From the NCBI GenBank assembly GCA_011033025.1, contig WFMF01000070.1, positions 558,001 to 622,000 of the forward strand: 64,000 bases of DNA. The letters are read 5' to 3'. This DNA is from Beroe forskalii (lineage: Eukaryota; Ctenophora; Nuda; Beroida; Beroidae). How positions within the stretch are numbered: the first letter of the stretch is position 1; each line of letters starts with the position of its first letter. This document shows, piece after piece, positions 1 to 64,000 of this stretch. The notes beneath the pieces were generated by a model. It was given only the letters and a program-made list of their open reading frames with translations. It had not been told where the DNA came from and made no database searches. The position numbers and the translations under genes are program-made.

Positions 1-859
1 TTGCATCAAATTAATTTAGTTGCATAATATTATATTCGTGTTTGGAATTGGAGAGTTGGAGGCAAAATAATAAACAATGGCTATCATTTTTGAATATCAT
101 AATATTAAATTCTGACATCAATAACAATAATTTTCACCAGATTCTTTGCATGATTTTCAAATACTCAAATAAAGAAAAATATGCTCAGCATTAATGTAAG
201 TGTTACAGAATAAAATAATCAAAAATGAGAGTTTTAAGTTACCAAGTATATATTTAAAACATAATCAAGAAATGTTTGCAGTCGAGAAATGTTTCTTGGA
301 CGCACCATTTTAATTAGAGTCAAATAGTCAGTTTCAAAAATTTTCACGCATTTTAGGGAAAAATCATCAGTCAAGGGTCATTTCAGGTCAATCACATTTT
401 CAGGGCGCAGTGATAATGTAAACATAAATGAAATGGAAACAAGTTTAAAACAATTTAACTTTTGCTACATGATCTATTGATGATTCTTTGAAGTCATATC
501 AATCAATTATTGATAGCCGTTGATATCGATGAAGCTCAGCAAGCAAAATCCCATAATTGCGGCAATGGCATGCATGAATTTAATAAAAATTGTATACGAG
601 TATAGGAGGAAATTAAAAGTGTCAAAAACTTTCAATTTCTATTCATTACATTCTACAAATTATATCGAATCAACTATAATTAAACAGAAAATGTGCTCCA
701 CTTTCTCGGAGATAAAGCAATAAAATGTGGAAATATAGATTAAAATTAGAAAGGTTCAAAATATACCTACACATAACGTAATCATGTGACCTTCACAAGT
801 TAGTGTGCAGGTACTGAGTTGAATTGTTCTCCGTCGACCTTTCTCCACCGGAATTCGGT
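1..859. other. AT-rich non-coding sequence
   Basis: This stretch is AT-rich with no recognisable coding segment, repeat or RNA. Short open frames here have no protein-like composition. It is probably intron or intergenic DNA upstream of the terminal exon at 1465, which is an inference from position only. Confidence 0.4.
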
Positions 860-959
860 NNNNNNNNNNNNNNNNNNNNNNNNNNNNNNNNNNNNNNNNN
901 NNNNNNNNNNNNNNNNNNNNNNNNNNNNNNNNNNNNNNNNNNNNNNNNNNNNNNNNNNN
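860..959. other. Assembly gap (100 N)
   Basis: Exactly 100 consecutive N, the conventional placeholder for a scaffold gap of unknown length. Sequence on the two sides may not be truly adjacent. Confidence 0.98.
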
Positions 960-1464
960 CTGAATCATTCGAAGCACAAAACTCCTCCTTTTCTCTTTTT
1001 CTTGATCATGGCATGTAGAGATATAGGTACTTACTCAATTCAACAGTTATTATCGATTTATTGGGGCAAGATATTGGATTTAGACTCGAATTGAGCTCCG
1101 AAACAGCTTTTTAAACTGAAGAACTAAGGGACTAATACATTCGGTTCAATATCACAACCATACATTCAATGTATCCTGGAGTTGTTATGTGTCCATCCAT
1201 AACTTTGTTTGTATTTGGGAGATTCAACTTCTGAACTTCACTGAATATTGTAACAATATTTGGACAGGTTTGCGACCCGTTATGAAAATTCTCATCAAAT
1301 GAAGCCTCATCAATACCATTAAAATAGTAAAACGTGGTGCATGAATCGTGACAGCCATTCTATGGATTTCTCTTCCATACAAGAATATCTTTTCAGAATT
1401 GTTAGTTTGTAGTTTACATCATCTGACCCAGCAATCCGCCTAACTTTCGCCTTTTCCATTTCAG
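960..1464. other. Non-coding sequence, probable intron
   Basis: There are no credible open frames. The last 25 bases form a pyrimidine-rich tract ending in TTTTCCATTTCAG, a good 3' splice site for the exon that follows. Confidence 0.45.
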
Positions 1465-1547
1465 ACGATTTCCTGGCTGCTAGTGAGAAGTGGGCCCGGA
1501 ACAACTCAGCCTACCACGACTACGGCAGACCTAAGAGTGCCCTCTGA
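1465..1547 (+). CDS. Probable terminal coding exon of an unrecognised gene
   Basis: A strong 3' splice site (pyrimidine tract then CAG at 1462-1464) is followed by 83 bases reading, in phase 2, DFLAASEKWARNN and then SAYHDYGRPKSAL before a TGA. The composition is soluble and charged, unlike the surrounding AT-rich sequence, and codon use is GC-richer than the flanks. No start codon or other exon of this gene was recognised, because upstream sequence is interrupted by the N gap at 860-959. I do not recognise the family. It could be a chance splice-like signal before a short open stretch, but acceptor, protein-like reading and stop together favour a real last exon. Confidence 0.45.
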
Positions 1548-2380
1548 TCACAGACTTGGTAGTGTCATATAAGGAACTTTACAAAACATTGGTCTGAGTC
1601 GCGTGATAGTTTCCCTATAATTTGAATGGCCTAGATTCGTTAGAGGAATTTCCTAACTCAGATTACTAATTAACTTGGTGCAAGCCATAGTGTAAGTTAA
1701 AATGGATTATGGATAAATACAATTCAACTTTCAAATACTCAAATGTGACTGAATTAGGATCAGCTTGTACTCTTGAATGCAGCCTAAAACTTTAAGGTTG
1801 TCAGGGCGTGGCAGTTTATGTTGATTTTTAACACGAATTTATCGATATTTTCATGTAGTTCCCGACTTTTTCAGTATATCATAGTAAACTTTATAGAGTA
1901 TGATGCTATATATCATTGCTATATTATAGATAAGCTAATTAATTAAAGATATAGAGTGATACTATTAAGTTTTAGATTGTAATTTAACGCTTGCTTAGCA
2001 GTTTCAGTGATTTATTTATACTTTAGCTAGTTTGTAAGTTTGTATATAAATGTTATTATCATTTATGTTAATCTAAGTCTTCATTTATCTCCAATTAATT
2101 AGGCTAGTATGCGCTGAAAATATCCAAATTTCTCTTATTGAAACTAATATTGATTTAAGGGAATTGAAATCTGCAACTTGATGCCATTGAGAATGGAATT
2201 ATAAACAAGTGTGCAATTGTCATGACTATGGGTTATTTGAGAGCGAATGAAATTCTATATAATTGTTACGAATTGCAAGGAAACAAAAAGTGGTTGCAAG
2301 GCAACCAGAAATTGCCCACATAAATGGAACACGCGAAAACAAAATTATGTTACAAACACGAAATCATAATCGAATTCATA
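1548..2380. other. AT-rich sequence, possible 3' UTR then intergenic
   Basis: No coding signal. If the exon at 1465-1547 is real, its 3' UTR starts here. I see no unambiguous AATAAA placed to end it. Confidence 0.3.
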
Positions 2381-3800
2381 ATACGCGCGGCGCCGCGCGC
2401 GCTCAGTTTTTGAATTGTTGAGACGCGCATTGTAGATTTCCAGTCTTGCTAAAGTTTATCTGCCGACGGGTTGCTCAACACGAATATCCCTGAGTGCGTT
2501 GCGCGGCGCGCTTCTTCAGAACATGAACAGGAGGGAAGCGCGCGGCGCGTACACACCCCTTTGCGGGCTTAGGACCGACATATTCGTGTTACTGTTAAGC
2601 TACTAAGCTAGGTTTTCTGTTCATTATCGATGATCAATGATGATAGACCCTTCCTTTGCTAAACACGTATATCCCTGTGTGGCTCGCGCGGCGCGTACAC
2701 ACTCCTTGTCTGACGCGAGGGGGTCAGGCAACGCCTGACAACACACTCCTATGCGGGCGCGGCTTAGTCGAAACCCTTCCTTTTGAAAAAGGTCAAAGCT
2801 TAGGGTACGTCTCCCATGTAAACGGGAGCCTTCATTATCTATGACAATGACGTCACTCAGAAAAATATAATTAAGCGCACCTAGCGCTTTAGCATTAGGT
2901 TAGGGTTCTGATTAGGGTCAGATTTGTTAGGTTCAGGGTTAGGATTAAGGTTAGGGTTTGGTTAGGGCAATGGTTAGGTTTAGGATACAGAAAAATTGAC
3001 GTTTAGATCTGTGACGTCACTCAGAGCCGTTTATATGGGAGAGATACCAAGCTTAGGAGCTACGCCACGCGCTCAAAAAAACTATAGGGACGGAATCTCC
3101 GAATCTGGTCAGATCATATCTTGTCAGACGTTGTCTGCAGTGGCCGCGCCGCCTAGAGTTTCGGCAGGCGCGCGCGCGCGCGTCCGTCGACGGACGTTGC
3201 CCGAAGGCTTGCTAAACACGTATATACCTGTGTGGCTCCCGCGGCGCGCTTCCCCAGCGGCGCGTACACACACCTATGCGGGCTTAGGAACCCAAAGGCG
3301 CAAAGTGAGTAGTGACGTCCAAATCATGTAACGTTGCGCCGCGCGAGGGTAGGGTAACATCCTACGAGCTTCCCCTAACCAGGTTGACTCTGCGAGTCGG
3401 GGCGCGCGCGCTTCGCGCGCGCGAGGGGGTCAGGCAACGCCTGATAATAACCAGGGGTGTCGATACGACACGCGCTTGCCGCGCCGCGCACTCCGTGCGC
3501 GTAACCAGGGCCCTGGTTAGGGCAACCTACGAGCGCGTCCGCCGAATGCGGTCTGACAAGTCAGATCTATCAGCGACTGAGTTACAGACAAAGCACAACG
3601 CGGCCATGAACTATTGAACTATTGAGGGGGCCAGGCAACGCCTGGCAAATGAACTGCAATTAAACAGAAAATTTGGCATCAAGTTGCTTTGCTGGAGTTT
3701 CGGGAAGTCTCACATATAAGCGAGAGCCATCCAGTCAGAAAAGTCATCATTTAGTCAGAAGAAATAGACGGGCAACGTCCGTCGGGTAGGTGTCCCATAT
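2381..3800. repeat. GC-rich cluster of dispersed short repeats
   Basis: The base composition changes abruptly to runs of GCGCGC and GGCGCG. A segment with the core AACACGTATATCCCTGTGTG occurs at about 2658 and 3213, with a diverged copy at about 2475, always followed by a GCGCGGCGCG-type tract. Another shared motif is a palindromic GTCAGGCAACGCCTGAC-like string (about 2725, 3430, 3630). Two TGACGTCA palindromes lie at 2848 and 3012. Inverted copies of parts of this cluster occur at 5640-6060. No coding function is supported. Confidence 0.6.
2893..2992 (+). repeat. Degenerate telomere-like TTAGGG tract
   Basis: Irregular GGTTAGGGTT, GTTAGGGTTTGG and related strings extend for about 100 bp. 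It is interstitial and short, so it is a decayed telomere-like simple repeat and not a chromosome end. Confidence 0.6.
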
Positions 3801-3929
3801 AACTCTGGCTGAGTTACGTCATAGTCACGTGACTTTTCATCCAAAATAAAATAAGTATTATATGCTTCAGTATGCACACGTCGCCGGAGTAGGTCGTCAG
3901 TTCCTCAGTTAAAGGTAAAGATCACGGGA

Positions 3930-5060
3930 CAAAAGTACATCGGATCGAGAACACTGGAACATGGGACAGGCACATCGGATCACTAGATCAAGAACACAGG
4001 AACATCAGTACAATAGCTCAATAGATCAAGGGACACAAGTACATCGGATCGAGAACACTGGAACATGGGACAGGCACATCGGATCACTAGATCAAGAACA
4101 CAGGAACATCGGATCATTAGATCGGGAACACTGGAACATCGGATCATTAGATCGGGAACACTGGAACATCGGATCATTAGATCATGGAACACAGGTACGT
4201 CGGATCATTAGATCGGGAACACTGGCTCACTGGAACATCGGATCATTAGATCGGGAACACTGGAACATCGGATCATTAGATCGAGAACACTGGAACATCG
4301 GATCATCAGTTCATGGAACACAGGTACGCGTACGTCGGAGGATCGGGAACTGGAACATCGGATCATTAGATCGGGAACTGGAACATCGGATCATTAGATC
4401 GGGAACACTGGAACATCGGATCATTAGATCGGGAACACTGGAACATCGGATCATTAGATCGGGAACACTGGAACATCGGATCATTAGATCGGGAACACTG
4501 GAACATCGGATCATTAGATCATGGAACACAGGTACGTCGGATCATTAGATCGGGAACACTGGAACATCGGATCATTAGATCGGGAACACTGGAACATCGG
4601 ATCATTAGATCGGGAACACTGGAACATCGGATCATTAGATCGGGAACACTGGAACATCGGATCATTAGATCGGGAACACTGGAACATCGGATCATTAGAT
4701 CGGGAACACTGAACACGGATCATTAGATGCAACACTGGAACATCGGATCATTAGGGGTAAACACTCGTGTGAACATCGGATCATTAGATCGGGAAACACT
4801 GAAACGTCGGATCATTAGATCGGGAAAAACGGAACACCGTTTCTGGATCATTAGATCGACAAACACTGGAACATCGGATCATTAGATTGGAAGGTTGTAA
4901 ACATCGGATTTTTAAAACGTTGGAACATTGAACACAATGGAAAATAAGATGCTGCAACACTGGAACATCGGATCATTAGATCGAACACTGGAACATCGAA
5001 TATTGAAGAACACTGGAAATCGGATCATTAGTTTGTGGAACACTGGAACATCGGATCATT
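3930..5060 (+). repeat. 30-bp tandem repeat, left arm block 1
   Basis: The unit is about 30 bp with core CATCGGATCATTAGATCG followed by GGAACACTGGAA. A variant unit carries GGAACACAGGTACGTCGG. It is clean between about 4090 and 4720 and decays to scattered partial units by 5060. The unit is a multiple of three, which creates long open frames on both strands that have no coding meaning. Confidence 0.95.
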
Positions 5061-5640
5061 TTAAAGCCAAGACTTGTTCAGGAACAGGCTCTTGACCAAG
5101 GTCTTCCAAGGAAAGTCCTTTCATTGCACTCTCGAGTAGAAAGAAAGAGAGGATGTGATGGATACCCATCGGATCATCCAGAAGGAACATTAACCCCTAG
5201 AGGATTACATTAGAAGTCGAATACACCATACTTACTTCAGTAACGATGTTATCGCGCTGAACATCACGTTGCAAAGAGGGTTACATTGCGTCATTTAGTT
5301 ACCCATCGAATATATATCTCACGATAAAAAATTTTCTTGTACGTTTGAAAATTCATTTTGATATAATTTGAATTGATGTCATCTCAACGTCCTTAAACAC
5401 TGGTACTTGTTCATTTAATCATGGAACACAAAAATTTTCGGATCAAACAATCATTCATGACTGTAATTGGAGCTTTAGATCAACTTATTTCATGAAACAA
5501 AATTGCAGAAAAACGTTGTTGTGATGTTTTCAAAACGTTTCAAAAACTTTGTTACTCGTTATAATTTCTGGAACATCGGATCATACAGTATTTCTTTGAC
5601 AAAGTGGCATGACCGCGGCTTGTCAGAAGTTGTCCATCGG
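5061..5640. other. Decayed repeat and AT-rich linker
   Basis: Non-coding linker inside the fold-back-like element, with only stray fragments of the 30-bp unit (for example GGAACATCGGATCAT near 5571). No gene or RNA is recognised. Confidence 0.4.
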
Positions 5641-6060
5641 CTTCCTAAGCCGCAGGTGTGTTGCGCCGCGCGAGCCACACAGGGATATACGTGTTTAGCA
5701 ACCCATCGGCAGACCCTAGAAAAAACAAATAACATGTGTGGCTCACGCCGCGCGCTTCTGCATCACAGGAAGTCGAAATGTGGAATGTTGCGCCGCGCGA
5801 GTGGCGAGCGAGGGTGGGGTAACAATTAACATCCTACGACGCGCGCGGTGCCGCAGTGGTAGGGTATTATCATTCTTCATTTCTTCGAGTACGACGCAAC
5901 CAATTCAGTCGACGGACGTTGCCCGTCTAAATTTCTTCTGACTGGATGGCGAGAGCGTAAAGTGACGTCCAGTCGTCCAAATGTGGAACGTTGCGCCGCG
6001 CGTGAGGGTGGGGTAACATCCTACACGGCCAATTCAGACAACGTCTGACATTGACGTCGC
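5641..6060 (-). repeat. Inverted copies of the GC-rich repeat cluster
   Basis: The stretch at about 5660-5715 is the reverse complement of the AACACGTATATCCCTGTGTG segment seen at 2658 and 3213. The stretch at 5898-5948 is the reverse complement of about 3730-3785 (CCATCCAGTCAGAAG ... GACGGGCAACGTCCGTCG). GCGCCGCGCG tracts recur. These make a second, inner inverted repeat around the first 30-bp array. Confidence 0.7.
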
Positions 6061-6079
6061 CGATCTTTTGCTAAAACAC

Positions 6080-6950
6080 TGGAATAACATCAGTTTAGAT
6101 GCGCAGCACTGGCACCCCAGATTTAGATTTAGAACAGGGAAGCGCTTGGAAACGTTAAAACAACGTATTTCAGACGTATCAAAGTAACGTTGCGTACAAG
6201 TTACCTCTAAACGTTTAAACAGCGTAGTTCAGACGTTTCAAAGTAACGTTGCATACAAATTAATTGGAAACGTTAAAACAATGATTCAAACGTATCAAAA
6301 TAACGTTGCATACATGGAACACAGGTAAACGTTAAAACAACGTAGTTCAGATGTTCCAAAGTAACGTTACATACAAGGATTATTTGCAAACGTTAAAACA
6401 ATCGTATCATTACAAACTTATCAAAGTAACGTTGTATACAAGTAACTTTGAAATGTTAAAACAACGTATTTCAAAAGTTTCTGGAACGTTGCATACAAGT
6501 AGACTTGGAAACGTTAAAACAACGTTTTTCAAACGTATCAAAGTAACGTTGCATACAAGTTAGCTTGGAAACGTTAAAACAACGTATTTCAAAAGTTTCA
6601 AAGTAACGTTGCATAATCGGTTACTTGGAGACGTTGAAACAACGTATTTCAAACGTATCAAAGTAACGTTGCATACAAGTTACTTGGAAACGTTTAAAAT
6701 ACGTTCCATATGCAACGTTCCTTAACGTTGGATTTTGAAGTTGCTGAAACGTTCAATTGGAATTATTTTGTAACGTTTCAAAAGAAACGTTTAAATGTCG
6801 TTTCACAACGTTGCCTAGGCAACGTTCCAAAAGGTAACAATTGAAACGTTTAGTATACGTTGCAATAGGTTGCCAACGTTGCAACCCCGTTGCAACCTTT
6901 TGCAACCTTGGTAAAATGTCTTGCAACGTTACTGCAACGTTGGCAACCAA
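6080..6950 (+). repeat. AACGTT-rich degenerate tandem repeat
   Basis: The unit is about 60 bp with core GTAACGTTGCATACAAGT then GGAAACGTTAAAACAACGT. It is clearest at 6140-6700 and changes at 6700-6950 into shorter AACGTT and GCAACGTTGC motifs. The palindrome AACGTT occurs dozens of times. No coding potential. Confidence 0.85.
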
Positions 6951-6959
6951 AATTGTTGG

Positions 6960-7815
6960 GTGGGTGGAACATCGGATCATTAGATCATGGAACACAGGTA
7001 CGATGATCATTAGATCAGGAACACTGGAACATCGGATCATTAGATCATGGAACACAGGTACGTCGGATCATTAGATCGGGAACACTGGAACATCGGATCA
7101 TTAGATGGGGAACACTGGAACATCGGATCATTAGATCGCATGGAACACAGGTACGTCGGATCATTAGATCGGGAACACTGGAACATCGGATCATTAGATC
7201 GGGAACACTGGAACATCGGATCATTAGATCGAGAACACTGGAACATCGGATCATCAGTTCATGGAACACAGGTACGTCGGATCATTAGATCGGGAACACT
7301 GGAACATCGGATCATTAGATCGGGAACACTGGAACATCGGATCATTAGATCATGGAACACAGGTACGTCGGATCATTAGATCGGGAACACTGGAACATCG
7401 GATCATTAGATCGGGAACACTGGAACATCGGATCACCAGATCGGGAACACTGGAACATCGGATCATTAGATCGGGAACACTGGAACATCGGATCATTAGA
7501 TCGAGATCACTGGAATATCGGATCATTAGATCATGGAACACAGGTACGTCGGATCATTGGATCGAGATCACTGGAACATCGGATCATTAGATCATGGGAC
7601 ACAGGCACATTGCATCATTGGATCATGGAACACAGGTACGTCGGATCATTGGATCGAGAACACTGGAACATCGGATCATTAGATCATGGAACACAGGTAC
7701 GTCGGATCATTAGATCATGGAACACATATACGTCGGATCATTTGATCGAGATCAGTGGAACATCGGATCATCAGATCATGGAACACAGGTACGTCGGATC
7801 ATTAGATCGATGCAG
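6960..7815 (+). repeat. 30-bp tandem repeat, left arm block 2
   Basis: Same unit as at 3930-5060, mixing the GGAACACTGGAACATCGG and GGAACACAGGTACGTCGG variants. It ends abruptly at about 7815, where the array continues in reverse orientation. Confidence 0.95.
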
Positions 7816-8460
7816 TGATCCGACTTACCTGTGTTCCATGATCTAGTGATCCAATGTTCCAGTGTTCTCGATCTAATGATCCGACGTATAACCTGTGTTT
7901 CATGATCTAATGATCCGATGTTCCAGTGTTCTCGATCCAATGATCAGGCATACCTGTGTTCCATGATCTAATGATCCGATATTCCAGTGATCTCGATTTA
8001 ATGATCCAACGTACGTGTGTTCCATGATCTAATGATCCGAAATTCCAGTGATCTCGATCCAATGATCCGACGTACCTGTGTTCCATGATGTCATGATGAT
8101 GTTCTAATGATGATGTTCTCGATGTAATGATCCGATGTACCTGTGTTTCATGATCTATTGATCCGATGTACCAGTGATCTCGATCCAATGATCCGACGTA
8201 CCTGTGTTCGTTGATCCAATGATCCGATGTGCCTGTGTTCGATGATCTTATGATCCGATGTTCCAGTGTTCTCGATCTAATGATCCGACGTACCTGTGTT
8301 CCATGATCCGATATGCCTGTGTTCCATGATCTAATGAATCGATTATCCAGTGATCTCGATCCTCATCCAATGATCCGACGCACCTGTGTTCCATGATCTA
8401 ATGATCCGATGTTCCAGTGTTCTCGATCTAATGATCCGACGTACCTGTGTTAATTTTTTA
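7816..8460 (-). repeat. 30-bp tandem repeat, inverted block
   Basis: The same unit read on the complementary strand (TGATCCGACGTACCTGTG, CGATCTAATGATCCGATG). Units here are more diverged than in the left arm, and AT-rich LINE sequence interrupts the array at 8462. Confidence 0.95.
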
Positions 8461-8461
8461 A

Positions 8462-11368
8462 TTTAAAATCACAAATAGTATACACAACAAATTATACATT
8501 GTCATTTGCCCTATATAAAATCATTCATGAAACATGAGGGTTTAACCAAAAGATTTGAATAATCAAAGTTGAATAAAACATAAACATAGTAAAGCCTAAC
8601 TTGTTGCATATGCTATGAGTGGGGCACGTGCAGAGTAGTCGAGACTACTCTATGCTGCACAATTACGCCCTCAAAAATCTTAAATCACACAATTGGTTGA
8701 TTACATAGTTGGTAAAATTGCAAATATAATAAAATAATAATGATGTCAAATATAATAGAATAATAATGATGAATTGCTTTTATTACTCTGAGTGATATAA
8801 AACTCTGAAATATTCAAAAGATGTATGGAATGTGTGATGTGGGTGGTGAGCCTGGTCCTGGTGGTCCCTATCATGAACAAAATATGCATCCCTTTTGAAC
8901 CTTTTCCTCGTCTCCCTGTCCCTTACCAATCCTTCTGTCCCTTGCCTGTACCTTTCGCCTTTTATTATGCATGTCATAGGAAAACACTGGCAACAAATCG
9001 CTGTTCTCTCATTATTCATGTTTACCAAAATTAGTCAAATTCACTGTCCGCCTTCATCCAGAGATATTCCTTTAGTTTAGTTTTAAAGGCTGTTAAGCAA
9101 TTTTCAGATCTTATATTCAATGGAACTTCATTCCAACGTAGATGTGTACGGTAGAAAAATGAGTTTTGAAAACGTCTATTCTAGGTTTTATAGAACATTC
9201 TAATTGGAGTTCATCAGATGATGACATACTCCTAGTATATCGAGTTAATTTTGGGTCGGGGAGGTGCTTCTTCCTAAGATAACCAGGGATACTTGAAAAT
9301 GGGCTTGGATGATTGAACATCTTATAGAACAAGACCAAGTCATTATAATCAAACTTGTACTTCATCGGCAGGACATCTAGATTCTTCAATTTTAGGTGGT
9401 ATTCTGATTTAGTGTAACTGCAGAAATCTTCACTGAAAACCCACTTAATGGCTCTTTTCTGCATGGCTTCAAACTTATCAATGTTTGTTTTGTGCACTGG
9501 CCTCCAGATTTGTGAACAATGCTCAAACTGTGACCGAATTATGGCTAAAAATAGAATTTTACGTTGATTGGTGTTTCTATTGAAGGAGCAATTTCTTCGC
9601 AGAAGGCCAATTTTTGACTGGCCTTATTTAGTAGTTTTTGTGCTGGGCATTCCATTTTAGAGACGGGATAACTTGCACTCCTAAATCTTTTCGTTATCCG
9701 TGTAGTCAAGTTTCGTATCATAGAGATAATATTCAAAATTACTGCTTGCCTTATTACTTAATTTACAATTGAGAACTTTACATTTATCAAGGTGGAAACG
9801 CATTTTAATTTTATTACGTTCAGCCCACTTTTGGAGAGAGCTGATATCTTGTTGCAAGATTACACGATCGTGTTCATTGTTTATTTGCCTAAAGATTTTC
9901 ATATCATCAGTTTAGAGAAGAATCTTGGTTGAAATATCAATAACCTCAGTTATATCGTTAATAAACAAGACAAAGAGCAATGGACCTAAAATAGATCCTT
10001 GGGGTACCCCAGACAGAACTGGGGACATGCCTGAAAGAGAACCATCAATGGATACGCACTGTTGCCTTCCTTTAAGGTATTCTTTAATGAATCTCAGTAG
10101 GTACCCATCGATGCCATAAGAAAATTTCAGTTTCTCTAAAATTATGTCATGATTAACACTATCAAATGCTTTTGCAAAATCGAAATATATAACATCAGTG
10201 GAGATTTTATCATTTAGATTTAACGTAAGAGCGTCAACGTAATTTATCATTTGTGTTGTGCATGAGCGATTAGGCAAAAAACCGTGCTGTAGGGTAGAAA
10301 TTTTGTCTTTGCATTTTTCATGGAGGATATTGTGCAAACTTTTTTCAAATATTTTCATTACTAAGCTTGTGAGAGAAATGGGCCTGTAATTTTCAACGTC
10401 GTCCTTTCTGCCTTTTTTATGAATAGGTACTACATTAGCATTTTTCCAATCCTGTGGCAGCTCTCCGAGTTGGTAAGACTTATTAAAGAGTAGTGCAAGT
10501 GGCAAGCACAGAGCGCCGGCACAGTTTTCAAGATATGCCCACTAATTCCGTCCGGTCCTGGGGCTTTGCTAGGCTTGACATTTTTGAGATAGCTAAAAAT
10601 TTCCGCAGGAGAGAATTCCTCAGGGGCCCGGAAATCTTGTAAGTTAATATCATATTTGCTTGCCTGGGAAAATTGATCACAGAAAAATTTGTTAAAAATA
10701 TCGCATTGGTCTTGGGTTTCAGAACGGTATCTGCCTTTATATTGTACAGATTCAGGAATGCGTCCACATTTTGTACTAGATTTAATGAATGACCAAAATT
10801 TTTGTTGACCTGGTTGTTGCCTACATGTTCAGAATTACACGGATCAGCTAAAATAAAATCACTTTTCTTTTCAAGGACTCGATTTTTGAATTTGATTTTA
10901 AATTCATCAAGTGCTTCTTTATCACTATCTAATCCAGATTTTTTATAAATTTTTCTAAGCTTATGTTTCTTTTTAGACATCATAAAAATTTCGAGTCGAA
11001 CCACGGTGGCTTTATGCGAAATTTAACGGACTTCATCGGAATATGGTTCCTCATAGCAATGTCCAATTTAGATTTAAATAGATTCCATGCTTGTGAGATT
11101 CCTAGGGTACTAAACATACTTGACCAGTCGTATGTGTTAAGTTCATTTTCAAGTTCAGGCCAATTCGCTTCATTATAGTTAAACACTCTACGCTTTTTAA
11201 CTTTCCTCCTATTAACATTTTTCTTTATTTTGAATTTAATGGAGTAATGATCTGAAGGGCAAATTAGATCTGGGGTAATGCAAATGTCTTTTATAAGACC
11301 AGGCTGGTTTGTAAGTAGTAAGTCTAAAGTATTTCCATCTTTATGAGTAGGTTCGTTTATAAGGGCAT
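8462..11368 (-). mobile_element. 5'-truncated LINE (Jockey/CR1-like), copy 1
   Basis: This is a second copy of the LINE at 42832-46790, inserted on the minus strand. Its 3' end (AT-rich tail at about 8462) abuts the 30-bp array. Its 5' end at about 11368 falls inside the endonuclease domain and abuts a GTTCGC-rich repeat. The 3' UTR contains about 120 bp that are missing in the other copy. Truncation at the 5' end is typical of target-primed reverse transcription. It is dead: there are several frameshifts, and the reverse transcriptase catalytic motif YADD is altered to a stop followed by TDD. Confidence 0.9.
9117..11368 (-). pseudogene. LINE endonuclease/reverse transcriptase remnant
   Basis: Read on -, the pieces are: the C-terminal end of the endonuclease with the CPSDHYSIKF motif; a linker; reverse transcriptase block APGPDG (partly out of frame), then YRPISLTS, HGFLPNRSC, FDFAKAFDSVNHD, GVPQGSILGPLLF; and a C-terminal region starting TNIDKFEAMQKRA. 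Single-base deletions relative to the 42854 copy shift the frame near 10980, 10800 and 10530. At about 9912 the YADD site reads stop-T-D-D. Downstream of it this copy keeps the MKIFRQINNEHDR segment, which is scrambled in the other copy. The last ~40 residues are also out of frame. It cannot encode a working protein. Confidence 0.9.
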
Positions 11369-11384
11369 AATAGGCCGCGAACTT

Positions 11385-11755
11385 TAGTTCGCCGCGAACC
11401 CGGGCGAACTCAGGCGAACCCGCGCGAACTCCGCGCGGGTTCGCAAGCGTTCGCCGACAGTTCGCCAATTTTTTTCCTTGGCGAACTCCGCTGAAGTTCG
11501 CCGAGAGTTCGCCAGACGTTCGCCGAACTCCGGGCGAACTCGAGCGAACTCAGGCGAACCCGCGCGGAGTTCGCCGCAAACTGGCGAACTAGTTCGCCGC
11601 GAACTAGTTCGCAGGGAACTTAAAATTTTTGGTTGGCGAACGATTTTTTGGAGTTCGCGGCGGACTCGTTCGCGGCGAACGAGTTCGCAGCGAACTAGTT
11701 CGCGGCGGACTAGTTCGCCGCGAACTACTTTTTTCTAAGTTCGCGGCGAACTCTT
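11385..11755. repeat. GTTCGC/GCGAAC repeat, block 1
   Basis: This dense run contains GTTCGCCGCGAACTAGTTCGC-type motifs. GTTCGC and its complement GCGAAC alternate, so the block is itself full of small palindromes. It can be read as an arginine/serine-rich open frame, which I treat as an artefact. An inverted counterpart lies at 12615-12945. Confidence 0.9.
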
Positions 11756-11784
11756 GTCCGACGTTGTCTGACCCCTTCGCCTTC

Positions 11785-12530
11785 GGTTAGGGTTTGGGTT
11801 GGGTTTGGGTTAGGGCCCATCCATGAACTATAAAGGACGTCCGCAAAATTTCGAGCATTTTAGACCCCTCCCTCCCCTTGTCCGCAAACGTCCGCATTTC
11901 AGAAACCCCTCCCTCCCCACAGGACGTCCGCACTTTTCTTAAAAATTTTTTGAGTCATCATTCTGGGCCCGAAATTTCACGATTTTCTTGTGAAATAACC
12001 GTCAAATCGACCATAACTTCCAAAAATTGCGGACGTCCGCATTTGACCAAACACCCCCTCCCCCTATGTCCACAAACGTCCGCATTGGGCAGACTCCCTC
12101 CTCCCCATTCATTGCGGACGTCCTTTATGGATGGCCCCTTAGGGTTTGGGTTAGGTTTTGGGTTGGGTTAGGGTTTGGGTTAGGGTTTTGGGTTAGGGTT
12201 TGGGTTAGGGTTTGGGATAGGGTTTTGGTTAGGGTTTGGGTTCAGTTAGGGTTTGGGTTAGGGTTTGGGTTAGGGTTTGGGTTAGGGTTTGGGTTAGGGT
12301 TTGGGTTAGGGTTTGGGTTAGGGTTTGGGTTAGGGTTTGGGTTAGGTTTGGGTTAGGGGTTTGGGTTAGGGTTAGGGTTTGGGTTAGGGGTTTGGGTTAG
12401 GTTTGGGTTTGGGTTTGGGTTAGGGTTTGGGTTAGGGTTTGGGTTAAGGTTAGGGTTTGGGTTAGGGTTAGGGGTTGGGTTCGGGTTTGGGTTTGCGTTT
12501 GGATTCGGGTTAGGGTTTGGGTTGGGGAAC
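11785..12530 (+). repeat. Telomere-like (GGGTTTGGGTTA)n tract, interrupted
   Basis: The dominant 12-bp unit is GGGTTTGGGTTA, with some GGGTTAGGGTTA, most regular at 12141-12480. A small TIR element splits the tract at 11813-12138. It lies between inverted GTTCGC blocks in the interior of the fold-back-like structure, so it is interstitial. The unit differs from canonical TTAGGG by alternating TTTGGG. Confidence 0.9.
11813..12138. mobile_element. 326-bp MITE with PIF/Harbinger-like TSD
   Basis: The ends are inverted: GGGCCCATCCATGAACTATA at the left, and the complement of the right end reads GGGGCCATCCATAAAGGACG, both followed by GACGTCCGCAA. The element is flanked by TTA at 11810-11812 and 12139-12141, a 3-bp target duplication of the TWA type used by PIF/Harbinger elements. 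The interior has further CCCCTCC and ACGTCCGCA motifs but no open frame. It is non-autonomous and inserted in the telomere-like tract. Family assignment rests on the TSD and TIRs only. Confidence 0.7.
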
Positions 12531-12614
12531 AATCGTTCGAGGTGAACTAGTTTGGCAGTTTGCAGCGGAATTGTTATAGTTGATGACAAACAAGTTCGCA
12601 GCATAAAATGAATA

Positions 12615-12945
12615 ATGAAGTTCGCCGCGAACTAGTTCGCCGCGAACTTAGAAAAAACTAGTTCTTGGCGAACTAGTTCGCGGCGAACTAGTCCGCCGCG
12701 AACTTGTTCGCCACGAACTAGTTCGCCGCGAACAATTGTTCGCCGGCGAACAATCGTTCGCCAACCAAAAATTTTAAGTTCCCTGCGAACTAGTTCGCGG
12801 CGAACTAGTTCGCCAGTTTGCGGCGAACTCCGCGCGGGTTCGCCTGAGTTCGCTCGAGTTCGCCCGGAGTTCGGCGAACGTCCGGCGAACTCTCGGCGAA
12901 CTTCAGCGGAGTTCGCCAAGGAAAAAAATTGGCGAACTGTCGACG
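12615..12945. repeat. GTTCGC/GCGAAC repeat, block 2 (inverted)
   Basis: This is an inverted counterpart of 11385-11755. The segment ending GGAGTTCGCCAAGGAAAAAA at about 12925 is the complement of the stretch near 11470, and the GGTTGGCGAACGATT segment is shared in inverse order. It connects directly to the inverted 30-bp array at 12946. Confidence 0.85.
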
Positions 12946-14780
12946 TACCTGTGTTCCATGATCTAATGATCCGATGTTCCCGATCTTCCGATGATCCGAC
13001 GTACTTGTGTTCCATGAACTAATGATCCGATGTTCCAGTGTTCTCGATCTAATGATCCGACGTACCTGTGTTCCATGATCTAATGATCCGATGTTCCAGT
13101 GTTCTCGATCTAATGATCCGACGTACCTGTGTTCCCGAATAATGATCCAATGATCCGTTCCATGATCTAATGATCCAGTGTTCTGTGTTCTGATCTAATG
13201 ATCCGATGTTCCGTGTCTAATGATCCGATGTTCCAGTGTTCCATGATCTAATGATTCGATGTTCCAGTGTTCCCCGATCTAATGATCCGATGTTCCAGTG
13301 TTCCCGATCTAATGATCCGATCGATCTAATGATCCGATGTTCCAGTGTTCCCGATCTAATGATCCGATGTTCCAGTGTTCCCGATCTAATGATCCGATAC
13401 CCGATGTTGTGTTCCCGATCTAATGATCCGATGTTCCAGTGTTCCCGATCTAATGATCCGATGTTCCCGATCTAATGATCCGATGTTCCAGTGTTCCCGA
13501 TCTAATGATCCGATGTTCCAGTGTTCCCGATCTAATGATCCGACGTACCTGTGTTCCATGATCTAATGATCCGATGTTCCAGTGTTCTCGATCTAATGAT
13601 CCGATGTTCCAGTGTTCCCGATCTAATGATCCGATGTTCCAGTGTTCCCGATCTAATGATCCGATGTTCCAGTGTTCCCGATCTAATGATCCGATGTACC
13701 TGTGTTCCATGATCTAATGATCCGATGTTCCAGTGTTCCGATGATCCGATGTTCCAGTGTTCCATGATCTAATGATCCGATGTTCCAGTGTTCGATCTAA
13801 TGATCCGATGTTCCAGTGTTCCCCGATCTAATGGTGTTCCAGTGTTCCCGATCTAATGATCCGATGTTCCAGTGTTCCCGATCTAATGATCCGATGTTCC
13901 AGTGTTCCCGATCTAATGATCCGATGTTCCAGTGTTCCCGATCTAATGATCCGATGTTCCAGTGTTCCACCGATCTAATGATCCGATGTTCCAGTGTTCC
14001 CGATCTAATGATCCGATGTTCCAGTGTTCCCGATCTAATGATCCGATGTTCCAGTGTTCCCGATCTAATGATCCGATGTTCCAGTGTTCCCCGATCTAAT
14101 GATCCGATGTTCCAGTGTTCCCCGATCTAATGATCCGATGTTCCAGTGTTCCCCGATCTAATGATCCGATGTTCCAGTGTTCCGATGATCTAATGATCCG
14201 ATGTTCCAGTGTTCCCGATCTAATGATCCGATGTTCCAGTGTTCCCGATCTAATGATCCGAGGTTCCAGTGTTCCCGATCTAATTATGATCTGATGTTCC
14301 AGTGTTCCCGATCTAATGATCCGATGTTCCAGTGTTCCCGATCTAATGATCCGATGTTCCAGTGTTCCTGATCTAATGATCCGATGTTCCAGTGTTCCCG
14401 ATCTAATGATCCGATGTTCCAGTGCTCCCGATCTAATGATCTGATGTTCCAGTGTTCTGATCTAATGATCTGATGTTCCAGTGTTCCTGATCCAATGATC
14501 CGATGTTCCAGTGTTCCTGATCTAATGATCCGTTCCAGTGTTCCCGATCTAATGATCCGATGTTCCAGTGTTCTGATCTAATGATCCGATGTTCCGATGT
14601 TCTGTGTTCTTGATCCAATGATCCGATGTGCCTGTCCCATGTTCCAGTGTTCTCGATCCGATGTACTTGTGTCCCTTGATCTATTGTACTGATGTTCCTG
14701 TGTTCTTGATCTAGTGATCCGATGTGCCTGTCCCATGTTCTAGTGTTCTCGATCCGATGTACTTTTGTCCCATGATCTTT
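12946..14780 (-). repeat. 30-bp tandem repeat, right arm
   Basis: The unit is the complement of the left-arm unit (GATCTAATGATCCGATGTTC, CAGTGTTCCC), very regular at 13800-14560. It is the longest block, with about 60 units by length. The end at 14600-14790 mirrors the left start at 3930-4090, including the rarer GTGCCTGTCCCATGTTC variants, which supports a true inverted-repeat relationship and not two independent expansions. Confidence 0.95.
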
Positions 14781-14847
14781 ACCTTTAACTGAGGAACTGA
14801 CGACCTACTCCGGCGACGTGCATACTGAAGCATAACTCAGCCAGAGT

Positions 14848-15041
14848 AAATGAGCCAGTAATAAAATTAGCTTTAGTACAATTTGATTCCATAGAAAGAG
14901 TCCAAGTACAAAAACAGTTAGCACCGTTTAAGCTACCTAAATTATTTAAATAGTTTTATGAATGAGGAGTTTAATTGTCAACTGTGTGATTTTCATAAAT
15001 AATTATCTATGGAAAATGTAAAAATTATAATTGTAAGCTGA
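14848..15041. other. AT-rich flank of the fold-back-like element
   Basis: Non-coding. It would be the 3' UTR of the minus-strand exon at 15042-15313. Confidence 0.35.
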
Positions 15042-15313
15042 TCAGTATAGTAAAAACATTTCTTTGAATTCAGTGTCCGAGCACATTCCAGCTGTCACTA
15101 TAGGGCGGCAAATATTTGCTTCTTCTTCAAATGCATGTGTTTTATAAACAGTCTTTTGTTGTGTCTGATGACTCGACTTCAGCTCTTCAATGCGGGTCTC
15201 GTTCAATCCTAGCGTAGATTGTGTTTGGGGCCCAGAAAGGGAGGACCGCTTCATCTTGAGAAATTTCATCGTGCACCTCACCAATTCCTGCCAGTTGGCG
15301 CTTGAAGAAATAC
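15042..15313 (-). CDS. Probable terminal coding exon, unrecognised gene
   Basis: On -, an acceptor (CTCGCTCGTATTTCAG) precedes a 272-base open stretch starting phase 2 with ISSSANWQELVRCTMKFLK. It runs through a hydrophilic Ser/Thr/Gln-rich segment (RIEELKSSHQTQQ) to SDTEFKEMFLLY and a TGA. The frame stays open further upstream, but that part reads as hydrophobic intron-like sequence, so I place the boundary at the acceptor. An internal GAATTG|GTGAGG could act as a donor, so the exon could be shorter. I do not recognise the family, and there is no sign of transposon origin. Confidence 0.4.
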
Positions 15314-16169
15314 CTGAAATACGAGCGAGATTTAGCATAAATCTCAGAAATAATACGATCATTGGTATATCATTATCATGGAGAAAGAATCGAGCGTTTG
15401 GTGATGAAAGATGAAACCTGAGTGACAACCAGTCAACCAGAAGCAGTGTAATTAGCGAAACCATAGCAAATCACATTTGAAACCAATAATTAGAAGAAGA
15501 AGAAGAAGAAGGAGAGCGAACATTCCAGACGAATACAAAATTATGGATTTCTGGATACCCGAGTTTAAGTGTACCCTCACATGTTGTTGTATAGTTGTAG
15601 AACCACTTCAGACTACACACTCAAACCCACGCACACACATACTCCCCTATAATATTTATATTTATATATGGTAGGTTATTATCCGCTCTAACAAGTCCTT
15701 AGTGAGCCGTTTACTCGGCCCCTTTGTGAGTCGTGTCCCCGTTCTCAACGTCTTTGAGATGTTAGCCTTGCTAAAGAGTGGACACCAGCTTCAGACCACC
15801 TGCTCCGATCATATTATGTTTTACACCGTGAAATATCCAGGGACACGCGGGCATAAATCGCTATTTCATATTATTCTATTGTAATTATGGGGCTAATTTT
15901 CTAAGATTTGCTATCAGATTATGAAATAGGTGTCCCCTCGAAGCTTTGAAGGGCTCATTTATCATTACTAACCTCACGGAAATGGCTCACAGAATCGATT
16001 TTCCGAGGAATAATTGCTAACGATAGCATTATGTATTGAATCTTTGAATGATCAGTAACTCATTTGTAGAATTATCACTGAGAGCTTTAATCCTGGACAG
16101 TCGTACAGCTATATAGAATGCATAGGTTTGAGGGGCCTGTATAGTTTCAACCTTCTAATAATTGAGATG
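15314..16169. other. Non-coding sequence with short microsatellites
   Basis: Contains an AGA-rich run near 15492 and a short AT run near 15655. No exon, RNA or repeat family is recognised. Homology to the second segmental copy begins at about 16170. Confidence 0.35.
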
Positions 16170-16370
16170 TGATTGCTGCTTTGTGTCCACGATAATGTCA
16201 ACTTAATTATCCATCATGGATCACTTTTTACAAAGCGATTTTTTAAAATAGTTATTCCAAACTTGGTGCTTTTGATGTTTTGTAAGTTTCGGTGAAGATC
16301 CCCCTGATTCCCTTAATTATTTAAATGCTTGTTTGATGGGGTGGTTAGACTTTTAAGGGAATGACCCTCC

Positions 16371-17030
16371 CCCCTTTCTCCCCTCCTCCCCCTTTTTCCC
16401 CCTCTTCCCCCCACCGTCCCCCTGGGGGACACCGGGCCAAAGGAAAGGTCGAGTGCCCCACCATCATCTGCAAGACACCAGGCTCAGAACGGGTCTCACG
16501 GAAGTAACGCCCCCATAAGGGAACAGCGCCGTGCAACCCTGACTGGTTCCATGGAAACCCGCCGCGGTGCATGGGGGAGAGATGGGGGGGAGGGGGGCCG
16601 GGCCACCGGAACCCGAGTATCGGCATGGGGTGGGCGTCCGGGGCGGCGCTAAAGCCTGCGCGGCGCCTTTTTTGGTCCCGGGGGGGAGAGAAGAAGGTGG
16701 GGGCGGCGCCAAAACGCGCGTACGATGCGGGAAAACAAGGCAGAACGGGGCGGCCTGAAAGGGGGGGAAGGAACGAAAAAACAGGGAATTGAAACGGGGG
16801 AAAAACAGGGAATGCCTACAAAAACAGGAACCCTAAAGAGGGAATGCCTGAAACGGGGAATGTCCGAGGGAAGGGAAAATGTCTGAATGTGGCGGGAGCC
16901 CCCGCTACCCCTCTAACCTCCTGCAGGTTCTGCAAGAAAAAAAGGGTTCGGGTTTTTAAATTGGGGTTGCTGAGTGAAGAGGACACTCATAGACGTGGAT
17001 TAGAGCGGGGGGCGGGGGGGATAGGGGACG
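16371..17030 (+). pseudogene. Degraded copy of the small membrane-protein gene
   Basis: Aligns to 31734-32519. The recognisable anchors are AACCCTGACTGGTTCCATGG, GAGTATCGGCATGGGGTGGG, GGAATGCCTGAAACGGGGAA and TTGCTGAGTGAAGAGGACA. Relative to the intact copy, G and C runs are lengthened (long G runs replace mixed G/A/T stretches), repeats are lost and the frame breaks many times. The mutations are biased to homopolymers, which looks more like poor consensus than ordinary decay. No functional protein can be read here. Confidence 0.8.
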
Positions 17031-17779
17031 CCACTTTTACCCCTTCCCACTCTTGTGTCGCGGGAAGTACGGAGTCAATATGCAGCCCCAGAGCGGGAGG
17101 GCGCGAGTTCAGGACAGTGCCAAGACGTATATTCATCTGTGGAATTATTTAATACATTGACGCGACAGCGATATTCAGAAACATCATCACCACATACAAG
17201 TCAGGAGTATAGTCCAAAGGATGATTAAAAAATACTGGCGAACATTTACGGCCGAAATTTTGATGTGATGGGGTGAATGATGAGATTGAATGGAAACAAA
17301 TCTAATGATTGAGAGTATTCTTAATTTAATGATTGAGATTATTCTAATTTTTGGTCATCATGACCAGCATGTGCATGAGACAGATATAGAAGTTATTCAA
17401 ATTTATACAGATCGTTATAGACCTGTGTTAGTGTGCGCAATGATTTTTAGATTTCAAATGTACTCCTGATGTGTACGTTAGATCAGAGATATTGCAGTGT
17501 TTATGATTCAATACGATTCTTTCTGGAGTCTATTTTACAGAGAAACCGTCATCTTGTAGTTGTTACAAAAAGGTATCATTGTCATCGTTCCCATGGATAT
17601 GTGAGTTGTAAATTCTCCAGTGACAATCTTTAGCTATGGTAGGTGATAGGAATGATAGGAATTTTTGAAAGCACTGGGACGTACTCCATTTGAAAGTGAT
17701 CCCCTACGCCTTGTTAAGGACCTTTTTTAACCCTCTATGATGAAGTGATCCCCTGGCCGCCCTTTGTTTAACTGCCTAC
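17031..17779. other. Non-coding, shared with copy 2
   Basis: Aligns with 32520-33040 and then jumps to 34350-34487. About 1.3 kb present in copy 2 are absent here at about 17553-17567. No gene. Confidence 0.6.
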
Positions 17780-17899
17780 CTCCATGATGTATGAAGTGAT
17801 CCCCGGGTCGCCTTGCTTCACCACGATGTCCTGGTCTTGGAACGTCACACTTCCAAAAAGCATCAGCCACTATCAAAGGCCTCCAGTTGTCTAGCGTCT
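17780..17899 (-). pseudogene. PRKAR1 CNB-B exon, damaged copy
   Basis: Copy of the exon at 34488-34609. The acceptor (CTCAG) and a donor-like GTAGG remain, but small indels (for example around 17850-17880) break the reading frame of the cyclic-nucleotide-binding segment. In copy 2 that segment reads [15 protein letters not shown]. At 120 bases it is shorter than the 122-base intact version. Confidence 0.8.
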
Positions 17900-18078
17900 C
17901 TGAGGGAAAACGGTAGATGGGGAAGGTGAAAGTAGCGTCTTTCTCTCTCTCTGAGAGAGACGATGCAAACTCGACCTCGGCTTGAACTCGATCGTTTACT
18001 GGTTAGAGTAGAAAAGTGAGATGTTAATCATGATAATGGGCACTTGAATCTCAATCTGTTCGACGAAGATGCGGAAAA

Positions 18079-21000
18079 ATAGTGCTAAGATAAGCAATCC
18101 TTACCGAGTATTGAAACATTCTTGAGGAATAGTGTTAAGATAAGCAATCCTTACCGAGTATTGAAACATTCTTGAGGAATAGTGCTAAGATAAGCAATCC
18201 TTACCGAGTATTGAAACATTCTTGAGGAATAGTGCTAAGATAAGCAATCCTTAATGAGTATTGGTATAGAAACATTCTTGATTTGAGGAATAGTGCTAAG
18301 ATAAGCAAATCCTTACCGAGTATTGAAACATTCTTGAGGAATAGTGCTAAGATAAGCAATCCCTTACCGAGTATTGAAACATTCTTGAGGAATAGTGCTA
18401 AGATAAGCAATCCTTAATTGAAACATTGAGTATTGAAACATTCTTGAGGAATAGTGCTAAGATAAGCAATCCTTACCGAGTATTGAAACATTCTTGAGGA
18501 ATAGTGCTAAGATAAGCAATCCTTACCGAGTATTGAAACATTCTTGAGGAATAGTGCTAAGATAAGCAATCCTTACCGAGTATTGGAAACATTCTTGAGG
18601 AATAGTGCTAAGATAAGCAATCTATTGAAACATTCTTGAGGAATAGTGCTAAGATAAGCAATCCTTACCGAGTATTGAAACATTCTTGAGGAATAGTGCT
18701 AAGATAAGCAATCCTTACCGAGTATTGAAACATTCTTGAGAATAGTGCTAAGATAAATCCTTACCGAGTATTGAAACATTCTTGAGGAATAGTGCTAAGA
18801 TAAGCAATCCTTACTTACCGAGTATTGAAACAATCCTTAGAATATTGGAAACATTCTTGAGGAATAGTGCTAAGAGGCAATCCTTACCGAGTATTGAAAC
18901 ATTCTTGAGGAATAGTGCTAAGATAAGCAATCCTACCGAGTATTGAAACATTCTTGAGGAATAGTGCTAAGATAAAATAAGTATTGAAATCATTAAACAG
19001 GAATAGTTGAAACATTCTTGAGAGATAGTTCTTTGAAATAGATAAGCAATCCTTACCGAGTATTGAAACATTCTTGAGGAATAGTGCTAAGATAAGCAAT
19101 CCTTACCGAGTATTGAAACATTCTTGATTGAAACATTCTTGAATAGTGCTAAGATAAGCAATCCTTACCGAGTATTGAAACATTCTTGAGGAATAGTGCT
19201 AAGATAAGCAATCCTTACCGAGTATTGAAACATTCTTGAGGAATAGTGCTAAGATAAGCAATCCTTACCATTCTTGAGGAGTATACGAAACATTCTTGAG
19301 GAATAGTGCTAAGATAAGCAATCCTTACTTTGAGTATTGCTAAGATAAGAAACATTCTTGAGGAATAGTAAACTAAGATAAGCAATCCTTACCGAGTATT
19401 GAAACATTCTTGAGGAATAGTGCTAAGATAAGCAATCCTTACCGAGTATTGAAACATTCTTGAGGAATAGTGCTAAGATAAGCAATCCTTACCGAGTATT
19501 GAAACATTCTTGAGGAATAGTGCTAAGATAAGCAATCCTTACCGAGTATTGAAACATTCTTGAGGAATAGTGCTAAGATAAGCAATCCTTACAGAGTATT
19601 GAAACATTCTTGAGGAATAGTGCTAAGATAAGCAATCCTTACCGAGTATTGAAACATTCTTGAGGAATAGTGCTAAGATAAGCAATCCTTACCGAGTATT
19701 GGAAACATTCTTGAGGAATAGTGCTAAGATAAGCAATCCTTGCCGAGTATTGAAACATTCTTGAGGAATATTCTTGAAACATTCTTAAGATAAGCAATCC
19801 TTACCGAGTATTGAAACATTCTTGAGGAATAGTATAAGATAAGCAATCCTTACCGAGTATTGAAACATTCTTGAGGAATAGTGCTAAGATAAGCAATCCT
19901 TACCGAGTATTGAAACATTCTTGAGTGAAGATAAGCAATAAGTGTCTAAGATAAGCAATCTTACCGAGTATTGAAACATTCTTGAGGAATAAATAAGAAT
20001 AGTGCTAAGATAAGCAATCCTTACCGAGTATTGAAACATTCTTGAGGAATAGTTAGTGCTAAGATAAGCAATCCTTACCAGTATTGAAACATTCTTGAGG
20101 AATAGTGCTAAGATAAGCAATCCTTACCGAGTATTGAAACATTCTTGAGGAATAGTGCTAAGATAAGCAATCCTTACCGAGTATTGAAACATTCTTGAGG
20201 AATAGTGCTAAGATAAGCAATCCTTACCGAGTATTGAAACATTCTTGAGGAATAGTGCTAAGATAAGCAATCCTTACCGAGTATTGAAACATTCTTGAGG
20301 AAGAGTGGGCAATCCTTACCGAGTATTGAAACATTCTTGAGGAATAGTGCTAAGATAAGCAATCCTTACCGAGTATTGAAACATTCTTGAGGAATAGTGC
20401 TAAGATAAGCAATCCTTACCGAGTATTGAAACATTCTTGAGGAATAGTGCTAAGATAAGCAATCCTTACCGAGTATTGAAACATTCTTGAGGAATAGTGC
20501 TAAGATAAGCAATAGTGCTAAGATAAGAGTATTGAAACATTCTTGAGGAATAGTGCTAAGATAAGCAATCCTTACCGAGTATTGAAACATTCTTGAGGAA
20601 TAGTGCTAAGATAAGCAATCCTTGAAACATTCTTGAGGAATAGTGCTAAGATAATTCTTTACCGAGTATTGAAACATTCTTGAGGAATAGTGCTAAGATA
20701 AGCAATCCTTACCGAGTATTGAAACATTCTTGAGGAATAGTGCTAAGATAAGCAATCCTTACCGAGTATTGAAACATTCTTGAGGAATAGTGCTAAGATA
20801 AGCAATCCTTACCGAGTATGAAACATTCTTGAGGAATAGTGCTAAGATAAGCAATCCTTACCGAGTATTGAAACATTCTTGAGGAATAGTGCTAAGATAA
20901 GCAATCCTTACCGAGTATTGAAACATTCTTGAGGAATAGTGCTAAGATAAGCAATCCTTACCGAGTATTGAAACATTCTTGAGGAATAGTGCTAAGATAA

Positions 21001-23467
21001 GCAATCCTTATTGAAACATTCTTGAGGAATAGTGCTAAGATAAGCAATCCTTACCGAGTATTGAAACATTCTTGAGGAATAGTGCTAAGATAAGCAATCC
21101 TTACCGAGTATTGAAACATTCTTGAGGAATAGTGCTAAGATAAGCAATCCTTACCGAGTATTGAAACATTCTTGAGGAATAGTGCTAAGATAAGCAATCC
21201 TTACCGAGTATTGAAACATTCTTGAGGAATAGTGCTAAGATAAGCAATCCTTACCGAGTATTGAAACATTCTTGAGGAATAGTGCTAAGATAAGCAATCC
21301 TTACGAAACATTCTTGAGGAATAGTGCTAAGATAAGCAATCCTTACCATTCCATTGAAACATTCTTGAGGAATAGTGCTAAGATAAGCAATCCTTACCGA
21401 GTATAGAAACATTCTTGAGGAATAGTGCTAAGATAAGCAATCCTTTACCGAGTATTGAAACATTCTTGAGGAATAGTGCTAAGATAAGCAATCCTTACCG
21501 AGTATTGAAACATTCTTGAGGAATAGTGCTAAGATAAGCAATCCTTACCGAGTATTGAAACATTCTTGAGGAATAGTGCTAAGATAAGCAATCCTTACCG
21601 AGTATTGAAATGCAAAACATTCATTCTTGAGGAATAGTGCTAAGATAAGCAATCCTTAAACATTCTTGAGTATTGAAACATTCTTGAGGAATAGTGCTAA
21701 GATAAGCAATCCTTACCGAGTATTGAAACATTCTTGAGGAATAGTGCTAAGATAAGCAATCCTTAGTGAAACTTCTTGAAATAGTGCTAAGATAAGCAAT
21801 CCTTACCGAGTATTGAAACATTCTTGAGGAATAGTGCTAAGATAAGCAATCCTTACCGGGTATTGAAACATTCTTGAGGAATAGTGCTAAGATAAGCAAT
21901 CCTTACCGAGTATTGAAACATTCTTGAGGAATAGTGCTAAGATAAGCAATCCTTACCGAGTATTGAAACATTCTTGAGGAATAGTGCTAAGATAAGCAAT
22001 CCTTACCGAGTATTGAAACATTCTTGAGGAATAGTGCTAAGATAAGCAATCCTTACCGAGTATTGAAACATTCTTGAGGAATAGTGCTAAGATAAGCAAT
22101 CCTTACCGAGTATTGAAACATTCTTGAGGAATAGTGCTAAGATAAGCAATCCTTACCGAGTATTGAAACATTCTTGAGGAATAGTGCTAAGATAAGCAAT
22201 CCTTACCGAGTATTGAAACATTCTTGAGGAATAGTGCTAAGATAAGCAATCCTTACCGAGTATTGAAACATTCTTGAGGAATAGTGCTAAGATAAGCAAT
22301 CCTTACCGAGTATTGAAACATTCTTGAGGAATAGTGCTAAGATAAGCAATCCTTACATTCTTGAGGAATAGTGCTAAGATAAGCAATCCTTACCATTCTT
22401 GAAAAATAAACATTCTTGAGGAATAGTGCTAAGATAAGCAATCCTTACCGAGTATTGAAACATTCTTGAGGAATAGTGCTAAGATAAGCAATCCTTACCG
22501 AGTATTGAAACATTCTTGAGGAATAGTGCTAAGATAAGCAATCCTTACCGAGTATTGAAACATTCTTGAGGAATAGTGCTAAGATAAGCAATCCTTACCG
22601 AGTATTGAAACATTCTTGAGGAATAGTGCTAAGATAAGCAATCCTTACCGAGTATTGAAACATTCTTGAGGAATAGTGCTAAGATAAGCAATCCTTACCG
22701 AGTATTGAAACATTCTTGAGGAATAGTGCTAAGATAAGCAATCCTTACCAGTATTGAAACATTCTTGAGGAATAGTGCTAAGATAAGCAATCCTTACCGA
22801 GTATTGAAACATTCTTGAGGAATAGTGCTAAGATAAGCAATCCTTACCGAGTATTGAAACATTCTTGAGGAATAGTGCTAAGATAAGCAATCCTTACCGA
22901 GTATTGAAACGACATTCTTCTTGAGGAATAGTGCTAAGATAAGCAATCCTTACCGAGGAATATAAGAAACAATCTTACCGAGGAAACATTCTTGAATAGT
23001 GCTAAGATAAGCAATCCTTACCGAGTATTGAAACATTCTTGAGGAATAGTGCTAAGATAAGCAATCCTTACCGAGTATTGAAACATTCTTGAGGAATAGT
23101 GCTAAGATAAGCAATCCTTACCGAGTATTGAAACATTCTTGAGGAATAGTGCTAAGATAAGCAATCCTTACCGAGTATTGAAACATTCTTGAGGAATAGT
23201 GCTAAGATAAGCAATCCTTACCAGTATTGAAACATTCTTGAGGAATAGTGCTAAGATAAGCAATCCTTACCGAGTATTGAAACATTCTTGAGGAATAGTG
23301 CTAAGATAAGCAATCCTTACATTCTTGAGAATAGAAACATTCATTCTTGAGGAATAGTGCTAAGATAAGCAATCCTTACCGAGTATAGAAACATTCTTGA
23401 GGAATAGTGCTAAGATAAGCAATCCTTACCAGTATAGAAACATTCTTGAGGAATAGTGCTAAGATAA
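18079..23467 (-). repeat. 50-bp satellite made of a PRKAR1 exon-intron junction
   Basis: The unit is 50 bp, with about 100 units by length plus some partial or rearranged ones. Read on -, each unit is TTCCTCAAGAATG + TTTCAATACTCG, identical to the last 25 bases of the PRKAR1 exon at 36250-36370, followed by GTAAGGATTGC + TTATCTTAGCACTA, the first 25 bases of the intron. Every unit therefore repeats the 5' splice site CTCG|GTAAGG. Open frames reading FLKNVSIL are the exon end read repeatedly and are not a separate gene. In this copy the body of the parent exon is missing, and the array meets unrelated sequence at 23467. Confidence 0.95.
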
Positions 23468-23611
23468 AAAATCATAAATCAGCTTCTGAAAGTCGTACAG
23501 AGTTCTTTTTAGCTCAAACGAAGTGCAATTGGCATGTTTATACACAATTGTTAAGCAAAATATTCCCTAACGTGCTCAGGAAAAAAAGATATGGGCCGAA
23601 ACAAGATGGAA
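23468..23611 (+). pseudogene. C-terminal half of an unrecognised ORF (copy 1)
   Basis: Corresponds to 37893-38041. It reads KNHKSASESRTEFFLAQTKC and continues to RYGPKQDGT then stop, with three amino-acid changes from copy 2. The N-terminal half is replaced by the 50-bp array. Function unknown. Confidence 0.35.
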
Positions 23612-24872
23612 CATAATAAGGGCGCATAATAAGGTCACATTATAAGGGAACATAATAAGGTCACATAATAAGGACACATAATAAGGTCACATAATAAGGG
23701 TATATAATAAGGGCACATAATAAGGTCATGGTGTGTAGAATAGGGATTTCTTCGTCAATTTAATCAGAAATAGGACGAGTAGAGTGGTTACGAACATCTT
23801 CAATTGTAACAATTAAAACGTCGTGTTCTTGTGATATTTCAATGAATATATCATTCATCATAGTCATACATTCTAATACAATATAATAAGGTCACATAAT
23901 AAGGGCACATAATCAGGGAACATAATAAGGTCACATAATAAGGGCACACAATAAGGTCACATTATAAGGGAACATAATAAGGTCACATAATAAGGGCACA
24001 TAATAAGGACAAATAATAAGGGCACATAATAGGGGCACATAATAATAATCAGGAAAAATAATAAGGGCACAAAATAAGGGCACATAATAAGGGCACATAA
24101 TAAAGGCACAAAGTAAGGGCCACATAATTAGGGCATATAATAAGTGCACATAATAAGGACAAATAATAAGGGCACAAAATAAGGGCACATAATAAGGGCA
24201 CATAATAAGGGCATATAATAAGGGTACATAATAAGGGCACATAGTAAGGGTACATAATAAGGGCGCATAATAAGGGCGCATAATAAGGGCACATAACAAG
24301 GGTACATGATAAGGGCACATAATAAGGGTACATGATAAGGGCACATAATAAGGGCACATAGTAAGGGCACATAGTAAGGGCACATAGTAAGGGTACATAA
24401 TAAGGGCACATAGTAAGGGCATATAATAAGGTCACATTATAAGGGAACATAATAAGGGTACATAACAAGGGTACATAATAAGGTCACATAACAAGGGTAC
24501 ATAATAAGGGTACATTATAAGGGCACATAATAAGGGCACATAATAAGGGTACATGATAAGGGCACATAGTAAGGGTACATGATAAGGGCACATAATAAGG
24601 GTACATGATAAGGGCAAATAGTAAGGGTACATAGTAAGGGCACATAGTAAGGGTACATAGTAAGGGCACATAGTAAGGGCATATAATAAGGTCACATTAT
24701 AAGGGAACATAATAAGGTCACATAATAAGGGCACATAACAAGGGTACATAACAAGGGTACATAATAAGATCACATAACAAGAGTACATAATAAGGGTACA
24801 TTATAAGGGCACATAATAAGGGCACATAGTAAGGGTACGTAATAAGGGCACATAGTAAGGGTACAAAATAAG
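23612..24872 (+). repeat. 13-bp minisatellite (ACATAATAAGGGC)n
   Basis: Unit GGGCACATAATAA with variants (GGTCACATAATAA, GGGTACATGATAA). Three units equal 39 bases, so spurious frames such as [13 protein letters not shown] appear on -. A non-repeat insertion lies at about 23726-23883 and is absent from copy 2. On - it can be read as MNDIFIEISQEHDVLIV, possibly a coding remnant. The array ends at the TIR element at 24873. Confidence 0.93.
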
Positions 24873-25167
24873 GGATCGTTCACATATTAGTACGTAATCA
24901 GCCGAGGGGGGGGAGGGGGTTTCCAAATGATTACGTTTGATTACGAGGGGGGAGGGGGGTTTGGCCAATGATTACGTAATCAAAATATCTAAATTTTCAT
25001 GAAAATTTCAAGGATTTTTATGAAAATTTCACGAATTTTCATGAAAATTTCAAGAATTTTCATGAAAATTTCAAGAATTTTTTATGAAAATTTAAAGGAT
25101 ATCCGAATTTTTATTACCAAAAATTAACCATTTGCAGAAAAAATTGTCAAAATTTCATAATTCATAA

Positions 25168-25248
25168 TTACAACAAATTAAAACACAAGGTTAATCGTCT
25201 TTACTTTAAGTTTCATGGGTAAATTCATACCCAATCGTCAGAAGACAA
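25168..25248 (-). repeat. Left inverted terminal repeat of the Penelope-like element
   Basis: This 81-bp arm is the reverse complement of 26844-26924. The ORF start (ATG at 25215) lies inside it. It contains the hammerhead motif on the minus strand. Confidence 0.95.
25195..25248 (-). ncRNA. Hammerhead ribozyme motif (left copy)
   Basis: Same 54-nt motif as at 26844-26897, here on -. Core box CTGACGA lies at 25241-25235 and the GAA box at 25214-25212. Being antisense to the retroelement ORF, it would only be active in a transcript running leftwards. Confidence 0.75.
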
Positions 25249-26698
25249 TCACAGAATCTCTCCTCGACAAGGCCATGGATTTCGCAGAGTCACATTGCAC
25301 GATTTCCCCATCAGATAGGAGCATCATCAAACAAGCTAAAAAGGCCCTTTTATTCAACGAGAACTCTTGTTGGGTAAAAAAGACCGATGACCTCTTTGAC
25401 ATCACCATGGGGTCATATGATGGTGCTGAATGTTGCGAAATCGTGGGTTTGTACCTCTTGCACAAGATCTCCAGCTTCCTTGAACCCCAGTACACTGGTC
25501 TTTACCGCGATGATGGACTCATTGCTGTCCCAAAGGCCAGTGGAAGAAAGATGGACCTCATCCGAAGGAAGCTTCACAAGTGTTTCAAGGATGAGGGACT
25601 GAAAATCATTGTTCAGACTGATATGGTTGTTGCTAACTTCTTGGACGTTACACTCAACCTGATGGATGGGACGTACAAACCATACAGAAAGCCAAACGAC
25701 ACACCCTTTACATCCACAAAGAATCGAACCACCGCCTTCAATCAAAAGAACCTGGTCCCTATGATTAACAATCGATTAAACTCAATCTCTAGCAATGAGA
25801 CGGTGTTTAATGATAGTAAAATCATATACCAAGAAGCACTTCAGAAAAAGCAGCCACAGCGAGCATCTTCAATGGACCGAAAGCACCCCTTCCCCTCAGA
25901 ACACACGCACTAAACGTCGTCGAGCTATCATTTGGTTTAACCCTCCATTCTGCGAGAATGTTACGACAAAGATTGGGAAAGAATTCTTCAAGATCTTGGA
26001 AAAACACTTCCCGAAGCGACACAAGTTCCATAAAATCTTGAACAGGAACAACGTTAAACTTTCATACTCTTGTACCCCAAACATAGGAAGTATGATAAAA
26101 TCCCATAATAGAAAGGCCTAGACAGAACTGAAGAGACCCAAACACTGCCCTGTAACTGCAGGAACAAAGAGCAGTGCCCCTGGACGGCCAATGTCGGGCC
26201 AAAGCAGTTGTGTACCAAGCTACCATATCGGACACCACAGTTCCTTCTCCTACATTGGTATATCAGAGCCAGAAGTGAAGAAAAGAGTCTCCAAACACAA
26301 GAACTCAATGAAGTACAGGGAGCACGAACAGGACACTGAACTCTCCAAGAAGTTCTGGGAGATGAAGGACAAGGCCGTACCCCCCTGTGCTGAAGTGGAA
26401 GATCTTGCAGTTTGCCAGGCCCTATCAGAACGGACGGCTCAACTGTGACCTCTGCCTGGGCGAAAAGCTCCAAATCATAAAATTTAAGGGCAATCAAAAA
26501 CTTTTGAATAAAAAGACTGAATTTATTTCTAAGTGCCGACATAAACGCAAATTTTTATTAGAGAGCATTATAATTTTACATTTTTACACTTTATGGTTTT
26601 TAAGTTTTAGTGAAGTACACTCTCGGCTGCGGCTCGTAGTAGTAACTTTCGTGATATTAATACGAATACTCAGCCGACGGTATTTTGCTTTAACTTGA
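25215..26698 (+). pseudogene. Penelope-like reverse transcriptase + GIY-YIG endonuclease
   Basis: The first frame (25215-25913) reads DGAECCEIVGLYLL, then the RT catalytic motif as YRDDGL, VVANFLDVTLNL and YKPYRKPND. The upstream half of the RT is missing, and the ATG lies in the inverted terminal repeat. The frame then moves at about 25690, 25850, 26105 and later, each time near a homopolymer. The shifted frames continue the protein with IIWFNPPF, LNRNNVKLSYSC, CNCRNKEQCPL, the GIY-YIG-type SYIGISEPEVKKRVSKHKNS, ELSKKFWEMKD and a cysteine motif CDLCLGEK...KCRHK. Family knowledge: GIY-YIG nucleases fused to RT define canonical Penelope-like elements. Truncated and frameshifted as read, so not functional; some shifts may be assembly errors. 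Confidence 0.8.
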
Positions 26699-26843
26699 GA
26701 CCTAAAAGTGTTTAAATGTTTATTTTTTTCAAAGTGGGGTTTTTTTAAAGAACGAATCTTTTATTTCGATTTATTGCTGAACTTTAACGATGGATTTTAT
26801 AAAGGAGTAGATCAGGATCATTTTGCCATTATTTTCATGTTAC

Positions 26844-26897
26844 TTGTCTTCTGACGATTGGGTATGAATTTACCCATGAAACTTAAAGTAAAGACGA
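26844..26897 (+). ncRNA. Hammerhead ribozyme motif (right copy, sense)
   Basis: The fold can be drawn by hand. Stem I pairs TTGTCTT (26844-26850) with AAGACGA (26891-26897), 7 bp with one G-U. The conserved box CTGACGA is at 26851-26857. Stem II pairs TGGGTA with TACCCA around a 6-nt loop. GAA is at 26878-26880. A very short stem III pairs ACT with AGT, and the cleavage triplet GTA ends at 26890. All invariant CUGANGA and GAA positions are present. The 10.1-11.1 pair is a U-U mismatch and stem III is minimal, as reported for hammerheads of Penelope-like elements. Confidence 0.82.
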
Positions 26898-26924
26898 TTA
26901 ACCTTGTGTTTTAATTTGTTGTAA
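26844..26924 (+). repeat. Right inverted terminal repeat of the Penelope-like element
   Basis: 81 bp, reverse complement of 25168-25248. It lies about 145 bp after the last open frame and contains the sense-strand hammerhead motif. Confidence 0.95.
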
Positions 26925-26989
26925 CTCGCTCGCTTATGCTAGAGCACTTTGTGAAATTGAATTTCAACACACTAATTCATAATTATGAT

Positions 26990-27655
26990 TAAAACATGAT
27001 CTACTTTAACTCAATATGGTTCAGAATGTACAGTTCCTTTAGTGCTGCCCGTAGAGGTCTTATAGGAGGGATGTACTCTATTCGTTGAACTCTTCCAAAC
27101 CACTTCAGTGCCTCTTTGTATATAATATAAGGTTTGCTGCTCTGTGCTTGATCAGAGGTTTGGAGGCCTTTCTTTCCCTAGAGCTCTAGAGTTGATGCCA
27201 GAGCAGGTCTTGGCGTACATCCGCAGCTCCATTATCCAGTAATCAATCTTTTTGATGAAGGTGTAGGAAGCTGCAGTTGTCTGTGAAGTTGCCAGACTCT
27301 GATCTGGCACTTAGGGGCTAGGGCTGATCTGGATCTTGCCATCTTGGGTTCTGTCGGCTTTGGTGGCAGATGAGCTGGACACGGATACTGAACTTTGGTT
27401 CCATCGGTTTTGAAGGAGGTTGAGGTGGGACCAAGACGTTGACTTCTGGCTCTTTAATGGAACTGGGGGCCTCAGGTGTAGAGGAGGAGGAGGATGATGA
27501 GCAGATGAGGATGCGTTGGAGGAAGAGAAAGAGGAGCAGGTGTCCATCTCATTGTCAGAGGAGTTGTCGTAGGCGAGATTTCCGTAGGAAAAACTAAATG
27601 AAGCTTTGAATGTCATCTTCAAGTCGATGATGTTGATGATTGAATTGAAACACAC
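26990..27655 (-). pseudogene. Coding-like region inside the TIR element, unrecognised
   Basis: On -, an ORF at 27655-27311 gives MTFKASFSFSYGNLAYDN followed by a Ser- and Pro-rich stretch. A neighbouring frame gives SSIKEPEVNVLVPPQPP, suggesting a frameshift. Further downstream other frames give KKIDYWIMELRMYAKTCSG (about 27240-27180) and KEALKWFGRVQRIEYIPP... ending ELYILNHIELK stop (about 27120-27000). The pieces look like exons or frameshifted parts of one protein starting near the right TIR, as a transposon gene would. I do not recognise a transposase or Myb domain, so the function is unknown. Confidence 0.35.
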
Positions 27656-27915
27656 GATACTGTTCTAATTTTTTGTCAGTTAATATAGTTTTTTGTGACA
27701 TCAAAAAAACTGAAGGAGGGGGGGGGGGTGGGCCATGATTACGTAATATTTTCCGAAAAAGAGGGGGGGTTTGGCCATGATTACGTTTGATTACGGAGGG
27801 GGGGAGGGGGGTAAAAAATGCCCAAAAATTGATTACGTAATATGTGAACGATCCCATAAAAACACATGACAAGGGAACATAGTAAGGCACTTGAAAAACT
27901 GAACATTTGACCCAC

Positions 27916-28072
27916 CCTGACAGTAGCAGCGCGAGGACAGCCGTGGATGAGCGCCAACTCTCCAAAACTCCCACTTTCCCCGAGAGTTGACTGCAGCACG
28001 TCGTTTATAACGATCTCAACTTCCGCCGTGGTTTATTACGTAGAAGTTGTCTCCCTCGTCTCCTGGCGATTA
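27916..28072 (-). pseudogene. PRKAR1 CNB-A exon, frameshifted copy
   Basis: Copy of the exon at 38557-38714 with acceptor CCCAG and donor AGG|GTGGGT retained. A 2-base loss near 28062 and a 1-base gain near 28025 shift the frame, so the start reads out of frame while [19 protein letters not shown] survives at the end. 157 bases against 158 in the intact copy. Confidence 0.9.
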
Positions 28073-28954
28073 CTGGGTGTTGTCACTCAATCATGAACTG
28101 GGGAACGGGGAAACAAATTGGGAAAATAAAAGGGGTACAAAGATTTTCCGACTTTGTCTGACCCCCTCGCAGGAGAAAACAACGTTTGACAATACAAGGA
28201 GAGTATTCCATAACCAAGCACATTGCCAAAAAGTCCACCAGGACTTCGGGGGCGACTTCTAAACCTGTGGTGAGACTACTATATAAGATCTGATTGAACC
28301 GCCTAGGTGATTCGTTTTGAGCCGTGCCTTAGCAGATTTTTTTCCTGTGCACACGTCTTTTAATTACCTGATCTCTGTTCTCAAGCGGTCCCCAGCAGGG
28401 GAGAAGGGGGTGTAGGAGTGAGAGGTGGTGTGGAGGATGTCTTAGTGTGTTGGGCGCAGGTTGCATGATAGTATGGTTTGACACTTTTTGGTTAGACTGA
28501 TCGACTCGATCTGGTATGACACGTATTAGTTGGACTCTTCCTGGTCTGACATGTTATGAGATGCCTCCTGGCACAATCTTTCTGGTGGTTCTCTCTCTTA
28601 ACCCAGATGGCTGCATCGAATTGCTATCTGTCCGATTCATCTCACGCTCATACAGTCTAGTACGGGCGCGACGCGCACATTTCCTTTCACAATGCGCGCG
28701 AAAGAAACATACGTGTGTATGTTTTTTAAGGGTCTTTTCATTTTACTGAAGCCATGCGCCGTACAAAACCAGAAGATGATTCCGCGAAGTCAGTAGGACT
28801 TTCTCCAAAATTGTACGCAATGAACAGCGATATTTGTGATCTTTCAAAAAAAAACTTTGAAGTTAATGTTGGTGTATTTTGAAGTTTATGGGATGAAATC
28901 GGACCAAATTAAAAGGATTATATGAGGCCGATAATTGGAACCCATTAGCAAAAA
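28073..28954. other. Intron-like sequence shared with copy 2, then unique
   Basis: 28073-28788 aligns with 38715-39472. Copy 2 has a small extra segment near 38900-38930. 28789-28954 is unique to this copy. No exon is recognised. Confidence 0.5.
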
Positions 28955-30355
28955 ATGACTTGAAACGCAAGGATATATTTAGAATGCATACAAATACAAA
29001 TTTCGAAAAAGTCGATTCACTGAAAATTTCTCTTACCAATTTTCACCAAACTTTCAAGATATGTTAAGGAACATAATTTGAGAGTACTGTGTAAGTTTCA
29101 AGAAAATTTTATGTGCCAAATCTGAGATATGACTTGAAACGCAAGGATATATTTTGAATGCGTACAAATTTCGAAAAAAAGTCCGATTTACTCAAAATTT
29201 CTCTTACCGATTTTCACCAAACTTTCAGGATATCTTGGGGCACATAATTTAAGTGTACTGTGTAAGTTTCAAAGGAATTTCTATATGCCAAATCCGAGAT
29301 ATGACTTGAAACGCAAGGATATATTTTGAATGCGTAAAAATTTCGAAAAAGTCGATTTACTCAAAATTTCTCTTACCGATTTTCACCAAACTTTCAGGAT
29401 ATCTTGGGGCACATAATTGGAGTGTACTGTGTAAGTTTAAAGGAATTTCTATGTACCCGTCGAGATATGACTTGAAACGCAAGGATATATTTAGAATCAT
29501 GCCGTACACACTTTTTCGAGTAGTGGGGGCCAGGCCCCCCTAGATTTTTCTAGGGGGCCTTTTAAGCTTCTGGGGGCCAAAATTTACGGAAACAAATTTT
29601 CATTTTCATAGCCTGCTTTTTCACAATTTTGCATAAAAATACGAGCTAAAATCATATTTTATTCATTGATTCAACTCTAAAAAGGTGAATTTCAGGAAAA
29701 TTTGTCTAAATGAACTAAATTTTCACTTCCTTTCTATGTTCAAATTTTGAAAAATCTTAGGTAGGGCCAGGCCCATAAGATTTTTTTGTAAGTTTCAAAA
29801 CTAGGGGCCTGGCCCCTAAGAGACTTGAAGTCCCATATTTAGAATGCGTACAAATTTCGAAAAGTCGATTTACTCAAAATTTCTCTTACCGATTTTCACC
29901 AAACTTTCAGGATATCTTGGGGACATAATTGGAGTGTACTGTGTAAGTTTCAAGGAATTTCTATGTGCCAAATCCGAGATATGACTTGAAACGCAAGGAT
30001 ATATTTTGAATGCGTACAAATTTCGAAAAAGTCGATTTACTCAAAATTTCTCTTACCGATTTTCACCAAACTTTCAGGATATCTTGGGGAACATACTTGG
30101 AGTGTACTGTGTAAGTTTCAAGGAATTTCTATGTGCCAAATCCGAGATATGACTTGAAACGCAAGGATATATTTTGAATGCGTACAAATTTCGAAAAAGT
30201 CGATTTACTCAAAATTTCTCTTACCGATTTTCACCAAACTTTCAGGATATCTTGGGGCACATAATTGGAGTGTACTGTGTAAGTTTCAAGGAATTTCTAT
30301 GTGCCAAATCAGATATGACTTGAAACAAGGATATATTTGAATGCGTACAAATTTC
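28955..30355 (+). repeat. 168-bp satellite, interrupted
   Basis: The unit is about 168 bp with landmarks GAGATATGACTTGAAACGCA, CTCTTACCGATTTTCACC and TGGAGTGTACTGTGTAAG. About three units lie before and four after an insertion at about 29515-29820. Units in the second block are nearly identical. AT-rich with no coding potential. Confidence 0.92.
29515..29820. repeat. GGGGGCC hairpin-rich insertion in the satellite
   Basis: Short inverted repeats around GGGGGCCAGGCCCCC and CTAGGGGGCC...GGCCTGGCCCCTAAG occur at both ends of the segment. It interrupts the 168-bp array and could be a small mobile or recombination-derived insert. No clear target duplication. Confidence 0.5.
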
Positions 30356-31509
30356 GAGGGGCCCATTATATTCGTTCATTTTATATTGCCATTTGTAACC
30401 CTGAGATATGGACTGATCGGACTACAGCACTTCTGTACTGTAGTTCGTAGATTAAAATAGACAATGCAACATTACCCCCTGCAAGTGAATTGGAGATGTA
30501 ATCTAACCATTTTAGCCCATAAAAAGAGGACTGGTGATTTCATTAAGTTACTCTGACATTATAATCATGAAACATTCCATTGAACAGTCCCAACAGGGCC
30601 AGGGACTCAATATTCTTATCAAAGAGCGGTCCAGTTTCGGCGGACCTCATCGGGAGGGCGGACCCTAAGGCATGATATGCCTTTATGTTATGTGGTTTAG
30701 TTTGTTAATATCCTAAACAATGTAATTGTAATAAGATACGATTTATTGTTGATTTAGTCGACTCAATACAAAGATGGAAATGTCTGAATGACAATACAAA
30801 TTTTCCAATATTTTTTGTATTTTTTTGTATATTTTTGTATTTATATTTTGTATTTTTTGTCCAACTAATTTTTGTCAAACTTCAGAAAACAGGGTACACA
30901 TTGGACAATTATACAAAAAAATCATGATCCCCCCGTCTACTATCAAGTTTTCATATTAACAATGTCGTTCTCTAATGTTGTTATTTGTACCTTCCCATAC
31001 TTTATGACATATAAAACATGGCTTGGGGGGCTATTATACATTTTTTTAATATATGCCTGTGGATTATATATGCCTGTGGATTTCTATGTATTACCTGCCA
31101 TGACATGACGCCAGTACATACAGTATACATTTCTCATTGCTCGCGAAGACGAGGAATCACCGTTCATTGCGTGTAGCTGGTGGGATCCCAGATAGTATTG
31201 AATATCAGTTCTAGTGTGTTGTGTATAGGTCGCGGGGACCACTAGGCGGCCTCTAGTGACGTCACTGCCCTACCTCAAAGTGTTGAACTGATGAAGTTTA
31301 GTCGCCGAATCATTGTTTCCGTCCTATAACCGTGGTAAGAGAACCCTTTAATAATGCGTATTCTGAGGCTTTGTTAAATCTTTGTTGCGATGATTTTACG
31401 ACAAGTAAGAGAGCACTCATAATTTGATCTGAATATTATAATATAACATGTGCATTGCGGTGTCCTAACATGGACTCTCTTGTACATTGCTCCTTTGTAC
31501 TTTTGTAAC
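30356..31509. other. Non-coding spacer between the segmental copies
   Basis: AT-rich, with TTTTTTGTAT-type simple sequence at 30805-30865. Contains a TGACGTCA palindrome at about 31258. No gene recognised. Confidence 0.4.
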
Positions 31510-31733
31510 AGATCTGCTGCTTTGTGTCCATCAGATAATGTCAACTTAATTATCCATCATGGATCACGTTTTACAAAGCGATATTTTAAAATAGTTACTT
31601 CAAACTTTGTTTTGTTGCTTCTTGTAATGTTTTGTGTAAGATTCGGTGAAGATCTCCTAATTACCGATTAATCCTATTTAAATGCTTGTTTGATAGGGTG
31701 GTTAGCACTGTGTAAGGAATGACCCCTCCTCCC

Positions 31734-32519
31734 ATGTCTTCTCTCCCTCCTCCTCCTGTTTGCCTGCCTCTTCCACCTCACCGTCTCCCTGGAGTGTTAC
31801 GACCTGGCTAAGTGTACAGGTCGTGATGTGTACCGCACTATCATCTGCAAGACTACCAGCGCTCAGAACTGCGTGTCTACACGCGGACCAGCGTCAACTG
31901 CCCCCGCATGAAGGGGAACAGCGCGCCGTGCAACCCTGACTGGTTCCATGGTAACTGCCGCTGCAGTGCTATCGGGGAGGAGACGGAGGTGGCGGGGGAG
32001 GGGCGGTGCCAGTGCCACCTGGACACCCGGAGTATCGGCATTGTGGTGGGCGTCCTGGTGGCGGCGCTAATAGCTGCTGCTGCGGCGCTCTTCTTCTGGT
32101 CCCGGTGGGTGGAGATGAAGAAGGTGGCCCAGGCGGCGCGCATTGAGACGCGCGTACTGAGCCGAGTGCTGGAAAACAAGGCAGCAACGGGGCGGCCTGA
32201 AAGTGGTGGGGAAGGGAACGCCTACGAAACAGGGAATGCCTCCGAAACAGGGAATGCCTCCGAAACAGGGAATGCCTCCGAAACAGGGAATGCCTCCGAA
32301 AGAGGGAATGCCTCCGAAACAGGGAATGTCGCGGGAGAGGAAGGAAACATGTCTGAATGTGCGTCAGGAGCCCCTCCGCTACCCCCCTCTAATCCTCCTG
32401 CAGGCTCTGTGCAAGAGAAAAGTGGTCTGGTTATCCACAGTGCTGAGTTGCTGAGTGAAGAGGACATCTACATAGACGTGGATTACGAGCAGGGGGCTGT
32501 GGGGGCCAGCATAGTGTGA
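31734..32519 (+). CDS. Small single-pass membrane protein, cysteine-rich ectodomain
   Basis: The ORF from 31908 gives 203 residues: a cysteine-rich segment (Cys 8, 17, 19, 34, 36), a membrane span around residues 43-64 (GIVVGVLVAALIAAAAALFF) with a WSRW/K stop-transfer edge, then a cytoplasmic tail with six or seven GNASET repeats (18 bp each, 32214-32330), a proline stretch and an acidic end (SEEDIYIDVDYEQG). Upstream, in another frame, is a signal-peptide-like LSLLLLFACLFHLTVSLECY and more cysteines (DLAKC, TIICKT, QNCVS). An in-frame ATG at 31734 precedes it after a further shift. So I infer one gene with two small frame breaks (near 31745 and 31885), from assembly error or decay. Family not recognised. 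Confidence 0.55.
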
Positions 32520-34487
32520 CGCCACTCTTACCTCACTCACTCTTAGTGTCACTGGTATACGGGAGTCAATAAGGTGCCCCAGAGCGGGGAGGGCGCGAGT
32601 TCAGGACAGTGCCACATCGTGAAATTCGTGGGAACATTACCACATTTGACGGACAGCGATATCCGTGGAAACATCACCACATATGTCAGGAGTAAAGTCC
32701 AGCGATGATTAAAAAATACTGGCGAACATTTACGGCTGAAATTTGATGTGATGGGAGAATGATGAGGATTGAATGGAAACAAATCTAATGATTGAGAGTA
32801 TTCTAATCTAATGATTGAGATTATTCTAATTTTGGTCATCAAGTGACCAGCATGTACATGACAGATACAGAAGCATTCAAATTTATACAGATCGTTATAG
32901 ACCTGTGTTAGTGTGCGCAATGATTTTAGATTTCAAATGTACTCCTGATGTGTACGTTAGATCAGAGATATTGCAGTGTTTTTTATGATTCAATACGATT
33001 CTTCTGAGTTCATTTTTACAGAGAAACCGTCATCTTGTAGTTCATAGGTTCATATAACTTGAAAATCACCACCCTTATCCTCCCTAAATTGAAAGTTTAT
33101 CTTCGGTTTTTCATCTCTGGTATTTCAATTTTTGAGGTTTAAAAACTTGCTCAACAAGGTATCTGATTATTTGAATATTTGACTTTAAGAAAGAGACCGA
33201 TAAATTTCTAGCAAAAAGATCAAACTTATAAGGCAGGGGTCTGGGGCCCTGGGGGCGGCAGCCCCCAGAAGCCAGACGTTGAATTGATGTCTCAATAGGA
33301 TTTTTAACCTCATTTCAGTCTAATTTTAAGGCTAGTTCAAGATATTTGATCACATTACACAAAAAAAGTATCTATAAAAAGGGCAATGTTGGGGGTCTGG
33401 GAGCGGCAGCCCCCAGAAGGCCAACATTTGGACAAATGCCATCTCAATAAGACTTTTACCGTCATTCAGTCCAGGGGGCGGCGACACAGGCGGCTGCCTC
33501 CCCCTTTTGGGTAGGTGATATGGAAATGTTGTTTATTTCTATAAGATGAGAGCTTTGAGCCAACAAAATAAAACATTTAACAGGTTTTGGATGGTTTTGA
33601 ATGTAACTCGCCATCCCCTTTGTAGAAATCTGGCTACGCCCTGATTCAGTCATTCATGTCTAATTTTGATGTATAAGCATATCAGTTCTTTGGTAGGAGA
33701 AATGTTTACAGAAACGAAAATAAAACTCATTTTAGGCGGGCCTTGGATGTGGGAGCGTTAGCTCCCAGAAGCCAGACGTTTGGAGCAAATCGAAATTGGG
33801 GTGCCATCTCAGTATGATATTTGCCCTCATTTCAGTCCAAATCTTTCACAGTATCACAATTAAAATGCACTTAATCTTCGCTTGTCCAAGACATAAGATA
33901 ATTAATTTATCCAATTTAGATGAGAAATGATATGTATTGTCTTTGCCCTTTAGACTTTTGTTGATAGATTAATCATATGCATGCTGCTTATTAATCCTCG
34001 TTCTCATTGAATATCAAAATAATAGCCATCATCAAAGCAATGATAATCTTGGGCTTTATCAAAAACATTCCCTTTAGCTATCCTAAATTCTGCTCTTGGA
34101 CAACCGAAAATGATCCTGGAAAAGCGAATGGGGTCCTTAGTTTTCCTCATTTGGTTTTTGGTTTCAAGTCACATAGCACATCTCAAAAATAGATGACAAT
34201 TTCACAATTTTTCCACCACTTATCACCAAATTTTGTTTGTTTTTTTTTTTCAAATCTTTGAAAATTTTTGCTTGTAGAAAAATTTTTATCCTCGCCCTGG
34301 GCCTTATCCTCCCTATGGGAAATGGATTTCAACTTTTGTGAAGGGGTGACAAAAAGGTATCATTGTCATCGTTCCCATGGATATGTGAGTTGTAAATTCC
34401 TCCTAGTGACACCTTAGCTAGCTATGGTAGGTGATAGGAATTTTAGGACGTTACATTTGAAAGCACTCCTTACGGTAAGGACCTTAC
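32520..34487. other. Non-coding; includes a 1.3-kb insert absent from copy 1
   Basis: 32520-33040 matches copy 1. 33041-34349 is missing there and contains three degenerate copies of a GGGGGCGGCAGCCCCCAGAA-type hairpin (about 33245, 33395, 33475) and a CCTTATCCTCCCTA motif near both its ends. On - this is the intron downstream of the PRKAR1 exon at 34488. No further PRKAR1 exon was found here. Confidence 0.5.
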
Positions 34488-34609
34488 CTCCATGATTATG
34501 TAGAAGTGATCCCCGGGGTCGCCTTGCTTCACCACGATGTCCTGGTCTTGGAACGTCACACTCTCCAAAGCATCAGCCACTATCAAGCGCTCCCAGTTGT
34601 CTAGCGTCT
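34488..34609 (-). CDS. PRKAR1 exon: start of cyclic-nucleotide-binding domain B
   Basis: Part of the type I regulatory subunit of cAMP-dependent protein kinase, which holds the catalytic subunit inactive until cAMP binds. On -, acceptor TTTTCCTTCAG precedes 122 bases (2 + 40 codons) reading [40 protein letters not shown], then donor GTAAGG. The family has the same order (S-I-L-E-S-L-D-K-W-E-R-L-T-V-A-D-A-L). The start phase completes the Glu codon split after the exon at 36250-36370. The following exon, with the domain-B phosphate-binding cassette, was not found in the window. Confidence 0.93.
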
Positions 34610-34792
34610 CTGAAGGAAAACGGTAGAGGGGGAAGGTGAAAGTAGCGTCTCTCTCTCTCTCTCTCTGAGAGAGACGAGGCAAACTCGACCTCGGGTTGAA
34701 CTCGATCGTTTACTGGTTAGAGTAGAAAAGTGAGATGTTAATCATGATAATGGGCACTTGAATCTCAATCTGTTCGACGAAGATGCGGAAAA

Positions 34793-36274
34793 ATAGTGCT
34801 AAGATAAGCAATCCTTACCGAGTATTCTTGAGAATAGTGTAAAACATTCTTGAGGAATAGTGCTAAGATAAGCAATCCTTACCGAGTATACATAGAAACA
34901 TTCTTGAGGAATAGTGCTAAGATAAGCAATCCCTTACCGAGTATAGAAACATTCTTGAGGAATAGTGCTAAGATAAGCAATCCTTACCGAGTATAGAAAC
35001 ATTCTTGAGGAATAGTGCTAGATAAGCAATCCTACGATAGAAACATTCTTGAGGAATAGTGCTAAGATAAGCAATCCTTACCGAGTATTGAAACATTCTT
35101 GAGGAATAGTGCTAAGATAAGCAATCCTTACCGAGTATTGAAACATTCTTGAGGAATAGTGCTAAAGATAAGCAATCCTTACTGATAGAAACATTCTTGA
35201 GGAATAGTGCTAAGATAAGCAATCCTTACCGAGTATAGAAACATTCTTGAGGAATAGTGCTAAGATAAGCAATCCTTACCGAGTATTGAAACATTCTTGA
35301 GGGAATAGTGCTAAGATAAGCAATCCTTACCGAGTATTGAAACATTCTTGAGGAATAGTGCTAAGATAAGCAATCCTTACCGAGTATTGAAACATTCTTG
35401 AGGAATAGTGCTAAGATAAGCAATCCTTACCGAGTATAGAAACATTCTTGAGGAATAGTGCTAAGATAAGCAATCCTTACCGAGTATTGAAACATTCTTG
35501 AGGAATAGTGCTAAGATAAGCAATCCTTACCGAGTATTGAAACATTCTTGAGGAATAGTGCTAAGATAAGCAATCCTTGAGGAATACCAAGATGAGTATT
35601 GAAACATTCTTGAGGAATAGTGCTAAGATAAGCAATCCTTACCGAGTATTGAAACATTCTTGAGGAATAGTGCTAAGATAAGCAATCCTTACCGAGTATT
35701 GAAACATTCTTGAGGAATAGTGCTAAGATAAGCAATCCTTACCGAGTATAGAAACATTCTTGAGGAATAGTGCTAAGATAAGCAATCCTTACCGAGTATT
35801 GAAACATTCTTGAGGAATAGTGCTAAGATAAGCAATCCTTACCGAGTATTGAAACATTCTTGAGGAATAGTGCTAAGATAAGCAATCCTTACCGAGTATT
35901 GAAACATTCTTGAGGAATAGTGCTAAGATAAGCAATCCTTACTTGAGGAATAGTGCTAAGAAACATTCTTTGAAACATTCTTGAGAATAGTGCTAAGATA
36001 AGCAATCCTTACCGAGTATAGAAACATTCTTGAGGAATAGTGCTAAGATAAAGCAATCCTTACCGAGTATTGAAACATTCTTGAGGAATAGTGCTAAGAT
36101 ATAAGCAATCCTTACCTTGAGGAATAGTGCTAAGATAAGCAATCCTTACCGAGTATAGAATCATTCTTGAGGAAAAGTGCTAAGATAAGCAATCCTTACC
36201 GAGTATAGAAACATTCTTGAGGAATAGTGCTAAGATAAGCAATCCTTACCGAGTATTGAAACATTCTTGAGGAA
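34793..36274 (-). repeat. 50-bp exon-intron-junction satellite, copy 2
   Basis: Same unit as 18079-23467, about 29 units by length. On -, it begins at the end of the exon at 36250-36370: the first unit's exon half is the real exon end (36250-36274) and the array fills the start of the intron. At the other end it runs into TATTTTTCCGCATCTTC, the single-copy continuation of the intron. Many units here have TATA in place of TATT before GAAACATTC on +. Each unit offers CTCG|GTAAGG. Confidence 0.95.
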
Positions 36275-36370
36275 TGATTCGTACAGCTTGCGCTTCCTGA
36301 TGGTATTCGCCATTAGGATCTTGCGGTAGGTGTGTCCGTCGATTGCCCACAGTTTGACATCAGTCTTCGC
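36250..36370 (-). CDS. PRKAR1 exon: end of cAMP domain A and linker helix
   Basis: On -, acceptor GTCCATCAG is followed by 121 bases (40 codons + 1) reading [40 protein letters not shown], then G and donor GTAAGG. In the family this is the region after the domain-A phosphate-binding cassette, including the Trp of V-K-L-W and the R-K-R-K helix leading to domain B. Phase 0 at the start fits the exon at 38557-38714; phase 1 at the end fits 34488-34609. The last 25 bases are the source of the satellite that follows. Copy 1 has lost this exon body. Confidence 0.95.
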
Positions 36371-37744
36371 CTGATGGACTTTCCACTATTAAATTGAAAC
36401 TACTAATTAAAATCATTTTCAGTGAGGTAGGGAATTTACTAGTTCAACAGATTGCCACTGCCCATAACCCAAAGAAGATCAGGCCACATAGTAAGGCCAC
36501 ATAATGAGGATAGGCAGGTGACACGGATATTACTCATTATCTGCAAATTGTTAAACAAGTCTGAAACTTTTCACAGTTGTTCTATAAAATTCAAAGTATC
36601 AAAAAAAGGAGTGAAAAAATTTACCTTCGGCAACGCCCATGAGGGCCACGCCCCGTTTTGACAATATGCGCACGGGTCAAAAAGAATTGCGCCTGCTGGA
36701 GCATTTCTTGTGCGTTGATTGTTCCCGTATGCAGGCGCTTAATTTCCTGTTCCCCGGGGCTGGTATTACTAGAACGTACGCTGTCATTTGACCGTTGTCA
36801 GTCTTATTTACTGACATAGTGAGTTGACGATAAAGCATAAAAGTGACCTCACAAATCAAGATACAATCGCGGGCGTACACCTACGGGAATTAAGAGCAAG
36901 AGTTGGTATTGAATAGATTAAAGATTTATCTGAAATAATTTTCCGTGATAAAACGCTTCTTCTATCAAGTGTGACATCGCAATACTAACAATTTTTGAAT
37001 TTTATAAATATTCCACAATCCACGTTATGCGGGCGCTATATATATTTCATTCTCCTACAATAAACAATTTTGAATTAACGCGCGCAGATCGAAATATCAC
37101 GTGGGCGATTTCGTTCCACGTGCCAAATGTTCGCGCGCGCGTTCCCGCCATTTCATAGAACTCTTTGAAGATTCGTTGCGCGCCGTTCAGAGTTTCATAA
37201 CTATGAATTATGATCACCATTTTCGTTACGCGTTAAATTTTCTTTTGTGTTGCGTTGCAGATATCAAAACATTGCACTGATCGCTAATATTGTACCCCGC
37301 CTTGATAATTTCAAGATTGAGATTCACAATATAATTATTAATTACTGACCAAGATTAAAGATTCAGATATATCATTGTTATCAATCAAGAACCGAGACAA
37401 ACTCTTATGTTTTACTTTCCTCTAGTCAATTCTTTAGATCATTCATAACTGATGGCACTAATACTGCCCATTGTAAATTGGCCGCTACTTAAAGAAATTC
37501 AAATGGCTGTGTGATTGAAATCCAATCTGATTGATTCTGTGAAGATTGATTAAGTTTTAATTTTATGATTGTTTTAAGAATTGTTAGATTTTTGATAAAG
37601 AACATCAGCATGAACAGAGCATTGAACTCGAATACCAAAGTAGCCCAGTTAGCTAGCTGCAGCCCATAATGCGAAGGATGCCACTACACCAAGCTATTCT
37701 GACGCGAGTGATATTATAAAGGAGCAGTTGATCGAAAATGTGAC
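36371..37744. other. PRKAR1 intron sequence (copy 2 only)
   Basis: Lies between two PRKAR1 exons on -. No match in copy 1. Contains a GC-richer patch with GCGCGCGCG near 37130 and otherwise ordinary AT-rich sequence. No other gene recognised. Confidence 0.5.
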
Positions 37745-38041
37745 ATGCATACATACGACGACGACATACCACCTATTTCAGATTTAACAGTACGCGTAAA
37801 GGTAGTATACACACAACCCCCAAAAAACACGATCTCTGCTAACCTTTTCTCAATGCCTTTTTGTAAAACAAAAACGCGATTGGGAACAGGAAAAAATCAT
37901 AAATCAGCTTCTGAAGGTCGTGCAGAGTTCTTTTTAGCTCAAACGAAGTGCAATTGGCATGTTTATACACAATTGTTAAGCAAAATATGCCCTAACGTGC
38001 TCAGGAAAAAAAGATATGGGCCAAAACAAGATGGAACATAA
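37745..38041 (+). CDS. 98-residue ORF of unknown function
   Basis: ATG-initiated ORF reading MHTYDDDIPPISDLTVRVKV and ending KKRYGPKQDGT. No recognised domain. Its second half is also kept in copy 1 (23468-23611) with few changes and no frameshift, which argues weakly for a real or recently coding unit. It lies in a PRKAR1 intron on the opposite strand and its stop codon abuts the 13-bp minisatellite, so it could instead be a transposon remnant or chance. Confidence 0.25.
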   Translation: MHTYDDDIPPISDLTVRVKVVYTQPPKNTISANLFSMPFCKTKTRLGTGKNHKSASEGRAEFFLAQTKCNWHVYTQLLSKICPNVLRKKRYGPKQDGT

Positions 38042-38530
38042 TAAGGGCGCATAATAAGGGAACATAATAAGGTCACATAATAAGGGCACATAATAAGGGC
38101 ACATAATCAGGGAACATAATAAGGTCACATTATAAGGGCACATAATAAGGTCACATTATAAGGGAACATAATAAGGTCACATAATAAGGTCACATAATAA
38201 GGGCACATAATAAGGGTACATGATAAGGTCACATAATAAGGTCACATAATAAGGGCACATAGTAAGGGTACATAATAAGGTCACATAATAAGGGTGCATA
38301 ATAAGGTCACATAATAAGGTCACATAATAAGGGCACATAACAAGGGTACATAATAAGGGCACATAATAAGGGTACATGATAAGGGCACATAATAAGGGCA
38401 CATGATAAGGGCACATAATAAGGGCACATAATAAGGTCACATAATAAGGGAACATAATAAGATCACATAATAAGGGAACATAGTAAGGGTACAAAATAAG
38501 GTCAGATAGTAAGGGAACATAACAAGGGCA
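38042..38530 (+). repeat. 13-bp minisatellite, copy 2
   Basis: Unit GGGCACATAATAA / GGTCACATAATAA, about 37 units by length. Same position as 23612-24872, between the unknown ORF and the PRKAR1 CNB-A exon. No TIR element is present here. Confidence 0.93.
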
Positions 38531-38556
38531 CTTGAAAAACTGAACATTTGACCCAC

Positions 38557-38714
38557 CCTGACAGTAGCAGCGCGAGGACAGCCGTGGATAAGCGCCAACT
38601 CTCCAAAACTCCCACTTTCCCCGAGAGTTGACTGCAGCACGTCGTTTATAACGATCTCCACTTCGCCGTGGTTTATTACGTAGAAGTTGTCTCCCTCGTC
38701 TCCTTGAGTGATTA
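38557..38714 (-). CDS. PRKAR1 exon: cyclic-nucleotide-binding domain A
   Basis: On -, acceptor ACACCCAG is followed by 158 bases (2 + 52 codons) reading [34 protein letters not shown] and [19 protein letters not shown], then donor GTGGGT. This is the phosphate-binding cassette of domain A: the family FGELAL...PRAATV motif supplies the Glu and Arg that bind cAMP, and both are present. The end in phase 0 fits the next exon. Upstream exons (dimerisation domain, inhibitor site) should lie at higher coordinates but were not found; the satellite-filled region starts 760 bp away. Confidence 0.95.
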
Positions 38715-39472
38715 CTGGGTGTTGTCACTCAATCATGAACTGGGGAACGGGGAAACAAATTGGGAAATAAAAGGGGGTACAAAGATTTTCCGACGTTGTC
38801 TGACCCCCTCGCAGGAGAAAACAACGTTTGACAATACAAGGAGAGTATTCCATAACCAAGCACATTGCCAAAAAGTCCACCAGGACTTCGGGGGCGCGTT
38901 TGCTCGATGTACCAAAAAAATAAATCGGTCTAAACCTGTCGTGAGACTACTATATAAGATTTGATTGAACCGCCTAGGTTTTGAGTACATGATCGGCCGT
39001 GCCTTAGCAGATATTTTCCTGTGCACACGTCTTGTTATTACCTGATCTCTGTTCTCAAGCGGTCCAGATGATCCCCAGCAGGGGAGGAGGGGTGTAGGAG
39101 TGAGAGGTGGTGTGGAGGATGTCTTAGTGTGTTGGGCGCAGGTTGCATGATAGTATGGTTTGACACTTTTTGGTTAGACTGATCGACTCGATCTGGTATG
39201 ACACGTATTAGTTGGACTCTTTCTGGTCTGACATGTTATGAGATGCCTCCTGGCACAATCTTTCTGGTGGTTCTCTCTCTTAACCCAGATGGCTGCATCG
39301 AATTGCTATCTGTCCGATTGATCTCACGCTCATACAGTCTAGTACAGGCGCGACGCGCACATTTCCTTTCACAATGCGCGCGAAAGAAACATACGTGTGC
39401 ATGTTTTTTAAGGGTCTTTTCATTTTACTGAAGCCATGCGCCGTACAAAACAGGAGATGATTCCGCGAAGTG
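38715..39472. other. PRKAR1 upstream intron, shared with copy 1
   Basis: Aligns with 28073-28788 almost base for base. It can be read as short frames (GTIFLVVLSLNPDGC), present in both copies, but there is no support for an exon. Non-coding as far as I can tell. Confidence 0.45.
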
Positions 39473-39533
39473 GACAGAAGTACTTGAGCTCACTTTTGCC
39501 AGACTTTTGCCTCGCGCGTGCGCTACAAATTTC

Positions 39534-41204
39534 TTCAGCGTGCTTGTAGGCAATAACTATTATATATTCGCTTGTTAGCATTGTTCCCGCCCTGGCCAGG
39601 GCGGTAACCCCCCGCGGTAAAAAGAAAACTGGCCAGGGGTATAAGTTAGAGATTTGAGTGTCACAGGGTGATAAGATATAATATAGATATAATATATAAT
39701 ATCATGATAATTAGGAGCAAAGTTATAAAGCCGAGATGTCAAGAACGGGATATGGTAGAGCCATGATCGAGGTCAGGTTTTGTTGATCTAAGATGGGAAA
39801 ATGTTATAGGCTATAAGAGAAGTTCTGGTGACGTCATTTTCACGTCACTATGACGTCATTTACTTAGCGAAATTTTATTTCTTTTTAAGGTCATCTTTGT
39901 GTGCATTTTTCACCAAGAAGGAATGGAGATAGCTCAAAAATGTTGAAAAATCGTTAGTTGGAAATTTAAAGAGCTTTCAGAAAATCATACGGATCATCGG
40001 GCTATCTCGATTTTCATCGAGATATATGCGATTTTCTAAGGTACGGTGAAAATCGATTTCCAAATTATAGGTCAAAACTGAAACGAGTGAGATGTACCAA
40101 GTATCTTGAGATGAGACCGGTCAAAGTATGTTCTACTAAGGCGGAATTGCTTAATAGGCTATATGGGAAATTGGTTTGAGCCTATTTTGGTGCTGTGATG
40201 ACGTCATCAAAATCGCGTAAAACCATTAAAATAACGTATTTTGCGATAAAACGCTATTTTGCACTACTTTGAACATCTCTAACTCAGAGAGTTTTCATCG
40301 GATAATGTTTTACGTCGATATTTTGCTTTTAGACCTCGAGATTTAGCTATAAAAATAGTTTCAAGGTGATCAGTCGAAAAATGTCGTCATGTGAAGCCTC
40401 TAAAAAATTGAGCCGCAAAATGGTTGAAATTGCGTTTATGACGAAAAATTGTACTGTAGTCCTATTCTGTGATACAATGGTGAACTAATAATGGTTTCTT
40501 CATGTCTCGCAGTGACTAAATGTGGGAAATATACGATGAAATAGTGAATCACGTGAGTTCACGCGAACGTTTTGTAGAAATTAGGGGATTTAAAGAAATT
40601 GATATTTACACGGAATTTTCGACTTGATTACGTTGAAATGAGTTCAAATACGACTTATGCACCTGAAATAAGATGCATGTGCTATACTTCAGCACGTGAG
40701 TACACACGGACGTTTTGCGGAAATTAGGGGATTTAAAGAAATTGATGTTTACATGGGATTTTCGACTTGATTATGTTAAAATGTGTTTAAATACGACTAA
40801 TGCGCGTGAAATTAGATCTGGTTGCCATATTTCAGCACGTGAGTACACACGGACGTTTTGTAGAAATTATGGGAGTTGAAGAAATTGATATTTACACGGG
40901 ATTTTCGAGTTGGTTACGTTGAAATGAGTTCAAATACGAATTATGTACGTGAAATTAGATCTGGTTGCTATATTTAAGCACGTGAGTTCGCGTGGACGAT
41001 TTGTAGAAATTAAGAAATATATCAATTCCAGTAATTTCAAGTTAAAATAACGTATTTTTGGACTTCGTCAGGGTGAGTTACGTGGGTTCGGCTTGCGTGT
41101 GGGCTAGTTACGTGGGTTCAGACTACACGAGGTCAAGTAACATGGGTACAAACTGCCTTTGGGCAAGTAATACGGGTTCAAACTACATACATCTGTCAAG
41201 ATAT
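39534..41204 (+). repeat. Dispersed repeat block, left copy
   Basis: Begins with a small GGCCAGG palindrome (about 39590-39640), then AT-rich sequence with several TGACGTCA motifs. The stretch from about 39960 to 41070 recurs at 59105-59960 in the same orientation (AATTTAAAGAGCTTTCAG, GCTGTGATGACGTCATCAAA, TCATGTCTCGCAGTGACTAA). Inside it a ~150-bp subrepeat around CACGTGAGTTCAC...GACGTTTTGTAGAAATTA occurs about four times, followed by a degenerate AGTTACGTGGGTTC repeat at 41070-41190. Confidence 0.8.
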
Positions 41205-41347
41205 CACCACAAAACCGTTGGACGGTTGGTCTAGTAACCCCCGCGGGTTTGGATGTGACAACGGAACCTGAAAAGAGACAAAATGTGCTGATCACATCCA
41301 AACCAGCGGGGGGTTACTAGACCAACCGTCCAACGGTTTTGGTGGTG
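41205..41347. repeat. Long near-perfect hairpin
   Basis: The arms 41205-41257 and 41293-41347 are reverse complements with only a few mismatches (AAAACCGTTGGACGGTTGGT, CTAGTAACCCCC), separated by a 35-base loop. A decayed partial arm occurs near 59985-60025. The shape fits a miniature inverted-repeat element or a fold-back remnant. No flanking duplication was identified. Confidence 0.85.
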
Positions 41348-41394
41348 TATAATAAATCTAAATTCAGGTTGAAAATGGCATAAAGCATATGTCG

Positions 41395-42831
41395 AAATAT
41401 CCTACTCAGCCCCTGTGACATAGAATTTGCTTAAACTTGCCTAAAATGTGTATTTCAATGATACAAAGCTGTGGTAAAAATTTCAACATAGGTTTATGAG
41501 TTCGTTTAGGAGCTGCGGTACTTCAAACACAAGGAAATACCGAATATCGACTTGAGATTTTTGCCACTATGGGCTATATCTCAGCCCCTGTGACATAGAA
41601 TTTGCTTAAACTTGCCTAAAATGTGTATTTCAATGATGCGAAGCTGTGGTAAAAATTTCAACATAGGTTTATGAGTTCGTTTAGGAGCTGCGGTACTTCA
41701 AACACAAGAAAATGTCAAAATCGACTTGAAAATTTTTCAGCCCCTGTGACATAGAATTTGGCCAAAAAATGTATTTCTCAAGCTGTGCCACCTTTAGTGA
41801 CTTCTAACACAAGAAAATGTCAAAAGAAAGTTTTTTTCATAATATATCTCAGCCCCTGTGACATGAATTTGCTTAAACTTGCCTAAAATGTATTTCAATG
41901 ATAAGAAGCTTTGGTAAAAATTTCAACACAGGTTTATGAGTTCGTTTAGGAGCTGCGGTACTTCAAACACAAGAAAATGTCAAAATAGCGAAAATTTTTG
42001 CCACTATGGGCTATATCTCAGCCCCTGTGACATAGAATTTGCTTAAACTTGCCTAAAATGTGTATTTCAATGATACGAAGCTGTGGTAAAAATTTCAACA
42101 TAGGTTTATGAGTTCGTTTAGGAGCTGCGGTACTTCAAACACAAGAAAATGTCAAAATAGCGAAAATTTTTGCCACTATGGGCTATATCTCAGCCCCTGT
42201 GACATAGAATTTGCTTAAACTTGCCTAAAATGCGTAATTCAATGATACGAAGCAGTGGTAAAAATTTCAGCATGGGTTTATGAGTTCGTTTAGGAGCTGT
42301 GGTACTTCAAACACAAGGAAATACCGAATATCGACTTGAGATTTTTGCCACTATGGGCTATATCTCAGCCCCTGTGACATAGAATTTGCTTAAACTTGCC
42401 TAAAATGTGTATTTCAATGATACGAAGCTGTGGTAAAAATTTCAACATAGGTTTATGAGTTCGTTTAGGAGCTGCGGTACTTCAAACACAAGAAAATGTC
42501 AAAATAGCGAAAATTTTTGCCACTATGGGCTATATCTCAGCCCCTGTGACATAGAATTTGCTTAAACTTGCCTAAAATGTGTATTTCAATGATACGAAGC
42601 TGTGGTAAAAATTTCAGCATAGGTTTATGAGTTCGTTTAGGAGCTGCGGTACTTCAAACACAAGGAAATACCGAATATCGACTTGAGATTTTTGCCACTA
42701 TGGGCTATATCTCAGCCCCCGTGACATAGAATTTGCTTAAACTTGCCTAAAATGTGTATTTCAATGATAAGAAGCTTTGGTAAAAATTTCAACACAGGTT
42801 TATGAGTTCGTTTAGGAGCTGCGGTACTTCA
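41395..42831 (+). repeat. 172-bp satellite, + block 1
   Basis: Unit about 172 bp with landmarks CAGCCCCTGTGACATAGAAT, GCTTAAACTTGCCTAAAATG and GTTCGTTTAGGAGCTGCGG. Some units are shortened by internal deletions (41740-41860). The last unit is cut by the LINE at about 42832. Confidence 0.95.
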
Positions 42832-42853
42832 AGAAAATTTTCTTAGTAAAAAT

Positions 42854-45385
42854 TTGATCTCGGGAGGTGTTTCTTTATTCTTGAGTTTATTTCTACTCCT
42901 ACTTAGCTTTACCGTTCTAACACTCAATACCAGCGACTACTCAAACCGATATATCAAACGAATTGCGTTTAATCCGGTCGATAGTCAACTATATTTTCTT
43001 AATTCGGAAACTAGGATCCTGGTGAACTGGGCTGTCTTAATGACTGTTCTATCAAATAGACTATTATGTAATTTACTGCCGTTTCTAGTTAACAAATCGT
43101 CGTCCTACTACCTCAATATATACCAGTATCCACTGTTATATCGACTTCGTCTGATGCGTGTGAAACTAAGGTCAAAGAATTTAAATATTTCATCCTATTT
43201 AAACAACACATGCTCTTATTATCTGACGCTCCTAAACTTGGTCCTGATAGTTGTTGTTAATCCAAGTATACTTAATCCTGGCCCAATGAGTAAAGACCTG
43301 TCTGTTGCATACTGCAATGCACAGGGCTTTATATTGATGTCTAGCATGAGAGGAAAGCAACCAATTTTCCAGACCCATAAATTACTTGACTTCCAAAATT
43401 TTTTACACATGAATAAACCAGATATTGTTATTGTTAATGAATCATGGATAAACGAACACATACATAACAACGAAATTATTAAAGAGGAATTTTATAAAAT
43501 TTGGCGAAATGATAGATCTAAGATAGATAAGAAAAAGTATAACAAGGTGGGGGGAGGAGGCGTTTTTATTCTTGCTAAACAAGGACTTGATATCGAAACT
43601 AAGGAAGTAAGTGTCAAAAATCCAGATGGATTACCTGTCCTTTCGATTGAGATAAAATTTAATGATTCTTCCAAATTATGTGTTAGTACATTTTATAGAT
43701 ACGACTACTCTAAAAAGGACACTTTAGACTCCATTGAAAAATATTATAGGGAATTATGTAAGAAGTACTCTAAAATTGTCATTATTGGTGATCTTAACTT
43801 AAGCTCGGTTAAGGACTGGTCCTGCCCTATCTCTACTAACGAGCTTCACAACGATTATATCAAACTTTTCTTTGAGTTAGGATTTCAAAACCTTATAAAC
43901 GAACCAACTCATAAAGATGGAAATACTTTAGACTTACTACTTACAAACCAGCCTGGTCTTATAAAAGATATTTGCATTACCCCAGATCTAATTTGCCCTT
44001 CAGATCATTACTCCATTAAATTCAAAATAAAGAAAAATGTTAATAGGAGGAAAGTTAAAAAGCGTAGAGTGTTTAACTATAATGAAGCGAATTGGCCTGA
44101 ACTTGAAAATGAACTTAACACATACGACTGGTCAAGTATGTTTAGTACCCTAGGAATCTCACAAGCATGGAATCTATTTAAATCTAAATTGGACATTGCT
44201 ATGAGGAACCATATTCCGATGAAGTCCGTTAAATTTCGCATAAAGCCACCGTGGTTCGAGTCCGAAATTTTTATGATGTCTAAAAAGAAACATAAGCTTA
44301 GAAAAATTTATAAAAAATCTGGATTAGATAGTGATAAAGAAGCACTTGATGAATTTAAAATCAAATTCAAAAATCGAGTCCTTGAAAAGAAAAGTGATTT
44401 TATTTTAGCTGATCCGTGTAATTCTGAACATGTAGGCAACAACCAGGTCAACAAAAAATTTTGGTCATTCATTAAATCTAGTACAAAATGTGGACGCATT
44501 CCTGAATCTGTACAATATAAAGGCAGATACCGTTCTGAAACCCAAGACCAATGCGATATTTTTAACAAATTTTTCTGTGATCAATTTTCCCAGGCAAGCA
44601 AATATGATATTAACTTACAAGATTTCCGGGCCCCTGAGGAATTCTCTCCTGCGGAAATTTTTAGCTATCTCAAAAATGTCAAGCCTAGCAAAGCCCCAGG
44701 ACCGGACGGAATTAGTGGGCATATCTTGAAAAACTGTGCCGGCGCTCTGTGCTTGCCACTTGCACTACTCTTTAATAAGTCTTACCAACTCGGAGAGCTG
44801 CCACAGGATTGGAAAAATGCTAATGTAGTACCTATTCATAAAAAAGGCAGAAAGGACGACGTTGAAAATTACAGGCCCATTTCTCTCACAAGCTTAGTAA
44901 TGAAAATATTTGAAAAAAGTTTGCACAATATCCTCCATGAAAAATGCAAAGACAAAATTTCTACCCTACAGCACGGTTTTTTGCCTAATCGCTCATGCAC
45001 AACACAAATGATAAATTACGTTGACGCTCTTACGTTAAATCTAAATGATAAAATCTCCACTGATGTTATATATTTCGATTTTGCAAAAGCATTTGATAGT
45101 GTTAATCATGACATAATTTTAGAGAAACTGAAATTTTCTTATGGCATCGATGGGTACCTACTGAGATTCATTAAAGAATACCTTAAAGGAAGGCAACAGT
45201 GCGTATCCATTGATGGTTCTCTTTCAGGCATGTCCCCAGTTCTGTCTGGGGTACCCCAAGGATCTATTTTAGGTCCATTGCTCTTTGTCTTGTTTATTAA
45301 CGATATAACTGAGGTTATTGATATTTCAACCAAGATTCTTCTCTATGCTGATGATAAAATGAAAAAACAATCTTTAGGCAAATAA
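42854..45385 (+). pseudogene. LINE ORF2: endonuclease and reverse transcriptase
   Basis: An 843-codon frame. The first codon of the open stretch is TTG and the first in-frame ATG is about 60 codons in, so the true start is uncertain. The N-terminus has hydrophobic stretches then NPGP (about 141-144), as in CR1-type ORFs. The APE-type endonuclease has YCNAQG (about 152), NESW (about 195), IIGDLNL (about 312) and CPSDHYS (about 383). Reverse transcriptase: APGPDGISG, YRPISLTS, HGFLPNRSC, FDFAKAFDSVNHD (about 741), GVPQGSILGPLLF, LYADD (about 831-834). The frame is lost immediately after YADD, so thumb and C-terminal regions are detached and the protein is unlikely to work. Confidence 0.88.
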
Positions 45386-45864
45386 ACAATGAACACGATC
45401 ATTGTAATCTCAGAACTTAGCAACAAGATATCACCAAACAGAGGTTCTGTTCCAAAATCCCAGATCTGGGCTTTTTAACGTAATCCCACCATGAAAAATG
45501 ACTCAAAGTTCTTTTGTAACAGCACGGTTTTGCCTAATCATTTCTTGTAATTTTCAAATGGATAAATTAACTTGAATGTAAGGCTAAAGTAATTAAAGAC
45601 ATTATGAGGAAATATTGACTACACGGATAACGAAAAGATTTAAATAATGTAAGTAATCCTGTCTATATTTAAAAAAATGGAAATGCCCAGCAAAAAAAAC
45701 TACTAAATAAGGCCAGTCAAAAAAGGCATTGGCCTTCTAAATTAAGTAAGAAATTTTGAATCCATTGCTCTCCTTCAATAGAAACACCAATCAACGTAAA
45801 AAAATTCTATTTTTAGCCATAATTCGGTTCACAGTTTGAGCATTGTTCACAAATCTGGAGGCCA
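45386..45864 (+). pseudogene. Scrambled RT thumb region of the LINE
   Basis: Only islands of the sequence seen in copy 1 (about 9545-9910) can be aligned, such as AAATAAACAATGAACACGAT and ACTACACGGATAACGAAAAG. Between them order and bases are corrupted. No frame is maintained. Confidence 0.7.
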
Positions 45865-46332
45865 GTGCACAAAACAAACATTGATAAGTTTGAAGCCATG
45901 CAGAAAAGAGCCATTAAGTGGGTTTTCAGTGAAGATTTCTGCAGTTACACTAAATCAGAATACCACCTAAAATTGAAGAATCTAGATGTCCTGCCGATGA
46001 AGTACAAGTTTGATTATAATGACTTGGTCTTGTTCTATAAGATGTTCAATCATCCAAGCCCATTTTCAAGTATCCCTGGTTATCTTAGGAAGAAGCACCT
46101 CCCCGACCCAAAATTAACTCGATATACTAGGAGTATGTCATCATCTGATGAACTCCAATTAGAATGTTCTATAAAACCTAGAATAGACGTTTTCAAAAAC
46201 TCATTTTTCTACCGTACACATCTACGTTGGAATGAAGTTCCATTGAATATAAGATCTGAAAATTGCTTAACAGCCTTTAAGACTAAACTAAAGGAATATC
46301 TCTGGATGAAGGCGGACAGTGAATTTGACTAA
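45865..46332 (+). pseudogene. LINE ORF2 C-terminal region
   Basis: A 155-codon frame reading TNIDKFEAMQKRAIKWVFSE and ending FKTKLKEYLWMKADSEFD stop. It is the intact version of the truncated reading at 9117-9497 in copy 1. Regions with FFYR..LRWNEVP...F+..LK are common at the C-terminus of Jockey/CR1-group LINE proteins. It is separated from the RT frame by the damaged stretch. Confidence 0.85.
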
Positions 46333-46790
46333 TTTTGGTAAACATGAATAATGAGAGAACAGCGATTTGTTGCCAGTGTTTTCCTATGACATGCATAATA
46401 AAAGGCGAAAGGTACAGGCAAGGGACAGAAGGATTGGTAAGGGACAGGGAGACGAGGAAAAGGTTCAAAAGGGATGCATATTTTGTTCATGATAGGGACC
46501 ACCAGGATCAGGCTCACCACCCACATCACACATTCCATACATCTTTTTGAATATTTCAGAGTTTTATATCACTCAGAGTAATAAAAGCAATTCATCATTA
46601 TTATTCTTTTATATTTGACATCATTATTATTTTATTATATTTGCAATTTTACCAACTATGTAATCAACCAATTGTGTGATTTAAGATTTTGAGGGCGTAA
46701 TTGTGCAGCATAGAGTAGTCTCGACTACTCTGCACGTGCCCCACTCATAGCATATGTAATTTGTTGTGTATACTATTTGTGATTTTAAAT

Positions 46791-47750
46791 AAAACACAAG
46801 AAAATGTCAAAAAAGCGAAAGTTTTTGCCACTATGGGCTATATCTCAGCCCCTGTGACATAGAATTTGCTTAAACTTGCCTAAAATGTGCATTTCAATGA
46901 TGCAAAGCTGTGGTAAAAATTCCAACATAGGTTTATGAGTTCGTTTAGGAGCTGCGGGCACTTCAAACACAAGGAAATGCTCAATCGACTTGAGATTTTG
47001 CCAGATTTGGCCATATCTCAACCCCTGTGACATAGAATTTGCTTAAACTGTCCTAAAATGTGTTTTCGATGAAGAAGCTTTTAAAAAATTTCAGAAGGGA
47101 TGAGTTCGTTTGGGAGTAGGCCCCAAAAAACACAAGTGTAAAAAAAAGTTTTTCCCAGTTTTGGTTTTCCCCCGGGAATAAAATTTTGCCCCAAAATGTG
47201 ATTTAATTACAAGTGGGGGAAAAACCAACATAGGTTAGGCTTTGGGAGTTGAAACCAAAAAAAGTCAAAAAGGAAGTTTTCCCCTACTATTTTCGCCCCG
47301 TGAAATTTCTTAAATTTGCCTAAAATTTTATTTAAAGATAAGAATTTTTAAAAAACCCTGGGTTTATGAGTTTTTAGAGTGCATTAAACAAAAAAAAAAC
47401 AAAAGGAAAGTTTTGACATGGGCTTATTCAGTTGCTGAATTTGCAAAACTTGTAAAATGTTTTTAAAATGAAATTAAAAAATTTAAAAGGTTTTATGAGC
47501 TTTTTAACCCGGCCTTCAAAAAAAAGAAAATCCCCAAAAGTTTTGCAATTTGCCAGCCCCGTACAATTTTTAAACTGCCTAAAAGGTTTCATATTTGGGG
47601 TGGGGTTTTCCGGGAGTTGTTTGGGAACTCAGTCACAAACAAAAGGGAAAAAAAAAAGCTTTTTCCAGATTTCTTCGCCCCTTATGTTTGTTAAAACTTC
47701 CCAAAATGACAAAGGGGGGTTTCGATAGTTTAGAGTTCTTTTGGCTCTAA
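46791..47750 (+). repeat. 172-bp satellite, + block 2, consensus degrades
   Basis: The first ~200 bases continue the satellite unit cut by the LINE. From about 47040 onwards unit landmarks persist only in corrupted form, with expanded A, G, C and T runs (for example GGGGTGGGGTTTTCCGGG). Confidence 0.8.
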
Positions 47751-48410
47751 ACACAAAAAAATTCAAAAAAAAGTTTTACCACAGTTTGATCATTGAAATA
47801 CACATTTTAAATTTTAACTTTGTCACGGGGGATAAAAAACGGGAAAAAAAATTTGCTTTTGGTTTTTTGTTTTTAAAACCCGTCCCCCGTTTTAAAACCT
47901 ATGCGAACCACATTTCTTTAAATATTTTAAAAAATTCTATGCCCGGGGCTGGATTAAAATCGGGCAAAAATTTCGTTTTTTTGACATTTTTTTTTGGCAA
48001 AAAAAACCTATGCTAAAACCAAGCTTTCATCAAAATACACATTTTGGGGTTTGCAAACTGAAAGCGGGGAAATAGAAACGGGGCCTTTTTTACACTGTTT
48101 GAACAGCCTTAAAAACCCAAAAAACCACAGTTTCCACGAAATACATTTTGTTCTTAAAAACCGGGGGAATTTAAACCCTGTTTTTGGGTTTTTCGTTTGG
48201 GGGCCAAAACCTAAAAACCTTTACCCAGGCCAAAAAAAAGGAAAGTTTAAAAATTTTTCACATGGAAAAATTGGAAAAAATTTTGCTTTTCTTGTGTTTA
48301 AAGTCCCGCCAAACAAAACATGCAAATTTTACCACGCCTATCACAAAACAAATTTTAGGCAAGTTTTTTTCACTGTACTGAAGCCCCTTTTATTTTGACT
48401 ACCCCTTCTT
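47751..48410 (-). repeat. 172-bp satellite, - block, corrupted consensus
   Basis: The unit is readable on - (ATTGAAATACACATTTTA, TCACGGGGG). Orientation flips at about 47750. The text is full of homopolymer errors, so ORFs here (such as 47994-48398) are meaningless. Confidence 0.7.
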
Positions 48411-50650
48411 CACAAAAATTAAAAATTAGTGAAAACCGAGTTTCTATCTCTTTTTTTCACTGAGTTCAGCGATATAAAGGGGGTAATTACATGCCACGTC
48501 ACTATTGGGGGAAGAGGGAAAGTGTAACAAGCTATATCATGTATTTTTTAGTGGGAAAAAACTTTTTGTTTATGATTGACAGTTCCGCCTTGTTTTGTTT
48601 ATTTCATACCCATATGTACAAAATTTGAAAATTTCTAAATAAATTTAAATTTAATAAAACAATAAAATCACCCGATTAGTTTGATAAAAGTAAAAAAACC
48701 TTCAAAGTTCAATTTTTCAATTTTAAGCGTGTGTTTAAAAAGATATGTGGCGTAGTGTGTAAACATGGACCTTATTTTGCCTGCAAATAGCTAAAACCCA
48801 TTCTGACTTTTTTCCAACAAGATCAGCCATAGGGGGAGCAGTTTTTCAGTAAAAATTTTGGGGGAAGGGTTTTCTGCTTTAGGGAAAATCAATCAAAATT
48901 GATGTCCCGTCTTAAATTTGGCCATGTTATAAATCTTTTTTGGAACATTGTCGTAGCCTGTTTTCAAAATATCCTTTTAGCACGGACCGCAACCAAGGAA
49001 ATTTTTTCAATTTGGCATGCCTGAAGAAAGATTTTCGAAGGATGCCAAGGTCATGAAAAGTCAGTCAACAAAACAGGGCTTGGGGCAAGTTTAAAGAATT
49101 TTAATAAAAAATTTCAATTCCGATGAAAAATTAACCCATTTCTTTCACGTTTCTGACTTGCCCTGATATCTTGAACAAAGCCGGGCACGCAGAGTTGTTT
49201 GTCAAGGAATAAATAAAAAAATTTAAAATAGCGTTGGCCTAAAAGAAAAAGGAGGCTACCACAATGAGAAATTGCCCAGGGCTTGTTATGCCAAAAAAAC
49301 AGAACATTTTCAATATATGTGAACCGATTTTTTGGCAAGAACCGACGGCATTTTTCCAAGGTTTTCCCTTTGGGCACAGATCCACCAGATGAAAAAAAAG
49401 ATTTTTAAGCAGTTGTTTAAGAAAATGAAGTAGACGTTGGGTAAGGCAAAAATTTAAAAAAAAACTTTTTATAAAGTTGGACAAGTCGTATTTAAAAATG
49501 TCAAATTTTAATTTTTAAACAAAAAAAAACCCAAACAAAAAAAATAGCCCCCCAACTGTGAGCAGAGGGGTTCAGCCATCATTAAGGATAGTGGTCACGG
49601 GACGTCACATTGGAATAAGATTCAACTTTACATGCCCGTATTTAAAGATCACGTAAAAGCCGTTTACAAAATTTACCAAAAAGCTTTTGTTTTCGTAATT
49701 AAAAATTTAAATTTAAAATATCGTTCTTAGTAATGGTTTGCAAATTCATGCCGGGGCTGAGATATGCAAATTGGCAAAAACTCAACGAACTAACCTTGAA
49801 AATTAACATATAATAACCCAATTTCCTTTCCTTGCTCATTAAGCTCATTTTGACTTACAACCCATTCAAGAGGTTGAAGTTTTAACGAAATAACTGATAC
49901 GAGAGAATTGTATTCAGAAGCTTTCGAAAATCATGTGATTATCGTCGTCAACCCATGATTATTTTACTTAATTTTGATATCTTTCAGTGACTTAGTACTG
50001 AAAGAGTGAAGCTCTGAAAGCAAAGATCAACAGATGGAATGGATTGAATAAAGATGAAACACTAAGAGGTGGGTCTCTCATAGTTTAAGTCACTCAATTA
50101 ACTTTCAATTTGGCACTTCCGATGGCGGACATTTGTCAGCCGCGGACTGTCAGAAAGATGATTCTGTGGATTGGATGCAAATTGGAAATCCGCACACAGT
50201 CGATATGAGCGATTGAGTACAATGAAGTTGGGAAAATTTAACCAATTTCTTGAAAGTGACCGAGACTGATTGAAATATATGATTGAATAGAGAATGGTTG
50301 ATTAGTTAAGGAGACTTTACCGTTCTATGATGCCAAATTGAGTCAAAATACCGAGAATTAACATTTACCCAATTTGATTTCTATCGACTCAAATTTATTC
50401 AAAGACAACTAAGGAAAGCTCCGTGTCTTTCCAACTAGAATTGAATCGTTTTTCCCTTAAAACTGCAAAATTTGACTTGGGAAGACGCGAATCCACTCCC
50501 AGCCTAGCGAAAATGGCCTAATAACTTTACAGTGTGAGGGTTTGGGTCATGACATGGTCAGGGCCAGATAGACGGGGAAGCTGTAATTACTGTCTCCCAG
50601 TGCATGATTTAATAAACTGTCTTTCAAGGTTGGAAACTTAAATCCTATAG
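48411..50650. other. AT-rich non-coding sequence, first part low quality
   Basis: 48411-49700 has the same homopolymer-rich texture and no alignable repeat. 49720-49770 contains a scrap of inverted 172-bp satellite (GGGGCTGAGATATGC). 49800-50650 looks like ordinary AT-rich sequence. No gene recognised. Confidence 0.45.
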
Positions 50651-51690
50651 GTGAGTCATTCTGCGTCGTCTTCCAAGTGCGAAATTTGGTCTGAGAAAAA
50701 GTGGATGCATTTTCCCAATTTAGCATGTTTAATGCACTGAAAGGGATTCCAAATGGTTGGAATATGTTTGTATAGATGATACACGAGTTCTAGGACCGTT
50801 TTTGGAAAATTTGGCCATCACTGAAAGCCGATATTGGCGAAGAAGGCCGAAAAAAGCCGAAAATTAAAATTGCTCGAAATTGATTTCTATCGGCTCAAAT
50901 GTGTTTATAAACATCATAGAAGTCATTCTGCGTCGTTTTTCGGCTGAAAATTGCTTTATTGTTCCCAAAAATGGATGTATCCAAGTGCGGAATTCGGTCT
51001 GCAAGAAAAAGTGGATGCATTTTCCCAATTTTGGGAAAATGGCTTTTTAGCGTGTCTAATGCACTGAAAATGATTCCAAATGGTCGGAATATGTTTGTAT
51101 AGATGATACACGAGTTCTAGGACCGTTTTTGGAAAATTTGGCCATCACTGAAAGCCGATATTGGCGAAGAAGGCCGAAAAAAGCCGAAAATTAAAATTGC
51201 TCGAAATTGATTTCTATTGACTCAAATGTGTTTATAAACATCTTAGAAGTCATTCTGCGTCGTTTTTCGGCCCAAAAATGGATGTATCTAAGTGCGAAAT
51301 TTGGTCTGAGAAAAAGTGGATGCATTTTGCCAATTTTGGGGAAATGGCTTTTTAGCGTACTGTTTAATGCACTGAAAATGATTTAGAATGTTCGGAATAT
51401 GTTTGTAAAGATGATACATGAGTCCTAGGACCGTTTTTGGAAAATTTGGCCATCACTGAGAGCCGATATGGGCGAAAAAAGGCCGAAAAGCCGAAAATTA
51501 AAATTGCTTAAAATTGATTTCTATCGGCTCAAATGTGTTTATAATGAACATCCTAGAAGTTAATCCGCGTCGTTTTTTCGGCTGAAAATTGCTTTATTTT
51601 TCCCAAAAATGGATGCATCCATGTGCGAAATTTGGTCTGAGAAAATGTGGATGCCTTTTCCAAATTTTGGTTTAATTTATTTTGCATAGG
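50651..51690 (+). repeat. Tandem repeat of about 310-330 bp, three copies
   Basis: Landmarks CTAGGACCGTTTTTGGAAAA (about 50790, 51117, 51426), GCCGAAAATTAAAATTGCT and AGTCATTCTGCGTCG recur with the same order and variable spacing. Non-coding. Confidence 0.9.
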
Positions 51691-51834
51691 TCAGTGAGAT
51701 AAATTCGGCTGAACTAAAGGTCTGAAGATCAATAAGGTTAATATGTCAACTCATATCCAAGGGGAGTGCCAAAATTTTATTTATCGAACGCCTGATGAAG
51801 CTTTTCAACTGCGCCTTTACAACGCGTTTGCCAG

Positions 51835-52667
51835 ATTTGGCCATATCTCAGCCCCTGTGACATAGAATTTGCTTAAACTTGCCTAAAATGTGTATTTCGA
51901 TGATACGAAGCTGTGGTAAAAATTTCAGCATAGGTTTATGAGTTCGTTTAGGAGCTGCGGTACTTCAAACACAAGAAAATGTCAAAAAAGCGAAATTTTT
52001 TTGCCAGATTTGGCTATATCTCAGCCCCTGTGACATAGAATTTGCTTAAACTTGCCTAAAATGTGTATTTCAATGATACGAAGCTGTGGTAAAAATTTCA
52101 GCATAGGTTTATGAGTTCGTTTAGGAGCTACGGTACTTCAAACACAAGAAAATGTCAAAAAGAAAAGTTTTTGCCAGATTTGGCCATATCTCAGCCCCTG
52201 TGACATAGAATTTGCTTAAACTTGCCTAAAATGTGTATTTCGATGATACGAAGCTGTGGTAAAAATTTCAGCATAGGTTTATGAGTTCGTTTAGGAGCTA
52301 CGGTACTTCAAACACAAGAAAATGTCAAAAAAGCGAAAGTTTTTGCCAGATTTGGCCATATCTCAGCCCCTGTGACATAGAATTTGCTTAAACTTGCCTA
52401 AAATGTGTATTTCAATGATACGAAGCTGTGGTAAAAATTTCAGCATAGGTTTATGAGTTCGTTTAGGAGCTGCGGTACTTCAAACACAAGAAAATGTCAA
52501 AAAAGCGAAAGTTTTTGCCAGATTTGGCTATATCTCAGCCCCTGTGACATAGAATTTGCTTAAACTTGCCTAAAATGTGTATTTCAATGATACGAAGCTG
52601 TGGTAAAAATTTCAGCATAGGTTTATGAGTTCGTTTAGGAGCTGCGGTACTTCAAACACAAGAAAAG
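51835..52667 (+). repeat. 172-bp satellite, + block 3
   Basis: About five units, nearly identical, with the AAGCGAAAGTTTTTGCCAGA segment. It stops at CAAACACAAGAAAA (52667) and continues head-to-head in the opposite direction. Confidence 0.95.
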
Positions 52668-55600
52668 TACCGCAGCTCCTAAACGAACTCATAAACCTAT
52701 GCTGAAATTTTTACCACAGCTTCGTATCATTGAAATACATATTTTAGGCAAGTTTAAGCAAATTCTATGTCAGGGGGGGCTGAGATATAGCCAAATCTGG
52801 CAAAAAATTTCGCTTTTTTGAAATTTTCTTGTGTTTGAAGTGCCGTAGCTCCCAAAACGAACTCATAAACCTATGCTGAAATTTTTACCACAGCTTCGTA
52901 TCATTGAAATACACATTTTAGGCAAGTTTAAGCAAATTCTATGTCACAGGGGCTGAGATATAGCCAAATCTGGCAAAAACTTTCGCTTTTTTGACATTTT
53001 CCTTGTGTTTGAAGTACCGCAGCTCCTAAACGAACTCATAAACCTATGCTGAAATTTTTACCACAGCTTCGTATCATTGAAATACACATTTTAGGCAAGT
53101 TTAAGCAAATTCTATGTCACAGGGGCTGAGATATAGCCCATATTTTGACATTTTCTTGTGTTTGAAGTACCGCAGCTCCTAAACGAACTCATAAACCTAT
53201 GTTGAAATTTTTACCACAGCTTCGTATCATTGAAATACACATTTTAGGCAAGTTTAAGCAAATTCTATGTCACAGGGGCTGAAATTTCTTGTGTTTGAAG
53301 TACCGCAGCTCCTAAACGAACTCATAAACCTATGCTGAAATTTTTACCACAGCTTCGTATCATTGAAATACACATTTTAGGCAAGTTTAAGCAAATTCTA
53401 TGTCACAGGGGCTGAGATATAGGCCAAATCTGGCAAAAATTTCAAGTCGATTTTGACATTTCTTGTGTTTGAAGTACCGCAGCTCCTAAACGAACTCATA
53501 AACCTATGCTGAAATTTTTACCACAGCTTCGTATCATTGAAATACACATTTTAGGCAAGTTTAAGCAAATTCTATGTCACAGGGGCTGAGATATAGCCAA
53601 ATCTGGCAAAAACTTTCGCTTTTTTGACATTTTCTTGTGTTTGAAGTACCGCAGCTCCTAAACGAACTCATAAACCTATGCTGAAATTTTTACCACAGCT
53701 TCGTATCATTGAAATACACATTTTAGGCAAGTTTAAGCAAATTCTATGTCACAGGGGCTGAGATATGGCCAAATCTGGCAAAAATCTCAAGTCGATATTT
53801 TGACATTTTCTTTGTGTTTGAAGTACCGCAGCTCCTAAACGAACTCATAAACCTATGCTGAAATTTTTACCACAGCTTCGTATCATTGAAATACACATTT
53901 TAGGCAAGTTTAAGCAAATTCTATGTCACAGGGGCTGAGATATAGCCAAATCTGGCAAAAACTTTCGCTTTTGACATTTTCTTGTGTTTGAAGTACCGCA
54001 GCTCCTAAACGAACTCATAAACCTATGCTGAAATTTTTACCACAGCTTCGTATCATTGAAATACACATTTTAGGCAAGTTTAAGCAAATTCTATGTCACA
54101 GGGGCTGAGATATAGCCAAATCTGGCAAAAACTTTCGCTTTTTGACATTTTCTTGTGTTTGAAGTACCGCAGCTCCTAAACGAACTCATAAACCTATGCT
54201 GAAATTTTTACCACAGCTTCGTATCATTGAAATACACATTTTAGGCAAGTTTAAGCAAATTCTATGTCACAGGGGCTGAGATATAGCCAAATCTGGCAAA
54301 AAATTTGTCAAGTCGATACTGGCAAAAATTTTCTTACTGAGTTTTCTTGTTTGAAGTTTGAAGCAGCTCCTAAACGAACTCATAAACCTATGCTGAAATT
54401 TTTACCACAGCTTCGTATCATTGAAATACACATTTTAGGCAAGTTTAAGCAAATTCTATGTCACAGGGGCTGAGATATAGCCAAATCTGGCAAAAACTTT
54501 CGCTTTTGACATTTTCTTGTGTTTGAAGTACCGCAGCTCCTAAACGAACTCATAAACCTATGCTGAAATTTTTACCACAGCTTCGTATCATTGAAATACA
54601 CATTTTAGGCAAGTTTAAGCAAATTCTATGTCACAGGGGCTGAGATATAGCCAAATCTGGCAAAAACTTTCGCTTTTTTGACATTTTCTTGTGTTTGAAG
54701 TACCGCAGCTCCTAAACGAACTCATAAACCTATGCTGAAATTTTTACCACAGCTTCGTATCATCGAAATACACATTTTAGGCAAGTTTAAGCAAATTCTA
54801 TGTCACAGGGGCTGAGATATGGCCAAATCTGGCAAAAATCTCAAGTCGATACTGAGCATTTCCTTGTGTTTGAAGTACCGCAGCTCCTAAACGAACTCAT
54901 AAACCTATGCTGAAATTTTTACCACAGCTTCGTATCATTGAAATACACATTTTAGGCAAGTTTAAGCAAATTCTATGTCACAGGGGCTGAGATATAGCCA
55001 AATCTGGCAAAAACTTTCGCTTTTTTGACATTTTCTTGTGTTTGAAGTACCGCAGCTCCTAAACGAACTCATAAACCTATGCTGAAATTTTTACCACAGC
55101 TTCGTATCATTGAAATACACATTTTAGGCAAGTTTAAGCAAATTCTATGTCACAGGGGCTGAGATATAGCCAAATCTGGCAAAAATCTCAAGTCGATACT
55201 TTTGACATTTTTTGTGTTTGAAGTACCGCAGCTCCTAAACGAACTCATAAACCTATGCTGAAATTTTTACCACAGCTTCGTATCATTGAAATACACATTT
55301 TAGGCAAGTTTAAGCAAATTCTATGTCACAGGGGCTGAGATATAGCCAAATCTGGCAAAACTTTCGCTTTTGACATTTTCTTGTGTTTGAAGTACCGCAG
55401 CTCCTAAACGAACTCATAAACCTATGCTGAAATTTTTACCACAGCTTCGTATCATTGAAATACACATTTTAGGCAAGTTTAAGCAAATTCTATGTCACAG
55501 GGGCTGAGATATAGCCAAATCTGGCAAAACTTTCGCTTTTGACATTTTCTTGTGTTTGAAGTACCGCAGCTCCTAAACGAACTCATAAACCTATGCTGAA

Positions 55601-56853
55601 ATTTTTACCACAGCTTCGTATCATTGAAATACACATTTTAGGCAAGTTTAAGCAAATTCTATGTCACAGGGCTGAGATATAGCCAAATCTGGCAAAACTT
55701 TCGCTTTTTGACATTTTCTTGTGTTTGAAGTACCGCAGCTCCTAAACGAACTCATAAACCTATGCTGAAATTTTTACCACAGCTTCGTATCATTGAAATA
55801 CACATTTTAGGCAAGTTTAAGCAAATTCTATGTCACAGGGGCTGAGATATAGCCAAATCTGGCAAAAACTTTCGCTTTTTGACATTTTCTTGTGTTTGAA
55901 GTACCGCAGCTCCTAAACGAACTCATAAACCTATGCTGAAATTTTTACCACAGCTTCGTATCATTGAAATACACATTTTAGGCAAGTTTAAGCAAATTCT
56001 ATGTCACAGGGGCTGAGATATAGCCAAATCTGGCAAAAATCTTTCGTCGATACTGACATTTTCTTGTGTTTGAAGTACCGCAGCTCCTAAACGAACTCAT
56101 AAACCTATGCTGAAATTTTTACCACAGCTTCGTATCATTGAAATACACATTTTAGGCAAGTTTAAGCAAATTCTATGTCACAGGGGCTGAGATATAGCCA
56201 AATCTGGCAAAAATTTCGTTTTTGAAATTTTCTTGTGTTTGAAGTACCGCAGCTCCTAAACGAACTCATAAACCTATGCTGAAATTTTTACCACAGCTTC
56301 GTATCATTGAAATACACATTTTAGGCAAGTTTAAGCAAATTCTATGTCACAGGGGCTGAGATATAGCCAAATCTGGCAAAAACTTTCGCTTTTTTGACAT
56401 TTTCTTGTGTTTGAAGTACCGCAGCTCCTAAACGAACTCATAAACCTATGCTGAAATTTTTACCACAGCTTCGCATCATCGAAATACACATTTTAGGCAA
56501 GTTTAAGCAAATTCTATGTCACAGGGGCTGAGATATAGCCAAATCTGGCAAAACTTTCGATATTTTGAGCATTTTCTTGTGTTTGAAGTACCGCAGCTCC
56601 TAAACGAACTCATAAACCTATGCTGAAATTTTTACCACAGCTTCGTATCATTGAAATACACATTTTAGGCAAGTTTAAGCAAATTCTATGTCACAGGGGC
56701 TGAGATATAGCCAAATCTGGCAAAAACTTTCGCTTTTGACATTTTCTTGTGTTTGAAGTACCGCAGCTCCTAAACGAACTCATAAACCTATGCTGAAATT
56801 TTTACCACAGCTTCGTACTCATTGAAATACACATTTTAGGCAAGTTTAAGCAA
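52668..56853 (-). repeat. 172-bp satellite, main inverted block
   Basis: About 24 units by length on the complementary strand, highly homogeneous. The short segment between GAAATTTT/GACATTTT and GGCAAAAA varies in length (TTTCGCTTTTTTGAC versus TCAAGTCGATACTGAGC types), giving two unit classes that alternate. Confidence 0.95.
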
Positions 56854-59100
56854 TTGTCGGCATATGTTTGTGGCTAGAGTTCGGTTCGGAATGACTATTT
56901 GATGATGTAAATGTGTTGTAGAGGCATTGAATCGATAGTTTTGATAGGTTTTTTTAGGTCGGACTGCCGTCATGGTGCCACCAGATAGCCACCAAAGCCG
57001 CCTATTTTCGTATGCGTATATGGTCATTTTTTGAGCAATTTTAACTGGTCCAAGTGGGTCATAGGTACTCAAATTGTTGCTAGAGATGGTCTAGAATGAG
57101 CAGTGAACGAAAAATCGCCCGTACGTTTGGCTGGGATCGTGTAAAGAAGTGGAACAGAGTTTCTGGAGAAAATGGAACAAATGTGTAACAATTGTCGGCA
57201 CATGCGCGTATACGTGTAACAATTGTCGGCATATGTTTTTGGCTAGAGTTCGGTTTGGAATGACTATTTGATGATGTAAATGTGTTGTAGAGGCATTGAA
57301 TCGATAGTTTTGATTGGTTTTTAGGGTCGGACTGCCGTCATGGTGCCACCAGATAGCCACCAAAGCCGCCTATTTTCGTATGCGTATATGGTCATTTTTT
57401 GAGCAATTTTAACTGGTCCAAGTGGGTCATAGGTACTCAAATTGTTGCTAGAGATGGTCTAGAATGAGCAGTGAACGAAAAATCGCCCGTACGTTTGGCT
57501 GGGATCGTGTAAAGAAGTGGAACAGAGTTTCTGGAGAAAATGGAACAAATGTGTAACAATTGTCGGCACATGCGCGTATACGTGTAACAATTGTCGGCAT
57601 ATGTTTTTGGCTAGAGTTCGGTTTGGAATGACTATTTGATGATGTAAATGTGTTATAGTGGCATTGAATCGATAGTTTTGATTGGTTTTTAGGGTCGGAC
57701 TGCCGTCATGGTGCCACCAGATAGCCATCAAAGCCGCCTATTTTCGTATGCGTATATGGTCATTTTTGAGCAATTTTAACTGGTCCAAGTGGGTCATAGG
57801 TACTCAAATTGTTGCTAGAGATGGTCTAGAATGAGCAGTGAACGAAAAATCGCCCATACGTTTGGCTGGGATCGTGTAAAGAAGTGGAACAGAGTTTCTG
57901 GAGAAAATGGAACAAATGTGTAACAATTGTCGGCACATACGCGTATACGTGTAACAATTGTCGGCATATGTTTTTGGCTAGAGTTCGGTTTGGAATGACT
58001 ATTTGATGATGTAAATGTGTTGTAGAGGCATTGAATCGATAGTTTTGATAGGTTTTTCAGGTCGGACTGCCGTCATGGTGCCACCAGATAGCCACCAAAG
58101 CCGCCTATTTTCGTATGCGTATATGGTCATTTTTTGAGCAATTTTAACTGGTCCAAGTGGGTCATAGGTACTCAAATTGTTGCTAGAGATGGTCTAGAAT
58201 GAGCAGTGAACGAAAAATCGCCCATACGTTTGGCTGGGATCGTGTAAAGAAGTGGAACAGAGTTTCTGGAGAAAATGGAACAAATGTGTAACAATTGTCG
58301 GCACATGCGCGTATACGTGTAACAATTGTCGGCATATGTTTGTGGCTAGAGTTCGGTTCGGAATGACTATTTGATGATGTAAATGTGTTGTAGAGGCATT
58401 GAATCGATAGTTTTGATAGGTTTTTTAGGTCGGACTGCCGTCATGGTGCCACCAGATAGCCACCAAAGCCGCCTATTTTCGTATGCGTATATGGTCATTT
58501 TTTGAGCAATTTTAACTGGTCCAAGTGGGTCATAGGTACTCAAATTGTTGCTAGAGATGGTCCAGAGAGTGAGTGTGATGATATTTAACTGCACATCTCG
58601 CTGGAAGCGTATAAGAAAGTGGAACAAAGTTTCTTAGAAAAATGGAACAAATATGGGAAAACTTGTAAGCATACGGGGAAAAAAGGGAAAATCTGTGCGG
58701 CCAGAGTTAGGATTGATTGACTTTGTGATGATGTAAATGTGTTGTAGATACATTGAATCGATAGTTTTGATAAGTTTAGGGTCGGACTGCCGTCATGGTG
58801 CCACCAGATAGCCGCCAGCCACCTATTTTCGTACGCGTATATACCCAATTTTGGAGCAATTCTAACCGGTATAAATGGGTCATAGGTACTCAAATTGTTG
58901 CTAGAGATGTTCCAGAGAGTGAGTGTGATGATATTTTAACCGTACATCTCGCTGGAAGCGTATAAGAAAGTGGAACAAAGTTTCTTAGAAAATGGAACAA
59001 ATATGGGAAAACTTGTAAGCATACGGGAAAAGTGGAAAATCTGTAAGCATATATATTGCGGCCAGAGTTAGGATTGATTGACTTTGTGATGATGTAAATG
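56854..59100 (+). repeat. 368-bp tandem repeat
   Basis: Unit starts recur at about 56851, 57220, 57588, 57955 and 58323 (CAATTGTCGGCATATGTTT), giving a period of 367-369 bp. The first four units are nearly identical and two shorter diverged units follow from about 58560. Landmarks: GGTCGGACTGCCGTCATGGT, AACTGGTCCAAGTGGGTC. Minus-strand frames up to 102 codons recur with the unit and are not supported as genes. Confidence 0.95.
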
Positions 59101-60029
59101 TTCGGGAGTGGGGAATTTAAAGAGCTTTCAGAAATCATGGATTATTGGTATATCTCGATTTTTCATCGAGATATACGCGTTTCTCTAAGGTGCGGTGAAA
59201 AATCGATGTCGAAATTTTAGGACAAAACTTTAATGAGTGAGATGTCAAGAACTACGAGACTTATCTTGAGATGAGATCGGCCAAAGTATGTTGTAATAAG
59301 GCGGAATTTGTTATAGGCTATATATGGAAGATGGTTTGAGCCTATTTGGGTGCTGTGATGACGTCATCAAAATCGCGTAAAACCACTAAAATAGCGTATT
59401 TTGCGATAAATGCTATTTTGCTACTTTGAACATCTCTAACTCAAAGAGTTTTCATCGGATTATGTTTTGCTTCGATATTTTGCTTTTAGATTTCGAGATT
59501 TAGCTATAAAACGAGTTTCACAGCGATCGGTCGAAATATGACGTCATGTGAAGCCTCTAAAAATTGAGCCGCAAAATGGTTGAAATTACGTTAATGATGA
59601 AAAATTGTACTTTAGCCTTATTCTGTGTTACGATGACGAACTAATAATGGTTTCTTCATGTCTCGCAGTGACTAAATGTGGGAAATATACGATGAAATAG
59701 TGAATCACGTGAGTTCACGTGGACGTTTTGTAGAAATTAGGGGATTTCAAGAAAACGATATTTACACGCGATTTTCGACTTGATTACGTTGAAATGAGTT
59801 CAAATACGACTAATTCACATGAAATTAGATCTGGGTGCTACATTTCAGCACGTGAGTTCACGTGGACGATTTGTAGAAATTAGGAAATTGGTCAATTCTA
59901 GTAATTCCAAGTTAGAATAACGTTGTTTCGGAATGCGTGAGGTTTAGTTACGTTGGTTCCAACCGAAAGAAATGGACTGGCGTCACCAAATCAGCAGGGG
60001 GTTACTACGACAACCGTCTCGGTTTTGGA
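59101..60029 (+). repeat. Dispersed repeat block, right copy
   Basis: Direct copy of about 39960-41070, ending with a decayed arm of the hairpin seen at 41205-41347. It connects to the inverted 172-bp satellite at 60030. Confidence 0.85.
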
Positions 60030-62560
60030 GAGTTTACACATTTTAGGCAAGTTTAAGCAAATTCTATGTCACAGGGGCTGAGATATAGCCAAATCTGGCA
60101 AAAAATTTCGCTTTTTTGACATTTTCTTGTGTTTGAAGTGCCGTAGCTCCTAAACGAACTCATAAACCTATGCTGAAATTTTTACCACAGCTTCGTATCA
60201 TCGAAATACACATTTTAGGCAAGTTTAAGCAAATTCTATGTCACAGGGGCTGAGATATAGCCAAATCTGGCAAAAACTTTCGCTTTTTTGACATTTTCTT
60301 GTGTTTGAAGTGCCGTAGCTCCTAAACGAACTCATAAACCTATGCTGAAATTTTTACCACAGCTTCGTATCATCGAAATACACATTTTAGGCAACTTTAA
60401 GCAAATTCTATGTCACAGGGGCTAAGATATGGCCAAATCTGGCAAAATTCTCAAGTCGATACTGAGCATTTCCTTGTGTTTGAAGTACCGCAGCTTTTAA
60501 ACGAACTCATAAACCTATGCTGAAATTTTTACCACAGCTTCGTATCATCGAAATACACATTTTAGGCAAGTCTAAGCAAATTCTATGTCACAGGGGCTGA
60601 GATATGGCCAAATCTGGCAAAAATCTCATGTCGATACTGAGCATTTCCTTGTGTTTGAAGTACCGCAGCTCTTAAACGAACTCATAAACCTATGCTGAAA
60701 TTTTACCACAGCTTCGTATCATTGAAATACACATTTTAGGCAAGTTTAAGCAAATTCTATGTCACAGGGGCTGAGATATAGCCAAATCTGCCAAAACTTT
60801 CGCTTTTTTGACATTTTCTTGTGTTTGAAGTACCGCAGCTCTAAACGAACTCATAAACCTATGCTGAAATTTTACCACAGCTTCGCATCATTGAAATACA
60901 CACTTTAGGCAAGTTTAAGCAAATTCTATGTCACAGGGGCTGAGATATGGCCAAATCTGGCAAAAATCTCAAGTCGATATTGAGCATTTCCTTGTGTTTG
61001 AAGTACCGCAGCTCCTAAACGAACTCATAAACCTATGCTGAAATTTTTACCACAGCTTCGTATCATCGAAATACACATTTTAGGCAAGTTTAAGCAAATT
61101 TGATGTCACAGGGGCTGAGATACAGCCAAATCTGGCAAAAACTTTCGCTTTTTTGACATTTTCTTGTGTTTGAAGTACCGCAGCTCCTAAACGAACTCAT
61201 AAACCTATGCTGAAATTTCTACCACAGCTTCATATCATTGAAATATATATTTTAGGCAAGTTTAAGCAAATTTGATGTCACAGGGGCTGAGATACAGCCA
61301 AATCTGGCAAAAACTTTCGCTTTTTTGACATTTTCTTGTGTTTGAAGTGCCGTAGCTCCTAAACGAACTCATAAACCTATGCTGAAATTTTACCACAGCT
61401 TCGTATCATCGAAATACACATTTTAGGACAGTTTAAGCAAATTCTATGTCACAGGGCTGAGATATGGCCAAATCTGGCAAAATTTCAAGTCGATACTGAG
61501 CATTTCCTTGTGTTTGAAGTACCGCAGCTCCTAAACGAACTCATAAAACTATGCTGAAATTTTTACCACAGCTTCGTATCATTGAAATACACATTTTAGG
61601 CAAGTTTAAGCAAATTCTATGTCACAGGGGTTGAGATATAGCCAAATCTGGCACAAACTTTCGCTTTTTTGACATTTTCTTGTGTTTGAAGTACCGCAGC
61701 TCCTAAACGAACTCATAAACCTATGCTGAAATTTTTACCACAGCTTCGCATCATTGAAATACACACTTTAGGCAAGTTTAAGCAAATTCTATGTCACAGG
61801 GGCTGAGATATGGCCAAATCTGGCAAAAATCTCAAGTCGATATTGAGCATTTCCTTGTGTTTGAAGTACCGCAGCTCCTAAACGAACTCATAAACCTATG
61901 CTGAAATTTTTACCACAGCTTCGTATCATCGAAATACACATTTTAGGCAAGTTTAAGCAAATTTGATGTCACAGGGGCTGAGATACAGCCAAATCTGGCA
62001 AAAACTTTCGCTTTTTGACATTTTCTTGTGTTTGAAGTACCGCAGCTCCTAAACGAACTCATAAACCTATGCTGAAATTTCTACCACAGCTTCATATCAT
62101 TGAAATATATATTTTAGGCAAGTTTAAGCAAATTTGATGTCACAGGGGCTGAGATACAGCCAAATCTGGCAAAAACTTTCGCTTTTTTGACATTTTCTTG
62201 TGTTTGAAGTGCCGTAGCTCCTAAACGAACTCATAAACCTATGCTGAAATTTTACCACAGCTTCGTATCATCGAAATACACATTTTAGGCAAGTTTAAGC
62301 GAATTCTATGTCACAGGGGCTGAGATATGGCCAAATCTGGCAAAAATTTCAAGTCGATACTGAGCATTTCCTTGTGTTTGAAGTACCGCAGCTCCTAAAC
62401 GAACTCATAAAACTATGCTGAAATTTTTACCACAGCTTCGTATCATTGAAATACACATTTTAGGCAAGTTTAAGCAAATTCTATGTCACAGGGGTTGAGA
62501 TATAGCCAAATCTGGCAAAAACTTTCGCGTTTTTGACATTTCCTTGAGTTTGAATTATAC
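60030..62560 (-). repeat. 172-bp satellite, right inverted block
   Basis: About 15 units, more diverged from each other than the main block. A two- to four-unit higher-order pattern is visible: units with AAATTTGATGTCACAGGGGC and ATATATATTTTAGGC recur together at about 61080-61270 and 61920-62130. Confidence 0.93.
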
Positions 62561-63051
62561 CAATTTCTGATATACTGCTCGAACTCCTAAAACCGTTATT
62601 ATATCGAACAAAGTACTACCATGGTATAATTTACAAATTTGGTTCAGTTGGCAGAAATCGAATTTAATGTTCCTGATGAGTTTTCCCTGATACGCACTAC
62701 TTTCGTGACGCGGAAATCTGTAGCGCACGCGCGAGGCAAAAGTCTGGCAAAAGTGAGCTCAAGTACTTCTGGACACGTCAGATTGGTCGCGCGCGTTTTG
62801 CGCTGAGGTAATGTCAGCACTAATAAAGACGCGCAGTGACGCGACATGACATAATGTTGCGTGTTGAGTCGTCATAAATGGGTGGCACATGTGACAAAAA
62901 CATGATTTGAATGTCTGATTGTTTAAAACAGGGAAGAACCACAAAATGGAATTGCGTCTGAAGTCCTCGCGAAATTATTATCAATGTCCGCATGTGCTTT
63001 GGATTTCTCTTAACTAAGTTGATATTCTCCTGTAACAAGGGTTGTCATGGG
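62561..63051. other. Right flank, non-coding
   Basis: Includes the right 59-bp inverted repeat (62713-62771). Minus-strand frames of 60-70 codons lack any recognised feature. No gene supported. Confidence 0.4.
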
Positions 63052-63061
63052 CCCGTGGCAG

Positions 63062-63269
63062 GATGGTAGGACAAAACCCCACCCGGACAAAACCCCAACC
63101 GGACATAACCCCACCTTAGAGCACAGATTGCGCGATGGGAACGTTCGTGCGAACCATACGTCCTAACCCTAACCGTAACCATTGCGTCACAGGATTACGC
63201 ACGAGCGTCCCTTTCGCGCAATTTGTGCTCTGAGGTGGGGTTGTGTCCGGGTGGGGTTTTGTCCGCGCA
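63062..63269. mobile_element. 208-bp MITE-like palindrome with 10-bp TSD
   Basis: The ends fold back on each other: GGACAAAACCCCACCCGGAC near the left, and its complement in GTGTCCGGGTGGGGTTTTGTCC near the right. Pairing continues inwards through AGAGCACA...TGTGCTCT and TTGCGCGA...TCGCGCAA. CCCGTGGCAG flanks it at 63052-63061 and 63270-63279. The centre has CCTAACCCTAACCGTAACC. No coding capacity. The 10-bp duplication may actually be shorter if the element edges lie a few bases inwards. Confidence 0.65.
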
Positions 63270-63620
63270 CCCGTGGCAGTTGCCATGGATAATTGTTAGA
63301 AAGCCGTTCAATAAGGCCCTGAAGTTTAGTCCAATCTTAAATCCTTGTCGTTTGTATTATGTTAAAGGAGCTGGAATTCTGTATCAAATTATGTGTGCAT
63401 CGAACACCATCCGACGAGTGGCTAAAACAATTGGTATATGACACGCACGTTCCATGTACATTGTAAATTGTAAAACAGTACCGCTTCATGCCACGTATGC
63501 ACATGCCACATCATGTAAAACCCCATGTACTCACAGTACCCTCAGTACATTCCCCCTATTTGCCATGAGTACATTGTACTCGCCTAAATCCTGTGGTATG
63601 TAACGTGTCACATTTCTCAG
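63270..63620. other. Non-coding sequence, probable intron
   Basis: No exon recognised. The end, CACATTTCTCAG, is a plausible 3' splice site for the exon at 63621. Confidence 0.4.
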
Positions 63621-63731
63621 GGTGTAACCAAGGAGGGATTCCCCATTCAGACAGAGTTTATCGTCATGGTAGCCTCTTTACTTGTGTGGTGGGGAGCTAA
63701 CAGTGTCAAGGCCAAGATCTCAGAACAATAG
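63621..63731 (+). CDS. Probable terminal exon of a small membrane protein
   Basis: After the acceptor CACATTTCTCAG, 111 bases read GVTKEGFPIQTEFIVMVASL, LVWWGANSVKAKISEQ and TAG. The middle (FIVMVASLLVWWGA) is a hydrophobic segment of membrane-span character, and the end is basic and hydrophilic, consistent with a C-terminal membrane anchor or last span with a short tail. I do not recognise the family. Start phase and preceding exons are unknown, since none was found upstream across the satellite region. Confidence 0.45.
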   Translation, partial: GVTKEGFPIQTEFIVMVASLLVWWGANSVKAKISEQ

Positions 63732-64000
63732 CACTCTCATGATACGTGGACTTTGTGTTTAGTATTCAGATGCCTTGTTGTGTGTGTATAATGGTATGAC
63801 TTGTGCTTGTTAAGCCTAATTAGCGATCAGAAACTGGGTAATAGGCCTCATTTGACTACATTCCTTCCACTTCTTTTACACTTGATGTGTTGTAAGCTTG
63901 TTTGATATTATACATTGCTACTAAACTATATCATTGAAGATTTTTATGTTGATGAGTTTGACTGATCTAATGTGTTAATTTCACCATCTAGAGTCATATT
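63732..64000. other. Possible 3' UTR, AT-rich
   Basis: Follows the TAG of the exon at 63621-63731. No canonical AATAAA seen before the window ends. Confidence 0.35.

Follow-up and report, generated by a model that had tools for sequence, protein, structure and literature searches.

Three consecutive exons (A, B and C) of a PKA type-I regulatory subunit lie on the minus strand of the window, the whole 64-kb stretch of DNA that was analysed. Exon A (38557..38714; tblastn, translation, Pfam PF00027) is PRKAR1-like, belongs to the CNB-A domain and is intact, with a translation ending in AATVR and the donor AGG/GTGGGT (the slash marks the splice site). Exon B (36250..36370, 121 bp; tblastn, translation), the parent exon of the repeats described below, is also intact and reads AKTDVKLW...FLKNVSIL, ending with the G of a split Glu codon. 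The acceptor at 34609 completes this codon (G/AG) and opens the 122-bp exon C (34488..34609; tblastn, translation), which encodes the start of CNB-B, is intact (TLDNWERL...DHFYIIME) and has the donor GAG/GTAAGG. Joined, the three exons give 134 open residues corresponding to human RI residues 164-297, with a Pfam match to PF00027. All 134 residues were aligned to RI-alpha (best E 4.7e-62); the best RII match was weaker (1.7e-36). A protein search with the three-exon peptide returned 337 proteins at or below 0.001, and among the 120 of these that were listed the best species-named match was Limulus (74% over 99%). Judged by the RI-alpha and RII alignments, the parent exon belongs to a PKA type-I regulatory subunit and is closer to RI than to RII. 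The sequence-only reading, which had called exon 36250-36370 a PRKAR1 exon encoding FLKNVSIL and the split Glu, was correct in both respects.

A tandem array (A2) was found directly behind exon B. The parent 50-bp unit (36225..36274, minus strand; unit alignment) spans the real donor, with 25 nt from the end of exon B on one side and 25 nt from the start of the intron on the other. Twenty-nine further units (34793..36249, minus strand; TRF, unit counts) follow head-to-tail and adjoin exon 36250-36370 with no break, the coordinates beginning with the intron half of the parent unit. Eleven of the 29 are identical to the parent, 5 more have one base different, and the TRF score is greater than 2,000, so that chance is of no concern. 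The unit joins exon end, donor and intron start, and A2 is an exon-intron boundary tandem repeat. The array thus agrees with the earlier description of a 50-bp exon/intron unit repeated about 29 times directly past the real donor. The further claim that CTCG/GTAAGG occurs in every unit did not hold: the full donor 10-mer CTCGGTAAGG (CTCG/GTAAGG) was present in 23 of the 29 downstream units; in the remaining units the donor region is altered by small deletions, insertions or rearrangements.

A second array (A1; 18078..23473, minus strand; TRF, unit counts) contains about 108 copies of the A2 unit and is without the parent exon. A1 and A2 are on the same strand, and both are about 93-94% identical to the unit. 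Self-BLAST, with a listing that left out pairs having either side mostly inside a satellite array, showed that the locus is tandemly duplicated. The outer limits of homology are 16171..28790 for copy 1 and 31511..39471 for copy 2, which holds the intact exons. The duplicated blocks are 16171-17561 and 31511-33042 (82%), 17562-17675 and 34346-34467 (88%), 23466-23728 and 37891-38153 (93%), 27871-28254 and 38511-38896 (97%), and 28258-28790 and 38929-39471 (94%). The sequence-only reading had reported A2 and had overlooked the duplicated locus and its second array.

Copy 1 is broken. Its A1 array runs at the 5' flank straight into the homologue of 37891 and up; copy 1 therefore lacks exon B together with about 1.5 kb of intron. 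The two remaining exons, exon C (17779..17900, minus strand) and exon A (27915..28071, minus strand), both identified by tblastn and alignment to copy 2, are interrupted by several small indels and by small indels, respectively, whereas exons A, B and C of copy 2 are open. Alignments of the copy-1 exons A and C contained 3 and 5 gaps (5 and 7 when exon edges were cut by hand), and the exon C donor is altered to GTAGGC. An excess of indels in the broken exons was considered and not upheld, many gaps being found in other inter-copy blocks too. Just behind exon C (17562-17778 against 34346-34487) the two copies are much more scrambled, with 13 gaps in 142 bp, than in the intron before exon C, with 3 gaps in 183 bp. 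At 17705-17814 of copy 1 a piece of the exon C end (GGGGATCACTT...) recurs twice behind exon C, at spacings of 51 and 49 bp. The piece may mark another tandem duplication across a donor, with a period close to that of the arrays, that copy 2 lacks.

The genome-wide alignment of the unit that the sequence-only reading had proposed was run on the 216-Mb assembly. It recovered A2 and also gave matches in A1; all 63 matches listed, a lower bound, fall in these two arrays. At the DNA level, the 121-bp exon B had at least one match in the assembly, and exons A and C with their flanks at least two each. The head-to-tail order and the identity of about 93-94% to the unit resemble dispersed satellite DNA. 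The difference is that all listed matches, at least 63 in number, are at one duplicated locus whose single-copy origin is known; they gave no sign of arrays scattered over many genomic sites.

Several other repeats were recorded in the window. A 13-bp minisatellite (ATAATAAGGGCAC) at 38036-38531 starts about 26 nt behind the exon A donor of copy 2, and its copy-1 counterpart (23611-24874) is longer. An interstitial telomere-like repeat (GGGTTAGGGTTT)n at 12142-12527 is flanked on both sides by palindromic repeats of 15 bp (AGTTCGCGGCGAACT and one very similar to it). Two LINE copies (8607-11364 and 43891-46756), inverted relative to each other, are 95-99% identical in two aligned pieces, and the protein of a LINE ORF at 42806-45385 includes endonuclease and reverse transcriptase domains. 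A 30-bp minisatellite family occurs in both orientations (4076-5060, 6965-8451 and 12991-14602). Arrays of a 172-bp satellite are at 41405-42832, 51827-56853 and 60035-62554, with an orientation switch near 52665. A plus-strand ORF of 230 aa (31827-32519) lies in the duplicated stretch; it contains an 18-bp coding repeat (ETGNAS) and, by eye, a likely membrane span, and no Pfam family was found above cut-off. An assembly gap (N) of 100 bases is at window 860-959, and a second gap, about 10 kb long, is 5.5 kb beyond the window end.

Two properties of the unit bear on how the locus would be spliced. When the exon is extended into the array, the reading continues as GKDCLS and then TAG, a stop within the first intron-derived half unit, so extension terminates for any number of units. 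Intact units also contain a pyrimidine-rich stretch ending in TAG, 20 nt past the donor, that is a possible acceptor (TTGCTTATCTTAG/C). From this putative acceptor to the next donor the distance is usually 30 nt (17 of 23 cassettes in A2 and 65 of 83 in A1, with a strict pattern). The 30-nt segment is open, in the exon frame, and translates into ten residues that copy the native exon end. Putative introns that skip one or more units would be 70, 120 or 170 nt.

The arrays are probably a neutral minisatellite that was seeded across the 5' splice site by a microhomology duplication, with the locus duplicated later. At the unit junction, exon ...TCATTCC and intron ...CTATTTTTCC are joined as ...CTATTCC. 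Judged by eye, the junction fits a 3-bp ATT match between the exon end and the intron, and the sequence supports an origin of the unit by duplication across the exon B 5' splice site. The slippage between TTCC in the exon and TTTTTCC in the intron suggested earlier was roughly right, but the join is read here as the ATT match. A short tandem duplication joined at this match would have copied 25 exon nt and 25 intron nt. Provided that the locus is transcribed, the new units would have fallen inside the intron and been spliced away with it; being removed with the intron, they would leave slippage and unequal exchange free to lengthen the array. Unrelated minisatellites and satellites are abundant in the window (TRF), which was counted for the neutral-minisatellite reading.

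Tandem duplication of the whole locus would have followed formation of the array. A1 and A2 have the same 3' boundary (AGCACTATTTTTCCGCATC) and end at the same base next to TTTTTCCGCATC. One unit position varies between A and T in both arrays, a change that is silent in the exon frame, and T forms occur toward the exon-side end of both arrays (in A2 the units at 36224 and 36174, in A1 the first three scored units). The common boundary and the exon-side T forms argue for an array older than the duplication. The 3' ends are unlike, with mostly T forms in A2 and mostly A forms in A1, and the case for a shared history is therefore made by the boundary and the exon-side units. Copy 1 would then have lost its parent exon by a deletion ending in the array, gathered frameshifts and come to hold about 108 units; 54 of these are identical to the reference unit, which fits later growth of A1. 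Copy 2 would have retained intact exons and 29 units.

Selection on the decoy donors was assessed by counting intact 10-mers at each of the 50 positions around the unit in both arrays. The donor 10-mer ranked ninth lowest of 50 in A2 (23/29) and second lowest of 50 in A1 (intact in 77/108 units), and the profiles of the two arrays correlate at 0.79. Many of the unit variants are short indels or internal joins. These counts gave no sign that decoys are retained by selection, the donor ranking in both arrays with the most weakly conserved segments of the unit, and its lack of maintenance within units was counted in favour of neutrality. The low conservation could reflect selection against decoys. 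Fisher tests of donor against comparison counts gave p values of 0.0019 (A1), 0.25 (A2) and 0.0005 (pooled), in a weak comparison whose counts were picked after viewing the data. Purging of decoys was rejected, since the exonless A1 has the same low donor conservation and local mutation is a simpler cause.

The neutral reading carries expectations for the transcript. In copy 2 the exon-adjacent donor is expected to make nearly all productive mRNA, and use of a decoy would give an mRNA with an immediate stop that would be degraded. The sequence-only reading had stated that insertion of n x 50 nt would usually break the frame; extension is indeed predicted to be harmful, but the statement was too mild, as an immediate stop after GKDCLS is met for any n. 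It had also offered slowed splicing, titration of U1 or neutrality as effects of the array. Neutrality is the favoured reading here. Titration is implausible on numbers, because the abundance of U1 makes its depletion by about 30 sites very unlikely.

A comparable repeat is known in human CBS, where a 31-bp VNTR is named c.1444_1467+7(16_21) (PMC2630376, in excerpt). We read this name as 16 to 21 copies of a unit with 24 exon nt and 7 intron nt. A review describes the repeat as non-coding and located at the exon 13/intron 13 boundary, and relates second-hand that more repeats were reported with lower enzyme activity (PMC5188458); such arrays therefore need not be neutral. The two cases share a unit made of exon end and intron start with a donor copy in each, a position at an exon/intron boundary and about twenty units. 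They differ in the unit, which is 31 bp (24+7) in CBS and 50 bp (25+25) here, and in number, with 16-21 copies, polymorphic in people, against 29 and about 108 in one assembly here; here there are also two linked copies, one without its exon. By this analogy the locus belongs to the CBS-type boundary repeats, a kind of event already known from human CBS; what is new is the greater unit length, a second array linked to the first and, in one copy, the loss of the parent exon. The CBS 844ins68 duplication, in the same excerpted source (PMC2630376), likewise crosses an intron/exon junction and leaves identical splice sites in competition. New introns are known to arise by tandem duplication across splice sites (PMC4974935, in part). 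The case in that excerpt is similar in that a tandem duplication over an intron-exon boundary hands on splice signals, and different in that a new intron was detected and the duplication ran from the end of intron 1 into exon 2, whereas here the donor was crossed. Other donor-spanning minisatellites were not recognised in the literature searched, and absence from print is not claimed.

How much splicing of the array matters depends on whether the gene is alive. It is possible, although less likely than not, that the locus is a non-functional PRKAR1 fragment in satellite-rich DNA with the true gene elsewhere, in which case splicing of the array would not matter; this is compatible with a neutral minisatellite. 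The exon search covered the window, 80 kb below it, 28 kb above it (about 10 kb of this being gap) and the first 78 kb of the contig, and in these approximately 250 kb of the 650-kb contig only the three exons were found. A full gene has a dimerization domain, an inhibitor site and two cAMP sites, and only residues matching human 164-297 were present. Human RI residues 1-163 and 298-381 gave weak matches (best 0.59 and, once cross-matches to exon A are set aside, 2.2), and another weak match for the missing ends (0.70) was on the wrong strand. With three exons, the description of a working copy of an essential signalling gene, made earlier, is not earned. Two further points favour a fragment: the satellite-rich neighbourhood and, about 2 kb beyond exon C, the plus-strand ORF that contains a coding repeat. 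Against it, the copy-2 exons are all open while the duplicate gathered lesions, which suggests recent constraint on copy 2. Exon B was without another near-identical copy among the assembly matches; any true gene elsewhere would therefore need to be clearly diverged or absent from the assembly. The contig between 78001 and 478000 (400 kb) lay outside the search, and the 10-kb gap is upstream; both also weigh against the fragment.

It is unlikely that the array acts as a brake on splicing, with identical donors binding U1 and some transcripts using a decoy, so that the exon is extended into the stop after GKDCLS. The outcome would be lower gene output, or a short RI with the first cAMP site only. 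The array carries putative decoy U1 sites, in line with the earlier claim: intact decoys equal the real donor at every U1-pairing base (-8.7 kcal/mol for both), and every extension ends in the same stop. According to an excerpted study, several 5' sites can hold U1 together, and multiple occupancy alters 5' site choice but leaves efficiency unhurt unless the sites are very close (PMC5389562), a result that counts for the brake in its first part and against it in its second. SRSF1 and hnRNP A1 push choice toward intron-proximal and intron-distal sites, and of competing donors the intron-proximal one can win in some settings (PMC5585400, in part); such a preference would put a decoy ahead of the real site and speaks against the neutral reading. 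Given these effects, the winning donor cannot be named from the sequence alone. The CBS repeat, with its second-hand link between repeat number and activity, is a precedent for a brake. The donor is not conserved within units, and completeness and expression of the gene are only presumed, both of which argue against a brake. Masking of decoys by RNA folding was considered and set aside: three units gave -24.0 kcal/mol, a value without shuffle control, and there was no contrast, as real and decoy sites have common local sequence.

An assembly artefact, in which the array lengths or the duplicate itself are wrong, is very improbable. Long repeats are often mis-sized and the contig has gaps, but A1 and A2 differ in their unit variants and 5' flanks, and in unique sequence the copies are told apart by substitutions and indels; the exact array lengths are still uncertain. 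Hardly to be credited is a reading of the 30-nt segments as a bank of micro-exons giving a length-variable PKA subunit, in which each included segment would lengthen the stretch between the two cAMP sites by 10 residues and splicing would remove the stop that makes plain exon extension harmful.

On the preferred reading of a neutral minisatellite, a splice site can give rise to a tandem repeat that survives because it lies inside the intron and that rides along in a duplication, and an array can persist, and be longer, where the exon that seeded it is gone. If the gene is expressed, a single intron would naturally combine the real 5' splice site with 23 identical ones, mostly at 50-nt spacing, and would offer a ready test of how one among many equal donors is picked.
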